Assembly (NCBI RefSeq): GCF_013032445.1
Contig: NZ_WQCA01000004.1
Coordinates: forward strand, 186,001-250,000
Direction of reading: 5' to 3'
Length of the DNA stretch: 64,000 bases
From: Ruegeria arenilitoris
GTDB taxonomy: Bacteria; Pseudomonadota; Alphaproteobacteria; Rhodobacterales; Rhodobacteraceae
Positions within the stretch are counted from its first letter, which is position 1, and every line of letters begins with the position of its first letter. The notes under the pieces are model-generated. The model made no database searches, had not been told where the DNA came from, and saw only the letters and a list, made by a program, of their open reading frames with translations. This document shows, piece by piece, positions 1 to 64,000 of this stretch. A program made the translations under genes and the position numbers.

Positions 1-147
1 ATGCTGGCCGAAGCGCGTGAATTCATTCTGCGCGCGTGGTGGGTGGTGACCTTCCCCGGCCTCGCCATCTTGGTAACGGTGCTGGCCATCAACCTGATGG
101 GCGACGGTCTGCGCGACGCGCTGGACCCGAAACTGAAGCGGAGCTGA
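1..147 (+). CDS. ABC transporter permease, C-terminal end (DppC/OppC type), partial
   Basis: An open frame runs in from the left edge and stops at a TGA at 145-147. The 48 visible residues are hydrophobic ([19 protein letters not shown]) and then read [12 protein letters not shown], the usual last stretch of DppC/OppC-type inner-membrane permeases for peptides, opines or similar solutes. The stop lies four bases before the ATG of an OppD-type ATPase, as expected for one transporter operon. The true start and most of the protein lie outside the window; the ATG at position 1 is coincidental. The substrate cannot be told from this fragment. Confidence 0.85.
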
Positions 148-151
148 CGAC

Positions 152-1129
152 ATGAGCCTGTTGGATATCCGAAACCTCACCGTCGAATTCGCAACCGCTT
201 CGGGCAAGTTCCGGGCCGTGGACGGGGTGGACCTGTCGGTCGACAAGGGCGAGTTGATGGCCATCGTCGGCGAAAGCGGCTCGGGCAAATCTGTGTCGAT
301 GCTGGCGCTGATGGGTCTGCTGCCCTGGACCGCCACGATCACCGCCGACCAGTTAAGTTTCGAAGGCATCGACCTGACCAAAATCTCGGCCCGCGACCGC
401 CGTAAGATCATCGGTAAAGACATCGCCATGATCTTTCAGGAGCCGATGTCGTCGCTGAACCCCTGCTTCACGGTCGGCTTTCAGATCAAGGAAGCCCTGC
501 GCATCCATCTGGGCCTGAATCGAAAAGACCGCCACCAACGCGCCATTGAGCTGTTCGATCAGGTCGGTATCCCGGCCCCGGAAAGCCGCCTGAACACTTT
601 TCCGCACCAGATGTCGGGAGGGATGAATCAGCGGGTAATGATCGCGATGGCGATTGCCTGCACTCCGAAACTGCTGATCGCGGATGAACCCACAACGGCG
701 CTGGACGTGACCATTCAGGCGCAGATTCTGGATCTGCTGGTACGGTTGCGTGACGAACAGGGCATGGGTCTGGTGCTGATCACCCACGATATGGGCGTGG
801 TTGCTGAAACGGCCGAGCGCGTGCAGGTGCAATATGCCGGCCAAAAAGTCGAGGAACAGCCCGTCAAAGACCTGTTTCGGACACCGCGCCATCCCTACAC
901 CTCGGCGCTTCTGAGCGCATTGCCGGAACGGGCCACATCGAAAATGTTGCCTACCATTCCGGGCGTGGTCCCCGGTCAGTTCGACCGGCCCAAAGGGTGC
1001 CTGTTCAGCCCCCGATGCCAGTTTGCGGACGATCTGTGCCGTTCCCTGCCGCCGACCCCGCATAGTGCGGAGTTCGGCAAGGCCCGCTGCCACTATGTCG
1101 AAAAGATAACCGCCGGAGAAATGGCATGA
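152..1129 (+). CDS. Peptide/opine-type ABC transporter ATP-binding protein (OppD/DppD family)
   Basis: This 325-residue ATPase energises uptake by the neighbouring permease. Walker A is GESGSGKSV at residues 40-48. The signature motif is the MSGGMNQR variant common in OppD/DppD proteins, and Walker B is LLIADEP followed by TTALD and an H-loop (LITHD). The C-terminus carries the oligopeptide/dipeptide transporter extension with its cysteine-rich segment (GCLFSPRCQFADDLC), which in this family binds an Fe-S cluster or metal. It starts four bases after the permease stop and its own stop overlaps the next ATPase start by four bases, so the genes are translationally coupled. Family is certain; substrate is unknown, though the phosphonate genes downstream hint at an organophosphonate or amino-compound importer (inference). 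Confidence 0.93.
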   Translation: MSLLDIRNLTVEFATASGKFRAVDGVDLSVDKGELMAIVGESGSGKSVSMLALMGLLPWTATITADQLSFEGIDLTKISARDRRKIIGKDIAMIFQEPMSSLNPCFTVGFQIKEALRIHLGLNRKDRHQRAIELFDQVGIPAPESRLNTFPHQMSGGMNQRVMIAMAIACTPKLLIADEPTTALDVTIQAQILDLLVRLRDEQGMGLVLITHDMGVVAETAERVQVQYAGQKVEEQPVKDLFRTPRHPYTSALLSALPERATSKMLPTIPGVVPGQFDRPKGCLFSPRCQFADDLCRSLPPTPHSAEFGKARCHYVEKITAGEMA

Positions 1130-2082
1130 CCGCACCTATTGTTCAGGCAAGCGCCTTGGCTCGGCACTACATCGTCAAGGGCGGGTTGCTGTCGAAACCG
1201 GCAACGGTCAAAGCTCTGTCCGGCGTCGATTTCGACCTGAAACCCGGCAAAACTCTGGCCATCGTCGGTGAATCCGGCTGTGGGAAATCGACACTCGCGC
1301 GCGTGGTGACGATGATCGAGGAGCCGACCTCGGGCAATCTGACCATCGACGGTGTCGACATCACACCATCAAAATGGGCGCAGATGCGCGAGACGGTTCA
1401 GATCGTGTTTCAAGACCCTTACGGCTCGCTCAATCCACGCCAGCGGATCGGGCAAATCTTGCAGGAACCGCTGATCATCAACCGGCCCGACATGTCTGCC
1501 GCTGATCGCGAAGCTCGGGCGCGTGAGATGATCGACCTCGTCGGTCTGCGCCCCGAACATTACGACCGCTATCCGCATATGTTCTCGGGCGGGCAGCGTC
1601 AGCGGATCGCCATCGCACGCGCGCTGATGCTCAACCCCAAGGTGCTTGTGCTGGACGAGCCGGTCTCGGCGCTGGATGTCTCGATCCAGTCGCAGATTCT
1701 GAACCTTCTGGTCGAACTGCAAGAGCGTCTGAACCTGGCCTATCTTTTCATCTCGCATGACCTGTCGGTGGTGAAACACTTCGCCGATGACGTGATTGTA
1801 ATGTATCTGGGTCGGGCCGTTGAAAAAGCCCCGAAAGAGCTGCTGTTCGCAGCCCCCCGGCATCCCTATTCCAAGGCGCTACTGTCCACGACCCCGCGTG
1901 CCGACCCAGAGGCGCGGAAAGAGCGGATCAAATTGGAAGGTGAGCTGCCCTCACCAATGAACATCCCCAAAGGTTGTGCTTTTGCTCAACGTTGCTGGCT
2001 GGCGACCGAGGAATGCCGTGCCGCCCCACCCGAACTGAGCGGTGAGGACCATCAGGTGGCCTGCCTGCATCCTCTGGATTAA
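1126..2082 (+). CDS. Peptide/opine-type ABC transporter ATP-binding protein (OppF/DppF family)
   Basis: This is the second ATPase (318 residues) of the transporter and the usual heterodimer partner of the OppD-like protein. Walker A is GESGCGKST at residues 48-56, the signature is FSGGQRQR, Walker B is VLVLDEP followed by VSALD, and the H-loop is FISHD. A cysteine-bearing C-terminal extension (GCAFAQRCWLATEEC) matches OppF/DppF. The start overlaps the stop of the upstream ATPase (ATGA). It ends seven bases from the stop of the convergent GntR gene with no clear hairpin between them, so transcription of the two operons probably collides here. Confidence 0.93.
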   Translation: MTAPIVQASALARHYIVKGGLLSKPATVKALSGVDFDLKPGKTLAIVGESGCGKSTLARVVTMIEEPTSGNLTIDGVDITPSKWAQMRETVQIVFQDPYGSLNPRQRIGQILQEPLIINRPDMSAADREARAREMIDLVGLRPEHYDRYPHMFSGGQRQRIAIARALMLNPKVLVLDEPVSALDVSIQSQILNLLVELQERLNLAYLFISHDLSVVKHFADDVIVMYLGRAVEKAPKELLFAAPRHPYSKALLSTTPRADPEARKERIKLEGELPSPMNIPKGCAFAQRCWLATEECRAAPPELSGEDHQVACLHPLD

Positions 2083-2088
2083 TTGGGC

Positions 2089-2763
2089 TTATTCGCTTTT
2101 GCGCGTGGCAATGACCATTTCCAGCAACTGGTCCTTGGTGCGCTGAATATGTCGGGTCAGCAGGGCGCAGGCGTCCTCGACCCGGCCGTCGCGGGCCAGT
2201 GACAACAGTTCTCTATGGTCTTTCTTGGCCGGTTCGCGTTGTTCCATGACGCTGAGGTGCATCCGGACATACCGGTCGGATTGCACATTGACCCGCTGAA
2301 GGATTTCATTGCTCAACCCGCGCCCCGCGGCAGCATAAAGCGCCATATGGTATTCGTTGTTCAGACTACCCCAGCGGCCCACATCATAGGCGTCGTAGGA
2401 CTTCTCCATCTCATCCAGAATCCGGTCGCATTCGATGAAATCAGCCTCAGCCATCTGCGGGATGGCGCGTTGGAACAGATCCACTTCCAGCAACACGCGC
2501 AGATCAAAAATCTCACCGATTTCTGATAGCGAATGCTTGGTGACCGATGCGCCTCGATTGTTGGTCAACTGCACAAGACCTTCGGCATCCAGCCGTTTCA
2601 GCGCCTCGCGGATCGGCATACGCGAGACGTCGTAATCCTCGGCCAGTGCTTCCTGTCTGATGGTCTCGCCTTCGGCCATTTCACCACTCAGAATCCGCTC
2701 GCGTAGATCGTTGGTGATGACTTCGGGCAGGCTTTGTCGGGGGATCGCGCGGGTTCTGGGCAT
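2089..2763 (-). CDS. GntR-family transcriptional regulator, FCD subfamily
   Basis: A 224-residue regulator. The N-terminal winged helix-turn-helix (about residues 10-75) shows the GntR pattern: LRERILSGEMAEGETIRQ, then VSRMPIREALKRLDAEGLV. The C-terminal all-helical FCD domain (about 80-215) carries the metal/acid-binding histidines typical of regulators that sense carboxylates or amino acids. It is divergent from the phosphonate operon, and a perfect inverted repeat sits about 25 bases upstream of its start, so it probably controls itself and the phn genes. The ABC genes converge on it and could also be in its regulon. Effector unknown; a phosphonate intermediate is a guess from position. 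Confidence 0.9.
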   Translation of the reverse strand: MPRTRAIPRQSLPEVITNDLRERILSGEMAEGETIRQEALAEDYDVSRMPIREALKRLDAEGLVQLTNNRGASVTKHSLSEIGEIFDLRVLLEVDLFQRAIPQMAEADFIECDRILDEMEKSYDAYDVGRWGSLNNEYHMALYAAAGRGLSNEILQRVNVQSDRYVRMHLSVMEQREPAKKDHRELLSLARDGRVEDACALLTRHIQRTKDQLLEMVIATRKSE

Positions 2764-2787
2764 TCGGTGGTCTCGGGTGCATGAAAC

Positions 2788-2804
2788 TTGTATCCAAAAT
2801 ACAA
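2788..2804. promoter_or_regulatory. Candidate GntR operator, TTGTAT-N5-ATACAA
   Basis: TTGTAT at 2788-2793 and ATACAA at 2799-2804 form a perfect 6-bp inverted repeat with spacer CCAAA. It lies in the divergent region between the GntR/FCD gene (start 2763) and the phosphonate operon. GntR/FCD regulators usually bind short palindromes of this size close to their own start. That the adjacent regulator binds it is inference. The 308-base intergenic region holds no other gene. Confidence 0.6.
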
Positions 2805-3071
2805 AATGAGGGATGGATTTCCAAGTCCCTTACACGCCTTGATTACAATCAGGTGACACGCCGCATCTGGTGGCAAGGTCAACCGAGTTTCATCCCCGTT
2901 TCACGTCCTTTCTCCAAACTGGTTTCAAGCGGTTAAGACTGAAACACGGGTGCAGTTAAACTATAGCTTCAATCAATGAAATAGATCAAAACAATCTATT
3001 GGACCGATGGAGAAATTTGCAGCAGATTGCGCCCAACAAGGCGAATCCTTTGTTTTGGTGTGAGACCCCTG

Positions 3072-4187
3072 ATGTGGACATATTCCAACCCGGTTAGAAC
3101 TTTGTTCGGTACCGGAACATTAAACGAAGTGCCGCAGCTGATCATTGGCCGCCGATACGCTTTGGTGACCTATCCTGACGCACCGTTTCAGGCGATGGCG
3201 GGGCAATTGGCGGAAATGGCCGGGCCTGCCGCATTGGTCATTGATGACGTCGCCCCCAACCCGGATTACCGCCTGCTGCAGGAGCAATGCGCCCGCTTCG
3301 ACGATGTGGACGTTATCGTCGCTTTGGGCGGCGGGTCGGTGATCGACTCGGCCAAGGTGTTTGCTGCCGCCGCAGGGGATTTCAGCAAGGTCGCCCGGTT
3401 TCTGGAAACCAAAACCGGTGCCGAGGACCTGGCCGCAACCCCGATCATCGCAATCCCCACAACTGCCGGTACAGGCAGTGAGGTCACCTGCTGGGCCACC
3501 GTCTGGCAGGAAGAGACCGGCAAGAAATTCTCGCTGGCGCGGCCCAATCTCTACCCGGAATCGGCGGTGATCGACCCGGCGCTTATGGTTAACAAACCCT
3601 ACGGGCTGACATTGGCCACCGGGCTGGACACGCTATCCCACGCGCTAGAGAGCATCTGGAACATCAACGCCAACCCAATCTCGGCCCGCCACGCGGTTGC
3701 CGCCGCCCGGCAGGTGCTGGACACGCTGCCCGCATTGCTGAGCGATCTGGGCAATCTGCAACTGCGCACCCGCATGGCCGAAGCGTCCCTGAGTGCCGGT
3801 CTGGCTTTCTCCAACACCAAGACCGCCATAGCGCATAGCCTGTCCTATCCGATCACACTGGGATGGGGGGTGCAGCATGGCATCGCGTGCTCGTTCAATC
3901 TGCCGGTGATCCTGCGGTCGGTGGATGGCCTTGGCGGCTTTCGTCAGGACGCACTGCATGAGATCTTCGGACCCGATCTTGCAGCCGGGGCTGACAGATT
4001 GAACGCCTTCCTGACCGGGCTCGGTGTGGCCACCCGGTTCGCAGATTACGGCATCTCCGAAAACCAACGCACGAACATCATCAATGACGCCTTCGCCGGA
4101 GAGCGCGGCCGTAACTTTGCCGGAACAAAAGACGCCTTCCTCGCTGCCGAGAAGGCGATGCAATCCTCACGCCCGAAAGTGGCGTGA
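3072..4187 (+). CDS. Phosphonate-associated iron-containing alcohol dehydrogenase
   Basis: A group III (Fe-type) alcohol dehydrogenase of 371 residues. The start is placed at the ATG at 3072 (MWTYSNPVRTLFGTG), where homologues begin; the frame is open back to 3027. The NAD-binding turn is GGGSVIDSAK, the family segment TAGTGSEVT follows, and metal ligands are visible in LDTLSHALES and in IAHSLSYP...GVQHGIA. Its place directly before phnA and phnY matches the known class of phosphonate-metabolism-associated Fe-ADHs. The likely substrate is a phosphonate aldehyde or alcohol, for example phosphonoacetaldehyde/2-hydroxyethylphosphonate, or another hydroxyalkylphosphonate feeding PhnY. It is first in the operon, 54 bases before phnA. 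The direction of the reaction in vivo is not decidable here. Confidence 0.88.
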   Translation: MWTYSNPVRTLFGTGTLNEVPQLIIGRRYALVTYPDAPFQAMAGQLAEMAGPAALVIDDVAPNPDYRLLQEQCARFDDVDVIVALGGGSVIDSAKVFAAAAGDFSKVARFLETKTGAEDLAATPIIAIPTTAGTGSEVTCWATVWQEETGKKFSLARPNLYPESAVIDPALMVNKPYGLTLATGLDTLSHALESIWNINANPISARHAVAAARQVLDTLPALLSDLGNLQLRTRMAEASLSAGLAFSNTKTAIAHSLSYPITLGWGVQHGIACSFNLPVILRSVDGLGGFRQDALHEIFGPDLAAGADRLNAFLTGLGVATRFADYGISENQRTNIINDAFAGERGRNFAGTKDAFLAAEKAMQSSRPKVA

Positions 4188-4241
4188 TCGAACCCAACCC
4201 TAACTCAGGCGCCTAAGCACGCCATCACCAAGGACCAAGAG

Positions 4242-5486
4242 ATGACACTTCACACCCCGATCACGGCCAACGAGCGGGTCTACCCTCAGCCCAAAGTTCC
4301 CGCAATCGCCATTTGCCTGGACGGGTGCGAGCCGGAATATCTGGAAGTCGCCATTGCCAAGGGCCTGATGCCGACGCTCAAGCGCATTCGTGAAACCGGC
4401 ACCGACCGCCTGGCGCATTCGGTGATCCCATCCTTCACCAACCCCAACAACCTGTCGATCGCGACCGGACGTCCGCCCATCGTGCACGGCATCTGCGGCA
4501 ACTACCTGATCGACCCGGACAGTGGTGAAGAGGTGATGATGAACGACGTACGCTTCCTGCGCGCGCCGACCATTTTCTCGCAATTCTATGAGGCCGGGTA
4601 CCGCGTTGCCATGGTCACCGCCAAGGACAAGCTGCGCGCGCTGCTGGGCGCTGGCCTGAAATTTGACGAAGACCGCGCGGTTGCCTTCTCGTCCGAACGT
4701 TCGGGTGAAACTACCAAAGCCGAACACGGCATCGACAACGCCAGCGAATGGCTGGGCATGGACGTCCCCGAGGTCTATTCGGCCGAACTGTCCGAGTTTG
4801 TTTTCGCCGCAGGCGTCAAGCTGCTGAAGGAATTCAAGCCGGACATCATGTACCTGTCGACCACCGACTACATCCAGCACAAGTTCGCCCCCGAACAGCA
4901 GGGCGCGCTGGATTTCTATGCCATGTTCGACAAGTATCTGGCGCAGCTGGACGAGCTGGGAGCTGCCATCGTCATCACTGCCGACCATGGCATGAAGCCC
5001 AAGCACAACGTAGCGGGCGAACCCAACGTCATCTATGCGCAGGACCTGATGGACGAATGGCTGGGTAAGGACGCCGCCCGCGTTATCCTGCCGATCACCG
5101 ACCCCTACGTAGTGCACCACGGCGCGCTGGGATCATTCGCCACAGCTTACCTGCCGGAAGGTGCCGACAAGGCCGACATCATGGCCAAACTGGACGCCAT
5201 TGAGGACATGATCCTGGTGGTTGACAAGGAAGAGGCGATCCGCCGCTTTGAACTGCCCGCCGACCGGATTGGAGACATTGTCATGATCTCGGGCGAAACT
5301 ATGACCATCGGCACCTCGGCCGACCGCCACGATCTGGCTGCGCTTAAGGAACCGCTGCGCAGCCATGGTGGTTTGACCGAGCAGGAAGTCCCCTTCATCG
5401 TCAACCGCGTTATCGATCTGGGCAACGCGCCCGAGCTGCGCAACTTTGACGCCTTCTTCTACGCCACCACAGCGGCGGCCCAGTAA
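4242..5486 (+). CDS. phnA: Phosphonoacetate hydrolase
   Basis: This 414-residue member of the alkaline phosphatase/nucleotide pyrophosphatase superfamily cleaves the C-P bond of phosphonoacetate to acetate and phosphate using two zinc ions. Visible motifs are the first metal Asp (CLDGCEP, D27), the nucleophile Thr (SFTNPNN, T66), the metal-binding TTDYIQH, TADHGMK and the late LRSHGGLTE histidine region. Spacing of D27 and T66 agrees with known PhnA enzymes. It is a cytoplasmic enzyme with no signal peptide. It sits between the Fe-ADH and phnY; its TAA is immediately followed by an in-frame ATG of phnY, so the two are coupled. The gene allows growth on phosphonoacetate even when phosphate is present. 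Confidence 0.95.
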   Translation: MTLHTPITANERVYPQPKVPAIAICLDGCEPEYLEVAIAKGLMPTLKRIRETGTDRLAHSVIPSFTNPNNLSIATGRPPIVHGICGNYLIDPDSGEEVMMNDVRFLRAPTIFSQFYEAGYRVAMVTAKDKLRALLGAGLKFDEDRAVAFSSERSGETTKAEHGIDNASEWLGMDVPEVYSAELSEFVFAAGVKLLKEFKPDIMYLSTTDYIQHKFAPEQQGALDFYAMFDKYLAQLDELGAAIVITADHGMKPKHNVAGEPNVIYAQDLMDEWLGKDAARVILPITDPYVVHHGALGSFATAYLPEGADKADIMAKLDAIEDMILVVDKEEAIRRFELPADRIGDIVMISGETMTIGTSADRHDLAALKEPLRSHGGLTEQEVPFIVNRVIDLGNAPELRNFDAFFYATTAAAQ

Positions 5487-6947
5487 ATGGACGGGATCAT
5501 GAATACATCTGACATCCGCAACGAAGGGATGCGCATCGGTGGAGAGATTGTCTTTACCGAGGCCACCGTTCCCGTGCGCTATCCCTACACCAACGAAGTG
5601 GTCGGCCATGTGCCGGCTGGCACCGCCGAGCACGCCCGCAAGGCGTTCGAGGTTGCGGCGAACTACACACCCAAGCTGACCCGGTACGAGCGCAGCCAGA
5701 TCCTGCAACGTGCCGGTGAACTGATCGGCGAAAAGCGCGAGTATCTGGCCAAGTGGTTGACGCTGGAACTTGGCATCTGCCACCAGCACGCAATCTATGA
5801 GACCAAGCGCGCGCAGGACGTCTATCAATTCGCCGCCGCCGAGGCGCTGAAAGACGATGGCGAGATTTTCTCATGCGATCTGACCCATAACGGCAAGGAA
5901 CGGAAGATTTTCACCAAGCGTGAACCGGTCAAAGCCATCAGCGCGATCACCCCATTCAACCACCCGCTGAATATGGTCAGCCATAAGATCGCGCCTGCGA
6001 TTGCAACGAACAACTGCATGGTGTGCAAACCGACCGAACTGACCCCGCTTACCGCTCTGACACTGGCGGATATCCTCTATGAGGCCGGTCTGCCGCCCGA
6101 GATGTTCCAGGTGGTCACCGGCTGGCCGCAGGATATCGGCGAAGAGATGATCACCAATGAACACATCGACATCATCACCTTCACCGGTGGTGTACCGGTG
6201 GGCAAAATGATCGCCTCGAAAGCGGGTTACAAACGTCAGGCGCTGGAACTGGGTGGCAATGACCCCCTGATCGTTTTGAACGACCTGAGCGATGCCGATC
6301 TGGAGAAAGCCGCCACTATCGCCGTGGCCGGGGCCACCGGTAACTCGGGCCAGCGCTGCACCGCGATCAAACGCATCTTGGTGCAGGAAAGCGTGGCAGA
6401 CAAATTCGTCCCGCTGGTTCTGGAGAAAGCCAAAAAGCTCAAGTTTGGCGATCCGCAGGACCCCGAGACCGAGCTGGGTTGCGTAATCCATGCCGAGGCC
6501 GCCGAGCTGTTCGAAAAACGCGTCTACATGGCCGAGGAAGAGGGTGCGGAAATCCTCTACCACCCCGGTCGTCAGGGCGCATTGCTGCCGCCCATCGTGG
6601 TCGACAAGGTGCCCCATAACAGCGAGTTGGTGATGGAAGAGACCTTTGGTCCAATCGTCCCAATCGTGCGCGTGCCGGACAATGACGCCGAAGTCATGGC
6701 GATCTCGAACAGCACCGAGTTCGGCCTGTCCTCGGGCGTGTGCACCAACGACCTGAACCGCGCGATTGCATATATCAACGGGCTGGACGTCGGTACCTGC
6801 AACATCTGGGAACAGCCGGGTTACCGGATCGAAATGTCCCCGTTTGGGGGCATCAAGGACAGCGGCAACGGCGTCAAGGAAGGCGTCATCGAAGCGATGA
6901 AGTTTTTCACTAACGTTAAAACCTATTCGCTGCCCTGGCCGGGCTGA
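5487..6947 (+). CDS. phnY: Phosphonoacetaldehyde dehydrogenase
   Basis: An NAD(P)-dependent aldehyde dehydrogenase that oxidises phosphonoacetaldehyde to phosphonoacetate, the PhnA substrate. ALDH motifs: ITPFNHPLN (about 154-162), the cofactor turn FTGGVPVGK, the general base Glu254 in LELGGNDP and catalytic Cys291 in GQRCTAIKR, then EETFGP. The frame opens at an ATG directly after the phnA stop. A second ATG at 5499, preceded by GGACGGG, is the better ribosome-binding context and would shorten the protein by four residues. A strong bidirectional hairpin ends the operon just downstream. The transaminase PhnW that normally makes phosphonoacetaldehyde from 2-aminoethylphosphonate is not in the window. 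Confidence 0.94.
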
Positions 6948-6968
6948 TTGACTGACAATAAAAACAAT

Positions 6969-7000
6969 AAGGCCCCGGCCCATTTGGCCGGGGCCTTTTT
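6969..7000. terminator. Bidirectional Rho-independent terminator
   Basis: AAGGCCCCGGCC and GGCCGGGGCCTT form a near-perfect 12-bp stem with a CATTT loop, flanked by A and T runs on both sides. It lies between the convergent phnY and FAH-hydrolase genes and can stop transcription from either direction. Confidence 0.9.
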
Positions 7001-7012
7001 CATCTCGGCAGA

Positions 7013-7855
7013 TCAGCCCTGCACAACATCCTGACGCTGCACGCCCAGCCCTTCGATGCCCAGCTCCATCTTGTCGCCGGGCTTAAGATAGGTCTGCGGG
7101 TTCTGCCCCATGCCCACGCCCGGAGGCGTCCCGGTCGAGATCACATCGCCCGGTTGTAGCGACATGAATTGCGACAGGTGCGAGACCACGGTGGCGACAC
7201 CGAAATGCATCGTGTTGGTCGATCCGTCCTGATAGCGGTGGCCGTTGACCTCAAGATACATCGGCAGGTTCTGCGGATCGGTAACTTCGTCCCGTGTCAC
7301 CAACCAAGGACCAATCGGACCGAACGTGTCAGCGGATTTGCCTTTGACCCATTGCCCCGAGCGATGCAGCTGAAAGTCACGCTCTGACAGGTCGTTGACC
7401 ACGCAATAGCCAGCCACGTGGTCCAGCGCGTCGACCTCGGAGACGTATTTTGCCTCTTTGCCGATCACCACGCCCAGTTCAACTTCCCAATCTGTCTTAA
7501 CCGAACCGCGCGGGATTTCGACGGTGTCGTTCGGTCCGACGATAGCAGAGGTCGCCTTGAAAAAGATCACCGGTTCGGCAGGCAGCTCCATACCGCTTTC
7601 GGCCGCGTGGTCAGCGTAGTTCAGTCCGATGCAGATGAACTTGCCTACCTGACCCACACAGGCACCGATGCGCAGGTTGCCCTCGACAACCGGCAGTCCT
7701 GCCAGATCGAGCGCGCGCAAGCGCGCCAGACCCTCGTCGCCCAGCACATCGCCCGAAATATCGCCAATAACGCCGGACAGATCGCGGATATTTCCGTCCT
7801 CATCCAGCGCACCGGGTTTTTCCGCGCCAACCGGTCCATAGCGTAAAAGCTTCAT
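7013..7855 (-). CDS. Fumarylacetoacetate hydrolase-family protein, probable 2,4-diketo-3-deoxy-L-fuconate hydrolase
   Basis: A 280-residue FAH-family enzyme: short N-terminal cap (MKLLRYGPVG...), then the FAH fold from about residue 70 (FICIGLNYADHA, PVIFFKATSAIVGPND, DWEVELGVVIGK with its metal-binding Glu residues, GYCVVNDLSERD, DTFGPIGPWLVT). The closest known functions are 2,4-diketo-3-deoxy-L-fuconate hydrolase (to pyruvate and L-lactate) and acylpyruvases. It is the last gene of the leftward sugar operon, next to an SDR that would make the 2,4-diketo acid, which supports the hydrolase call. Specificity for C6 versus C5 acids is not visible. The bidirectional terminator lies just after its stop. 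Confidence 0.82.
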   Translation of the reverse strand: MKLLRYGPVGAEKPGALDEDGNIRDLSGVIGDISGDVLGDEGLARLRALDLAGLPVVEGNLRIGACVGQVGKFICIGLNYADHAAESGMELPAEPVIFFKATSAIVGPNDTVEIPRGSVKTDWEVELGVVIGKEAKYVSEVDALDHVAGYCVVNDLSERDFQLHRSGQWVKGKSADTFGPIGPWLVTRDEVTDPQNLPMYLEVNGHRYQDGSTNTMHFGVATVVSHLSQFMSLQPGDVISTGTPPGVGMGQNPQTYLKPGDKMELGIEGLGVQRQDVVQG

Positions 7856-7873
7856 TTCCTGTTCCTTTTCAAC

Positions 7874-8632
7874 TCAGATGGTCCAGCCGCCATCGATGGC
7901 AAAGGGCTGACCCGTGGTATAGTTGCTGGCGTCGCTTGCCAGATACAGCGCAAGTTCGGCCACTTCCTCGGCCGTTCCGATCCGGCCCATCGGCTGACGC
8001 GCGATGAAATCCGTCATGGCCTGTTCGTAGTCGCCAGTGGCGCGCAGCCGGTCGTGCAGGCTGGGGCTGGCGACCGTGCCAGGGCAGATTGCGTTGCAGC
8101 GAATTCCTTGGGTCACGAAATCTGCGGCCACCGACTTGGTCAAACCGATCACCGCCGCTTTGGAGGCACAATAGGCGAACCGGTTCGGTACACCTTTCAG
8201 AGATGACGCGACCGAAGACATGTTGATGATTGATCCGCCGCCGTTTACCAGCATCGCAGGCAGGGTCAGGCGGATCAGCCGGTACATGGCCTTGACGTTC
8301 AGATCAAAGCTGAAGTCCCAGTCCTTTTCCTCGCATTCCAGAATTGACCCACCCGCAACATAGCCCGCGCAGTTGAACAACACGTCCAACGGCGGCAGCT
8401 CCGCCGTGGCGGCCTGAACGGCACCCGCGTCAGTGACGTCCAGTTTCAGAGTTTGAACATCGGGGATTTTCGCCAAATCGGACAGCGACGCCTCATTGAT
8501 ATCGCACGCAATGACTTGCGCGCCTTCGGCTGCAAAAAGCTCTACCGAGGCGCGCCCGATCCCTTGGCCTGCAGCTGTAATCAGGGCAGTTTTGCCGGAT
8601 AAACGGTTTGAGGAAGTCATCGGGTCTCTCAC
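7874..8632 (-). CDS. SDR oxidoreductase, probable 2-keto-3-deoxy-L-fuconate 4-dehydrogenase
   Basis: A classical short-chain dehydrogenase of about 252 residues. The glycine-rich NAD site is TAAGQGIG near the N-terminus, NAG appears as FNCAG, the catalytic Ser lies in NMSSVAS, and the Tyr-Lys pair is YCASKAAV. In the context of the FAH hydrolase downstream and lactonase upstream it fits oxidation of 2-keto-3-deoxy-L-fuconate (or the pentose analogue) to the 2,4-diketo acid. Its ATG overlaps the TGA of the upstream aldehyde dehydrogenase. A second Met four residues in (MTSSNRLSGK) is an alternative start. Family is certain; substrate is inferred from context. Confidence 0.85.
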   Translation of the reverse strand: MRDPMTSSNRLSGKTALITAAGQGIGRASVELFAAEGAQVIACDINEASLSDLAKIPDVQTLKLDVTDAGAVQAATAELPPLDVLFNCAGYVAGGSILECEEKDWDFSFDLNVKAMYRLIRLTLPAMLVNGGGSIINMSSVASSLKGVPNRFAYCASKAAVIGLTKSVAADFVTQGIRCNAICPGTVASPSLHDRLRATGDYEQAMTDFIARQPMGRIGTAEEVAELALYLASDASNYTTGQPFAIDGGWTI

Positions 8633-10137
8633 ACTTGTTCAGGCAGAAGTTCCACCGGCAGGTTCTGATAGCAAACCGGTCGCAAAAAACGCCGGATCGA
8701 CAGGGTGCCGACCGAGGTCGCGCCGAAATTGGTCGAGGCAGGGTAGGGGCCACCATGCACCATGCTGTCGCAGACCTCGACACCGGTAGGGAAGTCGTTG
8801 GCCAGCAGCCGTCCGGCCTTACGTTCCAGCACGGGCACCAGTTTGCGCGCGGTGTCCGCATCCTCGGCGTCCGTGTGCAGGGTGCAGGTCAGTTGGCCTT
8901 CAATTGCGCGGGCGATGTCGGTCATCTGATCAACGTCCCGGGCGCGCACGATGATGCCGGTGGGGCCAAAGACCTCATCGTGCAGGCTGTCATCGGCCAG
9001 CCAATTGTCGCCCGAGACGGCAAACAGGTTTGGCGCTGCGCTGCGGGGCGCGCTGTCTTTGCTGACAATCTGAATAACTCCGGCACCCTCGGAGAATTGT
9101 GCCACTCCCTTGCGATACGCGTCTGAAATTCCGCTGGTCAGCATGGTCTGCTCTGCGGTCTCGGCCAAAGCGGACTGCGCCGCCGCCTGCAGGGCATCCG
9201 CATCCGGTCCGTCAACTACGATGGCAATGCCGGGATTGGTGCAGAACTGACCTGCACCCATGGTCAGGGAACCGGCCCAGCCGGTGCCGATCTCGGCACC
9301 CCGGGCCGCTGCGGCTTTGGGCAGAACAAACATCGGGTTGACCGAGCCCAGCTCACCAAAGAACGGGATAGGTTCGGGGCGCTGCGCGCAGATGTCAAAC
9401 AGCGCGCGACCGGCACGCAATGATCCGGTGAACCCGACTGCTCGGATCAGAGGGTGCTGCGCCAGAGCGGTTCCGACCCCGATCCCATCGCTTTGGATCA
9501 ACGAGAACGTGCCCGCAGGGGTGCCGGTCGCCTTGATCGCCGCGTCAATCGCTTGCGCCACGATCTCACCGGTGCCGGGATGTGCCGGGTGGCCTTTGAC
9601 AACCACGGGACAGCCCGCAGCCAAGGCCGCCGCCGTATCCCCACCCGCGACCGAGAACGCCAGCGGAAAGTTCGACGCCCCAAACACTGCGACCGGGCCC
9701 AAAGGTCGCTGGATCATCTGCAGGTCAGGACGAGGCAAGGGCGCTCGGTCCGGCAAGGCTGGGTCGTGGCGATGGTCCAGATACGCGCCGGTTTCGATGT
9801 GATCTGCGAACAGGCGCAATTGGCCAACAGTCCTGCCTCGCTCACCTTGCAGCCGCGCCTCGGGTAGGCCGGTTTCCTGACATCCGATTTCGGTGATCGC
9901 GTCGCCGCGTGCGTCAATCTCATCTGCAATTTTCCGCAGCAGCGCAGCGCGCTCGGTCCGCGTGGACCAGCCGAATGTGGCAAAGGCTTCTTCCGCCGCC
10001 TGAACGGCGGTGTCCACATGCGCAGGCGTCCCAACAGAGAAGTCATGGCTTGGCCCGTGTGCTGGGTCCGATGCGAAAGTGGCCTCGGTCCCGACCCATT
10101 CGCCCGCGATCAGGTGCTTTCCGGTCAACATGTTCAA
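8629..10137 (-). CDS. Aldehyde dehydrogenase, probable alpha-ketoglutarate semialdehyde (2,5-dioxovalerate) dehydrogenase
   Basis: A 502-residue NAD(P)-dependent aldehyde dehydrogenase. Motifs: VFGASNFPLAF (about 151-161), cofactor region GFTGSLRAGR, general base Glu262 in FFGELGSVNP, catalytic Cys299 in GAGQFCTNPG, and a late HDEVFGP. FGASNFP and ELGSVNP are characteristic of the ketoglutarate-semialdehyde dehydrogenase group. It follows the XylX-like dehydratase that would produce this semialdehyde, giving alpha-ketoglutarate. It could also serve the hydroxyproline cluster at 58.5-62.6 kb, which makes the same semialdehyde but has no dehydrogenase of its own in this window. Confidence 0.87.
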   Translation of the reverse strand: MNMLTGKHLIAGEWVGTEATFASDPAHGPSHDFSVGTPAHVDTAVQAAEEAFATFGWSTRTERAALLRKIADEIDARGDAITEIGCQETGLPEARLQGERGRTVGQLRLFADHIETGAYLDHRHDPALPDRAPLPRPDLQMIQRPLGPVAVFGASNFPLAFSVAGGDTAAALAAGCPVVVKGHPAHPGTGEIVAQAIDAAIKATGTPAGTFSLIQSDGIGVGTALAQHPLIRAVGFTGSLRAGRALFDICAQRPEPIPFFGELGSVNPMFVLPKAAAARGAEIGTGWAGSLTMGAGQFCTNPGIAIVVDGPDADALQAAAQSALAETAEQTMLTSGISDAYRKGVAQFSEGAGVIQIVSKDSAPRSAAPNLFAVSGDNWLADDSLHDEVFGPTGIIVRARDVDQMTDIARAIEGQLTCTLHTDAEDADTARKLVPVLERKAGRLLANDFPTGVEVCDSMVHGGPYPASTNFGATSVGTLSIRRFLRPVCYQNLPVELLPEQV

Positions 10138-10144
10138 TTCTTCC

Positions 10145-11257
10145 TTAAATCAGCCCGCGCCGGGCGAGGTTTCGCATCAGGTGAGACGCCCCGAACTTCC
10201 ATTCCGGGCATTCGGTCGACAGGCGCACGGTGTTGGTCAGCGCACCCAGCTTATCGTTTGAAATCGTGACGATATCACCCAGTTTATGAGTGAACCCACC
10301 CCCCGGAGCATCGCGATCCTGGGTCGGTGCAAAGAGGGTTCCGAGAAACAGCATGATACCATCGGGATACTGGTGATGCCGACCAATTGTCTGGGTCACC
10401 AGATCGACCGGGTCACGGCTGATCTGCGCCATCGAGGAATGGCCTTGCATCTCAAAGCCATCAGGCCCGGTCACAGTCAGCGTCAGCTCTGCGGCGCGTA
10501 CGTCATCCAGCGAGAAGCTTTCATCGAACAGCCGGATCATTGGCCCGATCGCGCACGAGGCGTTGTTGTCCTTGGCCTTGCTCAACAGCAGGGCTGAGCG
10601 CCCCTCGACATCGCGCAGGTTGACGTCATTGCCCAGCGTTGCGCCCTTGATCTGACCCTGTGAACTGACGGCCAGAACCACCTCGGGTTCGGGATTATTC
10701 CAGGTTGAGATCGGGTGCAGGCCAACATCCGCGCCAAACCCCACTGAAGACAGTACCTGCGCCTTGGAGAACACCTCGGCATCCGGGCCGATTCCGACTT
10801 CCAGATACTGGCTCCACAGGCCCTCGGTGATCAGTGCCTCTTTCGCTCGTTCGGCCGCGTCAGACCCGGGCACGATATTGGTCAGGCTGTCGCCGATGCG
10901 AGCGCCAATACGGGAGCGGATCGCGTCGGCTTTGGCCGGGTCACCGGCGGCTTGCTCTTCGATCACACGCTCAACCATGGAGCCCGCGAAGGTAACACCG
11001 CAGGCCTTCACCGCCTGCAGATCGCATGGGGCCAGCCACTGGTGGCCGGCGTCCAGCGGACCCAAGGTCTCACCCGGTGCTGAGCGTGTGTAGTCGGCAG
11101 CATCATCGCGTTCCACGATATCGCGCACGGTCGGTGCTTCTTTGGACGTGATATCAAGCAGTTGCCCGTCGCGGAAGGTCACGACGCATGGACCAATACC
11201 CTCACGCTCCACACGTCCCAGCCACAGTCCGCCAGTATCCAGATTTGGAAATGCCAT
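10145..11257 (-). CDS. XylX-like FAH-family 2-keto-3-deoxyaldonate dehydratase
   Basis: About 370 residues, longer than simple FAH hydrolases. The start is set at the ATG at 11257, two bases after the upstream lactonase TAA; the frame is open to 11290. It has a family N-terminal region and a C-terminal FAH fold with STWNNPEPEVVL (metal-binding Glu), KDNNASCAIGP and GTLFAPTQ. This layout matches XylX and 2-keto-3-deoxyarabinonate dehydratases of the Weimberg-type pathways, which convert 2-keto-3-deoxypentonate to alpha-ketoglutarate semialdehyde. The downstream ALDH is the expected next enzyme. With the SDR/FAH pair also present, the operon seems able to run both branches. Confidence 0.83.
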   Translation of the reverse strand: MAFPNLDTGGLWLGRVEREGIGPCVVTFRDGQLLDITSKEAPTVRDIVERDDAADYTRSAPGETLGPLDAGHQWLAPCDLQAVKACGVTFAGSMVERVIEEQAAGDPAKADAIRSRIGARIGDSLTNIVPGSDAAERAKEALITEGLWSQYLEVGIGPDAEVFSKAQVLSSVGFGADVGLHPISTWNNPEPEVVLAVSSQGQIKGATLGNDVNLRDVEGRSALLLSKAKDNNASCAIGPMIRLFDESFSLDDVRAAELTLTVTGPDGFEMQGHSSMAQISRDPVDLVTQTIGRHHQYPDGIMLFLGTLFAPTQDRDAPGGGFTHKLGDIVTISNDKLGALTNTVRLSTECPEWKFGASHLMRNLARRGLI

Positions 11258-11258
11258 T

Positions 11259-12089
11259 TTAACCCCTGAGGTTATAGGCCCGGGTAGCATTGCCCCCCAG
11301 CACCGCTTTTCGTTCGGTTTCGGTCAGCGCGCTCAGCAGCTCGTCGGTAGTGTCCAGCCAGCGCTGATAACTGCTGGCCAATGTACAGACCGGCCAGTCG
11401 CTGCCCCAGATCAGGCGGGATGGACCGAAAGTGTCCAGCAAATGGTCGACATACGGGCGCAGGTCGTCGGTCGTCCAATCCGGCGCGGCTTCGGTGACCA
11501 GACCCGACAGCTTGCACCAGGCGTCGGTATCGCTGGCAAGTGCGGCCATGTCTTCTGCCCATCCTGAGATCACTCCATCCCGGATCAGCGGTTTTGATCC
11601 ATGATCGATCACAACGCGCATCTGCGGGTGAAGTGCCAGAAGTTGACGCAACGGGCCAAGATGCTGCGGCTGTGTCAGGGCATCAAAGGTCAGATCATGG
11701 CGTTGGACTGCGTCGAACGCCGGGGTCAGAGCGTTCCCCAGCATCCAGTTCGGATCAGGGATGTCTTGGATCATCGGTCGCAACCCGACCAGAGCCGGGT
11801 GCGCGGACAGCGCCTCAATCTGCGCGGGTGCATCGGCAGCCTTGAAATCGACCCAGCCGACAACGCCTTTGATAAACGGCGTCTGATCGGCCAGAGACAG
11901 CATATATTCCGTCTCGGCGATCGTTGGGGCGGCCTGCACCAAAACCGTACCTTCGATCCCTGCGGCCTTGATAAGGGGCGCCAGATCATCGGGTGTGAAA
12001 TCTCGGTAGATCACGGTAAGTTCCGGCGTCAGCCAGCCATAATCACCCCGTGCCAAGGCCCAGAAATGCTGGTGTGCGTCGATCCTCAT
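11259..12089 (-). CDS. Amidohydrolase-family lactonase, probable L-fucono/aldono-lactonase
   Basis: A 276-residue metal-dependent hydrolase of the COG3618 type. It starts MRIDAHQHFW with the HxH metal motif, then shows VLVQAAPT, GVVGWVDF, LVGLRPMI, the histidine in VIDHGSKP and the late Asp in LIWGSDWPVC. Members hydrolyse sugar lactones such as L-fucono-1,4/1,5-lactone or L-rhamnonolactone. Position after an aldose dehydrogenase and a FucU mutarotase fits opening of the lactone made by that dehydrogenase. Its start overlaps the FucU stop by four bases. The alternative 4-sulfomuconolactone or dicarboxylate-lactone activities in this family are less likely here. Confidence 0.86.
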   Translation of the reverse strand: MRIDAHQHFWALARGDYGWLTPELTVIYRDFTPDDLAPLIKAAGIEGTVLVQAAPTIAETEYMLSLADQTPFIKGVVGWVDFKAADAPAQIEALSAHPALVGLRPMIQDIPDPNWMLGNALTPAFDAVQRHDLTFDALTQPQHLGPLRQLLALHPQMRVVIDHGSKPLIRDGVISGWAEDMAALASDTDAWCKLSGLVTEAAPDWTTDDLRPYVDHLLDTFGPSRLIWGSDWPVCTLASSYQRWLDTTDELLSALTETERKAVLGGNATRAYNLRG

Positions 12090-12514
12090 CCAATGACGCC
12101 TTTCTTGAGGATGATGTTGCCGTACAGTCGCCGCTCACCTGTCTGGACGATGGCAAAAGCACTGGCGGAACGGTCATAGAAGGCAAATCGCTCCAGCCCC
12201 TGAATGCGGGCAGGATTGTCTGCCGTGGCATCGATGATGGACTGAAAGTCTGCCACGGCTTCGGGAACAGCGTCAGGGTCACCGACCACCTGCATGGTCA
12301 GCGCCGGGTCAGGCACGAATGTGTCCAGTGGCATGACGGACAGGACCGCCCGCAGCATCTCACTGGCTGAAGACCCATCAGCGCGGATGCAATTCGGTCC
12401 TGTACTAGAGCCCGGAAAATTCGCGTCTGCGATGACAATCTCATCCCCGTGACCCATGGCCCGCAGTGTGAGTATCAGTTCAGGCGAAAGGATCGGATCG
12501 ATGTTACGCAGCAT
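12086..12514 (-). CDS. fucU: RbsD/FucU-family mutarotase, L-fucose type
   Basis: A 142-residue RbsD/FucU protein that interconverts sugar anomers before oxidation or phosphorylation. The family N-terminus MLRNIDPILSPELIL is followed by MGHGDEIVIADANFP (catalytic His and Asp) and ends in LYGNIILKKGVI, with a Tyr-Asn pair typical for FucU. It overlaps the end of the aldo/keto reductase gene by eleven bases and the lactonase start by four. Its presence supports L-fucose or a fucose-configured sugar such as D-arabinose or L-galactose as the substrate of the operon. Confidence 0.9.
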   Translation of the reverse strand: MLRNIDPILSPELILTLRAMGHGDEIVIADANFPGSSTGPNCIRADGSSASEMLRAVLSVMPLDTFVPDPALTMQVVGDPDAVPEAVADFQSIIDATADNPARIQGLERFAFYDRSASAFAIVQTGERRLYGNIILKKGVIG

Positions 12515-13556
12515 TGGCGGCCTCGGCGGGCAGAGGTGCGTCAGGGCGGATCAGGCCCTCGGACCGCAGATCAGACCAAAGCCCAGCCGGGATATTTCGA
12601 TCCAGCAAAGCGACATTGGACTGCACTTCGGTGGCACTGACCGCGCCGGGGATCACGGTTTTGACGCAAGGATGGCCCAGAACGAACTGCAAGGCTGCCG
12701 CGATCAGTGGCGTGTCATGTGCGGCGCAAACAGCCTCGATCTTGCGCACCCGATCCAGAATGTCCTCGGGCGCATCGGCGTAGTTGTATTTGGCGCCGGG
12801 CACAGCCCCGGTGGCCAGAATGCCCGAGTTATACGGCCCGCCCAGAATGATCCCAACATCGCGTTCCTCACAAAGCGGCAGGAAACTGTCCAATGCCTCT
12901 TGTTCCAGCAGCGTATATCGGCCTGCCAGCAGAAACGCGTCGAAATCACCAAGCCCCAGCAGTTTCTCGCAAACCTGCCATTCATTCACACCAGCACCGA
13001 TCGCCGCGACCTCACCAGCATCCCGCAATTCAGTCAACGCCTTGTAGCCGCCGCCATCGAACAGCTCGCGCACTTTGGCGTCAGACATTTCCTGACTGCC
13101 CTGACTGAAGACGCAAACATCGTGCACCAACAGTATGTCGGCATTGGCCACTCCGATCCGTTCCCGGCTTTCTTCGTAAGAGCGCATCACGCCGTCATAG
13201 GTGTAGTCAAACACGATCCGTTTTTGCGGCACGTCCACAAAAGCCTCGGGTGTCACCTCATGCGGTTCGCAATCCAACAACAGGCGACCGATCTTGGTCG
13301 ACAGTTGGATGTTCTCACGCCCAAAGCGGGCAATCGCTTCGCCAAATCGATGCTCGGACCGGCCGAGGCCATATTGCGGGGCGGTGTCGAAGAACCGAAT
13401 GCCCGCGTCAAAAGCCGCCTGCAAGGCTGCCTGCGCGTCCGCATCCGGGACTTTGCGATAGAGATTTCCCAGTGGCGCGCCACCAAAACCCATTCGAGTT
13501 AATGGCACAGGCCGTGCAGTGCGGTGATTCAATAGTTCGGTTTGCGAAACGGTCAT
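12504..13556 (-). CDS. Aldo/keto reductase, probable L-fucose / D-threo-aldose 1-dehydrogenase
   Basis: A 350-residue aldo/keto reductase. The catalytic tetrad is visible: Asp in FFDTAPQYGLGRSE, Tyr in the same segment, Lys in LSTKIGR and His in LLVHDVCV. The start MGFGGAPLGN and the overall length match D-threo-aldose 1-dehydrogenases that oxidise L-fucose, L-galactose or D-arabinose to the lactone with NAD(P). This is the first catabolic step and its product is the substrate of the lactonase in the same operon. Its start overlaps the stop of the GntR gene (ATGA), so regulator and enzyme are co-translated. Confidence 0.88.
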   Translation of the reverse strand: MTVSQTELLNHRTARPVPLTRMGFGGAPLGNLYRKVPDADAQAALQAAFDAGIRFFDTAPQYGLGRSEHRFGEAIARFGRENIQLSTKIGRLLLDCEPHEVTPEAFVDVPQKRIVFDYTYDGVMRSYEESRERIGVANADILLVHDVCVFSQGSQEMSDAKVRELFDGGGYKALTELRDAGEVAAIGAGVNEWQVCEKLLGLGDFDAFLLAGRYTLLEQEALDSFLPLCEERDVGIILGGPYNSGILATGAVPGAKYNYADAPEDILDRVRKIEAVCAAHDTPLIAAALQFVLGHPCVKTVIPGAVSATEVQSNVALLDRNIPAGLWSDLRSEGLIRPDAPLPAEAANAA

Positions 13557-14290
13557 CCTGCTTCCCGTGCTGGCTGAGTAGAGAGGTTAAAAAGGTGCGG
13601 TTGCTCCTGAATCAGCACCTCAATCCGCGGCATAAGCTGCCCCAAGTGGTGCCGCATGGCAGCCTGAGCTGTGTGCTCGTTACGCTCCAGAATGGCAGCG
13701 TAGATGGCGCGGTGTTCTTCCAGAGTTTCCGCGATGCGCCCCGGCGTTGGCAGCAACAGCATCCGAGCCCGACTAACTTGCAGGGATACGGTTTGTGCCA
13801 CATCACCCAGGCGTTTGAAGCCCGTAAATTGCATCAGTAAGGCGTGGAATTCCTCATCGGCCTGATAGAAGCCGGGAATGTCCTCATCCTCGATCATCAG
13901 CTCTTGCATGCGCATATTTCGGCTGAGTTTCTTGCGCTGATCTTCCGTCAGGTCCCGAGCAACCTTGGCAACAGTTGCGAGTTCCAGCGCTTCACGAAGG
14001 AACATGCCTTCGCGGATTTCCGGCATCGAGAAATAGGAAACTCGTGTACCTGACTGCGGCACGACATCTACCAGCCCTTCGGCGGCCAGCCGGGCGATCG
14101 CTTCGGTCACAGGTGCGCGCGACACGCCCAGCCGTTCGCAGATCGGCGCCTTTCTGAGCGTCGCACCCGGCGGAAAGTCCAATGAAAGAATGGCCTGCTT
14201 GATCGCCTGATAAACCCGCTGCGCCAGCGAGCCCTCATCCGACGCAATATCGCGCAAAACCTGCGCGTCGATGTCTTGTGGTTTAGTCAT
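13553..14290 (-). CDS. GntR-family regulator (FCD) of the sugar locus
   Basis: A 245-residue regulator with an N-terminal winged helix (about 22-90: VYQAIKQAILSLDFPPGATL, then LGVSRAPVTEAIARLAAEGLVDVV) and a C-terminal FCD ligand domain (about 100-225). It heads the leftward sugar operon and is divergent from the UxaA-like gene. A perfect 14-bp palindrome lies 17 bases upstream of its start, which makes autoregulation and control of both arms likely. The inducer is probably a sugar acid or 2-keto-3-deoxy acid from the pathway (inference). Confidence 0.9.
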   Translation of the reverse strand: MTKPQDIDAQVLRDIASDEGSLAQRVYQAIKQAILSLDFPPGATLRKAPICERLGVSRAPVTEAIARLAAEGLVDVVPQSGTRVSYFSMPEIREGMFLREALELATVAKVARDLTEDQRKKLSRNMRMQELMIEDEDIPGFYQADEEFHALLMQFTGFKRLGDVAQTVSLQVSRARMLLLPTPGRIAETLEEHRAIYAAILERNEHTAQAAMRHHLGQLMPRIEVLIQEQPHLFNLSTQPAREAG

Positions 14291-14306
14291 AAGACTGATC
14301 TATCAT

Positions 14307-14320
14307 ACTAACATGTTAGT
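14307..14320. promoter_or_regulatory. Candidate operator palindrome ACTAACATGTTAGT
   Basis: A perfect 14-bp inverted repeat, ACTAACATGTTAGT, sits in the 82-base divergent region between the GntR gene and the UxaA-like dehydratase. Its size and location match GntR/FCD operators, so it probably controls both operons of the sugar locus. Binding is inferred, not shown. Confidence 0.7.
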
Positions 14321-14372
14321 TGACAAGTGCGTGATTGCCGTTTAGCAATTTGACCAAGCAAGCGGGGACGGG

Positions 14373-15926
14373 ATGCAAGCAGACCAGAAAAATAAGGCCT
14401 CTAACGCAGCGACTCGCGACACGGTCAGGCTGAACCCGGATGACAATGTCGTGATCGCTTTGCGAAATTTGCAGGCTGGTGAACAGCCGTTTGACCTTTC
14501 CATACCGCTAACCGAAGCAATTGCGCGGGGGCACAAGATCGCCGCCGCTCCGATCCCGTCGGGTGAAAATGTCATTCGGTACGGGCAGATCATCGGGCAG
14601 GCAAAGGCGGACATCGCTCTGGGTGAGCATGTCCACGTACACAACCTTGGAATGGGCGCGCACCAACAAGACTATGCGCATGCAAGCGCGAATGTGCCGC
14701 TGCCGGAAATAAACGAAGCGCGCACCTTCCAAGGCTTTCACCGCTCAGACGGGAAAGTAGGCACACGAAACTATATTGGCATTCTGACGACGGTGAATTG
14801 TTCCGGCTCGGTGGCGCGTTTCATTGCTGAAGCCGCCCAGAAGACTGGCATTCTGGAAGAGTTCCCTAATGTCGACGGGGTAGTGCCGATCGTGCACGGC
14901 ACTGGCTGCGGCATGTCAGGCAAGGACGAGGGCTATGCAACCTTGTTCCGCACTTTGGCCGGATATGCCCAACACCCGAATTTTGCGGGCATTCTGCTGA
15001 TCGGATTGGGCTGCGAGGTCATGCAAGTGGCCGATCTGGTAGGCGGTCGCCCGATCCGGCAGGACGGTGTACTGCGCTATATGACCATTCAGAATGAAGG
15101 CGGCACCCGCCGGACCATAGAGCGCGGTTTGGAAGAATTGCGCGGCATCGCGGAGTTGGCCAATCAAGCGACACGTTCACCAGCCCCGCTCAGCGCGATC
15201 ACGGTCGGGATGCAGTGTGGGGGATCCGACGGGTACTCGGGGATCACTGCCAACCCGGCGTTGGGATATGCCTCGGACCTTCTGGTTCGGCACGGCGGGA
15301 CGACAATCCTGTCGGAAACGTCTGAAGTCTATGGGGCCGAGCATCTTTTGACCCGGCGCGCCGAAACGCCCGAAGTGGGTCAAAAACTGATCGACCGTAT
15401 TCACTGGTGGGAAGACTACACCGCCCGAAATGGCGGAGAGATGGACAACAACCCCAGCCCTGGCAACAAGCGCGGCGGGCTGACCACCATTTTGGAGAAA
15501 TCGCTGGGCGCCGTGGCCAAAGGCGGCACTGCGCCAATGCGAGATGTCTATAAATTCGGCGAGATGATCGACAAAAAGGGCTTTGTTTTCATGGACAGCC
15601 CCGGGTTCGATCCATGCTCGGTCACAGGGCAGGTGGCCTCGGGCGCAAACCTGATTGTGTTCACCACAGGCCGCGGCTCGGTCTCAGGCTATCAGCCAAC
15701 CCCCTGTATCAAGCTGGCGACGAACTCCGAAATGTACGCGCGTATGGCCGATGACATGGACCTGAACTGCGGCGACATCGTCACCGACGGGATCAGCATC
15801 GAATCCAAGGGCGAAGAGCTGTTCGAAATTCTGATCCGGGTCGCATCCGGTGAGAAAACCAAAAGTGAGGACCTTGGCTTTGGGGGCGTCGAATTCGTCC
15901 CCTGGCAAATCGGCGCGGTGATGTAA
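14373..15926 (+). CDS. UxaA/altronate dehydratase-family sugar-acid dehydratase
   Basis: A 517-residue member of the D-altronate/galactarate dehydratase family. An N-terminal SAF-like domain (about 15-95, ending [11 protein letters not shown]) is joined to the large catalytic domain (from about 125: [24 protein letters not shown]; later [27 protein letters not shown] and [13 protein letters not shown]). Conserved Cys and His residues for the metal centre are present. Family members are known to dehydrate D-altronate, D-arabinonate, L-fuconate or L-galactonate. Here it would make the 2-keto-3-deoxy acid, since no enolase-type fuconate dehydratase is present. It is first in the rightward operon, before the sugar importer. 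Confidence 0.9.
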
Positions 15927-15967
15927 CCCGCGTAGCCCTTAGGGAGAGGGGCGATATGGGAGGAAAA

Positions 15968-17494
15968 ATGACAAAACTGGTCGACATGACGGGGATCGAC
16001 AAACACTTCCCCGGGGTGCACGCGCTGAAATCCGTGCAGTTCGATCTGTTCCCGGGCGAGGTTCACGCACTGATGGGCGAGAACGGCGCCGGGAAAAGCA
16101 CGCTGATGAAAATCCTGTCGGGGATTTATCAGCGCGATGGCGGCGATCTGGTGATCGAAGGCAAATCGGTCAGCCCCACCACCCCGCGCGAGGCACAGGA
16201 TCTGGGGATCGGCATCATCCATCAGGAACTGAGCCTGATGAACGATCTGACCGTTGCGCAGAACATCTTTATCGGCCGCGAACCCCGCAAGAGCTTTGGG
16301 CGATTAGATGAGGCCGCGTTGAATGCTCAAACCGCCGAGATTTTCGCCTCAATGAACCTGTCGCTGGACCCGAAAACACTGGTTGGCAGCCTGACGATTG
16401 CGAAACAGCAGATGGTTGAGATCGCCAAGGCGCTGTCCTATAGATCCAAGGTTCTGATCATGGACGAACCTACAGCCGCCCTGAATGACGCCGAGATCGC
16501 CGAGTTGTTCGTGATCATCCGTCGCCTCAAGGCCGAGGGTGTGGGCATCGTCTATATCAGCCACAAGATGGATGAACTGAAGCAAATCGCCGACCGCGTC
16601 ACAGTTATGCGTGACGGAGAGTATGTCGGCACAGTCGACGCCGCGGACACACCGATCAGCCAGATCATCGCGATGATGGTGGGGCGCGAAGTGAACGAGG
16701 AACCTCTGGACGTGCCCGATCTGGGCGATGCTGAGGTGTCGTTGCAGGTGTCGAACCTGACGCGGGGCAAAGACATCCACGACGTTAGTTTTTCGGTTCA
16801 GAAGGGTGAGATTCTGGGCTTTGCCGGGTTGATGGGGGCAGGGCGCACCGAAGTTGCGCGTGCCATTTTCGGGGCCGATCCGAAAGATGCCGGGGAAATC
16901 CGTGTCCATGGCAAGCCGGTCTCGATCAAATCGCCGAAGGACGCGGTGCGTGCGGGGATCGGCTATCTGTCGGAAGACCGCAAACACTTTGGCCTAGCTA
17001 CGGGCATGAACGTGCGGGACAATATCGCGCTGGCCTCAATGGACTTGTTCACTGCGACAGGTGGTGTTCTGAACGATGGCGAGATCAGCACCACCGCCAA
17101 GAGTTATATCAAGCAGCTTGGCATACGTACCCCGTCTGATGTGCAGGAGGTTCGGCTGTTGTCAGGCGGCAACCAGCAGAAGGTTGTCATCGCAAAATGG
17201 TTGCTGCGCGACTGCGATATTCTGATCTTTGACGAGCCCACCCGCGGCATCGACGTGGGTGCGAAGTCCGAGATCTACAAGCTGCTCGAGGAATTGGCCG
17301 AACAGGGTAAGACGATCATCGTGATTTCGTCCGAATTGCCCGAGATTATGCGCCTCAGCCACCGCATCGCCGTGATGTGCGAAGGCCGGTTGACCGGCAT
17401 TCTGCCCGGCGGAAAAGACACCACTCAGGAAGACATCATGCATCTGGCCACCCAACGGGCGGCGGCAATGCAGGTAACAGGGACAGTGCAATGA
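15968..17494 (+). CDS. Ribose-type sugar ABC transporter, double ATP-binding protein
   Basis: An RbsA/XylG/MglA-type ATPase of about 508 residues with two nucleotide-binding domains. The first Walker A is GENGAGKST and signature [15 protein letters not shown]; the second domain has the degenerate loop GLMGAGRTE and [15 protein letters not shown], with [10 protein letters not shown]. The start is placed at the ATG at 15968, preceded by GGGAGG at 15958-15963; the frame is open from an earlier ATG at 15956. The stop overlaps the permease start. With the permease and binding protein it forms a CUT2 importer, probably for L-fucose or a configurationally related aldose. Confidence 0.93.
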
Positions 17495-18498
17495 CCACAG
17501 CCACAGATATCGACAAGAAAAAGCCCCTCGCGGGTCTGTCGGAAAGCGGCGCCTATCAAAAGCTGCTGGCGTTTGCCAGTTTGATCGCCTTGCTGATCGG
17601 GTTTTCGATCGCGTCGCCCAACTTCATGCAGACCTCGAACATGATCGCCATTCTACAGGCCACCTCGGTCAACGGAGTGCTGGCGGTGGCGGCGACTTTG
17701 ATCATCATCACCGGAGGGATTGACCTGTCGCTGGGGACGTTGATGACGTTCTGCGCGGTGATCGCGGGTGTGGTGCTGACCTATCTGGGGATGCCGTTGT
17801 TGCTGGGTGTTGCGGCGGCCATTGGGGCGGGTGCGCTCTGCGGGCTGTGCTCGGGCACCTTCGTCGCCAAGATGAAAATCCCGCCCTTCATCGCCACGCT
17901 CGGCATGATGCTGATCCTCAAGGGACTGTCACTTGTAATCTCGGGCACCCGACCGATCTATTTCAACAACACACCGGGCTTTGATCAGATCTCGCGCGGA
18001 TCGCTTATCGGAGAGGTCTTCCCGGCGCTGCCCATCCCCAACGGCGTGCTGATCCTGTTTCTGGTGGCTATCGCGGCCTCGTACATTCTGGGGCGCACGG
18101 TTTTGGGGCGCTACACCTTTGCGTTGGGGTCAAACGAAGAGGCCGTACGCCTGTCTGGTGTGAATACCGACATGTGGAAAATGCGCATCTACGCGCTGGC
18201 CGGGGCCATTTGCGGTATCGCCGGAATCCTCATCGCCTCCCGTCTGAATTCTGCGCAGCCAGCGTTGGGTCTGGGGTATGAACTTGAGGCCATCGCTGCC
18301 GTGGTGATTGGCGGGACATCCCTGTCCGGTGGGCGCGGCACAATCCTGGGAACGCTGATCGGAGCGCTGATCATGGCCGTGTTGACCAACGGGTTGCGCG
18401 TGCTGTCAGTGGCGCAGGAATGGCAAACCGTCGTGACCGGCGCAATCATCATTCTGGCCGTCTATGCCGACATGGCGCGACGGAAGAAAACCGGCTGA
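17491..18498 (+). CDS. Ribose-type sugar ABC transporter permease
   Basis: An RbsC-type inner-membrane permease of about 335 residues starting [15 protein letters not shown] at 17491, where ATGA overlaps the ATPase stop. The frame is open further upstream (to 17377), but that part is read within the ATPase gene and is not protein-like. About eight to ten hydrophobic segments are visible, with family hallmarks [42 protein letters not shown] and [24 protein letters not shown]. It supplies the translocation pore for the CUT2 importer. Confidence 0.92.
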
Positions 18499-18534
18499 AC
18501 CAACATACAAACGACCAACAAGGAGGAGAACAAC

Positions 18535-19479
18535 ATGTTAACACGTCGTTTCATTCTAGGGGCGCTGAGTGCCGCCACCCTTGCAGCACCGGCCTCGATG
18601 GCTGCGGCCGAGGATATCTACATCCCGCTGGTGTCCAAAGGCTTCCAGCACCAGTTCTGGCAGGCGGTGAAATCCGGAGCCGAGCAGGCAGCGGATGAGT
18701 ATGGCGTGACCATCACATTTGAAGGCCCCGACAACGAGACCATGGTTGACCGCCAGATCGACATGCTGGCCGCGGCACTGGCCAACAACCCCAAGGCCAT
18801 CGGCTTTGCCGCGTTGGACAGCCAGGCCGCCATCCCGCTGCTGAAGCAAGCTGATGAAAAAGGCATTCCAATTATTGCCTTCGACAGCGGCGTCGACAGC
18901 GATATCCCCGTTTCCACGGCAACCACTGACAACTTGGCGGCTGCAGGTCTGGCTGCAGACAAGATGGCCGAAATGTTGGGCGGAAAAGGCAAGGTCGCCG
19001 TGGTCGCGCATGACCAGACCAGCCGTACTGGCATCGACCGCCGTGATGGGTTCGTGAACCGCATCGCCGAGAAATACCCGGATATCGAGGTTGTGACCGT
19101 TCAATACGGGCAGGGCGACCACCTGAAATCGACTGAAGTCACCAAGGCCATCCTGACCGCAAATCCGGATCTGAACGGCATCTTCGGCACCAACGAAGGC
19201 TCGGCTATTGGCGTTGTAAACGGTGTGCAGGAACTGGGCACCGAAGGGCTGGTCATCATTGGTTATGACAGCGGCAAAGCTCAGAAAGATGCGATCAAGA
19301 GCGGGCTGATGGCTGGTGCTATTACCCAAAATCCGGTTGGTATCGGCTATGAAACCGTCAAAGCGGCTGTATCTGCTTTGAACGGCGAAGAGGTTCCAGC
19401 CCTGATCGACACGGGCTTCTACTACTACGATGCTTCGAACATGGACGATCCGAAAATTTCGGCCGTTCTTTACGATTAA
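18535..19479 (+). CDS. Periplasmic sugar-binding protein (RbsB-type)
   Basis: A 314-residue secreted binding protein with a strong ribosome-binding site (AAGGAGGAG) before its ATG. Residues 1-25 form a Sec signal peptide (RRFILGALSAATLAAPASMAAA/EDI). The mature part is a two-lobed periplasmic binding protein type 1 fold: YIPLVSKGFQHQFWQAVKSG, NNPKAIGFAALDSQAA, IIAFDSGVDS, GTNEGSAIGV and IGYDSG. It delivers the sugar to the CUT2 permease. A terminator follows within about 25 bases, ending the rightward sugar operon. Confidence 0.93.
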   Translation: MLTRRFILGALSAATLAAPASMAAAEDIYIPLVSKGFQHQFWQAVKSGAEQAADEYGVTITFEGPDNETMVDRQIDMLAAALANNPKAIGFAALDSQAAIPLLKQADEKGIPIIAFDSGVDSDIPVSTATTDNLAAAGLAADKMAEMLGGKGKVAVVAHDQTSRTGIDRRDGFVNRIAEKYPDIEVVTVQYGQGDHLKSTEVTKAILTANPDLNGIFGTNEGSAIGVVNGVQELGTEGLVIIGYDSGKAQKDAIKSGLMAGAITQNPVGIGYETVKAAVSALNGEEVPALIDTGFYYYDASNMDDPKISAVLYD

Positions 19480-19499
19480 CTACCACGCCACTCGCAAAG

Positions 19500-19538
19500 A
19501 ACCGGTCTGCTTGTTTCAAGCGGGCCGGTTTTTCTTTT
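19500..19538 (+). terminator. Rho-independent terminator after the sugar importer
   Basis: AACCGGTCTGCTT and AAGCGGGCCGGTT pair around GTTTC to form an imperfect stem of about 13 bp, followed by TTTTCTTTT. It lies about 20 bases after the binding-protein stop. Confidence 0.8.
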
Positions 19539-19672
19539 GTTTCGGCCAGTCACGCGAACTGTGACGGAACAAATTTGCCGGGCCGGATGTTTTCTCAATT
19601 CGTATTTGCTGAACAAGTGTGTTAGGGTCCGGGAAGTGTTTTTTCTGATTTCAATTAAAGGTAGTTGATTCA

Positions 19673-20317
19673 TTGCCAGACAAATCCAACAGCATTTTTA
19701 AGCTGCGTCCTCTGGAAAAGGCGGATCTGGAAGTCATCAGCCCCTGGTTTCAGGATATTGAAGACCTCGCACGATTTGACCGTAAGCTACGCATTCCGTT
19801 TAACATGACGCAAACCGAAGAAGCTTGGAGCGATGTTTTCTGCGTATCTGGCAGCGACCACAAGTGTTGGTTTGTTGTTGAATCAGACAGCGGGCAACTT
19901 CTGGGCCTCGCTGGCCTTGAGGGTATATCGTCAGTCAATCGGGACGCCGTTGTCGCAATGTTTGTTGAAAAATCTGCACGAAGACTGGGTCTCGCTGTCA
20001 GGGCGACAGCCCTGCTGGCAGATTTCGCGTTTCGGCAGCTTGGCTTGAACCGACTTACCTCGTATTATCGCGACGATAATCACATAAGCCGCGATCTTGT
20101 GGAAAGACTGGGTTGTCAGGTCGAGGGGACAATGAGGCAGGCCTGGTACGCGGATGGAGAATTCCACGACATGATCGTCGTTGGTGTTCTTAAGCAGGAT
20201 TGGTTGGTTCGACGCCCAATACTTGCAAAAGAGCTTGACCCGAGCACACTCGTTACTTTCGGGTCGGGTGGCGTCTCAGATTGGTCCTGGCCACCGCAGG
20301 TCGGAGAGTGTGAGTAA
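19673..20317 (+). CDS. GNAT-family N-acetyltransferase
   Basis: A 214-residue RimJ/RimL-like acetyltransferase. It appears to start at a TTG at 19673 (MPDKSNSIFKLRPLEKADLE), with AAAGG about 12 bases upstream. The acetyl-CoA fold spans about residues 10-175: LRPLEKADLEVISPWF, LLGLAGLEGISSVNRDAVVAMFV, the CoA-loop region EKSARRLGLAVRATALLADFAF, and LGLNRLTSYYRDDNHIS followed by the typical RLGCQVEGTMRQAWYADGEFHD. The last 40 residues are unlike the family. It stands alone between two terminator-bounded units. The substrate is unknown; a protein N-terminus or a small amine are options. Confidence 0.85.
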   Translation: MPDKSNSIFKLRPLEKADLEVISPWFQDIEDLARFDRKLRIPFNMTQTEEAWSDVFCVSGSDHKCWFVVESDSGQLLGLAGLEGISSVNRDAVVAMFVEKSARRLGLAVRATALLADFAFRQLGLNRLTSYYRDDNHISRDLVERLGCQVEGTMRQAWYADGEFHDMIVVGVLKQDWLVRRPILAKELDPSTLVTFGSGGVSDWSWPPQVGECE

Positions 20318-20403
20318 CGGGGTGTGAATTTGCTTTCAGAACGCAAATGCACTTCTTGCTATAAAAGAACGACAGGGTTCAAACGCAGCCCCCGAGACGA
20401 GTA

Positions 20404-22179
20404 TTGAATGTGAACACTACAAGTCCAAATCCATCCATAACGCAAAAGCTGGGCGCAGTCTTGTTTGCCGATGTCGTTGGCTATTCACGCTTAATGAGCG
20501 AGAATGAACTGGATACATACAACGCACTGAAATCGTTGATTACTCAGCTTGAAGAGACGTGCGCTGCGTTTCACGGTCGGGTGGTTGAGGTGCGAGGCGA
20601 CGGTATTCTGGCCCTTTTTGACACAGCGACCAGCGCGGTGGAGTTTGGTGTGGAGCTGCATCGAATCGCCAGCCAGCACAATCAAAAGCGCACCGATAAT
20701 CAGCGAATCAAGTTTCGTGCTGGGGTCCACCTGGGCGAAATTCTGATCGACGATCGCGGCATACACGGCGACAACGTGAATATCGCAGCCCGACTTCAGG
20801 AAATTGCAGAGCCTGAAAGAGTTTATGTCAGCTCTGCCGTGTACGATCAGGTCTGCAACCGTCTGCGCTATGGGTATGAGTTTCTCGGGCCCAAACAGCT
20901 CAAGAACATTCTGTCCCCTGTCTCGACCTATTGCGTCCGCAGTGAAGTCGCAGGCGCCACGATGGCGGGAACAATGCGCCCTGACCTTCCCGGAGACATT
21001 CTGGAACGTCCAGACACGCCCTCGGTGGCAATTTTACCTTTCAGCAGTCAGGGTGGCGACGAGTCAGACAGTTGGATCGCCGAAGGGCTGACCGACGACA
21101 TCATCATGAACCTGTCCAAATTCCGGAATCTGTTCGTGATCGCAAGGAATTCGTCGTTTTTCTTTAAAACGCAAGGGATGCCGCCGAAAGAGGCCGCGCA
21201 AAAGCTGAATGTACGCTATATTGCGCGCGGCAGCGTGCGGCGTTCTGCCAGCCGTATCCGGATTACTGCTGAACTGATCGATGCCACGACTGAACGCACC
21301 ATCTGGGGCGAGCGGTTTGATCGCAAGATAGACGATATATTTGATATTCTCGACGAAGTAACTGAATGCATCGTGGCCGCAACAGCGGTGATGATTGAAT
21401 CGCACGAAAAACAACGCATGATTCAGGCGATCCCGGCTGACCTTGAAGCCTATGGGTCTGTGTTGCAGGGCCAATATCACATTTTCAAATACACGCGGAA
21501 CGACAACCGTAAGGCGCAGAACTTCTACGAGTCAGCGCTGGAACGGGACGAAGGCTATGCACGCGCAGCGGCGGCCTTGTCTCGCACACTGAACATCGAC
21601 TGGCGTTATTCCTGGAGCGAAGACCCCTCGACTGCGTTGGATCAGGCGCTGATCTTTGCCCAACGAGCCATAGAGCTTGATCCCACAGATGCCCGTGGAT
21701 TTGGGGAGTTGGGGTATGTCCATTTGTACCGAAAGGAACATGATGCGGCGCTGCAATCCTATAAGCGGGCCTTGGCGTTAAACCCCAATGATGCTGACAT
21801 GCATTCGGATTTCGCCGATGCATTAGCTCATTGTGGTGAGAACGAAGCGGCAATCACGCATATCCAACAGGCAATGCGGTTGAACCCATATTTCCCGGAC
21901 CAATACCTTTGGCATCTGGGTGGGGCGTATTTCAATCTCAGACGCTACGAGGACGCCATTGACACCGTCAATAAGATGAACAACCCCACCGAAGGACAAC
22001 GTTTGCTGGCCGCAAGCTATGCTCAGCTTGGCCACATAGACCTTGCCCGTCAGATCGCCGACAAGCATCGGGCCGCGCACCCGAATTTTTCAATGGCCCG
22101 TTGGGGAACTGTCCAGCCGGACAAGATAGAAGAAGACACTCAACATTTCCTTGAGGGTCTGAAAAAGGCTGGGTTCTGA
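20404..22179 (+). CDS. Class III adenylate/guanylate cyclase with TolB/FlgO-like and TPR regions
   Basis: A 591-residue cytoplasmic protein. The cyclase domain covers about 12-185: metal Asp in AVLFADVVGYSRLM, second Asp in VEVRGDGILALF, and DNVNIAARLQ with the transition-state Asn and Arg. A middle domain (about 205-335; SVAILPFSS, then WIAEGLTDDIIMNLSKFRNLFVIARNSSFFF) is the common TolB/FlgO-like module of such cyclases. The rest has about four TPR units (IELDPTDARGFGELGYVHL, LALNPNDADMHSDFADAL, MRLNPYFPDQYLWHLGGAYF). It starts at TTG 20404 or GTG 20410. This architecture is common in rhizobia and roseobacters. It is monocistronic, with a hairpin after the stop. Confidence 0.9.
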   Translation: MNVNTTSPNPSITQKLGAVLFADVVGYSRLMSENELDTYNALKSLITQLEETCAAFHGRVVEVRGDGILALFDTATSAVEFGVELHRIASQHNQKRTDNQRIKFRAGVHLGEILIDDRGIHGDNVNIAARLQEIAEPERVYVSSAVYDQVCNRLRYGYEFLGPKQLKNILSPVSTYCVRSEVAGATMAGTMRPDLPGDILERPDTPSVAILPFSSQGGDESDSWIAEGLTDDIIMNLSKFRNLFVIARNSSFFFKTQGMPPKEAAQKLNVRYIARGSVRRSASRIRITAELIDATTERTIWGERFDRKIDDIFDILDEVTECIVAATAVMIESHEKQRMIQAIPADLEAYGSVLQGQYHIFKYTRNDNRKAQNFYESALERDEGYARAAAALSRTLNIDWRYSWSEDPSTALDQALIFAQRAIELDPTDARGFGELGYVHLYRKEHDAALQSYKRALALNPNDADMHSDFADALAHCGENEAAITHIQQAMRLNPYFPDQYLWHLGGAYFNLRRYEDAIDTVNKMNNPTEGQRLLAASYAQLGHIDLARQIADKHRAAHPNFSMARWGTVQPDKIEEDTQHFLEGLKKAGF

Positions 22180-22182
22180 ACC

Positions 22183-22210
22183 AAAAAGGCCCTGCTCATC
22201 CAGGGCCTTT
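22183..22210 (+). terminator. Probable terminator after the cyclase
   Basis: AAAGGCCCTG and CAGGGCCTTT form a perfect 10-bp stem around CTCATC. The trailing T run is short. It separates the cyclase from the convergent repeat-protein gene and could act on both strands. Confidence 0.65.
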
Positions 22211-22253
22211 CGCACAATTGTTCCGATACGAAGCTTTATACGGGTATCGCGCG

Positions 22254-23105
22254 TCAGTCTTCCGATCCCCGCGCACGTGCTCCACTGACTCTGGCTCCAC
22301 TTACGCGTGCTCCACTGACTCTGGCCCCGCTCACTCGAGCACCACTGACTCTGGCCCCACTTACGCGGGCGCCGCTAATCGCTGGGCTGTCATCACCGAA
22401 ATAGAGATCCAGCAGAACCTGTTCGAACATACCTGTCATCACATCCATGCGGATCGAATAATCGGCCTTGTCATAATTCCAGACGCGTATGCCGTCTGAA
22501 ACCTGATAATCCGCCGATGCGACGCCGCTTTTTGAAGGATCCAGTGGCGAACGCGCATCCGCTCCACTTGCTGCAGCCGCAGGCTCTCCGTCCCCATGAA
22601 CTAAAAAGACGGTCGGTTCCGGAAGCTCGTAGTACGTGCCCTCATAGGCAAATCCATAAATCCGTGCGAATTGGGCCGACAAATCCAGTTGAGAATCCAG
22701 CAGATTATTTCGACCTTCACCGCGCAAGTTGGCTTGCTTGAACGATTGTTTGGGAGGCGTCTTTTTCTGGCGCCATATTGAGCTTGCGAATTCAACACCC
22801 TTTTCTACTGCAACAAGACCGTCTTTGGGAATTTCCATTCGGGCCTCCAGCTTTTTCTTGTTTCCACCTGCTGGACTGACCTTATAAACACCATTCTGAC
22901 TGGCTTTGTTTTTTCGTACTAGTATCAAATCATCATCTTGAACGTCTTCTCCGTCGATTTCCTTTTCAATGTCGTTAAAGTCATCGACCTTCTCGGTGGT
23001 GGCTAGTTGCACCGTCGATTCAACTCCTTTTTTAACGATCTGAAGATCGTCTACTGTGCGCCCAAACAACAACACTTCTGAGAAACTGAGCAAGGATTCA
23101 GACAT
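22254..23105 (-). CDS. Protein with seven C-terminal SGAR(V/A) pentapeptides in a YcaO-TfuA cluster; candidate modified substrate
   Basis: The start is the ATG at 23105 (MSESLLSFSEVLLFGRTVDD) because GGGGGAG lies seven bases upstream; a TTG 15 bases earlier is less likely. The product is 283 residues with no signal peptide or membrane segment. The N-terminal part is acidic and has DDLILVRKNKASQNGVYKV, a short motif seen in phage tail-type proteins. The middle has FARIYGFAYEGTYYELPEPT and VWNYDKADYSIRMDVMTGMF. Residues 244-278 are six SGARV units plus SGARA, then RGSED. The adjoining YcaO, TfuA and peptidase genes point to a ribosomally made, modified product with the repeats as core (inference). 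Alternatively ARVSG is a pentapeptide-repeat (A-x-hydrophobic) register and the tail forms a short beta-helix. No known family recognised. Confidence 0.75.
   Translation of the reverse strand: MSESLLSFSEVLLFGRTVDDLQIVKKGVESTVQLATTEKVDDFNDIEKEIDGEDVQDDDLILVRKNKASQNGVYKVSPAGGNKKKLEARMEIPKDGLVAVEKGVEFASSIWRQKKTPPKQSFKQANLRGEGRNNLLDSQLDLSAQFARIYGFAYEGTYYELPEPTVFLVHGDGEPAAAASGADARSPLDPSKSGVASADYQVSDGIRVWNYDKADYSIRMDVMTGMFEQVLLDLYFGDDSPAISGARVSGARVSGARVSGARVSGARVSGARVSGARARGSED
22272..22376 (-). repeat. Seven tandem 15-bp units encoding SGAR(V/A)
   Basis: 105 bases are exactly seven in-frame 15-mers. Successive units differ almost only at third codon positions (AGC/AGT, GGC/GGG/GGT/GGA, CGC/AGA/CGA), while the peptide is unchanged apart from the last residue. 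Several adjacent pairs repeat as 30-mers, so the array grew by duplication but protein identity has been kept. The unit number is likely to vary between strains. Confidence 0.95.
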
Positions 23106-23167
23106 ACTATTCTCCCCCAAAATACGGGATTGACGAAGTCAGAACCCCATCTCCCCCTATAAATGAA

Positions 23168-23186
23168 CTCGAACGTTAAGTTCGAG
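23168..23186. promoter_or_regulatory. Inverted repeat CTCGAAC-N5-GTTCGAG
   Basis: A perfect 7-bp inverted repeat with spacer GTTAA lies in the 151-base gap between the peptidase stop (23257) and the repeat-protein start (23105). No T run follows on the minus strand, so an operator or mRNA hairpin for the repeat-protein gene is more likely than a terminator. A separate promoter here would allow the substrate to be made in excess over its enzymes. Confidence 0.5.
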
Positions 23187-23256
23187 CAAATTGGTTTCAA
23201 CAATCATCCTACGACTGCATGCCACAAAACCATTCAAAAATAAAGGATTTTGGGCG

Positions 23257-24618
23257 CTAGCCCGGTACCCGTGTGCGGACCGAATTTGAATGGCTGTCTT
23301 CGTTGGGATCAGGCAGGCGTGGCCCCGCAGTGGTCAACCCGATATCCCGCATCCGAAAGTTGCCCTCAATGATGTTTCGAAAGGCGCCGCCGGTGATCTC
23401 TTGATCTACGGCCAGCAAGGCCTTTTCCACTCCGAAATAGCTGAGCATATCGGCATCCAGCATCTCCCACGCGTCCGCCAGATAGGTGCCCAGAAAATCG
23501 CGCGCCTCAAGCAGGGCGATGCGGAATCCTTCGGGGTTCTCGGCGTATCGCTTGTTGAAAATACCCTGCATCACGCGGCTGTAGTCGGGAGAGCCTTCCA
23601 ACTGATCTGACAGGTTCTCCTCTTCTGCCGAGATCAGGTGATGCACCAGCAAACGCTCGTGATAGATATCGACAAAAACGTCGAACATCGCTCCGGTCAG
23701 CGGTTCGGACAGCGCATGTTCGCTGGACCAGCCACCAGCGAATTCCGACAAGGACCGGCTATTGGTGGCAAGCCTGATCTGCGCATTCTCCGACAGTTCG
23801 GCAAATCGGCTAAGGCGATTGAAGGTATAGAGGTTCCCCCGCGTGTTATCCAGCAAATCATCGACTACCGAACCGAAGTGCAGCGACGCCAGCAATGCAA
23901 CCAGATCAGCCGCGGACTCGTGAAATCCGTAATACTCGCCCGAGGCATCTCCGTCGGACGGCATCCCGATTACGCTGTAAATGATGGCGTGGCCAATCTC
24001 ATGAGCGACCACATCGAAATTCAGGCTGTAGGGGCGGTATTCGTTGCCATGCTCATGGGTGCCGCCGGTTTCTAAAAACCCCCAACCGATATGTGCATTG
24101 TCCAGACTGGGCAGCAGCGACAATTCCAGCCGGTCGAAATCGCGGGCGAAATGCCACGGGATCGGGCGGTCGAAATAGCCCTGCCAGACATCCATAGTGA
24201 AATGGGCCGAACCAAACAGATGCGCGGCCTCAAACGCGGGATCGGTGGGGTCGATATGGATGAAGTTGCCAAATTCATCCGGCATGGCGGGCGGCTGGAC
24301 ATAACCGTCCCAAGGCGGCAGGTACATGCCCGGCCCGTTCGGACCCGGAACAATCGCGCCATACGGCGTGGTTTTTCCCACCGGGTTAACCGTATACATG
24401 CGTGGCCCGGACGGTCCGGGCCCGAGGCTGCCTTGTGGCGCGGAAACCTCAACCAGTTCCAGTTGGGCATTGGGTTCCAGAAATGGAGACTGCGGGTACA
24501 ACAGAAACCGAGTCCCGGGTTCTTCTTCGATCTGTTCGGGTAAGTTCACTAAACGCCCTCCCGTGTGGTACCCCGTTAAATCCGGCAGCTCTTTATTCGG
24601 CGGCTCCGGTGTCGGCAC
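23257..24618 (-). CDS. Zinc metallopeptidase (HExxH, gluzincin-like) in the YcaO-TfuA cluster
   Basis: A 453-residue protein with a GTG start inside the end of the TfuA gene (26-base overlap). The active site is HEIGH at 206-210, with the likely third zinc ligand Glu234 in HESAAD 24 residues later, the thermolysin (M4/M36) spacing. No signal peptide or propeptide is evident, so it probably acts in the cytoplasm. The N-terminal 110 residues are proline/glycine-rich with two copies of a PGPxGPxMY-like motif (about 67-75 and 91-99). In this cluster it could cut leader or inter-repeat sites in the SGARV protein (inference). It may also recognise a modified product or act as an unrelated neutral peptidase. 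Confidence 0.85.
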   Translation of the reverse strand: MPTPEPPNKELPDLTGYHTGGRLVNLPEQIEEEPGTRFLLYPQSPFLEPNAQLELVEVSAPQGSLGPGPSGPRMYTVNPVGKTTPYGAIVPGPNGPGMYLPPWDGYVQPPAMPDEFGNFIHIDPTDPAFEAAHLFGSAHFTMDVWQGYFDRPIPWHFARDFDRLELSLLPSLDNAHIGWGFLETGGTHEHGNEYRPYSLNFDVVAHEIGHAIIYSVIGMPSDGDASGEYYGFHESAADLVALLASLHFGSVVDDLLDNTRGNLYTFNRLSRFAELSENAQIRLATNSRSLSEFAGGWSSEHALSEPLTGAMFDVFVDIYHERLLVHHLISAEEENLSDQLEGSPDYSRVMQGIFNKRYAENPEGFRIALLEARDFLGTYLADAWEMLDADMLSYFGVEKALLAVDQEITGGAFRNIIEGNFRMRDIGLTTAGPRLPDPNEDSHSNSVRTRVPG

Positions 24619-25903
24619 CCCTGTGGCAATACAAAAATTCGGCTTCTATCAGGTCGTAAAACATATCGCGCCCGGCCAAACCCAGCGCCACTGCATAAGA
24701 GTCAAGATCATCGGGCACTGTCTGGTCAAGACGAGATTCAAAATACCACATCAGGACCCGCAACCGATCCACGCCGGATGTGCCCGTCGGATTGGCCTGT
24801 TCCGCCTTGTTGGCGGCTCGATCCCGCAGCCCGGTGTATTGATCCGAGCGACGCAATTCCGACAGAATCTGCCTGTCCAGCCGGTCCGCCCGCGACGTCG
24901 TGGCGGCTTCGATCCGGGCGGCATCTGCCAGCATCGTCTCATAGCCCTCGGGGTTAAGATCATTCGCTTCAATCCACGCCATCAGATCGGCGCGCCGCGA
25001 CAGGTCAGCATTGGCCCGGTGATCCTCCATCTGCCGGACCAGTTCCGCTCGTTCGGGGTGGCGATCCTGTCTCGAGGCCTCCTCGCGCGACAGCAGGGCC
25101 AGAACCGCACGGTCCCTCAATGTTGCGTAAAGTTCAGGCTGTAGCCGCAATTCGTCGATCACGCTGCGATCGGCGGTAGGGTTCCCAGCATCGACCCGTG
25201 CGCGCAACGCTTTCCACATCAGGGTGGGCTCGGTTCGCGCAACGTCTGAAGGGGGCAGGGGGGTTCCGGCTATATATTCCGACATTCGCTCCAGCATCGC
25301 GACGGCATCCCGAGCCTTGGCGTCGATGCGACCCGTCGGCAACCAATCCGCGAATTCGACGATACCCGGCAGGTCTTGCAGTGCCCCAAAGATATCAGCC
25401 CAGATGCGATGACGGTAGTTCATTGACTTGGCGCAGCGTAGCACTTCGGCCGCTGTATCCGACGGCAGAATCCCGGCGGTTTGGGCCTGTGCCACGGATG
25501 CGCGGATTGATACCATCGGCTCACTCAGCGTTTGGAAGCCCAATTCCTCCGGGCTGTGCAGCACCGCGACTTCGTCGTCGTCTTGCAGGACACCGTTGCG
25601 ATAGTCCTCGAAGATGCCCCCAACGCCGATCATTCCGAAATCGGCCAGTTCTGCCGCACGCAGAGCGCCCATGCTGGCGCTGCCGAAGACCGGAATGCCC
25701 TGTTCGATCGCCCACAGAATTTCCTTGTGCCAGACCGAGGGCACACCTTCGAAAAATCCGTCGATGATGCCGATGGCGGTCGGATTGTCGCGTACGACGC
25801 GATACACGTCACCCTGCCGGACGGGGGGAAGGATCGTGGTGTCCAGATGATCCGAGATCGCCTCTGGCGCCAGAGTTGGACCCACGAAAACCACCACCGT
25901 CAT
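24593..25903 (-). CDS. TfuA-domain protein (YcaO partner)
   Basis: A 436-residue protein whose first about 210 residues are a TfuA domain: FVGPTL (6-11), PPVRQGD (26-32), IGIIDGFFEGVPSVWHKEIL (44-63) and SASMGALRAAELADFGMIG (75-93). TfuA-like proteins accompany a subset of YcaO enzymes and are required for backbone thioamidation in characterised cases, probably by delivering or presenting sulfur. The C-terminal 220 residues are helical, charged and not a domain I can name. The start overlaps the YcaO stop by four bases and the stop lies within the peptidase gene, so all three are translationally coupled. Confidence 0.92.
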   Translation of the reverse strand: MTVVVFVGPTLAPEAISDHLDTTILPPVRQGDVYRVVRDNPTAIGIIDGFFEGVPSVWHKEILWAIEQGIPVFGSASMGALRAAELADFGMIGVGGIFEDYRNGVLQDDDEVAVLHSPEELGFQTLSEPMVSIRASVAQAQTAGILPSDTAAEVLRCAKSMNYRHRIWADIFGALQDLPGIVEFADWLPTGRIDAKARDAVAMLERMSEYIAGTPLPPSDVARTEPTLMWKALRARVDAGNPTADRSVIDELRLQPELYATLRDRAVLALLSREEASRQDRHPERAELVRQMEDHRANADLSRRADLMAWIEANDLNPEGYETMLADAARIEAATTSRADRLDRQILSELRRSDQYTGLRDRAANKAEQANPTGTSGVDRLRVLMWYFESRLDQTVPDDLDSYAVALGLAGRDMFYDLIEAEFLYCHRGADTGAAE

Positions 25904-27105
25904 GACAGACCTTCCCTGAGGCGCTGCGCCCGGGGTCCGGGGATGTAATCCGGTTCGTCATGCGGAGCCTCAAGCCCGGGAATGACGGCCCGGACCACCG
26001 CGATGTCATACTCGGGCCGCGACAGGTCAACCGTCACCACTTGCGGGATGCTCACAGCATCAAGCCGCCGCAATAGCAAGTCCAGATCCTCGTCGAAGGA
26101 GTTGGTTACATGCGACGGGCATTCGCCAAAACTTTGATCTGCCGCAGTGGCGTCAATCAAATCGCGCACATAGCGCCCGCGTTCCATTTTCGCCTGATCG
26201 GTGAACTCCTCGGGGTCCAGATCATCCCGCGCGCCCGAGATATAGGTCAGACGTGTCTGCGCCGCCTCGGTCAGGGCGCGGAGCAAGGCGATGGCGCGGT
26301 CCGGGTGGCACCCATCCCCGATGCCGATATGACCGGGTTGTCCGCCATCTTCGCAGATCATGCAGCGAAAACTGGCGATGCCGACGTCCGATGTCGTGTT
26401 CCAAAGCCCAACCTCCAGCCCCGCATCGGCGATCATTGCAATGGCTTGCCGGCAGCGTGGATCATCGACACTGTCCGGATCCAGACGAGGTAACCCCGGC
26501 TGGTAGTGCCACAAAGTTGTGGCATCCCGTTCGATCAGCTCGCAAATGGCGTGGCAGCTGGCCTCGGTCAGGTTGTTGCCCGACGCCAGACCGTTGGTAG
26601 TGCGGGGAAAGGCCGCCTGACCTCCGACCGGTGCGCTGGTATAATCGGTATCAACCATCTCAAGAGGGACCCAGCATGGATCACCTGTGCCCAGATCGCG
26701 CCCTTGAACCCACAGCATATTGCCATGCGGATCAAAGCGCCCTCCGGTCACTTGCGGTAGGCCGGCCACGTCGACTACAGCGGCTTCTTCGGTAAGCTCG
26801 GCATATCTGGCCAAACGTTGTGGCAACTGCACTCTTTCGGCGTGCCAGGATTCGATTGCTTCCATCACGCCCGAGGCCTCGGCAGCGCGCAAAGACAGCC
26901 CCTTGCCCAGCGACACCGCAACCGAGCGGGAGTTGGGCCGCGCAACCATCACCGTGGGCAATCCGATGCGATCCAGCCCGGTCAGGTTTGCGATCCGGGT
27001 GATGCCCATGCTTTTCAAAAAAGGTTTGACGATCTGCAAAGTCTGCTCAGGGTCGCGCAACCGATGCGTATCCAGCACATATTGCTTCTGCGATGCATCG
27101 GGCAT
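25900..27105 (-). CDS. YcaO-family ATP-dependent peptide-backbone-modifying enzyme (TfuA-associated)
   Basis: YcaO enzymes activate a backbone amide with ATP to form azolines, thioamides or related groups. The start is placed at the ATG at 27105 (MPDASQKQYVLDTHR) with AAGG eight bases upstream; a TTG at 27138 extends the frame. ATP-site motifs: VSLGKGLSLRAAEASGVMEA (about 64-83, SxGKG and ExxxE), SGNNLTEASCHAICELIERD, and RALTEAAQTRL. The C-terminus ends YIPGPRAQRLREGLS, without the classical PxPxP of cyclodehydratases, which fits TfuA-type thioamide-forming or non-azoline YcaOs. About 400 residues is normal for the group. It is the first gene of the leftward cluster. No separate ocin-ThiF/E1-like leader-binding protein is visible, so substrate recognition would fall to YcaO or TfuA. 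Confidence 0.93.
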   Translation of the reverse strand: MPDASQKQYVLDTHRLRDPEQTLQIVKPFLKSMGITRIANLTGLDRIGLPTVMVARPNSRSVAVSLGKGLSLRAAEASGVMEAIESWHAERVQLPQRLARYAELTEEAAVVDVAGLPQVTGGRFDPHGNMLWVQGRDLGTGDPCWVPLEMVDTDYTSAPVGGQAAFPRTTNGLASGNNLTEASCHAICELIERDATTLWHYQPGLPRLDPDSVDDPRCRQAIAMIADAGLEVGLWNTTSDVGIASFRCMICEDGGQPGHIGIGDGCHPDRAIALLRALTEAAQTRLTYISGARDDLDPEEFTDQAKMERGRYVRDLIDATAADQSFGECPSHVTNSFDEDLDLLLRRLDAVSIPQVVTVDLSRPEYDIAVVRAVIPGLEAPHDEPDYIPGPRAQRLREGLS

Positions 27106-27776
27106 ATTTTGAACCTTGCCAAGAATAATTGACCGCAACGCGGAAATAAATGCGCCGGGCCAAACTGTTACGGTTCAGGATGATGGATCGGACCCATTCG
27201 GTCAACCGCCGTGGATTGCCGTTTTGCTGAAGCTAAGCCGGGATACGTGGCGGTAAAGCGCCCCGGTCTGCAAAATCGCGCTTGGGTAACAGGGGTTGTT
27301 CAACGCGTCCGACCAGCCTTGTGGCTCAAGCCCCAAACCTGAATACGCTAAATAGATCTCGGTGGACAAAGTCGCATGAACCGGGTGGTTCAGTTGGATA
27401 CCCGAATAGACTTGCAACCCCGGTTCCATCGTAGAAGGCACCCGTCACAGAAGATTTCAATACATCAACAGGCTTTTGGAGAGCCGCCGGGCCGAAATGC
27501 AAAAGTTGTGATCAAACGGGAAGCCGCCAACCACACTTGGTGTACGGAAATCAAACTTCTTACAATGAACAGGCGCGGATTCGCCTCTTGGGATTAGGTA
27601 ACCATCAACTCGCAAATGTCGATCGACAGCAATCTACAAAGTGATCGGCTGCGCAATAGTTTCACCATAACATAGATTACACGGTTCGCGCTTGTGTAGT
27701 CGCAAAGCTAAAATGTAACTCATGAGCAATTCAGGAATGTCATTCTCCTCGTTTAACAAAGCGAGGAAGATCGTGC
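27106..27776. other. 671-base intergenic stretch upstream of the YcaO cluster
   Basis: No supported gene. Short open frames on either strand (for example 27202-27441 minus, 27376-27597 plus) show no recognisable motif, no good ribosome-binding site and no codon pattern like the neighbours. The left part must hold the promoter of the YcaO operon. The right part borders an insertion-sequence remnant and is probably debris. Confidence 0.5.
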
Positions 27777-28145
27777 ATGGGTTGGGTAATGATGAGCGAG
27801 CCCGAGCTTAACAGTATTGAAGTGTTGAGTCCGGTTTTTCAGGGCCGCCTGACGGTGGTTTCTGCCGCAAATGTTATGAACTTGCGCCGGGAATGCTTCG
27901 GCGAGCTCATCCAAATCGACGGCTCCGATCGCTGCTGGTTCGAGGATTGTGGCGACCCCTGCATCCTGCTCGTCTTCATTGATTACGCCGCCAGCACCTT
28001 GATGGAATTTCGCTTTATGAAGTCGGAATGCACCTTTAGCTACTTCGAAGCGCTTGAGAGCTATCTGCATACCCATGGCCGTCCGGTGGCGTTTTACGGC
28101 GACAAAAACACGGTGTTCCGTGTGGCCAGGCGAATACAGGATGAT
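27777..28145 (+). pseudogene. ISNCY-type transposase remnant with internal deletion
   Basis: The reading frame begins MGWVMMSEPELNSIEVLSPV and QGRLTVVSAANVMNL, the N-terminus of ISNCY-family (ISDol1-like) transposases. It then jumps directly to RRECFGELIQIDGSD and LVFIDYAASTLMEFRF, which in intact proteins lies about 100 residues further on; the helix-turn-helix linker is gone. Homology ends near VAFYGDKNTVFRVARR, where the frame runs antisense through an unrelated fragment. It is therefore inactive, with an internal in-frame deletion and a missing C-terminal half. Clear terminal inverted repeats were not found. Confidence 0.8.
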
Positions 28146-28392
28146 CCTTGGTTTTCTAGCGAGATTACGTTGTCGCTCCCTTCCTCTGCAATCTGTAGAT
28201 CGTCATACGATCTCCCCGTTATTCCTATTCGTAATAGATCCACGCCATCTTCGAAGTAGGCAATCGTGTCTGACCCAAAGTTGTCCCGGAATCGAAATAC
28301 ATCGGCACCTGAACGGTCCGTGACATAGACTGCGGGACGATTTTGCCGCGCTTCTCTAAGGTAGAGACGGGCAAATTTTTTGGGCGCGGCAT
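28146..28392 (-). pseudogene. Chimeric remnant: integrase-like start fused to an RTX-type tail
   Basis: On the minus strand an ATG at 28392 with AAGGAG upstream begins MPRPK. A one-base slip in a run of six A residues then restores KKFARLYLREARQNRPAVYVTD, resembling the start of alphaproteobacterial phage-type integrases. The same frame continues GADVFRFRDNFGSDTIAYF and EDGVDLLRI...SYDDLQIAEEGSDNVISL, which looks like the C-terminal region of RTX/haemolysin-type calcium-binding proteins. Neither part is complete. This looks like the scar of recombination with loss of a mobile element. The integrase assignment is weaker than the RTX one. Confidence 0.55.
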
Positions 28393-28481
28393 TTTTTATA
28401 TAGCTCCTTGATACAATCGCGTTCGATACGTTTGTAGACCTTCATCTGAACCAGAAGGAACAAGCGCCGCATCATTTGTCG

Positions 28482-29936
28482 TTAAGCTTGTGTCATCGGA
28501 CGCGCGCCAGGTTCTCTAAACCATCCCCCGATTTGCGCCTCATAGGCCAGTGCGGCGCGGAAAACGGTCGGGTCGTCGAAGGTTCGGCCGACTATCTGCA
28601 GGCCGGTCGGGACTTCGGTCGTTGCAAAACCGCTGGGCACGGCGATGACCGGGCAATGGTGTAGCATGTTGAAGTGGTGTGTCAGAATCCACCCATATTC
28701 CGGATCGACCTGAATTCCGTCGATTTCGAAATCCGTTGCGGTCGCATCGTGGTCTGCTTTGACCGCAGGTATCGTTGTGGTCGGGCAGAGGAACAGATCG
28801 AACCGCTCCATAAGTGCGCCAAAAAACTGATACATGTCGTGCTGGGTCTCCCAGGATCGGGACACATCGTCCAGCGTGGTGGCCTCGATGCCTTTTGCTG
28901 CGGCCAGAGTGTAGTCGTTCAGTTGATCCGCGTGCATATTTGCCGCCCAGGACGCCTGCCTGAGGTAATGCATCGTGTTGTACCAATGGGTGGCCGCCAC
29001 GTCGCAAGCGCTGGTCCAGGGGACATCGACGTCGGTGACTTCGGCACCAAGTGCGCGAAAGTGATCCAATGCGGCCAGAGTATTACGGCGCACCTCCGGA
29101 TCGACGGGACAGTAGCCAAGGTCCATCGAAAACGCGATTTTGATCCCGTCCAGCCTGCCGGCCTCACGCGGCAGGACGACGGTTTCGCGCAGGCTGTCGT
29201 GATCGCGCGGATGCGCACCCGACACCACGTCCTGCACCAGAGCAAGATCCGCGATCGAACGGGCCAGCGGGCCACAATGGTTGTAGCAGTCGAAATTAGC
29301 TGGCGGGCCGTCGGGGTTGCGCCCGTGGGGCGGTTTAAACCCCACCACGCCGCAACAGCTGGCCGGAATTCGGATTGATCCGCCGATATCGGTGCCGGTT
29401 GCAATTGGCGCAAACCCCGCCGCCAGCCCTGCCCCCGATCCGCCCGACGATCCTCCGGTTCCATAGTCAGGATTAAACGGGTTGACTGTATTGCCCCATG
29501 CGAGGCTGCGGCAAACGCCCGAGATGCAAAACTCGGGTACGGTCGTACGGGCGAGGATAATTGCTCCGGCATCCTGCAGACGTTCAATCATCGGGTCTGA
29601 CATCTCATCCGGCGCGGCGTCCATGTGCAGCAGCGACCCATGCGTCGTGCGCTTGCCTTTGACACGTTGCGCATCTTTGACCAGCACCGGAATACCCAGC
29701 AACGCTCCGTTGGCCGAACCATCCGCATAGGCAGCATCGGCCGCAAGAGCCTGCTCCCGCGCCTCATCGAAATAGGTGTCGGTCAGAGCGTTGATCACCG
29801 GATTGACCTGCTCGATCCGCGCGATCAAGGCCTGCAGCAGGGTGCTGGGTTTCAGGCGGCCCGCGCGAAACGCTTCAAGCGCCTCGGTCGCTGACATGTA
29901 ACACAGTTCGAGGTCAACGGGCGCTGTGGATTCCAT
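28482..29936 (-). CDS. Amidase-signature (AS) family amidase
   Basis: A 484-residue cytoplasmic AS hydrolase. The Ser-cisSer-Lys triad regions are present: [12 protein letters not shown] (Lys), the glycine/serine-rich [17 protein letters not shown] and [21 protein letters not shown] with the nucleophile Ser. It resembles GatA-like amidases of catabolic gene sets, not the tRNA amidotransferase, because no gatC/gatB lies nearby. It is the last gene of the betaine-type ABC operon, 16 bases after the permease, so it probably releases ammonia or an amine from a compound taken up by that importer (inference). The substrate is unknown. Confidence 0.9.
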
Positions 29937-29952
29937 GCGGCTTACCTTGTTG

Positions 29953-32016
29953 TCAGACGGCGTTGTCCAGCTTCACACCAAGACGCGCCTGAATTTGCTG
30001 GCTGAATCCTTGGGTGATGCGGTCGGCAATCATGGCGATGATGGCCATGCCGATCCCGGCGGTCATGCCAACCCCGAAATCACCGTCGCCGAGGCCGATG
30101 TAAATTTGCTGCCCCAGATCGTCGGTTCCCACCAAAGCGGTGATCACCAGCATCGAGATGCCAAACATGATCGTCTGGTTCAGCCCCAACATGATCGACG
30201 GTACCGCCAGCGGCAGTTTTACCTGCCATAGCAACTGACGTGGTGTCGTGCCAATGGCCGTTGCGGCCTCGATCACGTCATGCGGCAGATTGCGCAGTCC
30301 ATGCTCGGTGTAACGGATCGCAGGGACGATGGCATAGACAATGATGGCCAGAAGGGCCGTGAACTCACCGATTTTGAACACCATCACAAAAGGGATGAGG
30401 ATTACGAACAACGGCATGGTCTGCAATGTGTCGATCACGGGTCGCACCATGCGCGATACGGTGTCATTCTCGGATGCCCAAATGCCAATCGCGCTGCCGA
30501 ACAGGAAGGACAGCAGCACCCCCACCCCACACAGGTAGAGCGAGACAACTGAAGGCTCCCATATCCCGGTCAGCAACAGGAACGCGACTCCAGCTAATGC
30601 CCACAAGGCGAGGTTCGTGCCGCCCGCCTGCCACGCCAAAGCGATGATGATCGCGCAGAGCGCGACCCAAGCCAGTCCGGTCAACCCGGAATACAGAACG
30701 AGAGCAAACAGGATGACCCAAAGCGCTGGCAGCAATCGCCCTTTGAAGGCCAGATATCCGGCCACTGCAGCGACTATTACCGCGTAGCCAGCGGTCACAG
30801 CAGGGGTCATTGCAAAGCCCCACGTGAACGGGCTGACGGCCTGAGCCAGGCCAATCTTGATCGGCAGCATCAGGTAGAACAGCGCCGCCCGCTTGATCGC
30901 CTCAAGAACGGTGCGGAATTCGACGAAGACCCACTCCAGACCGGCATTCATCGCCGGGGCCGGGTTCAGGATCCATGCCTCGGGCCAGTCTTTGAGGGGC
31001 GAAAAGACCAGCGCCAACAGCCAAGCCGCGCCAAACAGGACGGCGCAGGTTATCCAACCGGACGCCTTGCGCTGCGTCGAATTGGTCTGAACTGCAAATC
31101 CCCATGTGATCCGGTCCAGCACCATCGCCATCAGCGCGATCACAATCCCAGCCAGCAGGCTTTCCCCGAACTGTGCCTTGCGCATGGTCGACAGAACTTC
31201 CCAACCGATATCGTTGGTCCCCCCGATGATCGAGGCAATGATGACCATCGACAGAGAAGCCATCGTTGTCTGGTTCACCCCCAGCAGGATTTGTCTCTGG
31301 GCCGTCGGCACCCGCACGCGCCAGAATAGCTGTGATGGAGTGGCGCCGCTCATCAGACCGGACTCTATGACCTCATCCGGGACACCGCGCAGACCCACGA
31401 TGGTGTTTCGCACCATTGGCGGAAAGGCAAACAAGATCGAGGCGACCAGACCCACCGTTGTGCCAAAGCCGAACAACAGCAAGATCGGCAGAAGGTAAGC
31501 AAAGGCAGGAACCGTCTGCATCAGATCGAGGATCGGCATGATGATCTGATAGGCCCTCTCTGACATGAACCCCCATGTTCCCAGCGCAAAACCCAAGGCG
31601 ACCGCCATCGGGATCGACACACATACCAGAGCGAAAGAGTTCATCGACTGGGTCCAGAACCCGAATGTGACCATGTAGAGCAGGCTGGCCGCGGTAAAGA
31701 TCGCCAGCCCTTTGCCCCCGGCGCGCAAGGCCAGAAAGACCCACAGCACAAACCAGGCTGCCCAGGGCACCGCGTGCAAAACCGTCTTGGCCAGAAGGAT
31801 CGGCCAGTCCAACAGCCAGGAAATGGCCTTGAAGAACCACCCGAACGTCACAACAAACCACCGCATTGCGGTGTTCATCGGATCGGTCACCGGCAGGACC
31901 AGCGCATCGGGATAAGTTACCAGTGGCCCAAGGCTTTTGGCAAACACGACGCAAATTGCCACCAGCACCGTGACCGCAAGCCAGACCACCAGCGATCTGT
32001 TTGAAGTTGCATCCAT
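29953..32016 (-). CDS. Glycine betaine/quaternary amine-type ABC permease, two permease domains fused
   Basis: A protein of about 687 residues carrying two complete ProW-like permease domains in one chain. Each has its EAA-type cytoplasmic loop: SGLMSGATPSQLFWRVRVPT in the first half and ATAIGTTPRQLLWQVKLPLA in the second. More than twelve hydrophobic segments are visible. The start is placed at the ATG at 32016 (MDATSNRSLV), four bases after the ATPase stop; the frame is open to 32070. Normal ProW has one such domain and forms a homodimer, so the fusion makes a built-in heterodimer. Substrate class (betaine, proline betaine, choline or carnitine-like) follows from the partner binding protein. 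Confidence 0.92.
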   Translation of the reverse strand: MDATSNRSLVVWLAVTVLVAICVVFAKSLGPLVTYPDALVLPVTDPMNTAMRWFVVTFGWFFKAISWLLDWPILLAKTVLHAVPWAAWFVLWVFLALRAGGKGLAIFTAASLLYMVTFGFWTQSMNSFALVCVSIPMAVALGFALGTWGFMSERAYQIIMPILDLMQTVPAFAYLLPILLLFGFGTTVGLVASILFAFPPMVRNTIVGLRGVPDEVIESGLMSGATPSQLFWRVRVPTAQRQILLGVNQTTMASLSMVIIASIIGGTNDIGWEVLSTMRKAQFGESLLAGIVIALMAMVLDRITWGFAVQTNSTQRKASGWITCAVLFGAAWLLALVFSPLKDWPEAWILNPAPAMNAGLEWVFVEFRTVLEAIKRAALFYLMLPIKIGLAQAVSPFTWGFAMTPAVTAGYAVIVAAVAGYLAFKGRLLPALWVILFALVLYSGLTGLAWVALCAIIIALAWQAGGTNLALWALAGVAFLLLTGIWEPSVVSLYLCGVGVLLSFLFGSAIGIWASENDTVSRMVRPVIDTLQTMPLFVILIPFVMVFKIGEFTALLAIIVYAIVPAIRYTEHGLRNLPHDVIEAATAIGTTPRQLLWQVKLPLAVPSIMLGLNQTIMFGISMLVITALVGTDDLGQQIYIGLGDGDFGVGMTAGIGMAIIAMIADRITQGFSQQIQARLGVKLDNAV

Positions 32017-32020
32017 GGCG

Positions 32021-33100
32021 TCAGTCCTTGACCGCAGAGGCATCCGAGACACCGCTGGCCAATGCGGCAATCACGTTCTGGCTGGTCATGTGCACCAACG
32101 CATTGTCATCCCGGCGCACCGCAACGCCGGTGTCGTGTGAGGCCAGATAGGGCAGCAGGTCGGCCACATTGGTTGAGGCCGGAACCTCTTTGATCCCGGC
32201 GGGTGGAGTGCTGTCCGAAGCCACATCGCCTGCGGTCAGGATCAGCTCCCACGGGACGTCATTGGTAAATTCGCGGACGTAATCATCAACCGGGTTCAGG
32301 ATCAGATCCACGGGGCGTCCGATCTGAACGACCGCGCCGTCCTTCATGATGGCCATCCGGTCGGCGATGCGCAGCGCCTCGAGAAAATCATGGGTAATGA
32401 AGACGATGGATTTGTGCAGCTCTTGCTGCAGTCGCAGGAATTCGTCCTGCATCTGTCGCCGGATCAGCGGGTCCAGTGCGCTGAAGGGCTCGTCCAGGAA
32501 CCAGACCTCGGGTTCTACGGCCAACGACCGGGCAATGCCGACACGCTGTTGTTGACCGCCGGACAACTGACTGGGAAAGCTGCTTTCCCGCCCTTCCAAT
32601 CCGACCAGCGAAATCACCCGCTCGGCCCGTTCCAAACGTTCCTTGTCGTCCAGACCCTGCAGTTTCAGCGGAAAGGCCACGTTTTCAAGAACATTCAGAT
32701 GTGGCATCAGGCCAAAACTCTGGAACACCATCCCCATCTTGTGCCGACGAATATCGATCAGTTCCTTTGAGGAAACTTTCAGTAGGTCCTCCCCATCCAG
32801 CAGGATCTCTCCGGCGGTAGGTTCGACCAAACGGGACAGGCAGCGCACGATGGTGGACTTGCCCGAGCCCGACAGACCCATGATCACGAAAATCTCGCCC
32901 GGCATGACGTCAAAGCTGACATCGGTCGACGCGACGATGCCGCCGTTGTCCCGAATGCTCTGCGCCAGAGCCTTGGCCTCGTCGGCCTCTTGCCCGGCAA
33001 CATCGACGTTGCTCAGATGCTGATCCGCCCCTTTGCCGTAGAGCTTCCAGACATGTTTGCAGGACAGTTTCGGGATGGTGGTCGGGGAAGATGTGGTCAT
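32021..33100 (-). CDS. Glycine betaine/quaternary amine-type ABC transporter ATP-binding protein
   Basis: A ProV-type ATPase of about 359 residues, start at the ATG at 33100 (MTTSSPTTIPKLSCKHVWKLYG). Walker A is GLSGSGKST, the signature LSGGQQQRVGIARSLA, Walker B VWFLDEPFSALDPL and H-loop FITHD. An N-terminal insertion before the strand with Walker A and a C-terminal extension (about 280-359, two CBS-like halves: ...NVADLLPYLASHDTGVAVRRDD) match ProV/OpuA ATPases, where CBS modules sense ionic strength. The order binding protein, ATPase, permease is conserved in the operon. Confidence 0.92.
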   Translation of the reverse strand: MTTSSPTTIPKLSCKHVWKLYGKGADQHLSNVDVAGQEADEAKALAQSIRDNGGIVASTDVSFDVMPGEIFVIMGLSGSGKSTIVRCLSRLVEPTAGEILLDGEDLLKVSSKELIDIRRHKMGMVFQSFGLMPHLNVLENVAFPLKLQGLDDKERLERAERVISLVGLEGRESSFPSQLSGGQQQRVGIARSLAVEPEVWFLDEPFSALDPLIRRQMQDEFLRLQQELHKSIVFITHDFLEALRIADRMAIMKDGAVVQIGRPVDLILNPVDDYVREFTNDVPWELILTAGDVASDSTPPAGIKEVPASTNVADLLPYLASHDTGVAVRRDDNALVHMTSQNVIAALASGVSDASAVKD

Positions 33101-33118
33101 TTCGGCAGCCTTGAAAAA

Positions 33119-33146
33119 GGTGGAGCACGCGGAAACATGCTCCACC
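33119..33146 (-). promoter_or_regulatory. Intercistronic hairpin between binding protein and ATPase genes
   Basis: GGTGGAGCA and TGCTCCACC form a perfect 9-bp stem with a 10-base loop, 15 bases after the binding-protein stop and 19 bases before the ATPase start. No T run follows. Such hairpins commonly protect the upstream message or limit read-through, so binding protein can be made in excess of membrane components. Confidence 0.6.
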
Positions 33147-33160
33147 GGAGTCAGTGTTGG

Positions 33161-34096
33161 TTATTGCTTTGCGGCTTCAACCCAAGGCTGCCAGACGTCC
33201 TGGTTAGCGCCCATCCACTCGGCCACGACCTCTTTCACTTCGCGTCCGTTCTGGTCCACTTCAAGGATCAGGGCGTTCTGCACGTCGTTTGTGAGGCTCA
33301 TCAACTCAACCATCTTCATCGCGTCCGGATAGGTTGAGGCAAAATCCTTGGCGACGATCTTATCGACGGTTGCCTGCTGGAAACCACAGGCCTCACCGCG
33401 TTTCTGGCTGGTCTCGTCGCAGGTGCCGTGGGGCGTATCCCATTCGACCCATTCAACCTCGGTATCCGCGAACACCCAGTGCGGCTGCCACATCATCATA
33501 AGAATCGGCTGCTCTGCGGCCACGGCACTTTTAAGTTCGGCCAGCATCGCGCCTTCCGAACCACCCGGCACCGGCTTGAACGGCAGGTCGATCAGTTCCA
33601 CCAAATCGGCCGAACGGGTGCCCCAGTCTGCAGGATAGGTGATCAGGCGGCCATCGGGGAAGGTGTCTGCGGCAGCGAAGGCCTGCGCACATTCATACAG
33701 CGCCTCATAAGCAGGCAGACCCGGGCAGAGATCGGCCATGTACGGAGGGTAAATCCAACCTTCCTGCGGTTCGAGTCCCAGCCCACCGACAACGATGATG
33801 TCCCCGGCCTCAACAGCCTTGGGATAGATGTCACCAACGTTGTTGGTCCACAGCTCGGGCTGATAGTGCAGGCTGCCTTCGGCAATCGCGGCCAACTGCG
33901 GCACCGCACCGGCGGTGACAAATTCGACCTCGTGGCCGAGCTCTTCGAACAGCGCACCTGCGAAATGAGCCGAGATATGCTGTCCGGTCCATTCGTTGAC
34001 GGCAATCTTGATCGGTTCGGCCAGAGCCGCGCCCGTTGTTAACATAAGCGTGGCGGAGGCCAGCAAAGCGGGCCTCAGTTTGCGTGAGAAATTCAT
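33161..34096 (-). CDS. Periplasmic glycine betaine/quaternary amine-binding protein (ProX/ChoX type)
   Basis: A secreted protein of 311 residues. The ATG at 34096 is chosen because AACGGAGGTTAACC precedes it and a Sec signal peptide follows at once (MNFSRKLRPALLASATLML...ALA/EPI). The mature part has the OpuAC/QAT fold: IKIAVNEWTGQHISAHFAGA, ELGHEVEFV, LHYQPELWTNN, MMMWQPHWVFADTEVEWVEW. Trp/Tyr residues in these segments could form the aromatic cage for a quaternary ammonium group. It is the first gene of the leftward operon and is divergent from a BetI-like regulator. Confidence 0.92.
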   Translation of the reverse strand: MNFSRKLRPALLASATLMLTTGAALAEPIKIAVNEWTGQHISAHFAGALFEELGHEVEFVTAGAVPQLAAIAEGSLHYQPELWTNNVGDIYPKAVEAGDIIVVGGLGLEPQEGWIYPPYMADLCPGLPAYEALYECAQAFAAADTFPDGRLITYPADWGTRSADLVELIDLPFKPVPGGSEGAMLAELKSAVAAEQPILMMMWQPHWVFADTEVEWVEWDTPHGTCDETSQKRGEACGFQQATVDKIVAKDFASTYPDAMKMVELMSLTNDVQNALILEVDQNGREVKEVVAEWMGANQDVWQPWVEAAKQ

Positions 34097-34141
34097 GGTT
34101 AACCTCCGTTGGTGCGTTGGCCGTTTTCGACCTTTTAGTGT

Positions 34142-34162
34142 CCGTATCAAAAAACAGTACGG
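34142..34162. promoter_or_regulatory. Candidate operator CCGTA-N11-TACGG
   Basis: A 5-bp inverted repeat with an 11-base A-rich spacer lies in the 175-base divergent region between the betaine-binding-protein gene and the TetR-family regulator. The size suits a TetR-type operator but the arms are short, so this is a weak candidate. Confidence 0.35.
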
Positions 34163-34271
34163 TTGCAGGTAATTTGGTGCATCAGACCGTTTTTTGTCAA
34201 CAGTGTTTGTTTTTTGCCTTCCCGAATGATACTTTCGCATGCATTACGCTGAGCATGAAAGCGATCCTAAC

Positions 34272-34925
34272 ATGAGAAAGCAGACCATCAAGAACATGCG
34301 TCGCAAGCAATTGACCGAGGCGGCGTTCGAAATTCTCAAAACTCATGGAATCGCGGGGACGACCTTTGACAAGGTCGCCAAAGAGGCCGGTGTGTCCAAA
34401 GGAGTCGTGCAGCACTATTTTCCCGGCAAAGAAGCTTTGTTCGAAGCTGTTTTGCGTGAATCGAACGCGGAAGCGCGCCGTTGCGTGACCGCGCTGTTTG
34501 CGCATAGCGACACACCGGCGGAACGGCTTTACGCGATCGTTTACGGTAATTTCGCCCCGACACTTTTCCAGCACGAAATCTGTCATGCCTGGGTGTGTCT
34601 GTGCGCAGAGGTGCCGCAAAACGCCCGATACTTACGTATACAGAATGTCATCCACTCTCGAATGCGTAGCAACCTGATGAGCGCATTGCGCCATATGGTT
34701 GAGCCGACCTTAGTTGAACAGATTGCCTTTAACCTGACAACACTGATCGACGGGATCTGGATGCGGACTGCCTTGCAGGCACAACCGATGTCTTCGAACG
34801 AAGCTCTGGCTCATATGGAATTTGGGCTGTGCCAGTTGTTCAAAGATACTAAGGTCAAAAGCTCCGACCTGCAGGCTGCACGCGAAAAGATCGCACAGGT
34901 CAGCGGAATCTTGTTCAAAGTGTGA
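34272..34925 (+). CDS. TetR-family regulator, BetI-like
   Basis: About 217 residues from the ATG at 34272 (MRKQTIKNMRRKQL); an earlier ATG at 34239 adds eleven residues. The N-terminal helix-turn-helix is AFEILKTHGIAGTTFDKVAK followed by AGVSKGVVQHYFPGKEALFEAVL. The C-terminal ligand domain reads like BetI (HEICHAWVCLCAEVPQNARYLRIQ, LIDGIWMRTALQ). BetI proteins sense choline. Divergence from the quaternary-amine importer suggests local control of that operon. No betA/betB or choline oxidation gene is in the window. Confidence 0.88.
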   Translation: MRKQTIKNMRRKQLTEAAFEILKTHGIAGTTFDKVAKEAGVSKGVVQHYFPGKEALFEAVLRESNAEARRCVTALFAHSDTPAERLYAIVYGNFAPTLFQHEICHAWVCLCAEVPQNARYLRIQNVIHSRMRSNLMSALRHMVEPTLVEQIAFNLTTLIDGIWMRTALQAQPMSSNEALAHMEFGLCQLFKDTKVKSSDLQAAREKIAQVSGILFKV

Positions 34926-35084
34926 GAAGCTTGAAGCATTTTTTGACCTATGATTTCGAAATGATTTAGCCAGATTTCTAATACAGCTTGGCGCGGTTTT
35001 TCGTTACGCCTCAGCCTGATATTTTCGGAGACAGAATTTGCCTGACAGCTGCTTGCTTCGGTCCTGTTTTGCGCCCCACTGCTG

Positions 35085-35375
35085 GTGCTGATCGATTTCA
35101 TCAAGGACAGTTTCGAAAAAAGCAGCATCGAACGTCTGGGCAGTCAGGTTCTGCTGAACGTCGTTCTGGTGGTTGCAATCGTTGCTTCGGGCCATCGCTT
35201 TCAGGCCCAGCGTCAACTTTATCATCTGCATCAGAGGTCAACTGGGCAAAAAAATCTGAGACTGCCCTCTGCCCTTCTGTTCCTCATCGCTTCCTGGTTT
35301 GCCACCGGGTTTATGCTTGCCGTCTTTCCACCCTTGGGTGAGGCGATAGGCGGCCTTGCCTATTTTCTGTACTGA
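35085..35375 (+). CDS. Small membrane protein of unknown function
   Basis: A possible 96-residue protein starting at GTG 35085. Two hydrophobic segments are seen (VLLNVVLVVAIVA, about 23-35; ALLFLIASWFATGFMLAVF, about 63-81). In-frame sequence upstream (to a TGA at 35043) also reads as hydrophobic (LLASVLFCAPLLVLIDFI), so the true start may be a TTG or CTG further up, or the gene may have lost its 5' part. The stop lies two bases before the start of the TPR gene, so they look coupled. I do not recognise a family. Confidence 0.45.
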   Translation: MLIDFIKDSFEKSSIERLGSQVLLNVVLVVAIVASGHRFQAQRQLYHLHQRSTGQKNLRLPSALLFLIASWFATGFMLAVFPPLGEAIGGLAYFLY

Positions 35376-35377
35376 TC

Positions 35378-36202
35378 ATGATGCTTTCCAATAGAGATTT
35401 CCTACTTGCTATCGCAGCCACGGACCGGGGAGACTACACCAAAGCGCTCGGGCATTTTCGCAAGACGTTGAAGGAAGAGCCCGAAAATGCCCTTATTCAT
35501 GTGCATCTGGCGTATTGCCTGCTTGTCCAAGGTAAATGCTTTGCAGCGTCGCGCGCCGTGGATACTGCCTTGGCCCTCGACCCGAACTTGCCCAGTGCTC
35601 ATGTGGTCCGATCCCTGCTGGACACATTTTTTGGCGACGACAAAGCGGCGGCGGCAGCGCTGAAACAAGCCTAGCGTCTGGATCCCGAGAACAAAAACGC
35701 GCTGGAGAAGCAATGTGCCAGCGCATTGTTCAACCGCGACATACCAGCGTTGAGCGCGGCGGCTAACTCACTATTGTCTTCATCGCCAGATGACGATCAA
35801 GCTCATTACTATGCGTCCCGGCTGGCAACACTGCGCTTGGATAACGAGGCCGCAGAGCGGCACGCAAGAGCAGCGCTCCGGATTGCGCCGAACAATCAAG
35901 GTGCTCATGACTTGCTGGCGGCAATCGAAATGCACCGCATACCTCTTACCGGCTGGTTACATCGCATTGGATACGTTGCCAACAGCACGAATATCAAAAC
36001 AGCCTCACTGTATTTTATCCCCGCGCTGTTTCTGTACATGACAGGCAGCGACATCCTGGATTTTCTGGGCTATGAAAGAGTTTCGGACGCCATTCATAGA
36101 GGTGTGCCGATCGGCGCGCTTCTACTGTTAGTGAGCACACAGCTTTATTCCCATAAATCGGCAAGGCATCAAAAAGCAGCGACCCTCAAGATGGACTACT
36201 GA
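35378..36202 (+). pseudogene. TPR protein with a membrane tail, interrupted by an in-frame amber codon
   Basis: The frame from 35378 (MMLSNRDFLLAIAATDRG) encodes TPR units up to AAALKQA, meets TAG at 35672-35674, and continues in the same frame as RLDPENKNALEKQCASALFN to the stop at 36202. TPR register is kept across the TAG (A-L-K-Q-A-x-R-L-D-P-E-N), so the codon was most likely CAG (Gln) changed by one transition. The C-terminus has two hydrophobic segments (ASLYFIPALFLYMTGSDIL and GVPIGALLLLVSTQLY). The parts are a 98-residue fragment and a possible restart at 35726. Either a recent pseudogene, a sequencing error or suppressed read-through. Confidence 0.75.
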
Positions 36203-36322
36203 GCGTGCGTTCAGGCGCGGCCCGGAACCTGGCTCAAGTAATGACAGATACCGGTTTCCCAATTTAGGTTGAAAAACAAATCCCTATAGTCATAGGTTTT
36301 CAAGATATTGGAAAGGAAAGCT

Positions 36323-37429
36323 ATGGATTTCACCCGAATTTTGCGCGTGCTCTTCCTTCCACTGGTTCTGTTGTCCCCCATTATCGCGCAGGCCGAGCAA
36401 CAAGACATAACGCTGGAATTCTCGGCCAAAGATCCAAACCTTTTGTCGGTGGCGATCATAGCCACCGGTGGCACGATCGCCGAACGCACAGATCCAAAAA
36501 CCGGCGGTGCCGTACCCGCCGTTTCCGCCAAAGATCTGGTAGCCGCAGTGCCTGGGTTGGCCGAAGTCGCCAATATCGGCGTCTATCAGTTCAGCAATAT
36601 CGATTCATCGCAAATGACCCCCAGGGACTGGGCTGGTCTGAGCGTCGCACTGGACGAGATCTTGTCGCGCCCAGGCATCAGCGGTGCGGTGGTCACCCAT
36701 GGCACGGACACCATGGCAGACGGCGCGTTTTTTGTGGATGTAACGCTGAAAAGCAACAAACCAGTGGTCTTCACCGGAGCCATGAACGACGCATCCAGTC
36801 CAAATCCAGACGGCCCGGGAAACCTCCATGACGCGGTTGTTCAGGTACTGTCGCCCAATGCACAGAACTGGGGTGTGTCCGTGACCTTGAACCGATACAT
36901 CAATTCGGCCCGGCATGTGCGCAAGACCCAGACAACCAATGTACAGACCTTCAATTCCGGCGAAAAAGGCTACCTAGGTTACGTATTTGATAACCACGTA
37001 CAACGTCTGAATGACCGCCTGCACCGGGTACGTGTCCGCCTGCCCGACCCGCTGCCCAAAACACTGCCGGACGTGCCGCTGATCATGGCTTATGCCGGTT
37101 CGGACGGTCGGTTGCTACGCCATGCCGTTGATACAGGTGCGAAAGGCATTGTCGTAAACGGCGTCGGTGCGGGCAATGTCAACGCTGAGGTCTTTGACGC
37201 GATCAAATACGCATTGGCAAAGAACATTCCCGTGGTCATCGCAACGCGAGTCTATCACGGCAGCGTCGAACCCATTTACGGGGACGCCGGAGGAGGTGAC
37301 ACATTGCAAAAGATCGGCTGCATTCTGGCTGGCAACTTGCCGGCAACGAAGGCTCGGCTGTTGCTGATGATTGGCCTTTTGAACCCTGATGCCGATCAGG
37401 AATCGTTGCGAAACTTGTTCGAGCCCTGA
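36323..37429 (+). CDS. Type II (periplasmic) L-asparaginase/glutaminase
   Basis: About 368 residues from the ATG at 36323, which has GGAAAGG upstream and begins a Sec signal peptide (MDFTRILRVLFLPLVLLSPIIAQA). The two asparaginase signatures are present: IIATGGTIAER, whose Thr is the nucleophile, and VVTHGTDTMADGAFF with the second Thr-Asp pair. Later, VYHGSVEP-like C-terminal segments match bacterial type II enzymes. It releases ammonia and aspartate (or glutamate) in the periplasm. It stands alone; the preceding gene ends 120 bases upstream. Confidence 0.92.
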   Translation: MDFTRILRVLFLPLVLLSPIIAQAEQQDITLEFSAKDPNLLSVAIIATGGTIAERTDPKTGGAVPAVSAKDLVAAVPGLAEVANIGVYQFSNIDSSQMTPRDWAGLSVALDEILSRPGISGAVVTHGTDTMADGAFFVDVTLKSNKPVVFTGAMNDASSPNPDGPGNLHDAVVQVLSPNAQNWGVSVTLNRYINSARHVRKTQTTNVQTFNSGEKGYLGYVFDNHVQRLNDRLHRVRVRLPDPLPKTLPDVPLIMAYAGSDGRLLRHAVDTGAKGIVVNGVGAGNVNAEVFDAIKYALAKNIPVVIATRVYHGSVEPIYGDAGGGDTLQKIGCILAGNLPATKARLLLMIGLLNPDADQESLRNLFEP

Positions 37430-37646
37430 AACGGAAGCTCAGGCGAGATAAACTTTGCACACCTGTCGTTCCTTGCAGACTGTCAGTCGGCAACCGCCTT
37501 ACAGGTCATTTCTATTTGTACGAACGGTCCGGCCACCCATTGGACGAGAGAGGCCCGATCATCTCTATATGATCACCTTTGACGCCTGCACGCACCTGAC
37601 AGGAGGCAACAAAGCAGAGCTGCCCTCGTCCGGTTTATTGAAGTGC

Positions 37647-37844
37647 TTAGCTTGGCCGAACTGCGACAAGAACAACGTCTAGCTCATCCTCCAAAGCCTG
37701 CAACTTCTTCAGGTCATCTTGCGGCAGATTGGCGGTTTCGGCATCCACGGCGGCAAGCGCAACAACCGGACGTCCGATCTCCTGTTCAAGCGCCCGAACT
37801 GCGTTGAGTTTGTCGGCCTCAAGCGTTGCAAGTGGATAAAGCAT
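37647..37844 (-). CDS. Small protein of unknown function
   Basis: A 65-residue acidic helical protein (MLYPLATLEADKLNAVRALE, ending VVLVAVRPS). AGGAG lies nine bases upstream of the ATG at 37844, codon use is like the neighbours and no better frame overlaps it, so it is probably real. No family or catalytic motif is recognised. The 217 bases between it and the asparaginase stop hold nothing identifiable. Confidence 0.6.
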   Translation of the reverse strand: MLYPLATLEADKLNAVRALEQEIGRPVVALAAVDAETANLPQDDLKKLQALEDELDVVLVAVRPS

Positions 37845-38036
37845 GGCAGTCTCCTGTCTATTGATGGTTAGGAGTATAGCCTACATTCTTGTTTTTGGTG
37901 CATTTGTTATCAGAGCTTCGTGGGCGCGGGATTTTCTGGGTGGAAATAAGGAAAAGCGCAACGGCACCTTAGAGGCCCCAGGAAAAGGCTATATTGCATC
38001 CACTCAAAGCCGGTTTTTCGCTTGAAATCAAAGTGG

Positions 38037-38118
38037 TGCGGGTGGAGGGACTTGAACCCCCACGCCTTGCGGCGCCAGAACCTAAATCTGGTGCGTCTAC
38101 CAATTTCGCCACACCCGC
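38037..38118 (-). tRNA. tRNA-Leu, anticodon TAG
   Basis: On the minus strand the sequence begins GCGGGTGTGGCG and ends CACCCGCA. The 7-bp acceptor stem, the D arm with AAATTGGTAGACGC, the anticodon loop TTTAGGT between CCAGA and TCTGG, a long variable arm (GCCGCAAGGC) and the GTTCAAGTC T-loop are all visible. CCA is encoded at 38036-38034. The class II arm and the TAG anticodon identify leucine. No integrase or attachment-site duplication was found beside it. Confidence 0.95.
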
Positions 38119-38837
38119 AGTACCGACACTGTGTGCCGGATCGAAGTGCTCAATAACAAAGCCTGCGACCGAGCGCGAGAGGGAATTTCACTAATACGCA
38201 AGTTTGTTGGGCACCATCTCGCCAAAGACGAACGCGGCTGTTTGCTCGCAACCCGAGTATCGATTCAGACTTCGGGACAAACTCCGCGTCACTCATCAGG
38301 CATTTTTGTTCCGCTTGCCCAGAGTAGCTCATGCTGACTCTTTGATATTAATCAAAAATAACCCGACGGTTTGGAAATCCCACTAAATTTAGAAGATTCG
38401 AATTCTGCGCAAAGCAGATTTCAACGGGCACATTTTAAACGCGCTTACGTTGAGTAACGGCAAGGCTCGAAGAAAACGCTGAACCTGGCTTTTTCGATCA
38501 GTGCTCAATCGAGATTTACAGGTTCGCACTCCCCTGCATTCGGCAACAGTTCTGCTTAAGCATGCCAAATTACAACGAATTCTGCGATAACTGTCGCTCC
38601 ACCCAACTGCGCGCCCATAGCCGCCAACTGCCGGAATCGGATCGCACGCCCAAGGGTTGAGAGTCCGCCAAAAGTCACGTTCATATTTACGCCACATTTC
38701 AAACGCCAAAATATCTTATTCGCGTCAAAATAACACCGCCTTGCCAGTAATTGATAGCGAATGGGAGTTAATGAGTCTTTCCCGCCTTCGGGCACCGTAA
38801 GAGTTTTTTGCTCAACTCGAACACAAGGGTCTAAGCC
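38119..38837. other. 719-base non-coding stretch before the GTPase operon
   Basis: No supported gene on either strand; the short open frames lack ribosome-binding sites and recognisable motifs. The region is noticeably more AT-rich in its middle (around 38330-38410) than the flanking genes and must hold the promoter of the rightward GTPase operon. I see no clear operator or RNA gene. Confidence 0.5.
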
Positions 38838-39254
38838 GTGATCAACATGACGAACTCTGCTGCTGCTGAGCAAGACGCCATTGGTCTTGCACGCGAAAGT
38901 TTTCTTGGTGAACTGAAGTCCTTAAACCGGGATCATCCAAATACTGGATTTGGCGTATCGTTGCGCACGCATTCGGGAGGGCATTATCTGCTGGCAAACT
39001 CTCGTATGCCGCTGCCGAAAACCAAATCCCAGGGTTTTCCAACCGGGCGTCGCCTGGCTCTGCTGGAAAACAGTGAACAGTTCAGCTCGATCGAAGTGCT
39101 TGCGGATTCGCAGGCTTACGAAGAAATCACACCAGGGGACGAAGCCGCTATTTTGGGTAACGCTTTGAACCTGATCGCCCGGATCGACATCCTGACCAGT
39201 TCTTCAGAGGGTCAGAATCAACCCCACATTGCTGCCACTGGAACCGGAGGCTGA
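38838..39254 (+). CDS. Unknown protein, first gene of the dynamin-like GTPase operon
   Basis: A protein of up to 138 residues, GTG start at 38838 (MINMTNSAAAEQDAIGLARE) or ATG at 38847. No signal peptide or membrane segment. The N-terminal third is helical and polar, the centre looks like alternating strands (FGVSLRTHSGGHYLLAN, RRLALLENSEQFSSIEVLAD), and a helix follows (DEAAILGNALNLIARIDIL). The stop is two bases before the ATG of the first large GTPase, so it is coupled to it. I do not recognise a family; a small adaptor or regulator of the GTPases is a guess from position. Confidence 0.7.
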   Translation: MINMTNSAAAEQDAIGLARESFLGELKSLNRDHPNTGFGVSLRTHSGGHYLLANSRMPLPKTKSQGFPTGRRLALLENSEQFSSIEVLADSQAYEEITPGDEAAILGNALNLIARIDILTSSSEGQNQPHIAATGTGG

Positions 39255-39256
39255 CC

Positions 39257-41266
39257 ATGGCCCGCAACGATCACCTTCTGTCCGTAGGGAACGAAGCCCT
39301 GACGCCAATGACGTCGGCCATGACCGCGTTGTCCACTCAGATTGACCAACTGACAGAGGTGGCAGACGCGCGGTCCTCGGCGCGGCTGGCGACACTTAGA
39401 ACGCGTATGGAAAACTTTACGGCCAGCGTGACGCTGGTCGGGCAGGTTAAGGCTGGAAAGTCTTCGATCGTGAACATTCTGGCCGGGCGCCCTGCTCTGT
39501 TGCCCTCGGATGTGAACCCGTGGACCTCGGTGGTGACGACGCTGAACATCAACACCCGTACCGAAGGCGACAAAAAAGCCAAGTTCACCTTTTTCGAACA
39601 GGAAGAGTGGGACAATCTTATGGTTGGCGGTGGCCGTCTGGGCGAACTGGCCAACCGGGCCGGTGCTGATGACGAAATGGAGGACATCCGCCGTCAGATC
39701 GGTGAAATGAAGGCCAAGTCCGAAGCACGTCTGGGCCAGCATTTCGACCTGATTCTGGGACAAAGCCACCAGTATGATTATTTCGACGACGAATTGATCC
39801 AGCGCTATGTCTGTCTTGGCGATGAAGACGATCCGGATATCAACCCCAAGACCGGACGCTTCGCCGACGTCACCAAGTCGGCGGAGCTGTTCATGGACAT
39901 TCCGCAATACCCGATCTCGCTGAAGCTCTGCGACACGCCCGGTGTGAACGATACCTTCATGGTGCGCGAGCAGATCACCCTGCGCAGTCTGCGTGGGTCC
40001 GAGGTCTGCGTTGTGGTATTGGCGGCCAGCCAGGCGCTGACCACAATGGACATGGCACTGATGCGGATCATTGCGCAGTTCGAAAACCGCCAGATCATTC
40101 TGTTCGTGAACCGGATCGACGAATTGTCCGATCCGGTCAATCAGGTGCCTGAGATTCGCGATCGGATTCAGGACACGCTGAAACAGAACAACATTGACAC
40201 CAATACCAGCGTTGTCTTCGGCAGCGCCCTCTGGGCCGAGGCAGCCCTGACCGGGAATCCCGAAATCCTGTCCGAGGAATCGCGCGAGGCCCTGAACACC
40301 TTCTATCTGGCCGCCGGGTTTGGCGATCAGGCCCCGTCACTCGATAAAATCTGGGCGCTTTCGGGCTTGCCTGACTTGCTTCTGGCGATGAATGAACGCA
40401 TCGCCGAGGGGGCCGGCACCCGGTTGTTGGACAGGGTACGCCACCGGGCACGCAACATCGCAAGTCAAATTCGTGCAACCGCAGTAGCCAAGAACCTGTC
40501 TGACGGTCAGGGCGTCGTGCGAGATCTGGACGGTGCGTCACCGGAAGAAGCAATCGCCAAGGTTATCGAGGAGTATGAGAAGAAGGCCGCTGATTTGACG
40601 ACCTCTTTGCGGAACAAAGTGCTGGAGCGGTTGAATTCGGCGGAGTCAAATTTTGTTAAACGCGCAACAGACTCCTTGATTTCTCATCTTGAGCAGCACG
40701 GCGAGCAAGGCACATGGCAGTACGACCCTGCGGGCCTGCGGACCCTGCAAAAGGCGGCCTATTTCAGCTTTGCCCGCGCGATGCGCAAAGACGCCGGAGC
40801 GCTTTACAACTCCGCTGCGGCAGACGTTCAGGCGTTGTATCAAAAGCTGCTGGGCAACCATTTGGGCGAGTTCAGCATCGAAGCCCCCATTGTGCCTCGT
40901 GTGCCGCCGCCACTGGGTATCGGCCGCACCATCGCACTGGATTTGCAAAGTACGTGGTGGCGCCGGTGGTGGCAACGCCGAAAAGGGTTCGAGGCTTATG
41001 CCGCTGACTACACCCGCCTGATTGCGTCCGAGGCGAACTCGATCACAAAAGACCTGGAGGAAAACCAGGTCGCAGCGGTCCTAGAAAACGTTCGGGCTGG
41101 TTTGTCGGACTTCCTGCGCGAGCAGAAAGAAACTCTGCTGAACATTTCAGCTTCTGCCGACCAGAATCCAAACCAGGCGGCCCTGACGGCAGGTATGACC
41201 CCCAAGAAATCGCGCGACGACATCCTGGGTGACATCCTGAAAGATCTTAGTAACGAGGCAGCATAA
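39257..41266 (+). CDS. Dynamin-like large GTPase A (first pair)
   Basis: A 669-residue dynamin-superfamily GTPase. G1 GQVKAGKSS at 62-70, G2 Thr in VNPWTSVVTT (T90), G3 DTPG at 226-229 and G4 NRID at 285-288. An insertion of about 100 residues between G2 and G3 is shared with GTPase C. The C-terminal half (about 390-669) is largely helical, as in bacterial dynamin-like proteins. It contains an aromatic/basic patch, STWWRRWWQRRKGF (about 565-578), that could act as a membrane-binding paddle (inference). It is about as long as known bacterial DLPs. The GTPase B gene starts eight bases downstream. Probable role: GTP-driven membrane binding or remodelling. Confidence 0.9.
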   Translation: MARNDHLLSVGNEALTPMTSAMTALSTQIDQLTEVADARSSARLATLRTRMENFTASVTLVGQVKAGKSSIVNILAGRPALLPSDVNPWTSVVTTLNINTRTEGDKKAKFTFFEQEEWDNLMVGGGRLGELANRAGADDEMEDIRRQIGEMKAKSEARLGQHFDLILGQSHQYDYFDDELIQRYVCLGDEDDPDINPKTGRFADVTKSAELFMDIPQYPISLKLCDTPGVNDTFMVREQITLRSLRGSEVCVVVLAASQALTTMDMALMRIIAQFENRQIILFVNRIDELSDPVNQVPEIRDRIQDTLKQNNIDTNTSVVFGSALWAEAALTGNPEILSEESREALNTFYLAAGFGDQAPSLDKIWALSGLPDLLLAMNERIAEGAGTRLLDRVRHRARNIASQIRATAVAKNLSDGQGVVRDLDGASPEEAIAKVIEEYEKKAADLTTSLRNKVLERLNSAESNFVKRATDSLISHLEQHGEQGTWQYDPAGLRTLQKAAYFSFARAMRKDAGALYNSAAADVQALYQKLLGNHLGEFSIEAPIVPRVPPPLGIGRTIALDLQSTWWRRWWQRRKGFEAYAADYTRLIASEANSITKDLEENQVAAVLENVRAGLSDFLREQKETLLNISASADQNPNQAALTAGMTPKKSRDDILGDILKDLSNEAA

Positions 41267-41274
41267 GTAGCGAT

Positions 41275-43005
41275 ATGGCAAAAGATTCACAAACCCGCTT
41301 CGTCTCTCCTAAGGCATGGGAACGCATTGAAAAGTGGTCCCGGCGCAAACCGATCTTTGCGTTGATGGGAGAGTTCAGTGCCGGGAAATCGACGCTGATG
41401 AACTTTTTGCTTCGCTCGCAAGCGTTGCCGACACAGGTCACCGCCACGCAACTGCCGCCGGTCTGGTTCAGTTGGGGTAAAAAATCTGCCTATGTGCAAA
41501 GACCGGACGGAACCCGCGAGAATATCACGCTGGATCAGCTGGAATCCGTTGGCGTCAATGACGCCCAGTTTGTTCGTATCTTTCTTGAGGCCGACATTCT
41601 GGAAGCGGTGGACCTGATCGACACCCCCGGCATCTCAGACCCGAAGATATCAAGCGACGTCTGGCGTCGTGCAGTCGGGCAGGCCAACGGAGTTTTGTGG
41701 TGTACGCACGCGACCCAGGCCTGGCGCGAAACCGAGCGTGCGACATGGGTATCTCTGCCGGAACGGCTGCAGCACAACTCTCTGCTGTTGGTCACCCGAG
41801 CCGACGTGCTGGGTCCCAAAGACCGTCAAAAGGTTCTGCGGCGGGTCAACCGCGAAGCGGGCCATCTGTTCAACCGATCGATTCTGTTTTCAGCCCGTGA
41901 TGCAATCACTGCGCGCGACAAGAGCGGAGATGCCGAGCTTTGGGCCCGCAGTGGCGGCGGTAAGATGGTCGATAGCTTCTTGCAGATCACCGAACAGATC
42001 ATGGACAACCGCGCCGACATACTCACGCGTTATCAAATCGACAACGGTATGTCCGATGCCCCGCGCGTTCAGCCCGTCCGTCCTAAACGAAAGGATGAAC
42101 AGGCAAACGAACCAGCCCCGCTGAAACTGGTGAACCCTGTTGCCGAAACCGCCAAGGATGATGAAGTCGTCACAAGCTTTCCTGTCCGTCCTGCCCGTGT
42201 AGAGCGTCGCACCGAAGATCCTGTCCGCGAAGAGCGTATTGACGCGGCGGAGGCCGGGCGCCTGCGCGCTGAAATGGAAGCTGAGACGCAAGTGCCAGAG
42301 CCCCAATCGGACATTGAAGGGGACGATCTGCGCGCCTTTTTCCGGGATACGGAAAACAACAGCCTGAACTTGGCCGAATTCACGGACACAATGTCAGAGG
42401 AAGACTCGTTCGATCTGCTGGAAGAGGACGACCTCGAAGACGACGACGTCAACATCCTGGCTGATTCCGAACCAGTTGAGGCTTCGGAAAAGCCTGACAC
42501 TGCATCTTCGGATCCTTTTATGGAGTCGTTGGAAGATAAGTTGGCCGACGCGCCGGAACAGGCACAGGCATCAGTCGACGAGCCAGAAGAACAGCCGACC
42601 GAAGTATCGGTGTCGTCAATTGCCGCTTTGTTGGCAGAACAGCCAAATGGCTCAGATGAGGAATACGAACCTGAGCCGGAATCCAGCGGCCTTGTGAACA
42701 TGCAGGTTGTCCCGTTGTCAAACGGAGCTCCTGCAGACGAGCCAGCCCCAGTAAAAGACACAAGTGAAGAACTGGTGTTGGATGTTTCAGAGGGCACTCC
42801 GCTTAGCGCAGCAACAATGTGGCGGGACGTTACCGCAGATGAGAACTTGCCAGACGATGTCGAAGGCATGAAGAAAGTGTTCAGAGCGTTCCTTGAGGAA
42901 TTCGACCAGATCGCAGCCGAGCATTTCGCGCGCTATGCTAAGACCCCCGGCCGCCCAATCCCCAACACCGCAGAAAACGGTGGCGCGGAGTTCCGCGTAT
43001 TATGA
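41275..43005 (+). CDS. P-loop GTPase B with a long acidic tail (first pair)
   Basis: A 576-residue protein with an N-terminal dynamin-like GTPase domain of about 250 residues: G1 GEFSAGKST at 32-40, Thr-rich switch I (LPTQVTATQLPP), G3 DTPG at 116-119 and G4 TRAD at 174-177. Residues about 255-520 are strikingly acidic and low in complexity (for example DLLEEDDLEDDDVNILADSE), probably disordered. A short helical C-terminus follows (GMKKVFRAFLEEFDQIAAEHF). It shares WCTxxTxAWRETER and NSLLxVTxAD with GTPase D and so is its paralogue. No membrane segment is present. It is probably the regulatory partner of GTPase A. Confidence 0.87.
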   Translation: MAKDSQTRFVSPKAWERIEKWSRRKPIFALMGEFSAGKSTLMNFLLRSQALPTQVTATQLPPVWFSWGKKSAYVQRPDGTRENITLDQLESVGVNDAQFVRIFLEADILEAVDLIDTPGISDPKISSDVWRRAVGQANGVLWCTHATQAWRETERATWVSLPERLQHNSLLLVTRADVLGPKDRQKVLRRVNREAGHLFNRSILFSARDAITARDKSGDAELWARSGGGKMVDSFLQITEQIMDNRADILTRYQIDNGMSDAPRVQPVRPKRKDEQANEPAPLKLVNPVAETAKDDEVVTSFPVRPARVERRTEDPVREERIDAAEAGRLRAEMEAETQVPEPQSDIEGDDLRAFFRDTENNSLNLAEFTDTMSEEDSFDLLEEDDLEDDDVNILADSEPVEASEKPDTASSDPFMESLEDKLADAPEQAQASVDEPEEQPTEVSVSSIAALLAEQPNGSDEEYEPEPESSGLVNMQVVPLSNGAPADEPAPVKDTSEELVLDVSEGTPLSAATMWRDVTADENLPDDVEGMKKVFRAFLEEFDQIAAEHFARYAKTPGRPIPNTAENGGAEFRVL

Positions 43006-43027
43006 CCAAAACCTCAGGTAGCAAACG

Positions 43028-43429
43028 ATGACGATCGAAGCCGCACTGAACGCCGCAATGGAAACCATACCCGACTGTATTGCAGCCGGGTATGTCGATA
43101 TGGAAACAGGGATGTTGCTGGGGACCAACACCCTGGATCCTGACGCTGCGGACGTGCTGGACAGCCTGGCCCTGGCCGTGGCTAACCTATTTCAAGGTCG
43201 CGGGGTCAAAGCCTTTGAAGAATTGCTTCAAATGGCCGGTGCCCAAGAGAGCGACAATCCGGGATTTGGGGAAATCGCGGTGTTTTCGAATGACCGGTTG
43301 AATATCTTTCTGCGGACCCGGGAATATCCCGATCATGTGGTCTGCTACATCTGTCGCAGCAGCGCCAATGTCGGGTTGGCGCTGACTAAATCACATCTTA
43401 GCCTGGGGCCGGTCGCGGCCGCAGTATAA
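43028..43429 (+). CDS. Roadblock/LC7-like small protein
   Basis: A 133-residue protein that resembles the roadblock/LC7 (MglB-like) fold. An N-terminal helix is followed by a strand pair with a GYVDMETGMLLGT turn, a central helix (DVLDSLALAVANLFQGRG), then strands IAVFSNDRLNIFLRT and HVVCYICRSSANVGLAL. Roadblock proteins often regulate small GTPases as GAPs or scaffolds, which fits a gene set with four GTPases. It is 22 bases after GTPase B. The fold call rests on pattern and length only. Confidence 0.6.
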   Translation: MTIEAALNAAMETIPDCIAAGYVDMETGMLLGTNTLDPDAADVLDSLALAVANLFQGRGVKAFEELLQMAGAQESDNPGFGEIAVFSNDRLNIFLRTREYPDHVVCYICRSSANVGLALTKSHLSLGPVAAAV

Positions 43430-43453
43430 ATGGGGACCAGAGGGGGTCACGGC

Positions 43454-44323
43454 ATGGTGGATACGAACATACTCGAGATGCTCGACGACATCGGGCGCTC
43501 GGCTGTGGCGCGCCTGAACCCGGCGGTAACGATCCCTGGGGAAACTGCCCGACTTCGGCGCGAAAAGGTGTTGAATACCATTCGTGGCACTATTCTGCCG
43601 CGCCGGTTGGAGTTTACCGCCGCCAATGGTGATTGCCTTGCCATCGAGGTCAACAGTTCCCGCATCACGGATGTGTTCAGGGTTCAATCCGGCATTGCTC
43701 CGGATTTCGAAACCGAACCTCGCGAGGAACTGGCTGACAAACTGGCAAAACTGGTGACCGACATTGCCGCCGCCCCCGGTCCATTGGAGTTGATTTCGCT
43801 ACAACCCGACACCGCGCTTGAGGCCGACGATGTGGGCATTACCTTCAGCGAGATCGAAAGCGCATGCCAAAAGATCGAACTGCCTGTGGACCCGGTCATT
43901 TCCATTGTCCCGGATGAGCCCAAAGAAACCGCGCCCGCTGACGAAGCAGTAACGGAAGAACCCGCCGACTCGCTGGCGCAGCGGTTTTATGACGGTTCGG
44001 AAAGGTTTGCCCAGGGCCGGGTTCTGGTCCAAGCCACAGACGGGGCATCGTTGCGTATGGATGGTACCTGTGATGAGGGGGGGCCGCTGCACCCGAGTTC
44101 CGATCTGCTGGCCCGGTTCGCCAGTGACCTTGCGGGATGGGACAACGACACGGCCAACGTGATGGACCATCCGCAGTTGATTGTCATGCGCCCCTCGGGT
44201 GGTAAGGGCGCCGGGCTGGCCATTCTGAATGACGGTGAGAGTTTTTCAATCGCCGTACACGAGACTCGCAAGCTGGGTGCTGTTGTCAATTTGTGGGCCA
44301 CTTTGAAAAGGCCAGACGGATGA
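43454..44323 (+). CDS. Unknown protein between the two GTPase pairs
   Basis: About 289 residues from the ATG at 43454 (MVDTNILEMLDDIGRSAVAR), preceded by AGAGGGGG; the frame is open to 43430. An N-terminal domain (about 1-140) is alpha/beta (RRLEFTAANGDCLAIEVNSS), followed by an acidic linker rich in Pro, Glu and Ala (about 145-185). A C-terminal domain (about 190-289) ends in strands (AGLAILNDGESFSIAVHETR, LGAVVNLWATL). No catalytic motif or membrane segment is seen and no family is recognised. Its place between the roadblock-like gene and GTPase C suggests an adaptor role. Confidence 0.7.
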   Translation: MVDTNILEMLDDIGRSAVARLNPAVTIPGETARLRREKVLNTIRGTILPRRLEFTAANGDCLAIEVNSSRITDVFRVQSGIAPDFETEPREELADKLAKLVTDIAAAPGPLELISLQPDTALEADDVGITFSEIESACQKIELPVDPVISIVPDEPKETAPADEAVTEEPADSLAQRFYDGSERFAQGRVLVQATDGASLRMDGTCDEGGPLHPSSDLLARFASDLAGWDNDTANVMDHPQLIVMRPSGGKGAGLAILNDGESFSIAVHETRKLGAVVNLWATLKRPDG

Positions 44324-44390
44324 TTACTCCCCATTCGTTCAATTTTTCGATGAATTCGATCTGTGATTATGAGTTACCAGGGTAAGTTTT

Positions 44391-46433
44391 ATGAGTGAAA
44401 TCAATCGTCGCGAGTTAATCCGCATTGCCGAAGACATGAATGGGTCGTCTAATGACGAGACCCGCCAGTTCATCTCGCGCATTGTCGGAGATCTGACAAA
44501 TCTGAAACCTTCGATCGCCTTTGTCGGGCAGATCAAGGCGGGTAAGTCCCGTCTGATCAACGGTTTCACCGGTCAGGCAGAATATCTGCCGTCAGATGTG
44601 AACCCCTGGACGACAGTGATCACCGACATGCATTTCGGCCACCCCTCTGGGCGGACCTCGGGGGCCGAGTTCCATTTCTTCGACAACCGCCAGTGGCAAG
44701 CGCTGATCGCCGAAGGTGAAGAACTGCGCAACATGTTTCCCGATGACGAGGACAGCTATAAACGCGAGATGATCGAAGAGCAGGTCGAAGCGATGAAGAC
44801 CCGCGCCAAACTGCGTTTGGGCGAAAGCTACAAACACCTGCTGGGGCAACATCACGACCTTGAAAAACTAACCTCGGACGACCTGGCGCGCTATGTCTGC
44901 GCCGGAGATGATCCAACCGAAGAAGGCGAACACGATCCGGGTTCGGATCGCGGCCTTTACAGCGACATCACCCGCAAGGCCGAGGTCTTTTTCGACATCG
45001 GTCATTTCCCGTTTCCGCTGACGGTGACAGACACGCCGGGCGTGAATGACCCGCTTTTGATCCGCGAAGAAATCTCGCGTCAGTATCTTAAGGAATCCGA
45101 TTTCTTTGTGGTTGTCCTATCCGCGCATCAGGCGTTGTCGCGGGCAGACCTGAAACTGTTCCGCCTGATGCAGGCGTTGGAATTGGGTCAGATCGTGGTG
45201 TTCATTAACCGAGTCGATGAACTGGGTGGTGGCGCAGAAGATGCTGGCAAAGTCCGGGCCGATGTTATGGAGGGTCTTGAGCAGGCTCTTGGGAACTCAA
45301 ACATCGATGTTCTGATGGGTAGCGCACAATGGGCGCACTACGCATTGACGGGTGATGAAACCGGCATCAACCACGATGAAATCCTTGCTTGGCTGCGCGC
45401 ACATCCAGAGCAGATGAAGCAATACCTGGACGGCGTGGAAGAGATCAAACAGGGTCCGGGACCGATCAGCCGCGAAGGTGTGCTGCGGTTTGCCGCAATG
45501 ATCGCCTCGGGTCTGCCAGACCTGCGTCGGCACGTCACAAATGCCCTGACCCAAGGACCTCGCAACGAGCATCTTCGGATGGCCTGGCAACATCTTAACA
45601 CTTTCGCGCAAGGCGACGTTGAGCGCAGCAGAGCACATCTGCGCGCTATCGAGGAGGAAAGCACCCCGACCGCTGAAAACGGGAGCGAAAACAACAAAAC
45701 CCTGGCGGATTTACGCGCGCTTGTAACCGAGAAGACAGCTGGAATCGTCAACGACATGGATGATGTTCTGGCCAATCTGCGCGGAGTCATGGACGACACT
45801 GTTGCCGAGGCCGTGTCGGTAGTGGTGCGAGGTCCGAACGGAGATTCACCGTTGCTGGCAAAGGGCGGCGATACAGAGTTGAATTTCACGCCGCTGCGGG
45901 ACCGCATGCGCGAGCTTGTGCAGGGTGCGACTCAGGTCGTGCGCCAACGCATGCTGAGCGAACTGTATTCAATCGACATGCAAAGCAACGCGGCCCTGCG
46001 CGCCCTGCCCGGTTGGCAAGATCCGACCGATAACCGGATGAACACCAGCGCTGTTCGGTGGTTCCGCCCGGATACAACGGCGCTGACCCGTGGCATCACT
46101 GTTGAATTGCGGGTCAGCTGGCTTTCGCGGCTCATTTCGCGCAAGAGCGTTGTCTCTCGGGCCGAACGCATGATTGTACAAGAATTCGAAATGATCGGCG
46201 ACGATCTGGTAGACACCGCACGCGGTGATTTGCTTGAGCGTTTAAACACGGTTCTGGATCATTATCTGGCGCTGTTGGCCGGTCATCTTGAACTTCGCAC
46301 CGGAAACGGTGAAACCAATGAGCGGGCAAAGGCACAGGCGGCCTTTGACAACGCGCAACGCATCGCCGAAGAATTGGGTGCCGTCTTTGGCTCGGATGAC
46401 ATAGACAAAAGATTAGCAGAGGCTGCGGAATGA
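44391..46433 (+). CDS. Dynamin-like large GTPase C (second pair)
   Basis: A 680-residue paralogue of GTPase A. G1 GQIKAGKSR at 46-54, G2 Thr in VNPWTTVITD, G3 DTPG at 214-217, G4 NRVD at 273-276. The insertion between G2 and G3 aligns with that of A (RLGESYKHLLGQHHDLEKL, DDLARYVCAGDD). The C-terminal helical half contains the hydrophobic/basic segment VSWLSRLISRK (about 575-585) where A has its Trp-rich patch, again a likely membrane-contact loop. GAGG-type ribosome-binding site is weak. The stop overlaps the start of GTPase D by four bases. Confidence 0.9.
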   Translation: MSEINRRELIRIAEDMNGSSNDETRQFISRIVGDLTNLKPSIAFVGQIKAGKSRLINGFTGQAEYLPSDVNPWTTVITDMHFGHPSGRTSGAEFHFFDNRQWQALIAEGEELRNMFPDDEDSYKREMIEEQVEAMKTRAKLRLGESYKHLLGQHHDLEKLTSDDLARYVCAGDDPTEEGEHDPGSDRGLYSDITRKAEVFFDIGHFPFPLTVTDTPGVNDPLLIREEISRQYLKESDFFVVVLSAHQALSRADLKLFRLMQALELGQIVVFINRVDELGGGAEDAGKVRADVMEGLEQALGNSNIDVLMGSAQWAHYALTGDETGINHDEILAWLRAHPEQMKQYLDGVEEIKQGPGPISREGVLRFAAMIASGLPDLRRHVTNALTQGPRNEHLRMAWQHLNTFAQGDVERSRAHLRAIEEESTPTAENGSENNKTLADLRALVTEKTAGIVNDMDDVLANLRGVMDDTVAEAVSVVVRGPNGDSPLLAKGGDTELNFTPLRDRMRELVQGATQVVRQRMLSELYSIDMQSNAALRALPGWQDPTDNRMNTSAVRWFRPDTTALTRGITVELRVSWLSRLISRKSVVSRAERMIVQEFEMIGDDLVDTARGDLLERLNTVLDHYLALLAGHLELRTGNGETNERAKAQAAFDNAQRIAEELGAVFGSDDIDKRLAEAAE

Positions 46434-47716
46434 TCGAATTTCCCGGAACCGAACAGGAAGTAAGGCAACTAGAACGCTTTCTGACCGCGACCGAAAACCT
46501 GCCGAACGACACGATGCTGGATGAGATGCGCGAACGCGCCCTTGCCCATGCCGGGCGGCTGTCCAACGCGGTCAATATCGGTTTTGCCGGGGAGTTTGGG
46601 GCGGGTAAATCCAGCCTCGCCAACATGCTGGCCGGGGCGGATATTCTACCTACGGGACCACAGCACCTGAAACTGCCTTTGGTGATCGTGGCCTATTCCG
46701 ACACGCCGGAAACCACCGTTGGCTGGTGGGACAAAGAACCCAAAGTCTATTCCGGTATAGCGTTGGAAAAAGCCGCCGCAGATGAACCTGACTTTATTTC
46801 CGTCGGGCTCAACACTCCTGCGCTGCAGGAGATTTCCTTGTTCGATCTCCCCGGAACCGGGGCGTTGGACGACACCTATAAAGAAACGCTGGATCTGCTG
46901 AAATTTGTGGACTGCGCGATATGGTGCACCAACGGCACCAACGCCTGGCGCGAGACCGAGCGTCATCTCTGGACGCGGGTGCCGCAAGAGCTGCGTGTCA
47001 ACAGTCTGCTGGCTGTGACCCACGCCGATCTGCCGCCGGTCCGAGACGCGCTTGACCGTGTTCTGTCACGCCTCAATAAGGAAAAGGGTGATCTGTTCCG
47101 CTCGGTCGTGCCAATCGGCACCCCGGTTGCCGTGCGCGCTATGGCGCAAGAGCCCGAGCCGGATTTCGCTCTCTGGGAGACATGCGGAGGTCAGGATCTA
47201 GCTGAACAGGTCCTGCAGATTGCTTCCGACCGCCGGGTGGCTGACTTGGAGGCTGCGCGGGCCGATTTGAAAGAGGATTTCCTGCCGTTTTTGGAAACCA
47301 TTGCCGGCCCTGAACCCGAGGCAACGCAATCGGACTCCATGTCCATGCATGCTACTTTGGAATCCGCGTTGCCGCCGTTGGAAAACCCTATCCTCGAGGA
47401 CTGGCTGGCCGCGATTGCCAGCATCTACGAAGATCTTCGTGAATCATCCGATATCGAACCTTCGGCATTCCTGCATGCCTGTCAGGAAATCGTCGAAGAT
47501 TTTGCCGAACGTCTGGAACAAGGGGACGAGATTGACCCCAAGGCCGACTGGATACCCGGTGAATTCGAAAAGGCGACGGATCTGTTGTTGTTGCTTCAAT
47601 TCGAATCTGGTGAAGCGCCACTGAAGGACGCAGTTAGCATACTTGCGCAGCTCAGCGACAATCTCGCATGGGCAGGCAGCAGTGTGGATTCGGTTCAGCC
47701 CAAGACCGGCACGTAG
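46430..47716 (+). CDS. P-loop GTPase D (second pair)
   Basis: A 428-residue paralogue of GTPase B. G1 GEFGAGKSS at 54-62, G3 DLPG at 139-142, G4 THAD at 197-200, with WCTNGTNAWRETER and NSLLAVTHAD matching B. A clear switch I Thr is not obvious (LPTGPQHLKLP), which may mean slow or absent GTP hydrolysis. Unlike B it lacks the long acidic tail; the C-terminal 170 residues are helical and acidic. The ATG overlaps the GTPase C stop, so C and D are made together. It is the last gene of the operon and a terminator lies about 100 bases downstream. Confidence 0.87.
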   Translation: MIEFPGTEQEVRQLERFLTATENLPNDTMLDEMRERALAHAGRLSNAVNIGFAGEFGAGKSSLANMLAGADILPTGPQHLKLPLVIVAYSDTPETTVGWWDKEPKVYSGIALEKAAADEPDFISVGLNTPALQEISLFDLPGTGALDDTYKETLDLLKFVDCAIWCTNGTNAWRETERHLWTRVPQELRVNSLLAVTHADLPPVRDALDRVLSRLNKEKGDLFRSVVPIGTPVAVRAMAQEPEPDFALWETCGGQDLAEQVLQIASDRRVADLEAARADLKEDFLPFLETIAGPEPEATQSDSMSMHATLESALPPLENPILEDWLAAIASIYEDLRESSDIEPSAFLHACQEIVEDFAERLEQGDEIDPKADWIPGEFEKATDLLLLLQFESGEAPLKDAVSILAQLSDNLAWAGSSVDSVQPKTGT

Positions 47717-47819
47717 AAACCTTCTGTTAAGATTGCGCCGCATTGCGACGATTCGAACCTCGTGGAATCACGCTTTGAGTTTTTCGAGTCCGTTGACCAA
47801 CCGGGGACAAACGACCGAT

Positions 47820-47846
47820 GGCCTGCATTTTGTGCAGGCCTTTTTT
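47820..47846 (+). terminator. Terminator of the GTPase operon
   Basis: GGCCTGCA and TGCAGGCC form a perfect 8-bp stem with loop TTTTG, followed by six T. It separates the GTPase operon from the kinase operon. The following about 200 bases to 48054 hold no gene and should contain the kinase promoter. Confidence 0.9.
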
Positions 47847-48054
47847 CAATATTTAGTATACTCAACGCACCATACAGCAATATATAGCTCACTCTCGAAA
47901 ACGGTCCATAGTGAAGCCATGAGGCGGCCCCAATAAAGTCAAATTTGAAACGTCTAACGGTCTCAAGTGTCCTGCGGTTGTGTTTGGTTGTGAGTTCGCG
48001 GGTAGATTTGCCCAGTTAAGAAAACCGCAAAACGATTAGAACGGGCGGAAAGAA

Positions 48055-50178
48055 ATGAGCCACAACCAGGCGGTCGGTGCATCGCACGACGAACCGAAAA
48101 TTGAAGGACTTCAACCCGGCGCCAAACTGTTGCACGGGCAGTATGAAATCCTGCGATACCTTAGCAATGGCGGCTTTGGGATCACTTATCTTGCACGCAA
48201 CAGTCTGGACCGTGAGGTCGTAATCAAAGAGTGCTATCCGGGTGCGTTGTGCCAACGGAACGGTGACTTGGTCGAGGCCACCAATCCGGATCATAAAGAC
48301 GATCTGCGCGCGATCATCGAGCTGTTCATTCAAGAGGCGCGCAACCACGCACGTCTGGTTCATCCCAATATCGTCGACGTTCATCAGGTGTTCGAGGACA
48401 ACGACACAGCCTATATCGCGATGGACTTCATCAAGGGCTGCGACCTGCTGGACTATGTCGAAAACGCCGACAACAAGGCCGGCCCTGACTTCATCGTTCA
48501 GGTCACCGAAAAGATGCTGTCGGCCGTGTCGTTCATCCACCAGAGCGGCATGCTGCACCGGGACATCTCGCCCGACAATATCCTGATCGATGAAAACGGC
48601 GAGCCGATTCTGATCGACTTCGGTGCCGCGCGCGAGCAGGCCGCGAACCAGTCCGCTGCGTTGTTGACCCTGCGGGTGATCAAGGACGGGTACTCGCCCC
48701 ATGAGTTCTACGTTCGCGGGGCCGATCAAGGACCCAGCAGCGACCTCTATGTGCTGGCCGCCACGTTGTACCACGCCATCAGCGGCGAGCGCCCGATTGA
48801 CGGCCAGACCCGCCTGAGCGCCTTCAACAACAGTCAGGCAGACCCCTACACCCCGCTGGCCGGTCGGTTCAATGGTTATCCCGAAGGGTTCCTTGAGGCG
48901 ATCGACAAGGCGATGGAGGTGCACGTTACCGACCGTCTGCAAAGCGCGCTGGACTGGCTGCGCATGTTCCGCGGTCCGGACGTCATGTTCGATACTTTTG
49001 CCTACCGTCCTGTCTCGGTCATCGTGGGCATGGACCGCAAAGATGAAGAGGCCGAAAAGGCCCGGATCAAGGCCGAAAGCGAGAATGCCGAAGCTGTGGT
49101 TACCGCCCTTCTGGCAGGTAACGCAGATCTTACACTTGGGAATGAAGACAAAGACGAAGATGAACTTGCCAAGTTCACGTCCAAAGAAGACAAAGACACC
49201 GCAGTGGACACTGTAGTCAAGAGCGGTTCCGGTGGCAGTGGCAAGCTGCTTGCCGGTGCAGCTGTCGTCGCGGTTGGTCTTGCTGCGGGCGGTTATTTCC
49301 TGATGGCTGGTGACAAGTCCGAACCCGCTCAGGACGTTGCAGTTGCATCCGCACCTGCGGCGCAAGAAACGGAAGATCAGGTGGCAGAAAAGCCCGAACC
49401 TGTCGAGCAGGTCGCCACCGCAAATATCACGCCGGACGAAGCTGATCCGGCACCCGAAAAGGCAGAACCAGCTCAGGCGCCTGTCGAGCAGACACAGGCC
49501 CAGACGACTGAAACAGAAGAGGCCCAAGCCCAAACAGTCGAAACCACAACTGCCCCCGTTGAAACCGCGATCCCGGCAGAGACACAGGTATCCTTTGCGC
49601 ACTGGGATGTCGAAATTCCTTTCCAGACATCCAGACGGCGTGCGTCGACGGGCAGCATCATCGCAGTTACCGGTGTTGATCCGTCGCAAGATATGTCGGT
49701 GATCGGTGACTGGGTCAAACGCGGCGCCGCGATTTACACTCTGAATGGTGAACCCGTCCGCGAGAATGCAAGTTTTGCAGCACAGGTGCTGGACGAACTC
49801 GCAATTGATCCTGACGGATACATCCGCGTAACGGCCCGTTATCGCCCGCTTGGCAAAACTCTTGCCCAGAACGGCCTGCTAGCCCTGCCCGCCATCCGCA
49901 TGGTCGGATTGGAAAACGGCTATGGCTTCACTATCCGCAACGACGATGGGCAAAACTGGGAAACAGTCGTCACCACCGTCCCTGCCGAAGCAGCCGGAGA
50001 CCTGCAGCGCGGTGATGTTTTGATCTCTGAAGCACAGACCGGCGCGGCCATTGATGGTCAGGAAAGCCTGGACGCCATGCTGGACGCTTTGGTCGCAGAC
50101 AAACAAGCACAGGCTCAACTGACTGTAATGCGCAACGGCGCTGAAACCGATGCCGTGATGCAGTTGGCGCAGGAGTAA
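48055..50178 (+). CDS. Membrane-anchored Ser/Thr protein kinase with periplasmic PDZ-like domains
   Basis: A 707-residue Hanks-type kinase. The cytoplasmic kinase domain spans about 28-310: Gly-rich loop SNGGFGITY (37-45), Lys58 in VVIKECYPG, catalytic HRD at 168-170, DFG at 188-190. An acidic linker (about 325-395) leads to one transmembrane helix (about 398-418, LLAGAAVVAVGLAAGGYFLMA). The outside part has a Glu/Pro/Thr-rich stretch (about 420-520) and two PDZ-like modules (about 525-610 and 620-705; RGAAIYTLNGEPV, QRGDVLISEAQTG). It heads an operon with an FHA protein and PP2C phosphatase. Probably it senses an envelope signal and phosphorylates cytoplasmic targets, perhaps including the neighbouring GTPases (inference). 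Confidence 0.92.
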   Translation: MSHNQAVGASHDEPKIEGLQPGAKLLHGQYEILRYLSNGGFGITYLARNSLDREVVIKECYPGALCQRNGDLVEATNPDHKDDLRAIIELFIQEARNHARLVHPNIVDVHQVFEDNDTAYIAMDFIKGCDLLDYVENADNKAGPDFIVQVTEKMLSAVSFIHQSGMLHRDISPDNILIDENGEPILIDFGAAREQAANQSAALLTLRVIKDGYSPHEFYVRGADQGPSSDLYVLAATLYHAISGERPIDGQTRLSAFNNSQADPYTPLAGRFNGYPEGFLEAIDKAMEVHVTDRLQSALDWLRMFRGPDVMFDTFAYRPVSVIVGMDRKDEEAEKARIKAESENAEAVVTALLAGNADLTLGNEDKDEDELAKFTSKEDKDTAVDTVVKSGSGGSGKLLAGAAVVAVGLAAGGYFLMAGDKSEPAQDVAVASAPAAQETEDQVAEKPEPVEQVATANITPDEADPAPEKAEPAQAPVEQTQAQTTETEEAQAQTVETTTAPVETAIPAETQVSFAHWDVEIPFQTSRRRASTGSIIAVTGVDPSQDMSVIGDWVKRGAAIYTLNGEPVRENASFAAQVLDELAIDPDGYIRVTARYRPLGKTLAQNGLLALPAIRMVGLENGYGFTIRNDDGQNWETVVTTVPAEAAGDLQRGDVLISEAQTGAAIDGQESLDAMLDALVADKQAQAQLTVMRNGAETDAVMQLAQE

Positions 50179-50381
50179 TCTGATCGGTTCATATGTGATC
50201 TGAAGCTAGCGAATGCTGAGGGTGGTGCCCGGAAATCCGCCACTCTGACGAGGGTCGACTCGTCGCGAAAAAAGGATGGTTTGATTTCCACAACAAAAGT
50301 GCCGTTGTGCCGATGCGCGCAGAGGCGAGTAGCAGCCCCACGGAACTCAGTGCCGTGAAAAGAAGCAAAGGTGTCGACACC

Positions 50382-51392
50382 ATGTTCAAATACAAAAGCC
50401 CTCTCAGCCGGCTTCTCGAAGGTGCCGGCAAAGCCAAAGAACCCGAAGCCGAAACCAAAGTGGAAGAAGCCGCCCCCGAGGCCGAAAATCCCCAGCCGAT
50501 CGCGGACTTCAACGCGCTGCGTGCCGCTCTGGGCGGTGGCAACATGTCCGCGACATCGGAAAGCTACGAAGACTCGGATGATCTGCTCCCTGAAGAAGAG
50601 ATGCCTGAGTTTTCGGAAGACGAGACCGACACTGCGGAAGACGACGTTGTGATAACAGAGGTCGTCGCCGAAACTCAGGATAACATTTTCGAGGCTCCGG
50701 AAACTCAACCCGAACCGGAAGAGCCGGTCGTGACCCTACGCGTGGCCACTGCAGAAGATTCCGTAGCAGAACAACCGGTTCAGGATGAACAGGTTGTCGA
50801 AGTGATCGTTGAAACGGTTGAACCCGCTCAACCCGAGCAGGTGGCAGAGGTCGAACCCGAAGCGAAGGCAGAGCCCGTAGCGGAAGTTCAGGCCGAACCG
50901 CAACAACCGGTGGCGGCTGCGGCCCCAGCGGAAGACCGTCGTGGTCGCGTCAAAACCACTTTCCTTGGCTTCGAACGCGCCGACACTCACGTTCAGGATC
51001 TTATCGAAACCTCTGAACCCGTTGCCAAAACGGAAACTGCGCAAGAAACCTTTCCTGTTGGTTGGTTGGTTGTAACCGCCGGACCGGGACGTGGATCGTG
51101 CATCACGCTGACCGAAGGCCTGATGCAGATTGGGCGCAATGATGATCAGGCCATTCAACTGGACTTTGGTGACACAGGCATTTCGCGCAGCAGCCATGCA
51201 GTGATTGCCTATGATCCCGAGGATCGCAAATGCTACCTGGGTCACGGCGGCAAGGCCAATCTGGTGCGCCTGAACGGCAAACCAGTGCTCAGCACCGTGG
51301 CTCTTTCAAGCGGCGACCTGATCCGCATCAGCGAAACCTCAATCCGTTTTGCTGCTTTCTGCGATGACGGCTTTGACTGGCGGGATGCCTGA
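50382..51392 (+). CDS. FHA-domain protein
   Basis: About 336 residues if started at the ATG at 50382 (MFKYKSPLSRLLEGAGKAKE); the frame is open from 50307. Residues about 15-215 are very acidic and rich in Glu, Pro, Val and Ala, probably disordered and a good kinase substrate. The C-terminal FHA domain (about 235-325) shows MQIGRNDDQAIQL, SRSSHAVIAY and VRLNGKPV, the Gly-Arg, Ser-x-x-His and Asn-Gly positions that bind phosphothreonine. It lies between the kinase and the phosphatase, so it probably reads the kinase's phosphorylation state. Its stop is three bases from the phosphatase start. Confidence 0.9.
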   Translation: MFKYKSPLSRLLEGAGKAKEPEAETKVEEAAPEAENPQPIADFNALRAALGGGNMSATSESYEDSDDLLPEEEMPEFSEDETDTAEDDVVITEVVAETQDNIFEAPETQPEPEEPVVTLRVATAEDSVAEQPVQDEQVVEVIVETVEPAQPEQVAEVEPEAKAEPVAEVQAEPQQPVAAAAPAEDRRGRVKTTFLGFERADTHVQDLIETSEPVAKTETAQETFPVGWLVVTAGPGRGSCITLTEGLMQIGRNDDQAIQLDFGDTGISRSSHAVIAYDPEDRKCYLGHGGKANLVRLNGKPVLSTVALSSGDLIRISETSIRFAAFCDDGFDWRDA

Positions 51393-51395
51393 TAG

Positions 51396-52181
51396 ATGCT
51401 GGCGCAACCGGCATATGATATTGCGCTGATCCTGGATCAGGGTCAGCGGGAGACACAAGAAGACGCGATTGCCGCGCGCATGTTCGATGCTGCCAATGCA
51501 GGCTACGTCGTAATTGCGGACGGCATGGGCGGGCACGCGGCCGGCGAGGTTGCTTCGGAATACGTGGTTTCATCCTGGCGCGAGGCTTTGGACACAGAGC
51601 TTGAGGATGCCCCCTTGTCCGAAGCCGCAGCCATTGACGCGTTGCCATTGGCGGCCCTGCAGGCCAACGCTGCCATTGCACTCCACTGCGACGGCAAAGG
51701 CGACAATTTCAACATGGGATCGACCCTGTTGGGGCTCCTTTTGCTGGACAAGCGCGCATTCTGGATTTCGATCGGCGACAGCCCGTTGTACCTGTTCCGC
51801 GACGGGGTACTGCAGCAGATCAACGAAGACCACTCCATGGCTCCGGTGATCGACGCGCAGGTTGCCGAGGGCAAACTGACAGAAGTTGAAGCACAGGCCC
51901 ATCCTGATCGTAACCAGCTGACATCGGTCATCATGGGGGGCCCGATCCCCAAGGTCGATTGCCCCGAAAAACCGTTGGAACTGACGGCTTCGGACTTGCT
52001 GATCCTGGGCAGCGACGGGCTGCAATATCTCAGCAATACGGAAATCGAGACCATTTTACAAAGCAACAAGCACGCTTTGGCGCAGGACATCGCCGACGCG
52101 CTGTGGAAGGCCCTTCGGGCCAAAAACGACCCGGATCAGGACAATGCCTCGATTGGCGTTGTGAAACTTACAAAAAACTAA
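51396..52181 (+). CDS. PP2C-family protein phosphatase
   Basis: A 261-residue Ser/Thr phosphatase of the PPM/PP2C family. Metal-binding motifs are intact: QRETQEDA, VVIADGMGGHAAGEVAS, GSTLLGLLL, FWISIGDSPLYLF, LLILGSDGLQ and DQDNASIGVV. It is cytoplasmic. With the kinase and the FHA protein it makes a complete write-read-erase set for protein phosphorylation. In type VI secretion loci the same trio (PpkA, Fha, PppA) occurs, but no secretion genes are present here. Confidence 0.94.
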   Translation: MLAQPAYDIALILDQGQRETQEDAIAARMFDAANAGYVVIADGMGGHAAGEVASEYVVSSWREALDTELEDAPLSEAAAIDALPLAALQANAAIALHCDGKGDNFNMGSTLLGLLLLDKRAFWISIGDSPLYLFRDGVLQQINEDHSMAPVIDAQVAEGKLTEVEAQAHPDRNQLTSVIMGGPIPKVDCPEKPLELTASDLLILGSDGLQYLSNTEIETILQSNKHALAQDIADALWKALRAKNDPDQDNASIGVVKLTKN

Positions 52182-52203
52182 CGAAGGCAAAGCTACAGGA
52201 CTC

Positions 52204-53466
52204 ATGAAACCCCATCTGTTCATATCCAGCCTGGCATTGGCTGCCGCAACCGGAGCCGCTTCGGCCCAAGAAGCGTGCTCCACCTACGAAATCCAGCGCG
52301 GCGACAGCCTGCGTGAGTTGGCAATCGAGGTGTACTCGACCGAAGACTTTCGCATCATCTTTGACGCCAACCGCGATGTGATTGGCAACAATCCGAACAT
52401 CATCCGCGTTGGCGACGTCCTGACCATGCCCTGCCTTGAGGATATCGGACGCGCACCTGCTGCTCCGCAAACCGAAGCCGAAGCGATGGCTGCGGAAATG
52501 GCTGCAGAATTGGTACAGGCCGCGGAAAAGCGCGCTGAAAAAGCCATTGCAGAAGCCGAAGCCCGGGTCGCCGAAGCTGAAGCCGAAGCCAAAAAGGCCA
52601 GTGAAGACGCAGTGATCGCTGCCAAGGCCGAGGCCAAGAAAGAGATCGAAGCCGCCCGCGCCGAAGGTGCGGCCCTGATCCGCAACGCCGATGAAGGCGA
52701 GCGTCCGGAAATCCGGGACCGTCAGTTGCTGCTGATCACCGGTGGCGACTATGCGCCGTTCACTGATGAGGCGCTGCCCAATCGCGGGCTTTACACCAAT
52801 CTGGTGGAGACCGCGATGCTGCGGGCTGCACCTGAACAAGGCTATAAAATTCAGTTCGTCAACGACTGGTCGTCGCATCTGGACCTGTTGATGCCAACGC
52901 TGGCATTTGACGCCACGTTCCCATGGTCGCGCCCGAATTGCGAAGAGACTGCGGCACTATCCGAGAAAGACCGCAAGCGCTGCGAAACCTACAACTTCTC
53001 GAACCCGTTCTACGAGGTTGTGGATACGTTCTTTGCCCGCGATGGCTCGGGCTATGAGCAGACTCTGACCTATGCCGACTTTGCAGGAACCACGATCTGC
53101 CGTCCCGAAGGTTGGTCGCTGTCGCATATGGATGCCGTGGGCCTTTATGAACCGGCAATCACTCTGATGCGCCCGGTTTCCCCAGATGAGTGCTTTCACG
53201 CGGTCATGGAAGGTACAGCAGATATCGTCGCGATCGAGGCCCATCTGGCCGTCGAGGCAATCGCACGTTTGGGCTATGAACATCGCATTATTGAAAACCC
53301 CAACCTAGCGGCAATCAAGTCGCTTAACGTCATGACCCACAAAGATAATCCGGATGGAGAAGCGATCCTTGAGACGTTGAACCAGGGTCTGGCGATCATG
53401 CAGCAATCCGGAGAATGGCGAGACATCGTCTCGACCGCCCTACGCTATCAAATGGAAAACGGCTGA
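52204..53466 (+). CDS. Secreted LysM / coiled-coil / solute-binding-like fusion protein 1
   Basis: A 420-residue exported protein. Signal peptide 1-22 (MKPHLFISSLALAAATGAASA). One LysM domain (about 23-76: CSTYEIQRGDSLRELAIEVY, NPNIIRVGDVLTMPC) that should bind peptidoglycan. Then an Ala/Glu/Lys-rich coiled coil (about 85-155) acts as a spacer. From about 170 a type 2 periplasmic binding fold follows (LLLITGGDYAPFTDEALPNR, INDW-like FVNDWSSHLDLL, GTTICRPEGWSLSHMD, IVAIEAHLAVEAIARLG). It begins 22 bases after the phosphatase. The design suggests a wall-tethered ligand sensor for the kinase (inference), or a cell-wall-anchored solute-binding protein without a transporter. Confidence 0.88.
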   Translation: MKPHLFISSLALAAATGAASAQEACSTYEIQRGDSLRELAIEVYSTEDFRIIFDANRDVIGNNPNIIRVGDVLTMPCLEDIGRAPAAPQTEAEAMAAEMAAELVQAAEKRAEKAIAEAEARVAEAEAEAKKASEDAVIAAKAEAKKEIEAARAEGAALIRNADEGERPEIRDRQLLLITGGDYAPFTDEALPNRGLYTNLVETAMLRAAPEQGYKIQFVNDWSSHLDLLMPTLAFDATFPWSRPNCEETAALSEKDRKRCETYNFSNPFYEVVDTFFARDGSGYEQTLTYADFAGTTICRPEGWSLSHMDAVGLYEPAITLMRPVSPDECFHAVMEGTADIVAIEAHLAVEAIARLGYEHRIIENPNLAAIKSLNVMTHKDNPDGEAILETLNQGLAIMQQSGEWRDIVSTALRYQMENG

Positions 53467-53510
53467 AACAACAACAAGCCGCCTCAAATACTATCTGGAG
53501 AAACTAACTA

Positions 53511-54620
53511 ATGTCTCAACTAAAGCTCCATAACGTTGTGATGACCTCTGCTGCTGTCATCGCTCTAAGCGCCGGAGCCGCTGCCGCCCAGCAAGCGTGT
53601 GCGAATTATACCGTGGAAGATGGTGACACCATGGCATCGATCGCAATTGCTGCCTATGGCACATCGAACTACCAGCCAATCTTTAACGCCAACCGCGAAA
53701 ATATCAGCAATCCGAACGCGTTGACTCCTGGGCTGTCTCTTGTGCTTCCGTGTGAAGACGGAAGCCTGCCGAACGGCCAAAGTGCACGCGACATTATCGA
53801 GGCACAACAGGAACGGTACGCCAATTCTTCGACGAATAGTGCGTTCAAGCAACCAATCAAACTGGTCACCGGTAATGGCTGGGCGCCCTTCGCGGACGAA
53901 ACTCTGAACGGTGGTGGCTTTATCACCCGTGTGGGCACAACGACCCTGCAACGTGCTGGCAACAACGAGCAATACTCGATCAGCTTCGTCGACGACTGGA
54001 ACTCGCATATCGAAACACTGCTGCCCTTGGGCGCGTTCGATATTTCGATGGCCTGGAATATCCCGGACTGCACCAACAGAAGCTATGAATGGTCCTGGGA
54101 AACCGAAGTTCGCTGCACCCAATTCCACGCATCGGCGCCGGTCTATGACATCGTTTTTGGTTTCTACAGTCTTCCCGAAAGCCAATTCGCAAGCGCGACC
54201 AGCTTCGAGGATCTGCACGGTGCCACCATCTGCCGAATGGAAGGTTGGCCCTTGCACGATCTTGAACAGGAAGGTCTGCTTCGCGATGACACAATGACCG
54301 TGCTGCAACCCGCTACTGCGCGCGAATGCCTGGACGCGGTCATTACCGGTACAGCTGACGTCGCCACGTTCGAAGTACAGCTGTTCGCAGACGCCATGAG
54401 CCAAATGGGTTTGAACACTAACGACATCGTCGAAAACCCCTATGTCTCAACGCTATCCGCACTCCGGTTCATCACCCACCGGTCCAATCCTCAGGGCAAA
54501 AAATACCTCGCCCTGATGAACAAAGGCCTGAACGAAATGCGCGAAACGGGGGAATGGTACGCCATCATCTCGGACACCCTGAATGAACACAACGAAAGAC
54601 TGCTAGAAGCGATCAACTAA
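53511..54620 (+). CDS. Secreted LysM / solute-binding-like fusion protein 2
   Basis: A 369-residue protein. Signal peptide about 1-26 (MTSAAVIALSAGAAAA). LysM about 28-78 (CANYTVEDGDTMASIAIAAY, NALTPGLSLVLPC). The binding-protein-like domain spans about 105-365: IKLVTGNGWAPFADETLNGG, ISFVDDWNSHIETLLPLGAF, GATICRMEGWPLHDLE and TADVATFEVQLFADAM. It lacks the coiled-coil spacer of protein 1. It is a tandem duplicate of protein 3, sharing long identical stretches. No permease or ATPase partner is nearby, so sensing is likelier than import. Confidence 0.88.
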   Translation: MSQLKLHNVVMTSAAVIALSAGAAAAQQACANYTVEDGDTMASIAIAAYGTSNYQPIFNANRENISNPNALTPGLSLVLPCEDGSLPNGQSARDIIEAQQERYANSSTNSAFKQPIKLVTGNGWAPFADETLNGGGFITRVGTTTLQRAGNNEQYSISFVDDWNSHIETLLPLGAFDISMAWNIPDCTNRSYEWSWETEVRCTQFHASAPVYDIVFGFYSLPESQFASATSFEDLHGATICRMEGWPLHDLEQEGLLRDDTMTVLQPATARECLDAVITGTADVATFEVQLFADAMSQMGLNTNDIVENPYVSTLSALRFITHRSNPQGKKYLALMNKGLNEMRETGEWYAIISDTLNEHNERLLEAIN

Positions 54621-54660
54621 AACCTCAATTCCAAATTCCAACTTATGGGAGGAATAACAA

Positions 54661-55767
54661 ATGCTTAATCAAAAACTAAATGCCAAAGTGATGACGGCTA
54701 CGGCCGTCCTCACACTCACCGCAGGCGCAGCCGCAGCGCAGGAAGCCTGTACAAACTATACTGTCGAAGACGGCGATACGATGGCCACTATCGCAATCGC
54801 GGCCTATGGCACATCGAACTATCAGCCGATCTTCAACGCAAACCGCAACTTGATCACGAACCCCAACGACCTGGAGCCCGGCTTGGTTTTGGCACTGCCT
54901 TGTGAAGACGGCAGCCTGCCCAACGGCCAGTCCGCACAGGAAATTATCGCCGCAGAAGAAAAACGTGCGGCTAACGTCAAACGTTCCAACATTTACGCGC
55001 CGCCGATCAAGCTTGTGGCCGGGAACGGATGGGAACCGTTTACAACTGAATCGTTGAACGGCGGCGGGATTATGACCCGTTTGGCAACAACCAGCCTTCA
55101 ACGTGCGGGCAACCAACGCGACTATTCAGTCAGCTTCGTTGACGACTGGTCATCGCACCTCGACACCCTTTTGCCGCTCGGCGCGTTCGATATCTCGATT
55201 GCGTGGACGCTGCCAGATTGTACCAACCGCACTTACGAATGGTCGGAAGCAACCAAATCCCGTTGTACGGAGTTTGTTGCCACTGTTCCGGTCTACGATG
55301 TTGTCGGTGGGTTTTTCACTCTGCCCGAAAGCGAGTACACAAACGCGACGACCTTTGCAGACTTTGAAGGCGCAACCCTGTGCCGTATGTCCGGCTGGAG
55401 CATGGTTGTACTGGAGGAAGTCGGCCTGAACAACAAAAACCTGAATCTGGTCCACCCCAACTCGGCGCGTGAGTGTCTTGATGCAGTATTGACCGGTTCA
55501 GCCGATGTGGCCGCATTTGAAGTGGAACTGTTCGCCGCCACAATGAATGACATGGGCCTGACCTCTCAGGAAATCGTTGAAAACCCCTATGTATCCACAT
55601 TGTCGTCGATGAGCTTCCTCGCGCACCGTTCGAACCCGTTCGCGCGTGAGTATGTTGCGATGATGAACAAGGGTCTGAACGAAATGCGTGAATCCGGCGA
55701 ATGGTACGCGATCATTTCCGATACCCTGCGTGAGCAGAACGAAAAACTGAACGCAGCGTCGAACTGA
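54661..55767 (+). CDS. Secreted LysM / solute-binding-like fusion protein 3
   Basis: A 368-residue paralogue of protein 2, with a strong ribosome-binding site (GGGAGGAAT). Signal peptide 1-26 (MTATAVLTLTAGAAAA), LysM about 28-78 (CTNYTVEDGDTMATIAIAAY), binding fold about 105-360 (IKLVAGNGWEPFTTESLNGG, VSFVDDWSSHLDTLLPLGAF, ATLCRMSGWSMVVLEEVG, SADVAAFEVELFAATMNDMG). Differences from protein 2 cluster in the putative ligand pocket segment after CRM-GW, so the two may recognise different ligands. It is last in the kinase operon and a terminator follows. Confidence 0.88.
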   Translation: MLNQKLNAKVMTATAVLTLTAGAAAAQEACTNYTVEDGDTMATIAIAAYGTSNYQPIFNANRNLITNPNDLEPGLVLALPCEDGSLPNGQSAQEIIAAEEKRAANVKRSNIYAPPIKLVAGNGWEPFTTESLNGGGIMTRLATTSLQRAGNQRDYSVSFVDDWSSHLDTLLPLGAFDISIAWTLPDCTNRTYEWSEATKSRCTEFVATVPVYDVVGGFFTLPESEYTNATTFADFEGATLCRMSGWSMVVLEEVGLNNKNLNLVHPNSARECLDAVLTGSADVAAFEVELFAATMNDMGLTSQEIVENPYVSTLSSMSFLAHRSNPFAREYVAMMNKGLNEMRESGEWYAIISDTLREQNEKLNAASN

Positions 55768-55790
55768 TCCCTCGGTTCACCTGACAACTA

Positions 55791-55822
55791 AGGGGCTGGT
55801 CTCAGGACCGGCCTCTTTTTTG
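55791..55822 (+). terminator. Terminator of the kinase/LysM operon
   Basis: AGGGGCTGGTC and GACCGGCCTCT pair (with two G-U pairs) around TCAG and are followed by a run of T. It lies about 25 bases after the last LysM gene. Confidence 0.85.
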
Positions 55823-55947
55823 TCCGGAATCTTCTGAGTCCGTGATCTGGTCAGCATTAACTACGGGAAACCCCTAATACCCGGAAAAATCCAAAGTGAT
55901 AATCTGAATGTAACTATACCGGTGAGGCCCAGCCTCCCCACTCACTC

Positions 55948-55983
55948 AAAAAGGGGCTGACTTTGGGGGTCAGCCCCTTTTTC
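55948..55983. terminator. Strong bidirectional hairpin, second terminator
   Basis: AAAAAGGGGCTGAC and GTCAGCCCCTTTTT pair with a short G-rich loop, with A run on one side and T run on the other. It backs up the terminator at 55791 and could stop antisense transcription from icd. Confidence 0.85.
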
Positions 55984-56007
55984 TATTCAACACTTTAATC
56001 TGAAACG

Positions 56008-56034
56008 CAAAAAAGCCACGCCTTTCGGCGTGGC
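56008..56034 (-). terminator. Terminator of icd
   Basis: On the minus strand GGCCACGCC-GAAA-GGCGTGGC is followed by six T. It lies ten bases after the icd stop. Confidence 0.9.
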
Positions 56035-56043
56035 CATGATGGA

Positions 56044-58257
56044 TCAGCCGATAATCGCGTTCAGAGTCGCGCTGGGGCGCATCACTGCTGCAGTCTTGGC
56101 GGGGTCGGTGTGATAGTACCCGCCCAAATCAGCAGGCGCGCCTTGTGCAGCGGCCAGTTCACCCAGGATCTGACCTTCCTTGTCGGCCAGTTCCTTAGCG
56201 ATGGGCGCGAACTCAGCAGCCAGCTCCGCATCGTCGGTTTGCGCTGCCAGAGCCTCAGCCCAGTAGCGCGCAAACCAGTAGTGGCTGTCGCGGTTATCGG
56301 GCTGGCCAACCTTGCGGCTGGGCGAGCGGTTGTTGTCCAGAATGCCCTGCGTTGCGGCCTCGGCCGCGGCACCCAGAACACCCGCTTTGGCGTTGCCCTT
56401 GCTGTCGGCCAGGAAGTTCAGCGATTCACCCAGTGCGCAGAACTCACCCATCGAGTCCCAGCGCAGGTGGCTTTCCTCGACCAGCTGCTGCACGTGTTTC
56501 GGGGCCGAACCACCAGCACCGGTTTCGAACAAACCGCCGCCATTCATCAGTTTGACGATGGAGAGCATCTTGGCCGAAGTGCCCAGTTCCAGGATCGGGA
56601 ACAGATCGGTCAGGTAGTCCCGCAGCACGTTGCCGGTGATCGCGATCGAGTCATTGCCCGCTGTAATGGTTTCCAGCGACTGACGGGTTGCCTCACGCGG
56701 CGCCAAGATCTTAAACTTGTCAGCCACGCCAGCGGCCTCAAGCGCCGGTTTGACGTATTTGATCAGCTCAGCGTCATGGGCGCGGTTTGCGTCCAGCCAG
56801 AAGATCGCCTCGGACCCGGTCAGGCGCTGACGGTCCATCGCCAGCTGAATCCAGTTCTCGATCGGCGCTTTTTTAACGGTGCAGGACCGCCAGATATCAC
56901 CCTTTTCGACATCATGGCTGAGCAATGTCTCGCCATTGGCCAGAACGATACGTATGGTTCCGTCTGCAGGAGCCTGGAAGGTGGTCGGGTGCGAACCATA
57001 TTCCTCAGCCTTCTGTGCCATCAGGCCGACGTTGGCGACGGCACCGGCAGTGGCCGGGTTCAGCGCACCGTTGGCTTTAAAGAAGTTAATGGTCTCGTCA
57101 TAGACACCGGCATAGCAGCGGTCGGGGATCACACAGTTGGTATCGCCCTTGGCCCCGGTTTCATCCCAGCCCTTACCGCCCGCACGGATCACGGCAGGCA
57201 TCGAGGCGTCGATGATCACGTCCGACGGCACGTGCAGGTTGGTGATGCCCTTGTCGCTATCGACCATATACATCGACGGACGGTCGCCCTTCAGCGCGTC
57301 GATGGCAGCAACGATCTCGGCATTGTCCTTGACGCGGTCCAGCAGGTCACCCAGACCCGAATTCGGGTTTACACCCAGCGCGTCCAGCTCGGCGCCGAAT
57401 TTCTCGAATACCGGGGCCAACCACGCTTTGACTGCATAGCCAAAGATGATCGGGTCCGACACTTTCATCATGGTCGCTTTCATGTGCAGCGAGAACATGG
57501 TGCCGTCTTTCTTGGTGTCTTCGATGGCTTCAGCCAGGAACGCAGACAAAGCTTTGACCGACATGAAGGTCGCGTCAGCCACGGTGCCTTCGTCAAGCGT
57601 CCAGCCGTCTTTCAAAACGGTCACGCTGCCGTCTTTGCCGACGAATTCGATCTTTGCATCGCCAGCTTGCGCAGCGGTGATGGTGGCCGATTTCTCATTT
57701 GCGTAGAAATCGTTATCCGACATCGACGAGACTTTGGTCTGGCTGGACGAAGCCCATTCCCCCATCGAATGTGGGTTGTTCTGAGCGTAGTTTTTCACAG
57801 CCTTTGCCGCACGGCGGTCGCTGTTACCTTCGCGCAGAACCGGGTTCACGGCCGAGCCTTTGATAGCGTCGTAACGCGCACGGATCGCTTTTTCTGCGTC
57901 GTTCGCTGGCTCTTCGGGGTAGTTCGGGATGTCGTAACCCTGCGCCTGCAGCTCTTCGATCGCCGCCACCAGCTGTGGGACCGAGGCCGAGATGTTCGGC
58001 AGTTTGATCACGTTGGCCTCGGGCGTTTTCACTAGTTCACCCAGTGCCGCCAGATCGTCAGTGATGCGCTGTGCGTCGGTCAGGTTCTCCGGGAAGGTCG
58101 CCAGAATACGGCCCGCCAGCGAAATATCCTTGGTGCCAACGCTGACACCCGCGGCGCCGGCGAACTTGCGAATGATGGGCAGGAAGGACGCGCTGGCCAG
58201 TTCGGGCGCTTCGTCTACAATGGTATACAATATATCGAAGTTCGATTTTTCTGCCAT
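56044..58257 (-). CDS. icd: Isocitrate dehydrogenase, NADP-dependent, monomeric type
   Basis: A 737-residue protein of the monomeric IDH-II family, which converts isocitrate to alpha-ketoglutarate and CO2 with NADP. Start [20 protein letters not shown], substrate-binding segments [28 protein letters not shown] and the late [20 protein letters not shown] region are characteristic; length is exactly typical. A terminator follows. It is transcribed alone. The alpha-ketoglutarate made here is also the end product of the hydroxyproline and pentose branches in this window, but shared control is not implied by the sequence. Confidence 0.97.
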
Positions 58258-58484
58258 ATTCTTTTACCTTTTTTAAGCCTTTCGGGGCGTGCGATCCAAG
58301 AGTGTGCCACGTCTTCGTGGCTGCGGATGGGGCGCGAGAATCCTACCGCCCCAATGGTGACTCTGATTTGACAGGGCCTCCCATAGAACAGGTTGGGTTT
58401 CGGATCAATCCTTTAGAGGGGGTGCAAATTGACACGGGGTTGGGAAAAACGAGAACTCGCCCAATATTCGTGCGCAGTTTTCCG

Positions 58485-59510
58485 TCAAACGCCCCACGTA
58501 TCGCTCAGCCGATACCCGCCGGGCCAGGGGTCGTCCGGGTCCAACATATGCTGATGCGTGCCAGTGATCCAACCTCGCCCGCTGATTTCGGGGATGATGG
58601 CTGCCCGGTCACCGACACGGGCCTCTTCCACTATTCGCCCCGTAAAGCGGGACCCGATGATTGAGACCGCCTCGAAGGTCTGCCCAATCTTCATCTGGCC
58701 CTTCGCCGACATCAGCGCCATGCGTGCCGAGACTGCGGTTCCAGTCGGAGATCGGTCAACCTTGCCCGGCTGGATGGCGACTGCGGACTTGCCCGTCAGA
58801 CCAGTTTCAGTTGTCTCAAGCGGTCCGCAGAACGCGCAGAATGAGATGTGATCCCAATCCGGATTCTCGGGATGCGTAAACCCAAGCTGTTCATTGGCCG
58901 CGTTGGTGATCGCCACACCCATGCGGGCGATGTCGCGGGCTTCGTCTTCGACGATCTCAAATCCTAATGCGGCCGCATCGACTACCACGAAACTGTCCCC
59001 ACCATAGGCCGTGTCAACGGTCAGCGTGCCGATGCCTGTAACCTCCAACGGAACAGATATCTTATCGGCAAAACTGGGCAGGTTCTGCACGATAATACGC
59101 TCGGCCTTGCCGTTTCGGCATTCAGCCCGGACCTTTACCAACCCACCCGGGGCCTCAAGCGTCATGAGGGTCTCGGGTTCCTGCATCGGAATGTTCCCAC
59201 TATTTAGCAGCACTGTGGACACGCAGATCGAGTTCGAACCGGACATGGGCGGCGTGTCTTCGGGCTCCATGATGATAAAGGCCGCGTCCGCATCGGGATG
59301 CTTAGGCGGCACCAAAAGGTTGACGTGCCGGAACACACCGCCGCGCGGCTCGTTCAGTACAAAATTTCGCAGGGTCTGGTCCTGCGCTATGAAGGCGCGC
59401 TGATCCCATATGGTTTCTCCGGGCGGCGGCTGAACACCCCCGACGATCACATCACCCACCTCACCTTCGGCATGGGCGGAAATCACGTGAATGGTCTTGC
59501 TGCTGCGCAT
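58485..59510 (-). CDS. Proline racemase-family protein with Ser/Thr in place of both catalytic Cys
   Basis: A 341-residue member of the proline racemase superfamily. The two positions that hold catalytic Cys in racemases and 4-hydroxyproline 2-epimerases are Ser90 (PPMSGSNS) and Thr256 (DRSPTGTA). Cys/Thr enzymes are trans-3-hydroxy-L-proline dehydratases and Ser/Cys enzymes are epimerases; Ser/Thr fits neither well. The general fold residues are kept ([27 protein letters not shown]). It is the last gene of the hydroxyproline cluster, nine bases after the dehydrogenase. A dehydratase of 3-hydroxyproline or a related imino acid is the best guess. The 227 bases between it and icd show nothing identifiable. 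Confidence 0.85.
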
Positions 59511-59519
59511 GTTCTGTCC

Positions 59520-60758
59520 TCAAAAGCGAGTGGCCGAGAAGGGCGTCAGGGAAATCTGAGCAGGTTGCTCGTCAATCAGAGCGCCGACAAGTTCGGCGGT
59601 TCCTGCCGATTGCGTAAGGCCCAAATGGCCGTGTCCAAACGCATAGATCACGTCCCTTGCGCGCGGCGAGGCCCCGATCACCGGCAGGCTATCGGGCAGC
59701 GACGGGCGGAACCCCATCCATTGTTTGCCCCCCTTGGTATTCAAACCCGGTAGAAACTGCGTCGCCTTTTGCAACAGCGTATCGGCCCGTTTGAAGTTCG
59801 GGGGGAGTTCCAGACCGCCCAGTTCAACCGCACCGCCGATCCGGACGCCGCCGTTGATCCGGCTGGCCACAAATCCGTGGCGCGAGAATGTCAGGTGCAT
59901 CCTCAGATCAAACGCGCCCTCGGGAAGGGTTGTGTTGTAGCCGCGTTCGGTTTCCAGCGGGATGTGATCGCCGAGTGTCCACGCAAGGTGATGCGACCAC
60001 GCCCCGGCGCACAGAACGACCTTGTCCGCCTCGACCTCACGGTCTGCCAACGTAATCCTCACACCATTGTCTATGGGAGTCAGTGTACGAATTTCCTGAC
60101 GTTCGATCAGGCCACCTCGGTCACGGAATGCTTGCGCCAGATGTTCGACCCATTTCTTCGGGTCGACGGTGTTGATCCAGTTCGGCGTAAAACCGGCATG
60201 GGTGAACCGGGGACTGAGGCCAGGCTGTCGTACGGCAATCGCTTCACGGCTTTCCAGCAGTTCAAAGTCTATTCCATGCTGGCGGCGCAGTTCCCATGTG
60301 GGCAGGCTGGCACGGTACTCGGCCTCGCTTTCGTAAAGCTGCATCTGCCCGTCGCGTTGCATCATCGCCTCGCCATCTACCGATGTACTCAGCCGCGTCA
60401 GAGCGGCACTGGACAGTGCCATCAGGCTGGCTTGGGCGCGCAAGAGGTCCTTATAACGGCTCGGGCGGCTGGCCCGCCAGAACCGATACATCCACGGGGC
60501 AATCTTCAAGGCATAGGCGGGCGGAATGGACAGCGGCCCCAGCGGGTCCAGCAGCCATTTCGGTGCCTTTTTCATGATGCCGGGAGTTGCCAGCGGTTCC
60601 ACCTCGGAAAAGGCAAAAGCGCCCGCATTTCCGGCCGAGGCCTGCGCGGCGATACCTTCTCGATCCAGCACCAGAACGGAATGGCCCCGGCGCTGCAGCT
60701 CCAGCGCCGTTGTGACGCCGATGATACCGGCCCCGATCACAACGACCTGTTTGGTCAT
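59520..60758 (-). CDS. FAD-dependent D-amino-acid dehydrogenase, probable cis-4-hydroxy-D-proline dehydrogenase
   Basis: A 412-residue DadA-like oxidoreductase. The FAD-binding Rossmann motif is VVIGAGIIGVTTALELQRRG at the N-terminus, with the second glycine/charged motif LVLDREGIAAQASAGNAGAF. Late segments RPSLPDSLPVIGASPRARDV and FGHGHLGLTQSAGTAELV match DadA-type enzymes. In this cluster it would oxidise cis-4-hydroxy-D-proline to pyrroline-4-hydroxy-2-carboxylate. The start overlaps the stop of the epimerase by four bases. Confidence 0.9.
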   Translation of the reverse strand: MTKQVVVIGAGIIGVTTALELQRRGHSVLVLDREGIAAQASAGNAGAFAFSEVEPLATPGIMKKAPKWLLDPLGPLSIPPAYALKIAPWMYRFWRASRPSRYKDLLRAQASLMALSSAALTRLSTSVDGEAMMQRDGQMQLYESEAEYRASLPTWELRRQHGIDFELLESREAIAVRQPGLSPRFTHAGFTPNWINTVDPKKWVEHLAQAFRDRGGLIERQEIRTLTPIDNGVRITLADREVEADKVVLCAGAWSHHLAWTLGDHIPLETERGYNTTLPEGAFDLRMHLTFSRHGFVASRINGGVRIGGAVELGGLELPPNFKRADTLLQKATQFLPGLNTKGGKQWMGFRPSLPDSLPVIGASPRARDVIYAFGHGHLGLTQSAGTAELVGALIDEQPAQISLTPFSATRF

Positions 60759-61687
60759 AGTTCTATGCCCTCTTTGAATGGGTCAGTGTCGTCAAATATC
60801 AGCGTAGCTTCGGCCATGATATGCGCCTGCCCGGTGATCGAGGGGATGACCCCTCCGTTCGGACCCGGCTGATAGGACAGGCGATAGGCGCTGCCGATGA
60901 CGCTGTGCTGGACGATTTCCTCGCCGGGGGGCAACGCACCGTCCGCGGCCAGACAGGCCAGCCGCGCTGAACTGCCGGTGCCACAGGGCGAACGGTCGTA
61001 GTTGTCGTCCGGGCACAGCACAAAGTTGCGGCTGTGGACCGCTGGGTCGGGCGAAGCGTCCTGAAAGATCACGTGGTCGATTGGCTCACCCAGTTCTCCC
61101 CCAATGCCTTGCGCGATCGAGGCCTTACGGATCGCAATTGTCATATCGGTCAACCGCCGGATATTCCCAGTTTCGACGAGTATCGGGCTGGGATCGACGA
61201 TGAAGAACCAGTTCCCGCCATAAGCAACATCCCCCGTCACAGCGCCATAACCCGGCACATCCAGTGTCACATCAGAGTGGACCCGGCGGCTTTCGATGTT
61301 TGTGACGGTGACGGTGTTGGTATCGTGCAGTTGAACCGTAACAACTCCGGCGGGGGTTTCGATCTTGTGACAGCCGACGCCAATCCGCCCCAGATACGCC
61401 AGCGTCACGGTCAGGCCAATGGTGCCGTGGCCGCACATGCCCAACACAGCGTCCACGTCGAAATAGATCACGCCTGTTACGCAGGATGGATCAACCGGTT
61501 CAACGAGCAGCGCGCCCACCATGGCAGGCTGGCCGCGTGGTTCCAGCATGATCGATCGATAAAACCCCTCATGTTCAGTCGCCAGCCTGCGGGCGCGTTC
61601 GGCCAAGGGGCCAGAACCCAGATCCGGCGCGCCGTCGAGGATGACCCGCGTCGGCTCACCCCCGGTATGGCTGTCGATCACATGCAT
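60755..61687 (-). CDS. Proline racemase-family 4-hydroxyproline 2-epimerase
   Basis: About 310 residues from the ATG at 61687 (MHVIDSHTGGEPTRVILDGA); the frame is open upstream to 61759 within the deaminase gene. Both catalytic Cys are present: Cys85 in GMCGHGTIG and Cys235 in RSPCGTGSS. Known enzymes with this pair and context convert trans-4-hydroxy-L-proline to cis-4-hydroxy-D-proline. The downstream dehydrogenase and upstream DapA-type deaminase are the next two steps. Overlaps with both neighbours show tight co-translation. Confidence 0.9.
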   Translation of the reverse strand: MHVIDSHTGGEPTRVILDGAPDLGSGPLAERARRLATEHEGFYRSIMLEPRGQPAMVGALLVEPVDPSCVTGVIYFDVDAVLGMCGHGTIGLTVTLAYLGRIGVGCHKIETPAGVVTVQLHDTNTVTVTNIESRRVHSDVTLDVPGYGAVTGDVAYGGNWFFIVDPSPILVETGNIRRLTDMTIAIRKASIAQGIGGELGEPIDHVIFQDASPDPAVHSRNFVLCPDDNYDRSPCGTGSSARLACLAADGALPPGEEIVQHSVIGSAYRLSYQPGPNGGVIPSITGQAHIMAEATLIFDDTDPFKEGIEL

Positions 61688-62637
61688 TCTGCGATCACTC
61701 CGCCCTGTTTGGACCAATCGGCGAACCATGTGCGGAACAGGTCGTATTGCTGTTCGCAATAGTTGCGCTGAGCATCGGTCAACTCATCCGTTTCGTTGAA
61801 GTGCAGACGGTATTCCTGTTCGCCGTTCAGCACCAGAAGATGCTTGTAATACAGCACCAAATCAGAGCCTTCGTCAAAGCTGGAAAGCACCTGGATCGCC
61901 TCGGTCAGTTCCTGCGCCCGCTGGCGCGCCTCGACACTCCCCTGCGCCGCCTTTTTGGACAGGGACGCTAGCAAAAGGGCCTCACGCGGCAGAGCAGTGC
62001 CGATACCGGTGATCGACCCGGTTGCACCGCAGTTGACGAAACCGTGGTAAACCTCGGTATCAACGCCCACCATCAGGGTCACCTGGTCGTCCTGGCTGGT
62101 GATGTTTTCCGCCGCATAGCGCAGGTCATCCTTGCCGCCGAATTCCTTGAAGCCGATCAAGTTGGAATGTTCAGCGCGCAGGGCAAAGAACAGATCAGCG
62201 CGCGTGGCAAAACCGTAATACGGGCTGTTGTAGATGATCGCAGGCACATCTGGCGCAGCGGAGAGGATCGCCTTGAAATGGTTCTTTTGCGCCGCCGGGG
62301 ACGTGCCGCGCGACAACACGCGCGGGATCACCATCAGGCCCACTGCCCCAACTTTCTGCGCGTGGGCTGCATGGGCCACGGCGGACTTGGTGTTTATGGC
62401 TCCGGTGCCGACCACAACGGGCAATCCGGCAGCGGCCAGACGCTCGACACCTTCCATCCGCTGCTCATCCGTCAGCAGCGGCCAATCACCCATCGATCCG
62501 CAATAAACCACCGCCGACATGCCCGCGTCGATCATCTGTTTCCCTTTGCGCACCAACGCATCAAAATCCGGGGTGCGATCCGCCTTACAGGGGGTCATGA
62601 GCGCAGGCATGGTGCCGGTGAAAACATTGGTCGACAT
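61678..62637 (-). CDS. DapA-family protein, probable pyrroline-4-hydroxy-2-carboxylate deaminase
   Basis: About 319 residues from the ATG at 62637 (MSTNVFTGTMPALMTPCKAD). The (beta/alpha)8 DapA fold shows AVVYCGSMGDWPLLT, IIYNSPYYG with Tyr136, and IGFKEFGG with Schiff-base Lys164. Family members in hydroxyproline operons deaminate pyrroline-4-hydroxy-2-carboxylate to alpha-ketoglutarate semialdehyde. It is the first gene of the leftward cluster, so its upstream region holds the promoter. The semialdehyde dehydrogenase needed next is absent here but present at 8629-10137. Confidence 0.88.
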   Translation of the reverse strand: MSTNVFTGTMPALMTPCKADRTPDFDALVRKGKQMIDAGMSAVVYCGSMGDWPLLTDEQRMEGVERLAAAGLPVVVGTGAINTKSAVAHAAHAQKVGAVGLMVIPRVLSRGTSPAAQKNHFKAILSAAPDVPAIIYNSPYYGFATRADLFFALRAEHSNLIGFKEFGGKDDLRYAAENITSQDDQVTLMVGVDTEVYHGFVNCGATGSITGIGTALPREALLLASLSKKAAQGSVEARQRAQELTEAIQVLSSFDEGSDLVLYYKHLLVLNGEQEYRLHFNETDELTDAQRNYCEQQYDLFRTWFADWSKQGGVIAECM

Positions 62638-62708
62638 CGGATCTATCCTTTGAAAATGCAGGGTCAGGACGGGCGGAATGGGCCCTTTCAAATCGCCATA
62701 ACGGATAT

Positions 62709-62723
62709 TGGATACAAAATCCA
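62709..62723. promoter_or_regulatory. Candidate operator TGGAT-N5-ATCCA upstream of the hydroxyproline cluster
   Basis: A 5-bp inverted repeat with spacer ACAAA lies 72 bases upstream of the deaminase start. Read on the minus strand it contains TTGTATCCAA, the same ten bases as the core of the GntR operator at 2788. This suggests a GntR/FCD-type regulator, encoded outside this segment, acts here. Confidence 0.45.
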
Positions 62724-62743
62724 GAACAAATGAAACCAATAAA

Positions 62744-62774
62744 AAACGCGCCAGACCACAGGCTCGGCGCGTTT
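62744..62774 (-). terminator. Terminator of the MalK/UgpC-type ATPase gene
   Basis: On the minus strand AAACGCGCC and GGCGCGTTT form a 9-bp stem with a 13-base loop, followed by TTTATT. It lies about 20 bases after the ATPase stop and separates it from the hydroxyproline promoter. Confidence 0.8.
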
Positions 62775-62796
62775 CGTTTGGGGTGCTGTGCGGTGG

Positions 62797-63855
62797 TTAC
62801 CGGAACCGCTGGCCGGTCTCTGGATCGAACAGCATCACGCGTTCCGGACGAACAACAAGTCCGATCCGCTCTCCTTGCTTGCTGCGCTGGTCTTCACGCT
62901 CTTCGACGATCAGTTTGTCGCCATTCGGCGTTAGCAGGTATGAATAGCTCACCCCGCCTAGCGCCTCGGTCAGATCAACGGTGCAGGTATCGCCCGTGCG
63001 GTCGACCTCAATATGTTCCGGGCGGATACCCAGCGTGACCTTGTTCAGCTCCGCTGGCACATTGGCCGCCACGTCGAGCGGCGCGCCAAGTGCCGGGTGC
63101 GAGACCTTGCCGTCGGCATAGTCGCACTCAAGAAAATTCATCGCCGGAGAGCCAATGAAACCCGCCACAAACCGGTTGTCTGGATCACGATACAAGTCCA
63201 TCGGCGCACCGACTTGTTCGATCCGTCCATCCCGCAGCACCACGATCTTGTCGGCCATGGTCATCGCCTCAACCTGATCATGGGTCACATAGATCATCGT
63301 CGCGCCGATCTCGTTGTGCAGCCGCGCAATCTCGACCCGCATCTCGACGCGCAACTCAGCGTCGAGGTTGGACAGAGGTTCGTCGAACAGAAACACCTCG
63401 GGGCCCCGCACGATGGCACGCCCGATGGCCACCCGCTGACGTTGACCACCAGACAGCGCCTTGGGTTTGCGCTTGAGGTACTGGTCCAGCTTCAGAATGT
63501 TTGAGGCCTGCTGCACCTTCTGGTCGATCTCAGACTTGGCAACGCCATTCATGCGCAGACCAAAGCCCATATTCTCGGCCACGGTCATGTGCGGGTACAG
63601 CGCATAGGTCTGGAACACCATCGCGACGCCGCGCTTGGCAGGGTCCACATGGGTCACGTCGCGTGCACCGATTTGGATCTGCCCTTCGGTGGTTTCCTCA
63701 AGCCCCGCGATCATCCGTAACAAGGTGGACTTACCGCAGCCCGAGGGGCCAACGAAGACGCAAAACTCTCCGTCCTCAATCTCCAGATCAATGCCGTGGA
63801 TTACCTGCGTCTCACCATACCGCTTGATCGCCTGATTCAGAGTCACACCCGTCAT
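62797..63855 (-). CDS. Carbohydrate-type (CUT1) ABC transporter ATP-binding protein, MalK/UgpC family
   Basis: A 352-residue ATPase. Walker A GPSGCGKST (about 36-44), Q-loop MVFQTYALYPHMTV, signature LSGGQRQRVAIGRAI, Walker B VFLFDEPLSNLDAEL, H-loop YVTHDQ. The C-terminal TOBE region (about 240-345: MNFLECDY, LGIRPEHIEV, GLVVRPERVMLFDPETG) matches MalK/UgpC. Such ATPases serve importers of sugars, polyols or glycerol phosphate. Its ATG overlaps the stop of the upstream gene at the right edge (ATGA), and the permeases are presumably further upstream, outside the window. Confidence 0.93.
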   Translation of the reverse strand: MTGVTLNQAIKRYGETQVIHGIDLEIEDGEFCVFVGPSGCGKSTLLRMIAGLEETTEGQIQIGARDVTHVDPAKRGVAMVFQTYALYPHMTVAENMGFGLRMNGVAKSEIDQKVQQASNILKLDQYLKRKPKALSGGQRQRVAIGRAIVRGPEVFLFDEPLSNLDAELRVEMRVEIARLHNEIGATMIYVTHDQVEAMTMADKIVVLRDGRIEQVGAPMDLYRDPDNRFVAGFIGSPAMNFLECDYADGKVSHPALGAPLDVAANVPAELNKVTLGIRPEHIEVDRTGDTCTVDLTEALGGVSYSYLLTPNGDKLIVEEREDQRSKQGERIGLVVRPERVMLFDPETGQRFR

Positions 63856-64000
63856 GTCGCTTGCATCCTGTCTGTTTCAGCGCTTGGACGGGTCTCGGGG
63901 AACCGCCAGGCCTGTGCTTCGGCTCCAATCTGTTCGGCCACGCGGCGAACTCGGGGAACCCAGGTTTCCAATTGTTCGAAATTCATGCGTTCTGTCGATC
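63852..64000 (-). CDS. Partial gene at the right edge, unidentified
   Basis: A minus-strand frame runs in from the right edge and stops at 63852, overlapping the ATPase start by four bases. The visible about 48 residues (including MNFEQLETWVPRVRRVAEQI and ending RPSAETDRMQAT) are helical and charged. They match no family I can name. It may be the C-terminus of an enzyme of the sugar operon, or a very short gene starting at the Met near 63987. Confidence 0.5.
   Translation of the reverse strand, partial: STERMNFEQLETWVPRVRRVAEQIGAEAQAWRFPETRPSAETDRMQAT

Follow-up and report, generated by a model that had tools for sequence, protein, structure and literature searches.

Introduction

Roadblock regulators are best known from cell polarity and from eukaryotic nutrient sensing. 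Among the gene sets in which they occur, the conservons of Streptomyces comprise a histidine kinase (CvnA) and a DUF742 protein (CvnC). Bacterial dynamins are involved in systems that act on the membrane after damage, such as Eleos/LeoABC and DynA-type phage tolerance, and to our knowledge no trigger for bacterial dynamin action has been established. GTPases joined to a roadblock domain are described from Asgard genomes (PMC10933270), and GlnH/GlnX/PknG/OdhI is an existing relay from a solute-binding protein (SBP) through a kinase to an FHA protein (PMC9769921).

Here, a locus of a Ruegeria genome is analyzed that encodes four GTPases of the dynamin family, two of them large (A, C) and two small (B, D), in the order A-B ... 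C-D at positions 38838–47716 of the window, the latter being the whole stretch of 64,000 nt under study. The combination of dynamin, small GTPase, roadblock and kinase genes was not found described: judged by titles and the openings of abstracts, no description of such a locus is among the matches listed in the open-access literature, nor is a paper on a roadblock regulator of a bacterial dynamin.

Organization of the Locus

All genes of the locus lie on the + strand, those for the four GTPases following the predicted order, A-B then C-D. The unit is opened by R1 (38838–39254; 138 aa) and continues with A (39257–41266; 669 aa), B (41275–43005; 576 aa), R2 (43028–43429; 133 aa), X (43430–44323; 297 aa), C (44391–46433; 680 aa) and D (46430–47716; 428 aa), with intergenic gaps along R1-A-B-R2-X-C-D of 2, 8, 22, 0, 67, and −4 bp. 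R1, R2, and X are mutually unrelated in profile comparisons. R1 matches no Pfam or NCBIfam family and is present in only part of the loci (profile match in 49 of 80 named loci). X represents a family with no recognized domain adjoining R2, with no family above cut-off and a top PDB profile match of E 0.13; its profile is found in 69/80 and that of R2 in 68/80 named loci, and PDB sequence searches with both profiles gave no match better than E 0.1.

Downstream, genes for a kinase, an FHA protein, a PP2C phosphatase and solute-binding-like proteins span positions 48055–55767. The original prediction names neither these genes nor R1 and X. The two parts are separated by 338 bp in the window, and the gap contains a terminator-like hairpin with a T-run 3′ of D (47820–47840, +); a second hairpin lies 3′ of the last gene (55790–55817, +). 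Both are pattern matches only, from a search that returned 33 hairpins in the region against 22.4 expected. In the window, the two parts thus appear to be transcribed separately.

Two Large and Two Small GTPases

All four GTPases match the Pfam family Dynamin_N above cut-off (A, E 2.6e-11; B, 1.3e-9; C, 4.9e-13; D, 4.3e-10). Across the whole 5.2 Mb genome, this family (PF00350) has seven matches, namely A–D and three others whose P-loop regions, in our reading, point to ordinary GTPases of the ribosome/tRNA type. A and C both contain the long G2-G3 insertion and VNPWT switch predicted to be common to them, and the two proteins align with 38% identity over 292 aa (E 2e-64). Likewise, B and D have in common the predicted WCTxxTxAWRETER and NSLLxVTxAD motifs and align with 32% identity over 218 aa (E 3e-27). 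Alignments between large and small proteins (A and B, E 0.02; C and D, E 7e-4) are confined to the P-loop region, and a similarity between A and B was rejected for this reason.

The unrooted tree of the large GTPases separates A (34 rows, support 100/100), a further type A′ (3 rows, 100/99; subject to a long-branch warning with respect to A) and C (7 rows, only 80/56); the weak C-like match of locus L053 was dropped from this tree. Like A, A′ has its own small partner downstream. In the unrooted tree of the small GTPases, from which L037_E and L044_E were left out as they did not match the P-loop pattern, the B-type is split from the D/E-type (SH-aLRT 100, quick method). Together with the A–C and B–D homologies, the unrooted trees of both families support the proposal that A-B and C-D arose by duplication of one large-plus-small unit.

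Conservation of the pairing differs between the two copies. B adjoins A in all 80 named loci and, in the genome sample, in each of the 24 loci with A; of the 104 B in total, four were placed by six-frame search alone (L041, L043, L117, L124). The paired arrangement predicted for homologous loci therefore holds for A-B at every A locus seen and not for C-D, as C is missing from many loci and present in 41/80 of the named ones. Where C is missing, D follows X directly or its orthologue E lies upstream of A.

Stalks, Tips and Switches

Structure prediction covered A and R2. The AlphaFold2 (AF2) model of A (pLDDT 82.8) places a helical bundle with four long stalk helices behind the G domain and covers most of the length of two known bacterial dynamins, aligning with IniA over 498 residues (Z 18.9) and with BDLP over 540 residues (Z 16.1). 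By sequence, the top PDB profile match of A is the entry of the C. jejuni DLP pair (E 9e-15). The patterns for G1 (GxxxxGK[ST]), G2 (the switch-I threonine), and G3 (DxxG) are found in 110/110 A-type proteins (three A′ counted) and that for G4 ([NT]xxD) in 105/110. Between two long stalk helices (492–536 and 578–635 in the model) lies the sequence WWRRWW (residues 567–572; 40955–40972, +), a candidate membrane-binding tip; its WW pattern occurs in 99/110 A-type and in 0/48 C-type proteins. Among the latter, with L053 counted, G1 and G2 are each found in 47/48, G3 in 48/48 and G4 in 46/48. A stalk is thus predicted in A, from its BDLP/IniA-like model, and possible in C, where length and alignment with A suggest one.

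The original prediction regarded the locus as encoding four dynamins, which does not hold for the small proteins. In B, motifs G1–G4 are intact (104/104 sequences), and the G domain is followed by an acidic linker (27% D/E) and a short C-terminal segment. Since many B orthologues comprise just 301–342 aa, there is no room for a stalk, the extra length of the protein in the window being acidic linker; by sequence and length, B probably lacks the helical stalk of the dynamin superfamily. D has no intact GTP switch, as the switch-I threonine is missing. This threonine is found in 1/46 D from C-containing loci, 0/9 D from loci without C and 1/30 E, and the DxxG motif in 46/46, 3/9, and 0/30, respectively. 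In D orthologues of C-less loci further G motifs are mostly lost, and motif decay is seen in D/E and not in B. Most C-less D and all E in the tree form one clade (support 92), and in view of the few independent events no rule that D stays intact where C is present is claimed; in L111, D retains DAPG although C is absent from the locus. The D of L096 is missing from the gene calls alone, and a frame with a D match exists. The decaying D/E lineage offers a natural series from a GTPase to a pseudo-GTPase subunit.

A Roadblock Slot Beside the GTPases

The roadblock-like protein that had been predicted for the operon is R2. Its AF2 model (pLDDT 90.9) contains the alpha-beta2-alpha-beta3-alpha roadblock fold, and Foldseek matches the model to the roadblock protein 3kye (E 1.3e-7, top match) and MglB 1j3w (E 2.4e-6); compared with MglB 6hjm, it reaches Z 16.0. 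With the Pfam model Robl_LC7, 0/34 R2 members matched at E up to 0.5. In some loci the slot of R2 is occupied by a second roadblock family, Y, of which one member matches Robl_LC7 with E 0.003, under cut-off. The Y profile matches that of R2 with 83% probability over 100 columns, but an alternative R2 profile, R2b, with only 13%.

A roadblock gene lies downstream of A in 98/109 loci (R2 in 89, Y in 9). Six pairs of loci with identical A over the 240 residues compared are counted twice here and elsewhere unless stated; with identical-A loci removed, the count is 94/103. Of the 11 loci that lack a roadblock gene downstream of A, five have enough sequence (L029, L030, L047, L057, and L111, the A of L030 and L111 being identical). 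In three loci (L048, L049, L052), the small GTPase carries Y as a C-terminal fusion. These fusions are the strongest evidence for a heteromer, and the heteromeric membrane machine of the original prediction is plausible.

A roadblock partner, the GTPase–roadblock fusion and a stalkless B with an intact switch could also be expected of a switch for polarity or position, like MglA-MglB or the conservons, in which the GTPases signal by recruiting partners and the fold of A serves assembly instead of membrane bending. This is unlikely, given the full-length BDLP/IniA-like predicted fold of A with its conserved Trp/Arg tip, and given that A–D match Dynamin_N and general GTPase models with no Ras/MglA-type family above cut-off.

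The Kinase-FHA-PP2C Part

K (48055–50178, +; 707 aa) is a Ser/Thr kinase (Pkinase E 3.9e-29; PDZ E 0.02, below cut-off) with a cytoplasmic kinase domain (IKE, HRD, DFG), one predicted transmembrane segment from residue 398 and a periplasmic part. In many other loci the kinase is short, has no transmembrane segment and no SBP is seen alongside. The FHA protein (50307–51392, +; FHA domain E 1.4e-7) has an acidic N-terminal region and a GTG start, the true start being possibly further downstream. It gave no match in a PDB search at E 0.001, and only 22.7 bits with the OdhI model, far below the cut-off of 200. N-terminal to its FHA domain lies a conserved motif of the KT[TR][LF][LI]GF type (50952–50972, +) with a candidate phospho-threonine, the strict pattern of which is found in 71/79 FHA genes and, within a set of 11335 ORFs, nowhere else. 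The PP2C phosphatase follows (51396–52181, +; 261 aa; PP2C_2 E 5.3e-13; Stp1_PP2C_phos E 6.5e-40, below its cut-off), as do three solute-binding-like proteins: S1, of secreted type (52204–53466, +; SBP_bac_3 E 1.1e-4, below cut-off; N-terminus signal-like by eye), S2 (53511–54620, +; LysM E 1.3e-4, above cut-off; 29% identical to S1) and S3, which is of the same LysM and solute-binding-like kind (54661–55767, +; LysM E 0.015, below cut-off; 65% identical to S2).

Ser/Thr kinase, FHA protein with the conserved threonine motif, PP2C and LysM/solute-binding proteins accompany the GTPase unit in many loci, the kinase-FHA-PP2C set occurring in several orders and orientations. At least one kinase, FHA or PP2C gene is present in 85/109 A loci, and the other 24 have none in the available stretch, several of these stretches being short. 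Twelve loci (L029, L030, L037, L047, L048, L052, L103, L110, L111, L112, L118, L119) have none within 19–22 kb, so that the input part is either not obligatory or can sit elsewhere.

The 24 loci without such genes would suit an ordinary pair of bacterial dynamins acting in membrane repair, with the roadblock and kinase genes as functionally unlinked neighbors, as would the statement in PMC6104087 that most bacterial dynamin-like proteins (DLPs) are operon pairs. However, the roadblock gene beside A-B in 98/109 loci, its fusion to the small GTPase in three and the recurrence of the kinase-FHA-PP2C set in several arrangements make this very improbable. A link to type VI secretion, suggested by the same set, was rejected, the scanned neighbors containing no secretion gene.

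Distribution and Gene Neighborhood

Within the bacterial family of the window, 27/100 genomes have matches at E < 0.001 (the window's own counted), 25 of these below 1e-60; among the genomes sampled, no occurrence outside this family was found. Matches are also present in 20 plasmid records, 18 of which carry the module over most of its length. This patchy distribution, the plasmid copies, a tRNA 0.7 kb upstream and the matches of A to the PADLOC models LeoBC (E 1.4e-10) and LeoA (E 1.9e-10) would fit a defense or envelope-stress system, that is, a patchy accessory module sensing damage and acting on the membrane in the manner of Eleos/LeoABC or DynA-type phage tolerance. Yet all four GTPases match both LeoA and LeoBC weakly, at 16–39 bits, as we would expect of any bacterial dynamin, the kinase matches are generic, and the module's neighbors in four annotated plasmid stretches have mostly metabolic, transport, protease or stress functions, with none named as a defense system, so that this explanation appears quite unlikely.

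A Pfam scan of part of the neighbors in L029, L031–L034, L051, L100, and L110 returned metabolic, cell-shape, envelope and AAA families or nothing. As to a link to cell shape, the start of mreB lies 0.14 kb after X in the identical loci L034 and L132, and the distance is 0.23 kb in L125, but 5.2 kb in L123 and 7.1 kb in L122. As all five loci are from one group of genera, this proximity may reflect a shared insertion site only.

Proposed Mechanism

The preferred reading, in which a GTPase/roadblock switch, itself controlled by an SBP-kinase-FHA relay, gates a membrane-remodeling dynamin, has in our judgment about an even chance of being correct. The locus would consist of an output part (R1-A-B-R2-X-C-D) and an input part (K-FHA-PP2C-S) that communicate with each other. 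A, together with C where present, would bend or bridge the inner membrane by assembling on it, with A attached via its Trp/Arg-rich tip. B would act as a stalkless GTP switch which, with R2 in a possibly GAP-like role (and X), sets the timing of assembly or GTP hydrolysis by A, and D, the second and switch-defective copy, may have become a regulatory subunit. On the input side, LysM/solute-binding proteins would sample a ligand at the wall and the transmembrane kinase would relay the signal; the FHA protein would swap partners upon phosphorylation of its conserved threonine motif, and PP2C would reset the system.

This two-part reading draws on the predicted folds of A and R2, the A-B pairing, the roadblock slot and the GTPase–roadblock fusions, as well as on the recurrence of the kinase set, the FHA motif, the motif decay restricted to D/E and the precedent of known SBP-kinase-FHA relays. 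It is weakened by the lack of a sequence match of R2 to roadblock families, by loci free of kinase or roadblock genes, by kinases without transmembrane segment or SBP and by the apparently separate transcription of the two parts. More tentative, and rather doubtful as a whole, is the wider proposal of a new class of membrane machine, in which dynamin assembly is placed under a Rag-like switch (stalkless G protein plus roadblock) and a pseudo-GTPase and is gated from outside the cell by an SBP-receptor kinase-FHA relay. If true, roadblock-controlled, nutrient-gated membrane dynamics would have been invented independently. The gene combination could allow a bacterium to reshape its membrane on command. 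The locus offers a candidate dynamin regulator with genetic evidence in its favor (a fixed gene slot, two roadblock families in it, and fusions), along with a kinase relay that may act upstream, in a culturable Ruegeria.

Comparison With Known Systems

Among described dynamins, C. jejuni DLP1/DLP2 (PDB 5owv/5oxf), Nostoc BDLP, mycobacterial IniA and SynDLP resemble A in G domain and, by its model, stalk, and probably C in the G domain by homology. Genes of this group are paired in operons, as here (PMC6104087), whereas in the present locus the partner B is stalkless and the pair is accompanied by genes for roadblock, X, kinase, FHA and PP2C proteins.

With MglA/MglB(/MglC) of Myxococcus and Thermus, the locus shares a predicted MglB fold in R2 (Z 16) and the joint encoding of GTPase and roadblock, but its GTPases are dynamin-family instead of Ras-like and a stalked dynamin is added. 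The Streptomyces conservons (CvnA-D) are similar in their set of kinase, roadblock and GTPase genes, and the top Foldseek match of R2, 3kye, is from Streptomyces. In contrast to the conservon make-up, the kinase here is a Ser/Thr kinase (Pkinase) and not a histidine kinase, the GTPases are dynamin-type, and there is no DUF742 match, X and R1 having no family above cut-off.

Rag GTPases with Ragulator and Asgard Rag-like GTPases have a roadblock domain C-terminal to the G domain, as do the fusions in L048, L049, and L052, and the roadblock fold predicted for R2 has matches among the subunits of Ragulator and the C-terminal domains of Rag proteins. This likeness is probably convergent, since the G domain here is from another GTPase family. 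The actinobacterial GlnH-GlnX-PknG-OdhI/GarA relay, finally, shares with the input part a solute-binding protein, a Ser/Thr kinase and an FHA protein with a threonine motif before its FHA domain; in contrast, the kinase here is membrane-spanning, and the output would be GTPases instead of 2-oxoglutarate dehydrogenase.

Locus Organization

The contig bearing the window spans 379,541 bases of a 5.24-Mb genome, and two forward-strand blocks lie 338 bp apart on it. The first (38838-47716) reads R1-A-B-R2-X-C-D with gaps of 2, 8, 22, 0, 67, and -4 bp, where A and C are large and B and D small dynamin-like GTPases, R2 is a roadblock-fold protein, and R1 and X are without known domains. The second, tight block (48055-55767) encodes the Ser/Thr kinase K, an FHA protein, a PP2C phosphatase, and the solute-binding-like proteins S1-S3. 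Pattern matching placed terminator-like hairpins with T-runs 3′ of D (47820-47840) and S3 (55790-55817); such patterns are common (33 found versus 22.4 in shuffles), and the stems of these two are among the longest. The blocks are divergent in Actibacterium (L098), convergent in Defluviimonas (L101), and on opposite strands on a Leisingera plasmid (L058), while K-FHA-PP2C precedes A in many other loci. Because they are rearranged against each other in relatives, the blocks are read as two units of one system. The nearest named loci are from Ruegeria (A identity mostly 88–96%).

A tRNA gene (Rfam; 38037-38118, minus strand), a possible insertion point of the module, lies within a 1.4-kb stretch without a convincing gene directly upstream of R1. 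A catabolic cluster (58485-62739, minus strand), labeled by eye as two proline-racemase-like, one amino-acid oxidase-like, and one DHDPS-like protein, reads like hydroxyproline use.

Distribution

A is matched (E < 0.001) in 27 of 100 sampled family genomes, the window's own and two weak matches (G059 and G080) included. X was found in two of 289 class genomes, one being that of the window and the other a family member. Twenty plasmid records match A, from Leisingera (12), Ruegeria (5), Rhodobacter (1), and Pseudomonas (2), the last two (over 35%, 26% identity) being taken for another dynamin. From these counts, the module is accessory, often plasmid-borne, and apparently family-restricted.

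Genes 3′ of X vary from locus to locus and include a PBP-like/OmpA and a PilJ-domain protein (L033:9607-12717) or a MotB/OmpA-type protein (L110:15436-16293). mreB lies 0.14–0.23 kb past the module in L034/L132 and L125 and 5–7 kb past it in L123 and L122; L034 also has mreC and a PBP2-type gene (9506-14049).

Probable Duplication of the Large and Small GTPases

The original prediction held that a large-plus-small module had been duplicated, A-B then C-D. The underlying pairwise homology was borne out: identity is 38% between A and C (292 aa, E 2e-64) and 32% between B and D (218 aa, E 3e-27), and all four pass Dynamin_N, while alignments of A with B and C with D are confined to the P-loop region. 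In a careful but unrooted large-GTPase tree (44 rows), the A clade (34 rows; 100/100) and a third large group, A′ (3 rows; 100/99), are accompanied by a weakly supported C clade (7 rows; 80/56), and the program flags A′ and A as long branches that join. A quick, unrooted small-GTPase tree (62 rows) splits B-type from D/E-type proteins (E is the D orthologue of other loci) at an SH-aLRT of 100; the partners of A′ group with the B type. A small gene follows each large one in A-B, C-D, and A′-B′.

Across 289 class genomes, the A/C profile matched two at 1e-20, the genome of the window and a family member; across 299 phylum genomes it matched four at 1e-9, the genome of the window and three family members. 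The B/D profile matched five of 249 phylum genomes at 1e-6, comprising the genome of the window, three family members, and a distant one (3.6e-9). Nothing as close as the family members appeared outside the family in these searches. Given the trees, the large-then-small order, and these searches, duplication of the unit fits, but the C-D pair is not universal. D directly follows X without an intervening C in L098, L100, L101, L103, L105, L106, L107, L108 (D cut by the contig end), and L114, its first possible start lying between 58 bp short of X's last codon and 6 bp past it. The D orthologue precedes A in loci of the order K-FHA-PP-E-A-B-R2-X. The named loci counted were the best 80 of 509 and are thus biased to Ruegeria; A and B are present in all 80 (B by the gene caller in 78 and by six-frame search in two), C in 41, and D or E in 66.

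L051 carries C-D without A in the stretch; there (1568-4900), R2 and X are flanked by genes for a DSP-type phosphatase and for a 405-aa protein whose ATPase- and phosphatase-like matches are weak. Relatives of both lie beside R2, X, and D in L030/L111, divergent from A-B.

Intact and Degenerate Small Partners

B orthologues measure only 301–342 aa in many loci; the B of the window (576 aa) contains an acidic linker (27% D/E). Judged by sequence and length, B and D fall short of complete dynamins. With six locus pairs of identical A counted twice, all four motifs (G1, switch-I Thr, DxPG, and G4) are intact in 104/104 B proteins. D accompanied by C has G1, DxPG, and G4 in 46/46 and the switch-I Thr in 1/46, counts that are not independent since they are mostly from Ruegeria. 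DxxG occurs in 3/9 D proteins without C in the locus, 0/30 E proteins, and 0/3 proteins of the third small group, B′. These losses, set against the intact B, indicate that parts of the small-partner family became pseudo-GTPases.

Predicted Fold and Candidate Membrane Tip of Protein A

An A/C profile (16 sequences) retrieved, as its top PDB matches, the Campylobacter jejuni DLP pair entry (E 9e-15) and Nostoc BDLP (E 2e-11). The AF2 model of A (48 sequences; pLDDT 82.8) consists of a G domain and four long stalk helices and aligns with IniA (498 residues, Z 18.9, rmsd 4.8), BDLP (540 residues, Z 16.1, rmsd 5.6), and SynDLP (399 residues, Z 22.3, rmsd 5.9). A is therefore, by predicted fold, a dynamin-like protein. 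A conserved WWxxWW-type tip between helices 492-536 and 578-635, present in 99/110 A-type versus 0/48 C-type proteins, is by its position a candidate membrane tip; C-type proteins have a different, less aromatic sequence there. In L053, from the window's family, three neighboring genes (5723-11695, minus strand) matching large GTPases weakly (16–49 bits) form another dynamin-like set.

The Probable Roadblock Partner

Robl_LC7 matched none of 34 R2 members. The AF2 model of R2 (pLDDT 90.9) has the roadblock order of elements; Foldseek returned a Streptomyces roadblock (E 1.3e-7) and MglB (E 2.4e-6), the latter superposing with Z 16.0 and rmsd 2.2 over 117 residues.

In 98/109 loci (94/103 without loci of identical A), a roadblock gene occurs no more than 3.5 kb downstream of A. 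The 11 others comprise six with <2.6 kb of sequence left and L029, L030, L047, L057, and L111, with R2 on the other strand in L030 and L111 (identical A). A second roadblock family, Y (one member matching Robl_LC7 at E 0.003, below cut-off), directly follows A-B in L115, L117, L118, L119, L120 (start only, at the contig end), and L124, with two copies each in L117, L118, and L124; L043 reads B-Y, then K-FHA-PP-A, then B and R2. In three loci, a Y-type domain makes up the C-terminus of the small GTPase, within single ORFs (L048:10965-12224; L049:6885-8285; L052:10825-12243), with 69%, 70%, and 32% identity to the Y of L115, respectively. These fusions join a dynamin-family small G domain to a roadblock, an architecture resembling Rag GTPases. 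This fusion, and a gene position occupied by either of two families, together form the strongest evidence in this analysis that small GTPase and roadblock are probably physical partners.

Kinase, FHA, and Solute-Binding Genes

One or more of the K, FHA, and PP2C genes accompany A in 85/109 loci; none does in 24/109, some of them short stretches and 12 with 19–22 kb of sequence (L030 and L111, identical in A, included). K of the window is a complete kinase (IKE, HRD, DFG) with a single predicted TM (from residue 398) and a periplasmic portion that matches PDZ below cut-off. The two main kinase types are long with a TM and short without, L126 being intermediate (TM near the end). Solute-binding genes occur in 10 loci, where the kinase is long whenever readable whole; none was found beside the whole short kinases of 13 loci (12 distinct), several with little flank, nor in the available flank of the long-kinase loci L043, L128, L130, L131, and L134, and the named Ruegeria stretches stop before these genes and are uninformative. 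In the window, the three tandem LysM/solute-binding-like secreted proteins (52204-55767) show 65% identity between S2 and S3 and 29–34% between S1 and either.

A KT[TR][LF][LI]GF-type motif precedes the FHA domain in 71/79 FHA proteins (66/74 distinct), three more being one letter outside the pattern; it was found nowhere else among 11335 ORFs. The five without it are short calls (L067, L091, L125) or of ordinary length (L128, L134). In OdhI, the Thr14 motif likewise precedes the FHA domain. The kinase PknG phosphorylates OdhI at Thr14 (PMC2784874), and GlnH, a periplasmic binding protein, is proposed to control PknG (PMC9769921). This likeness suggests how the input part could work and is not evidence that it does.

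Proposed Mechanism and Comparison With Known Systems

A ligand would act on S/K, which would signal to FHA, with PP2C resetting it; FHA may then set the state of B with R2/X, D being a putative regulatory subunit, and A (and C) would in turn assemble on the membrane according to this state. Three less favored rival readings are a polarity switch, a defence system, and an ordinary dynamin pair whose neighbors are unrelated.

Paired bacterial dynamins are already known (PMC6104087), as are GTPase-roadblock systems, among them MglAB and the Asgard GTPase-RB proteins (PMC10933270); the EHD-type bacterial relatives in PMC7016017 are other dynamin-family proteins. No paper joining paired dynamins to GTPase-roadblock systems was found among the matches listed in the open-access literature. 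Since each half is known separately, what appears new, within that literature, is the combination of paired dynamins with a GTPase-roadblock system.
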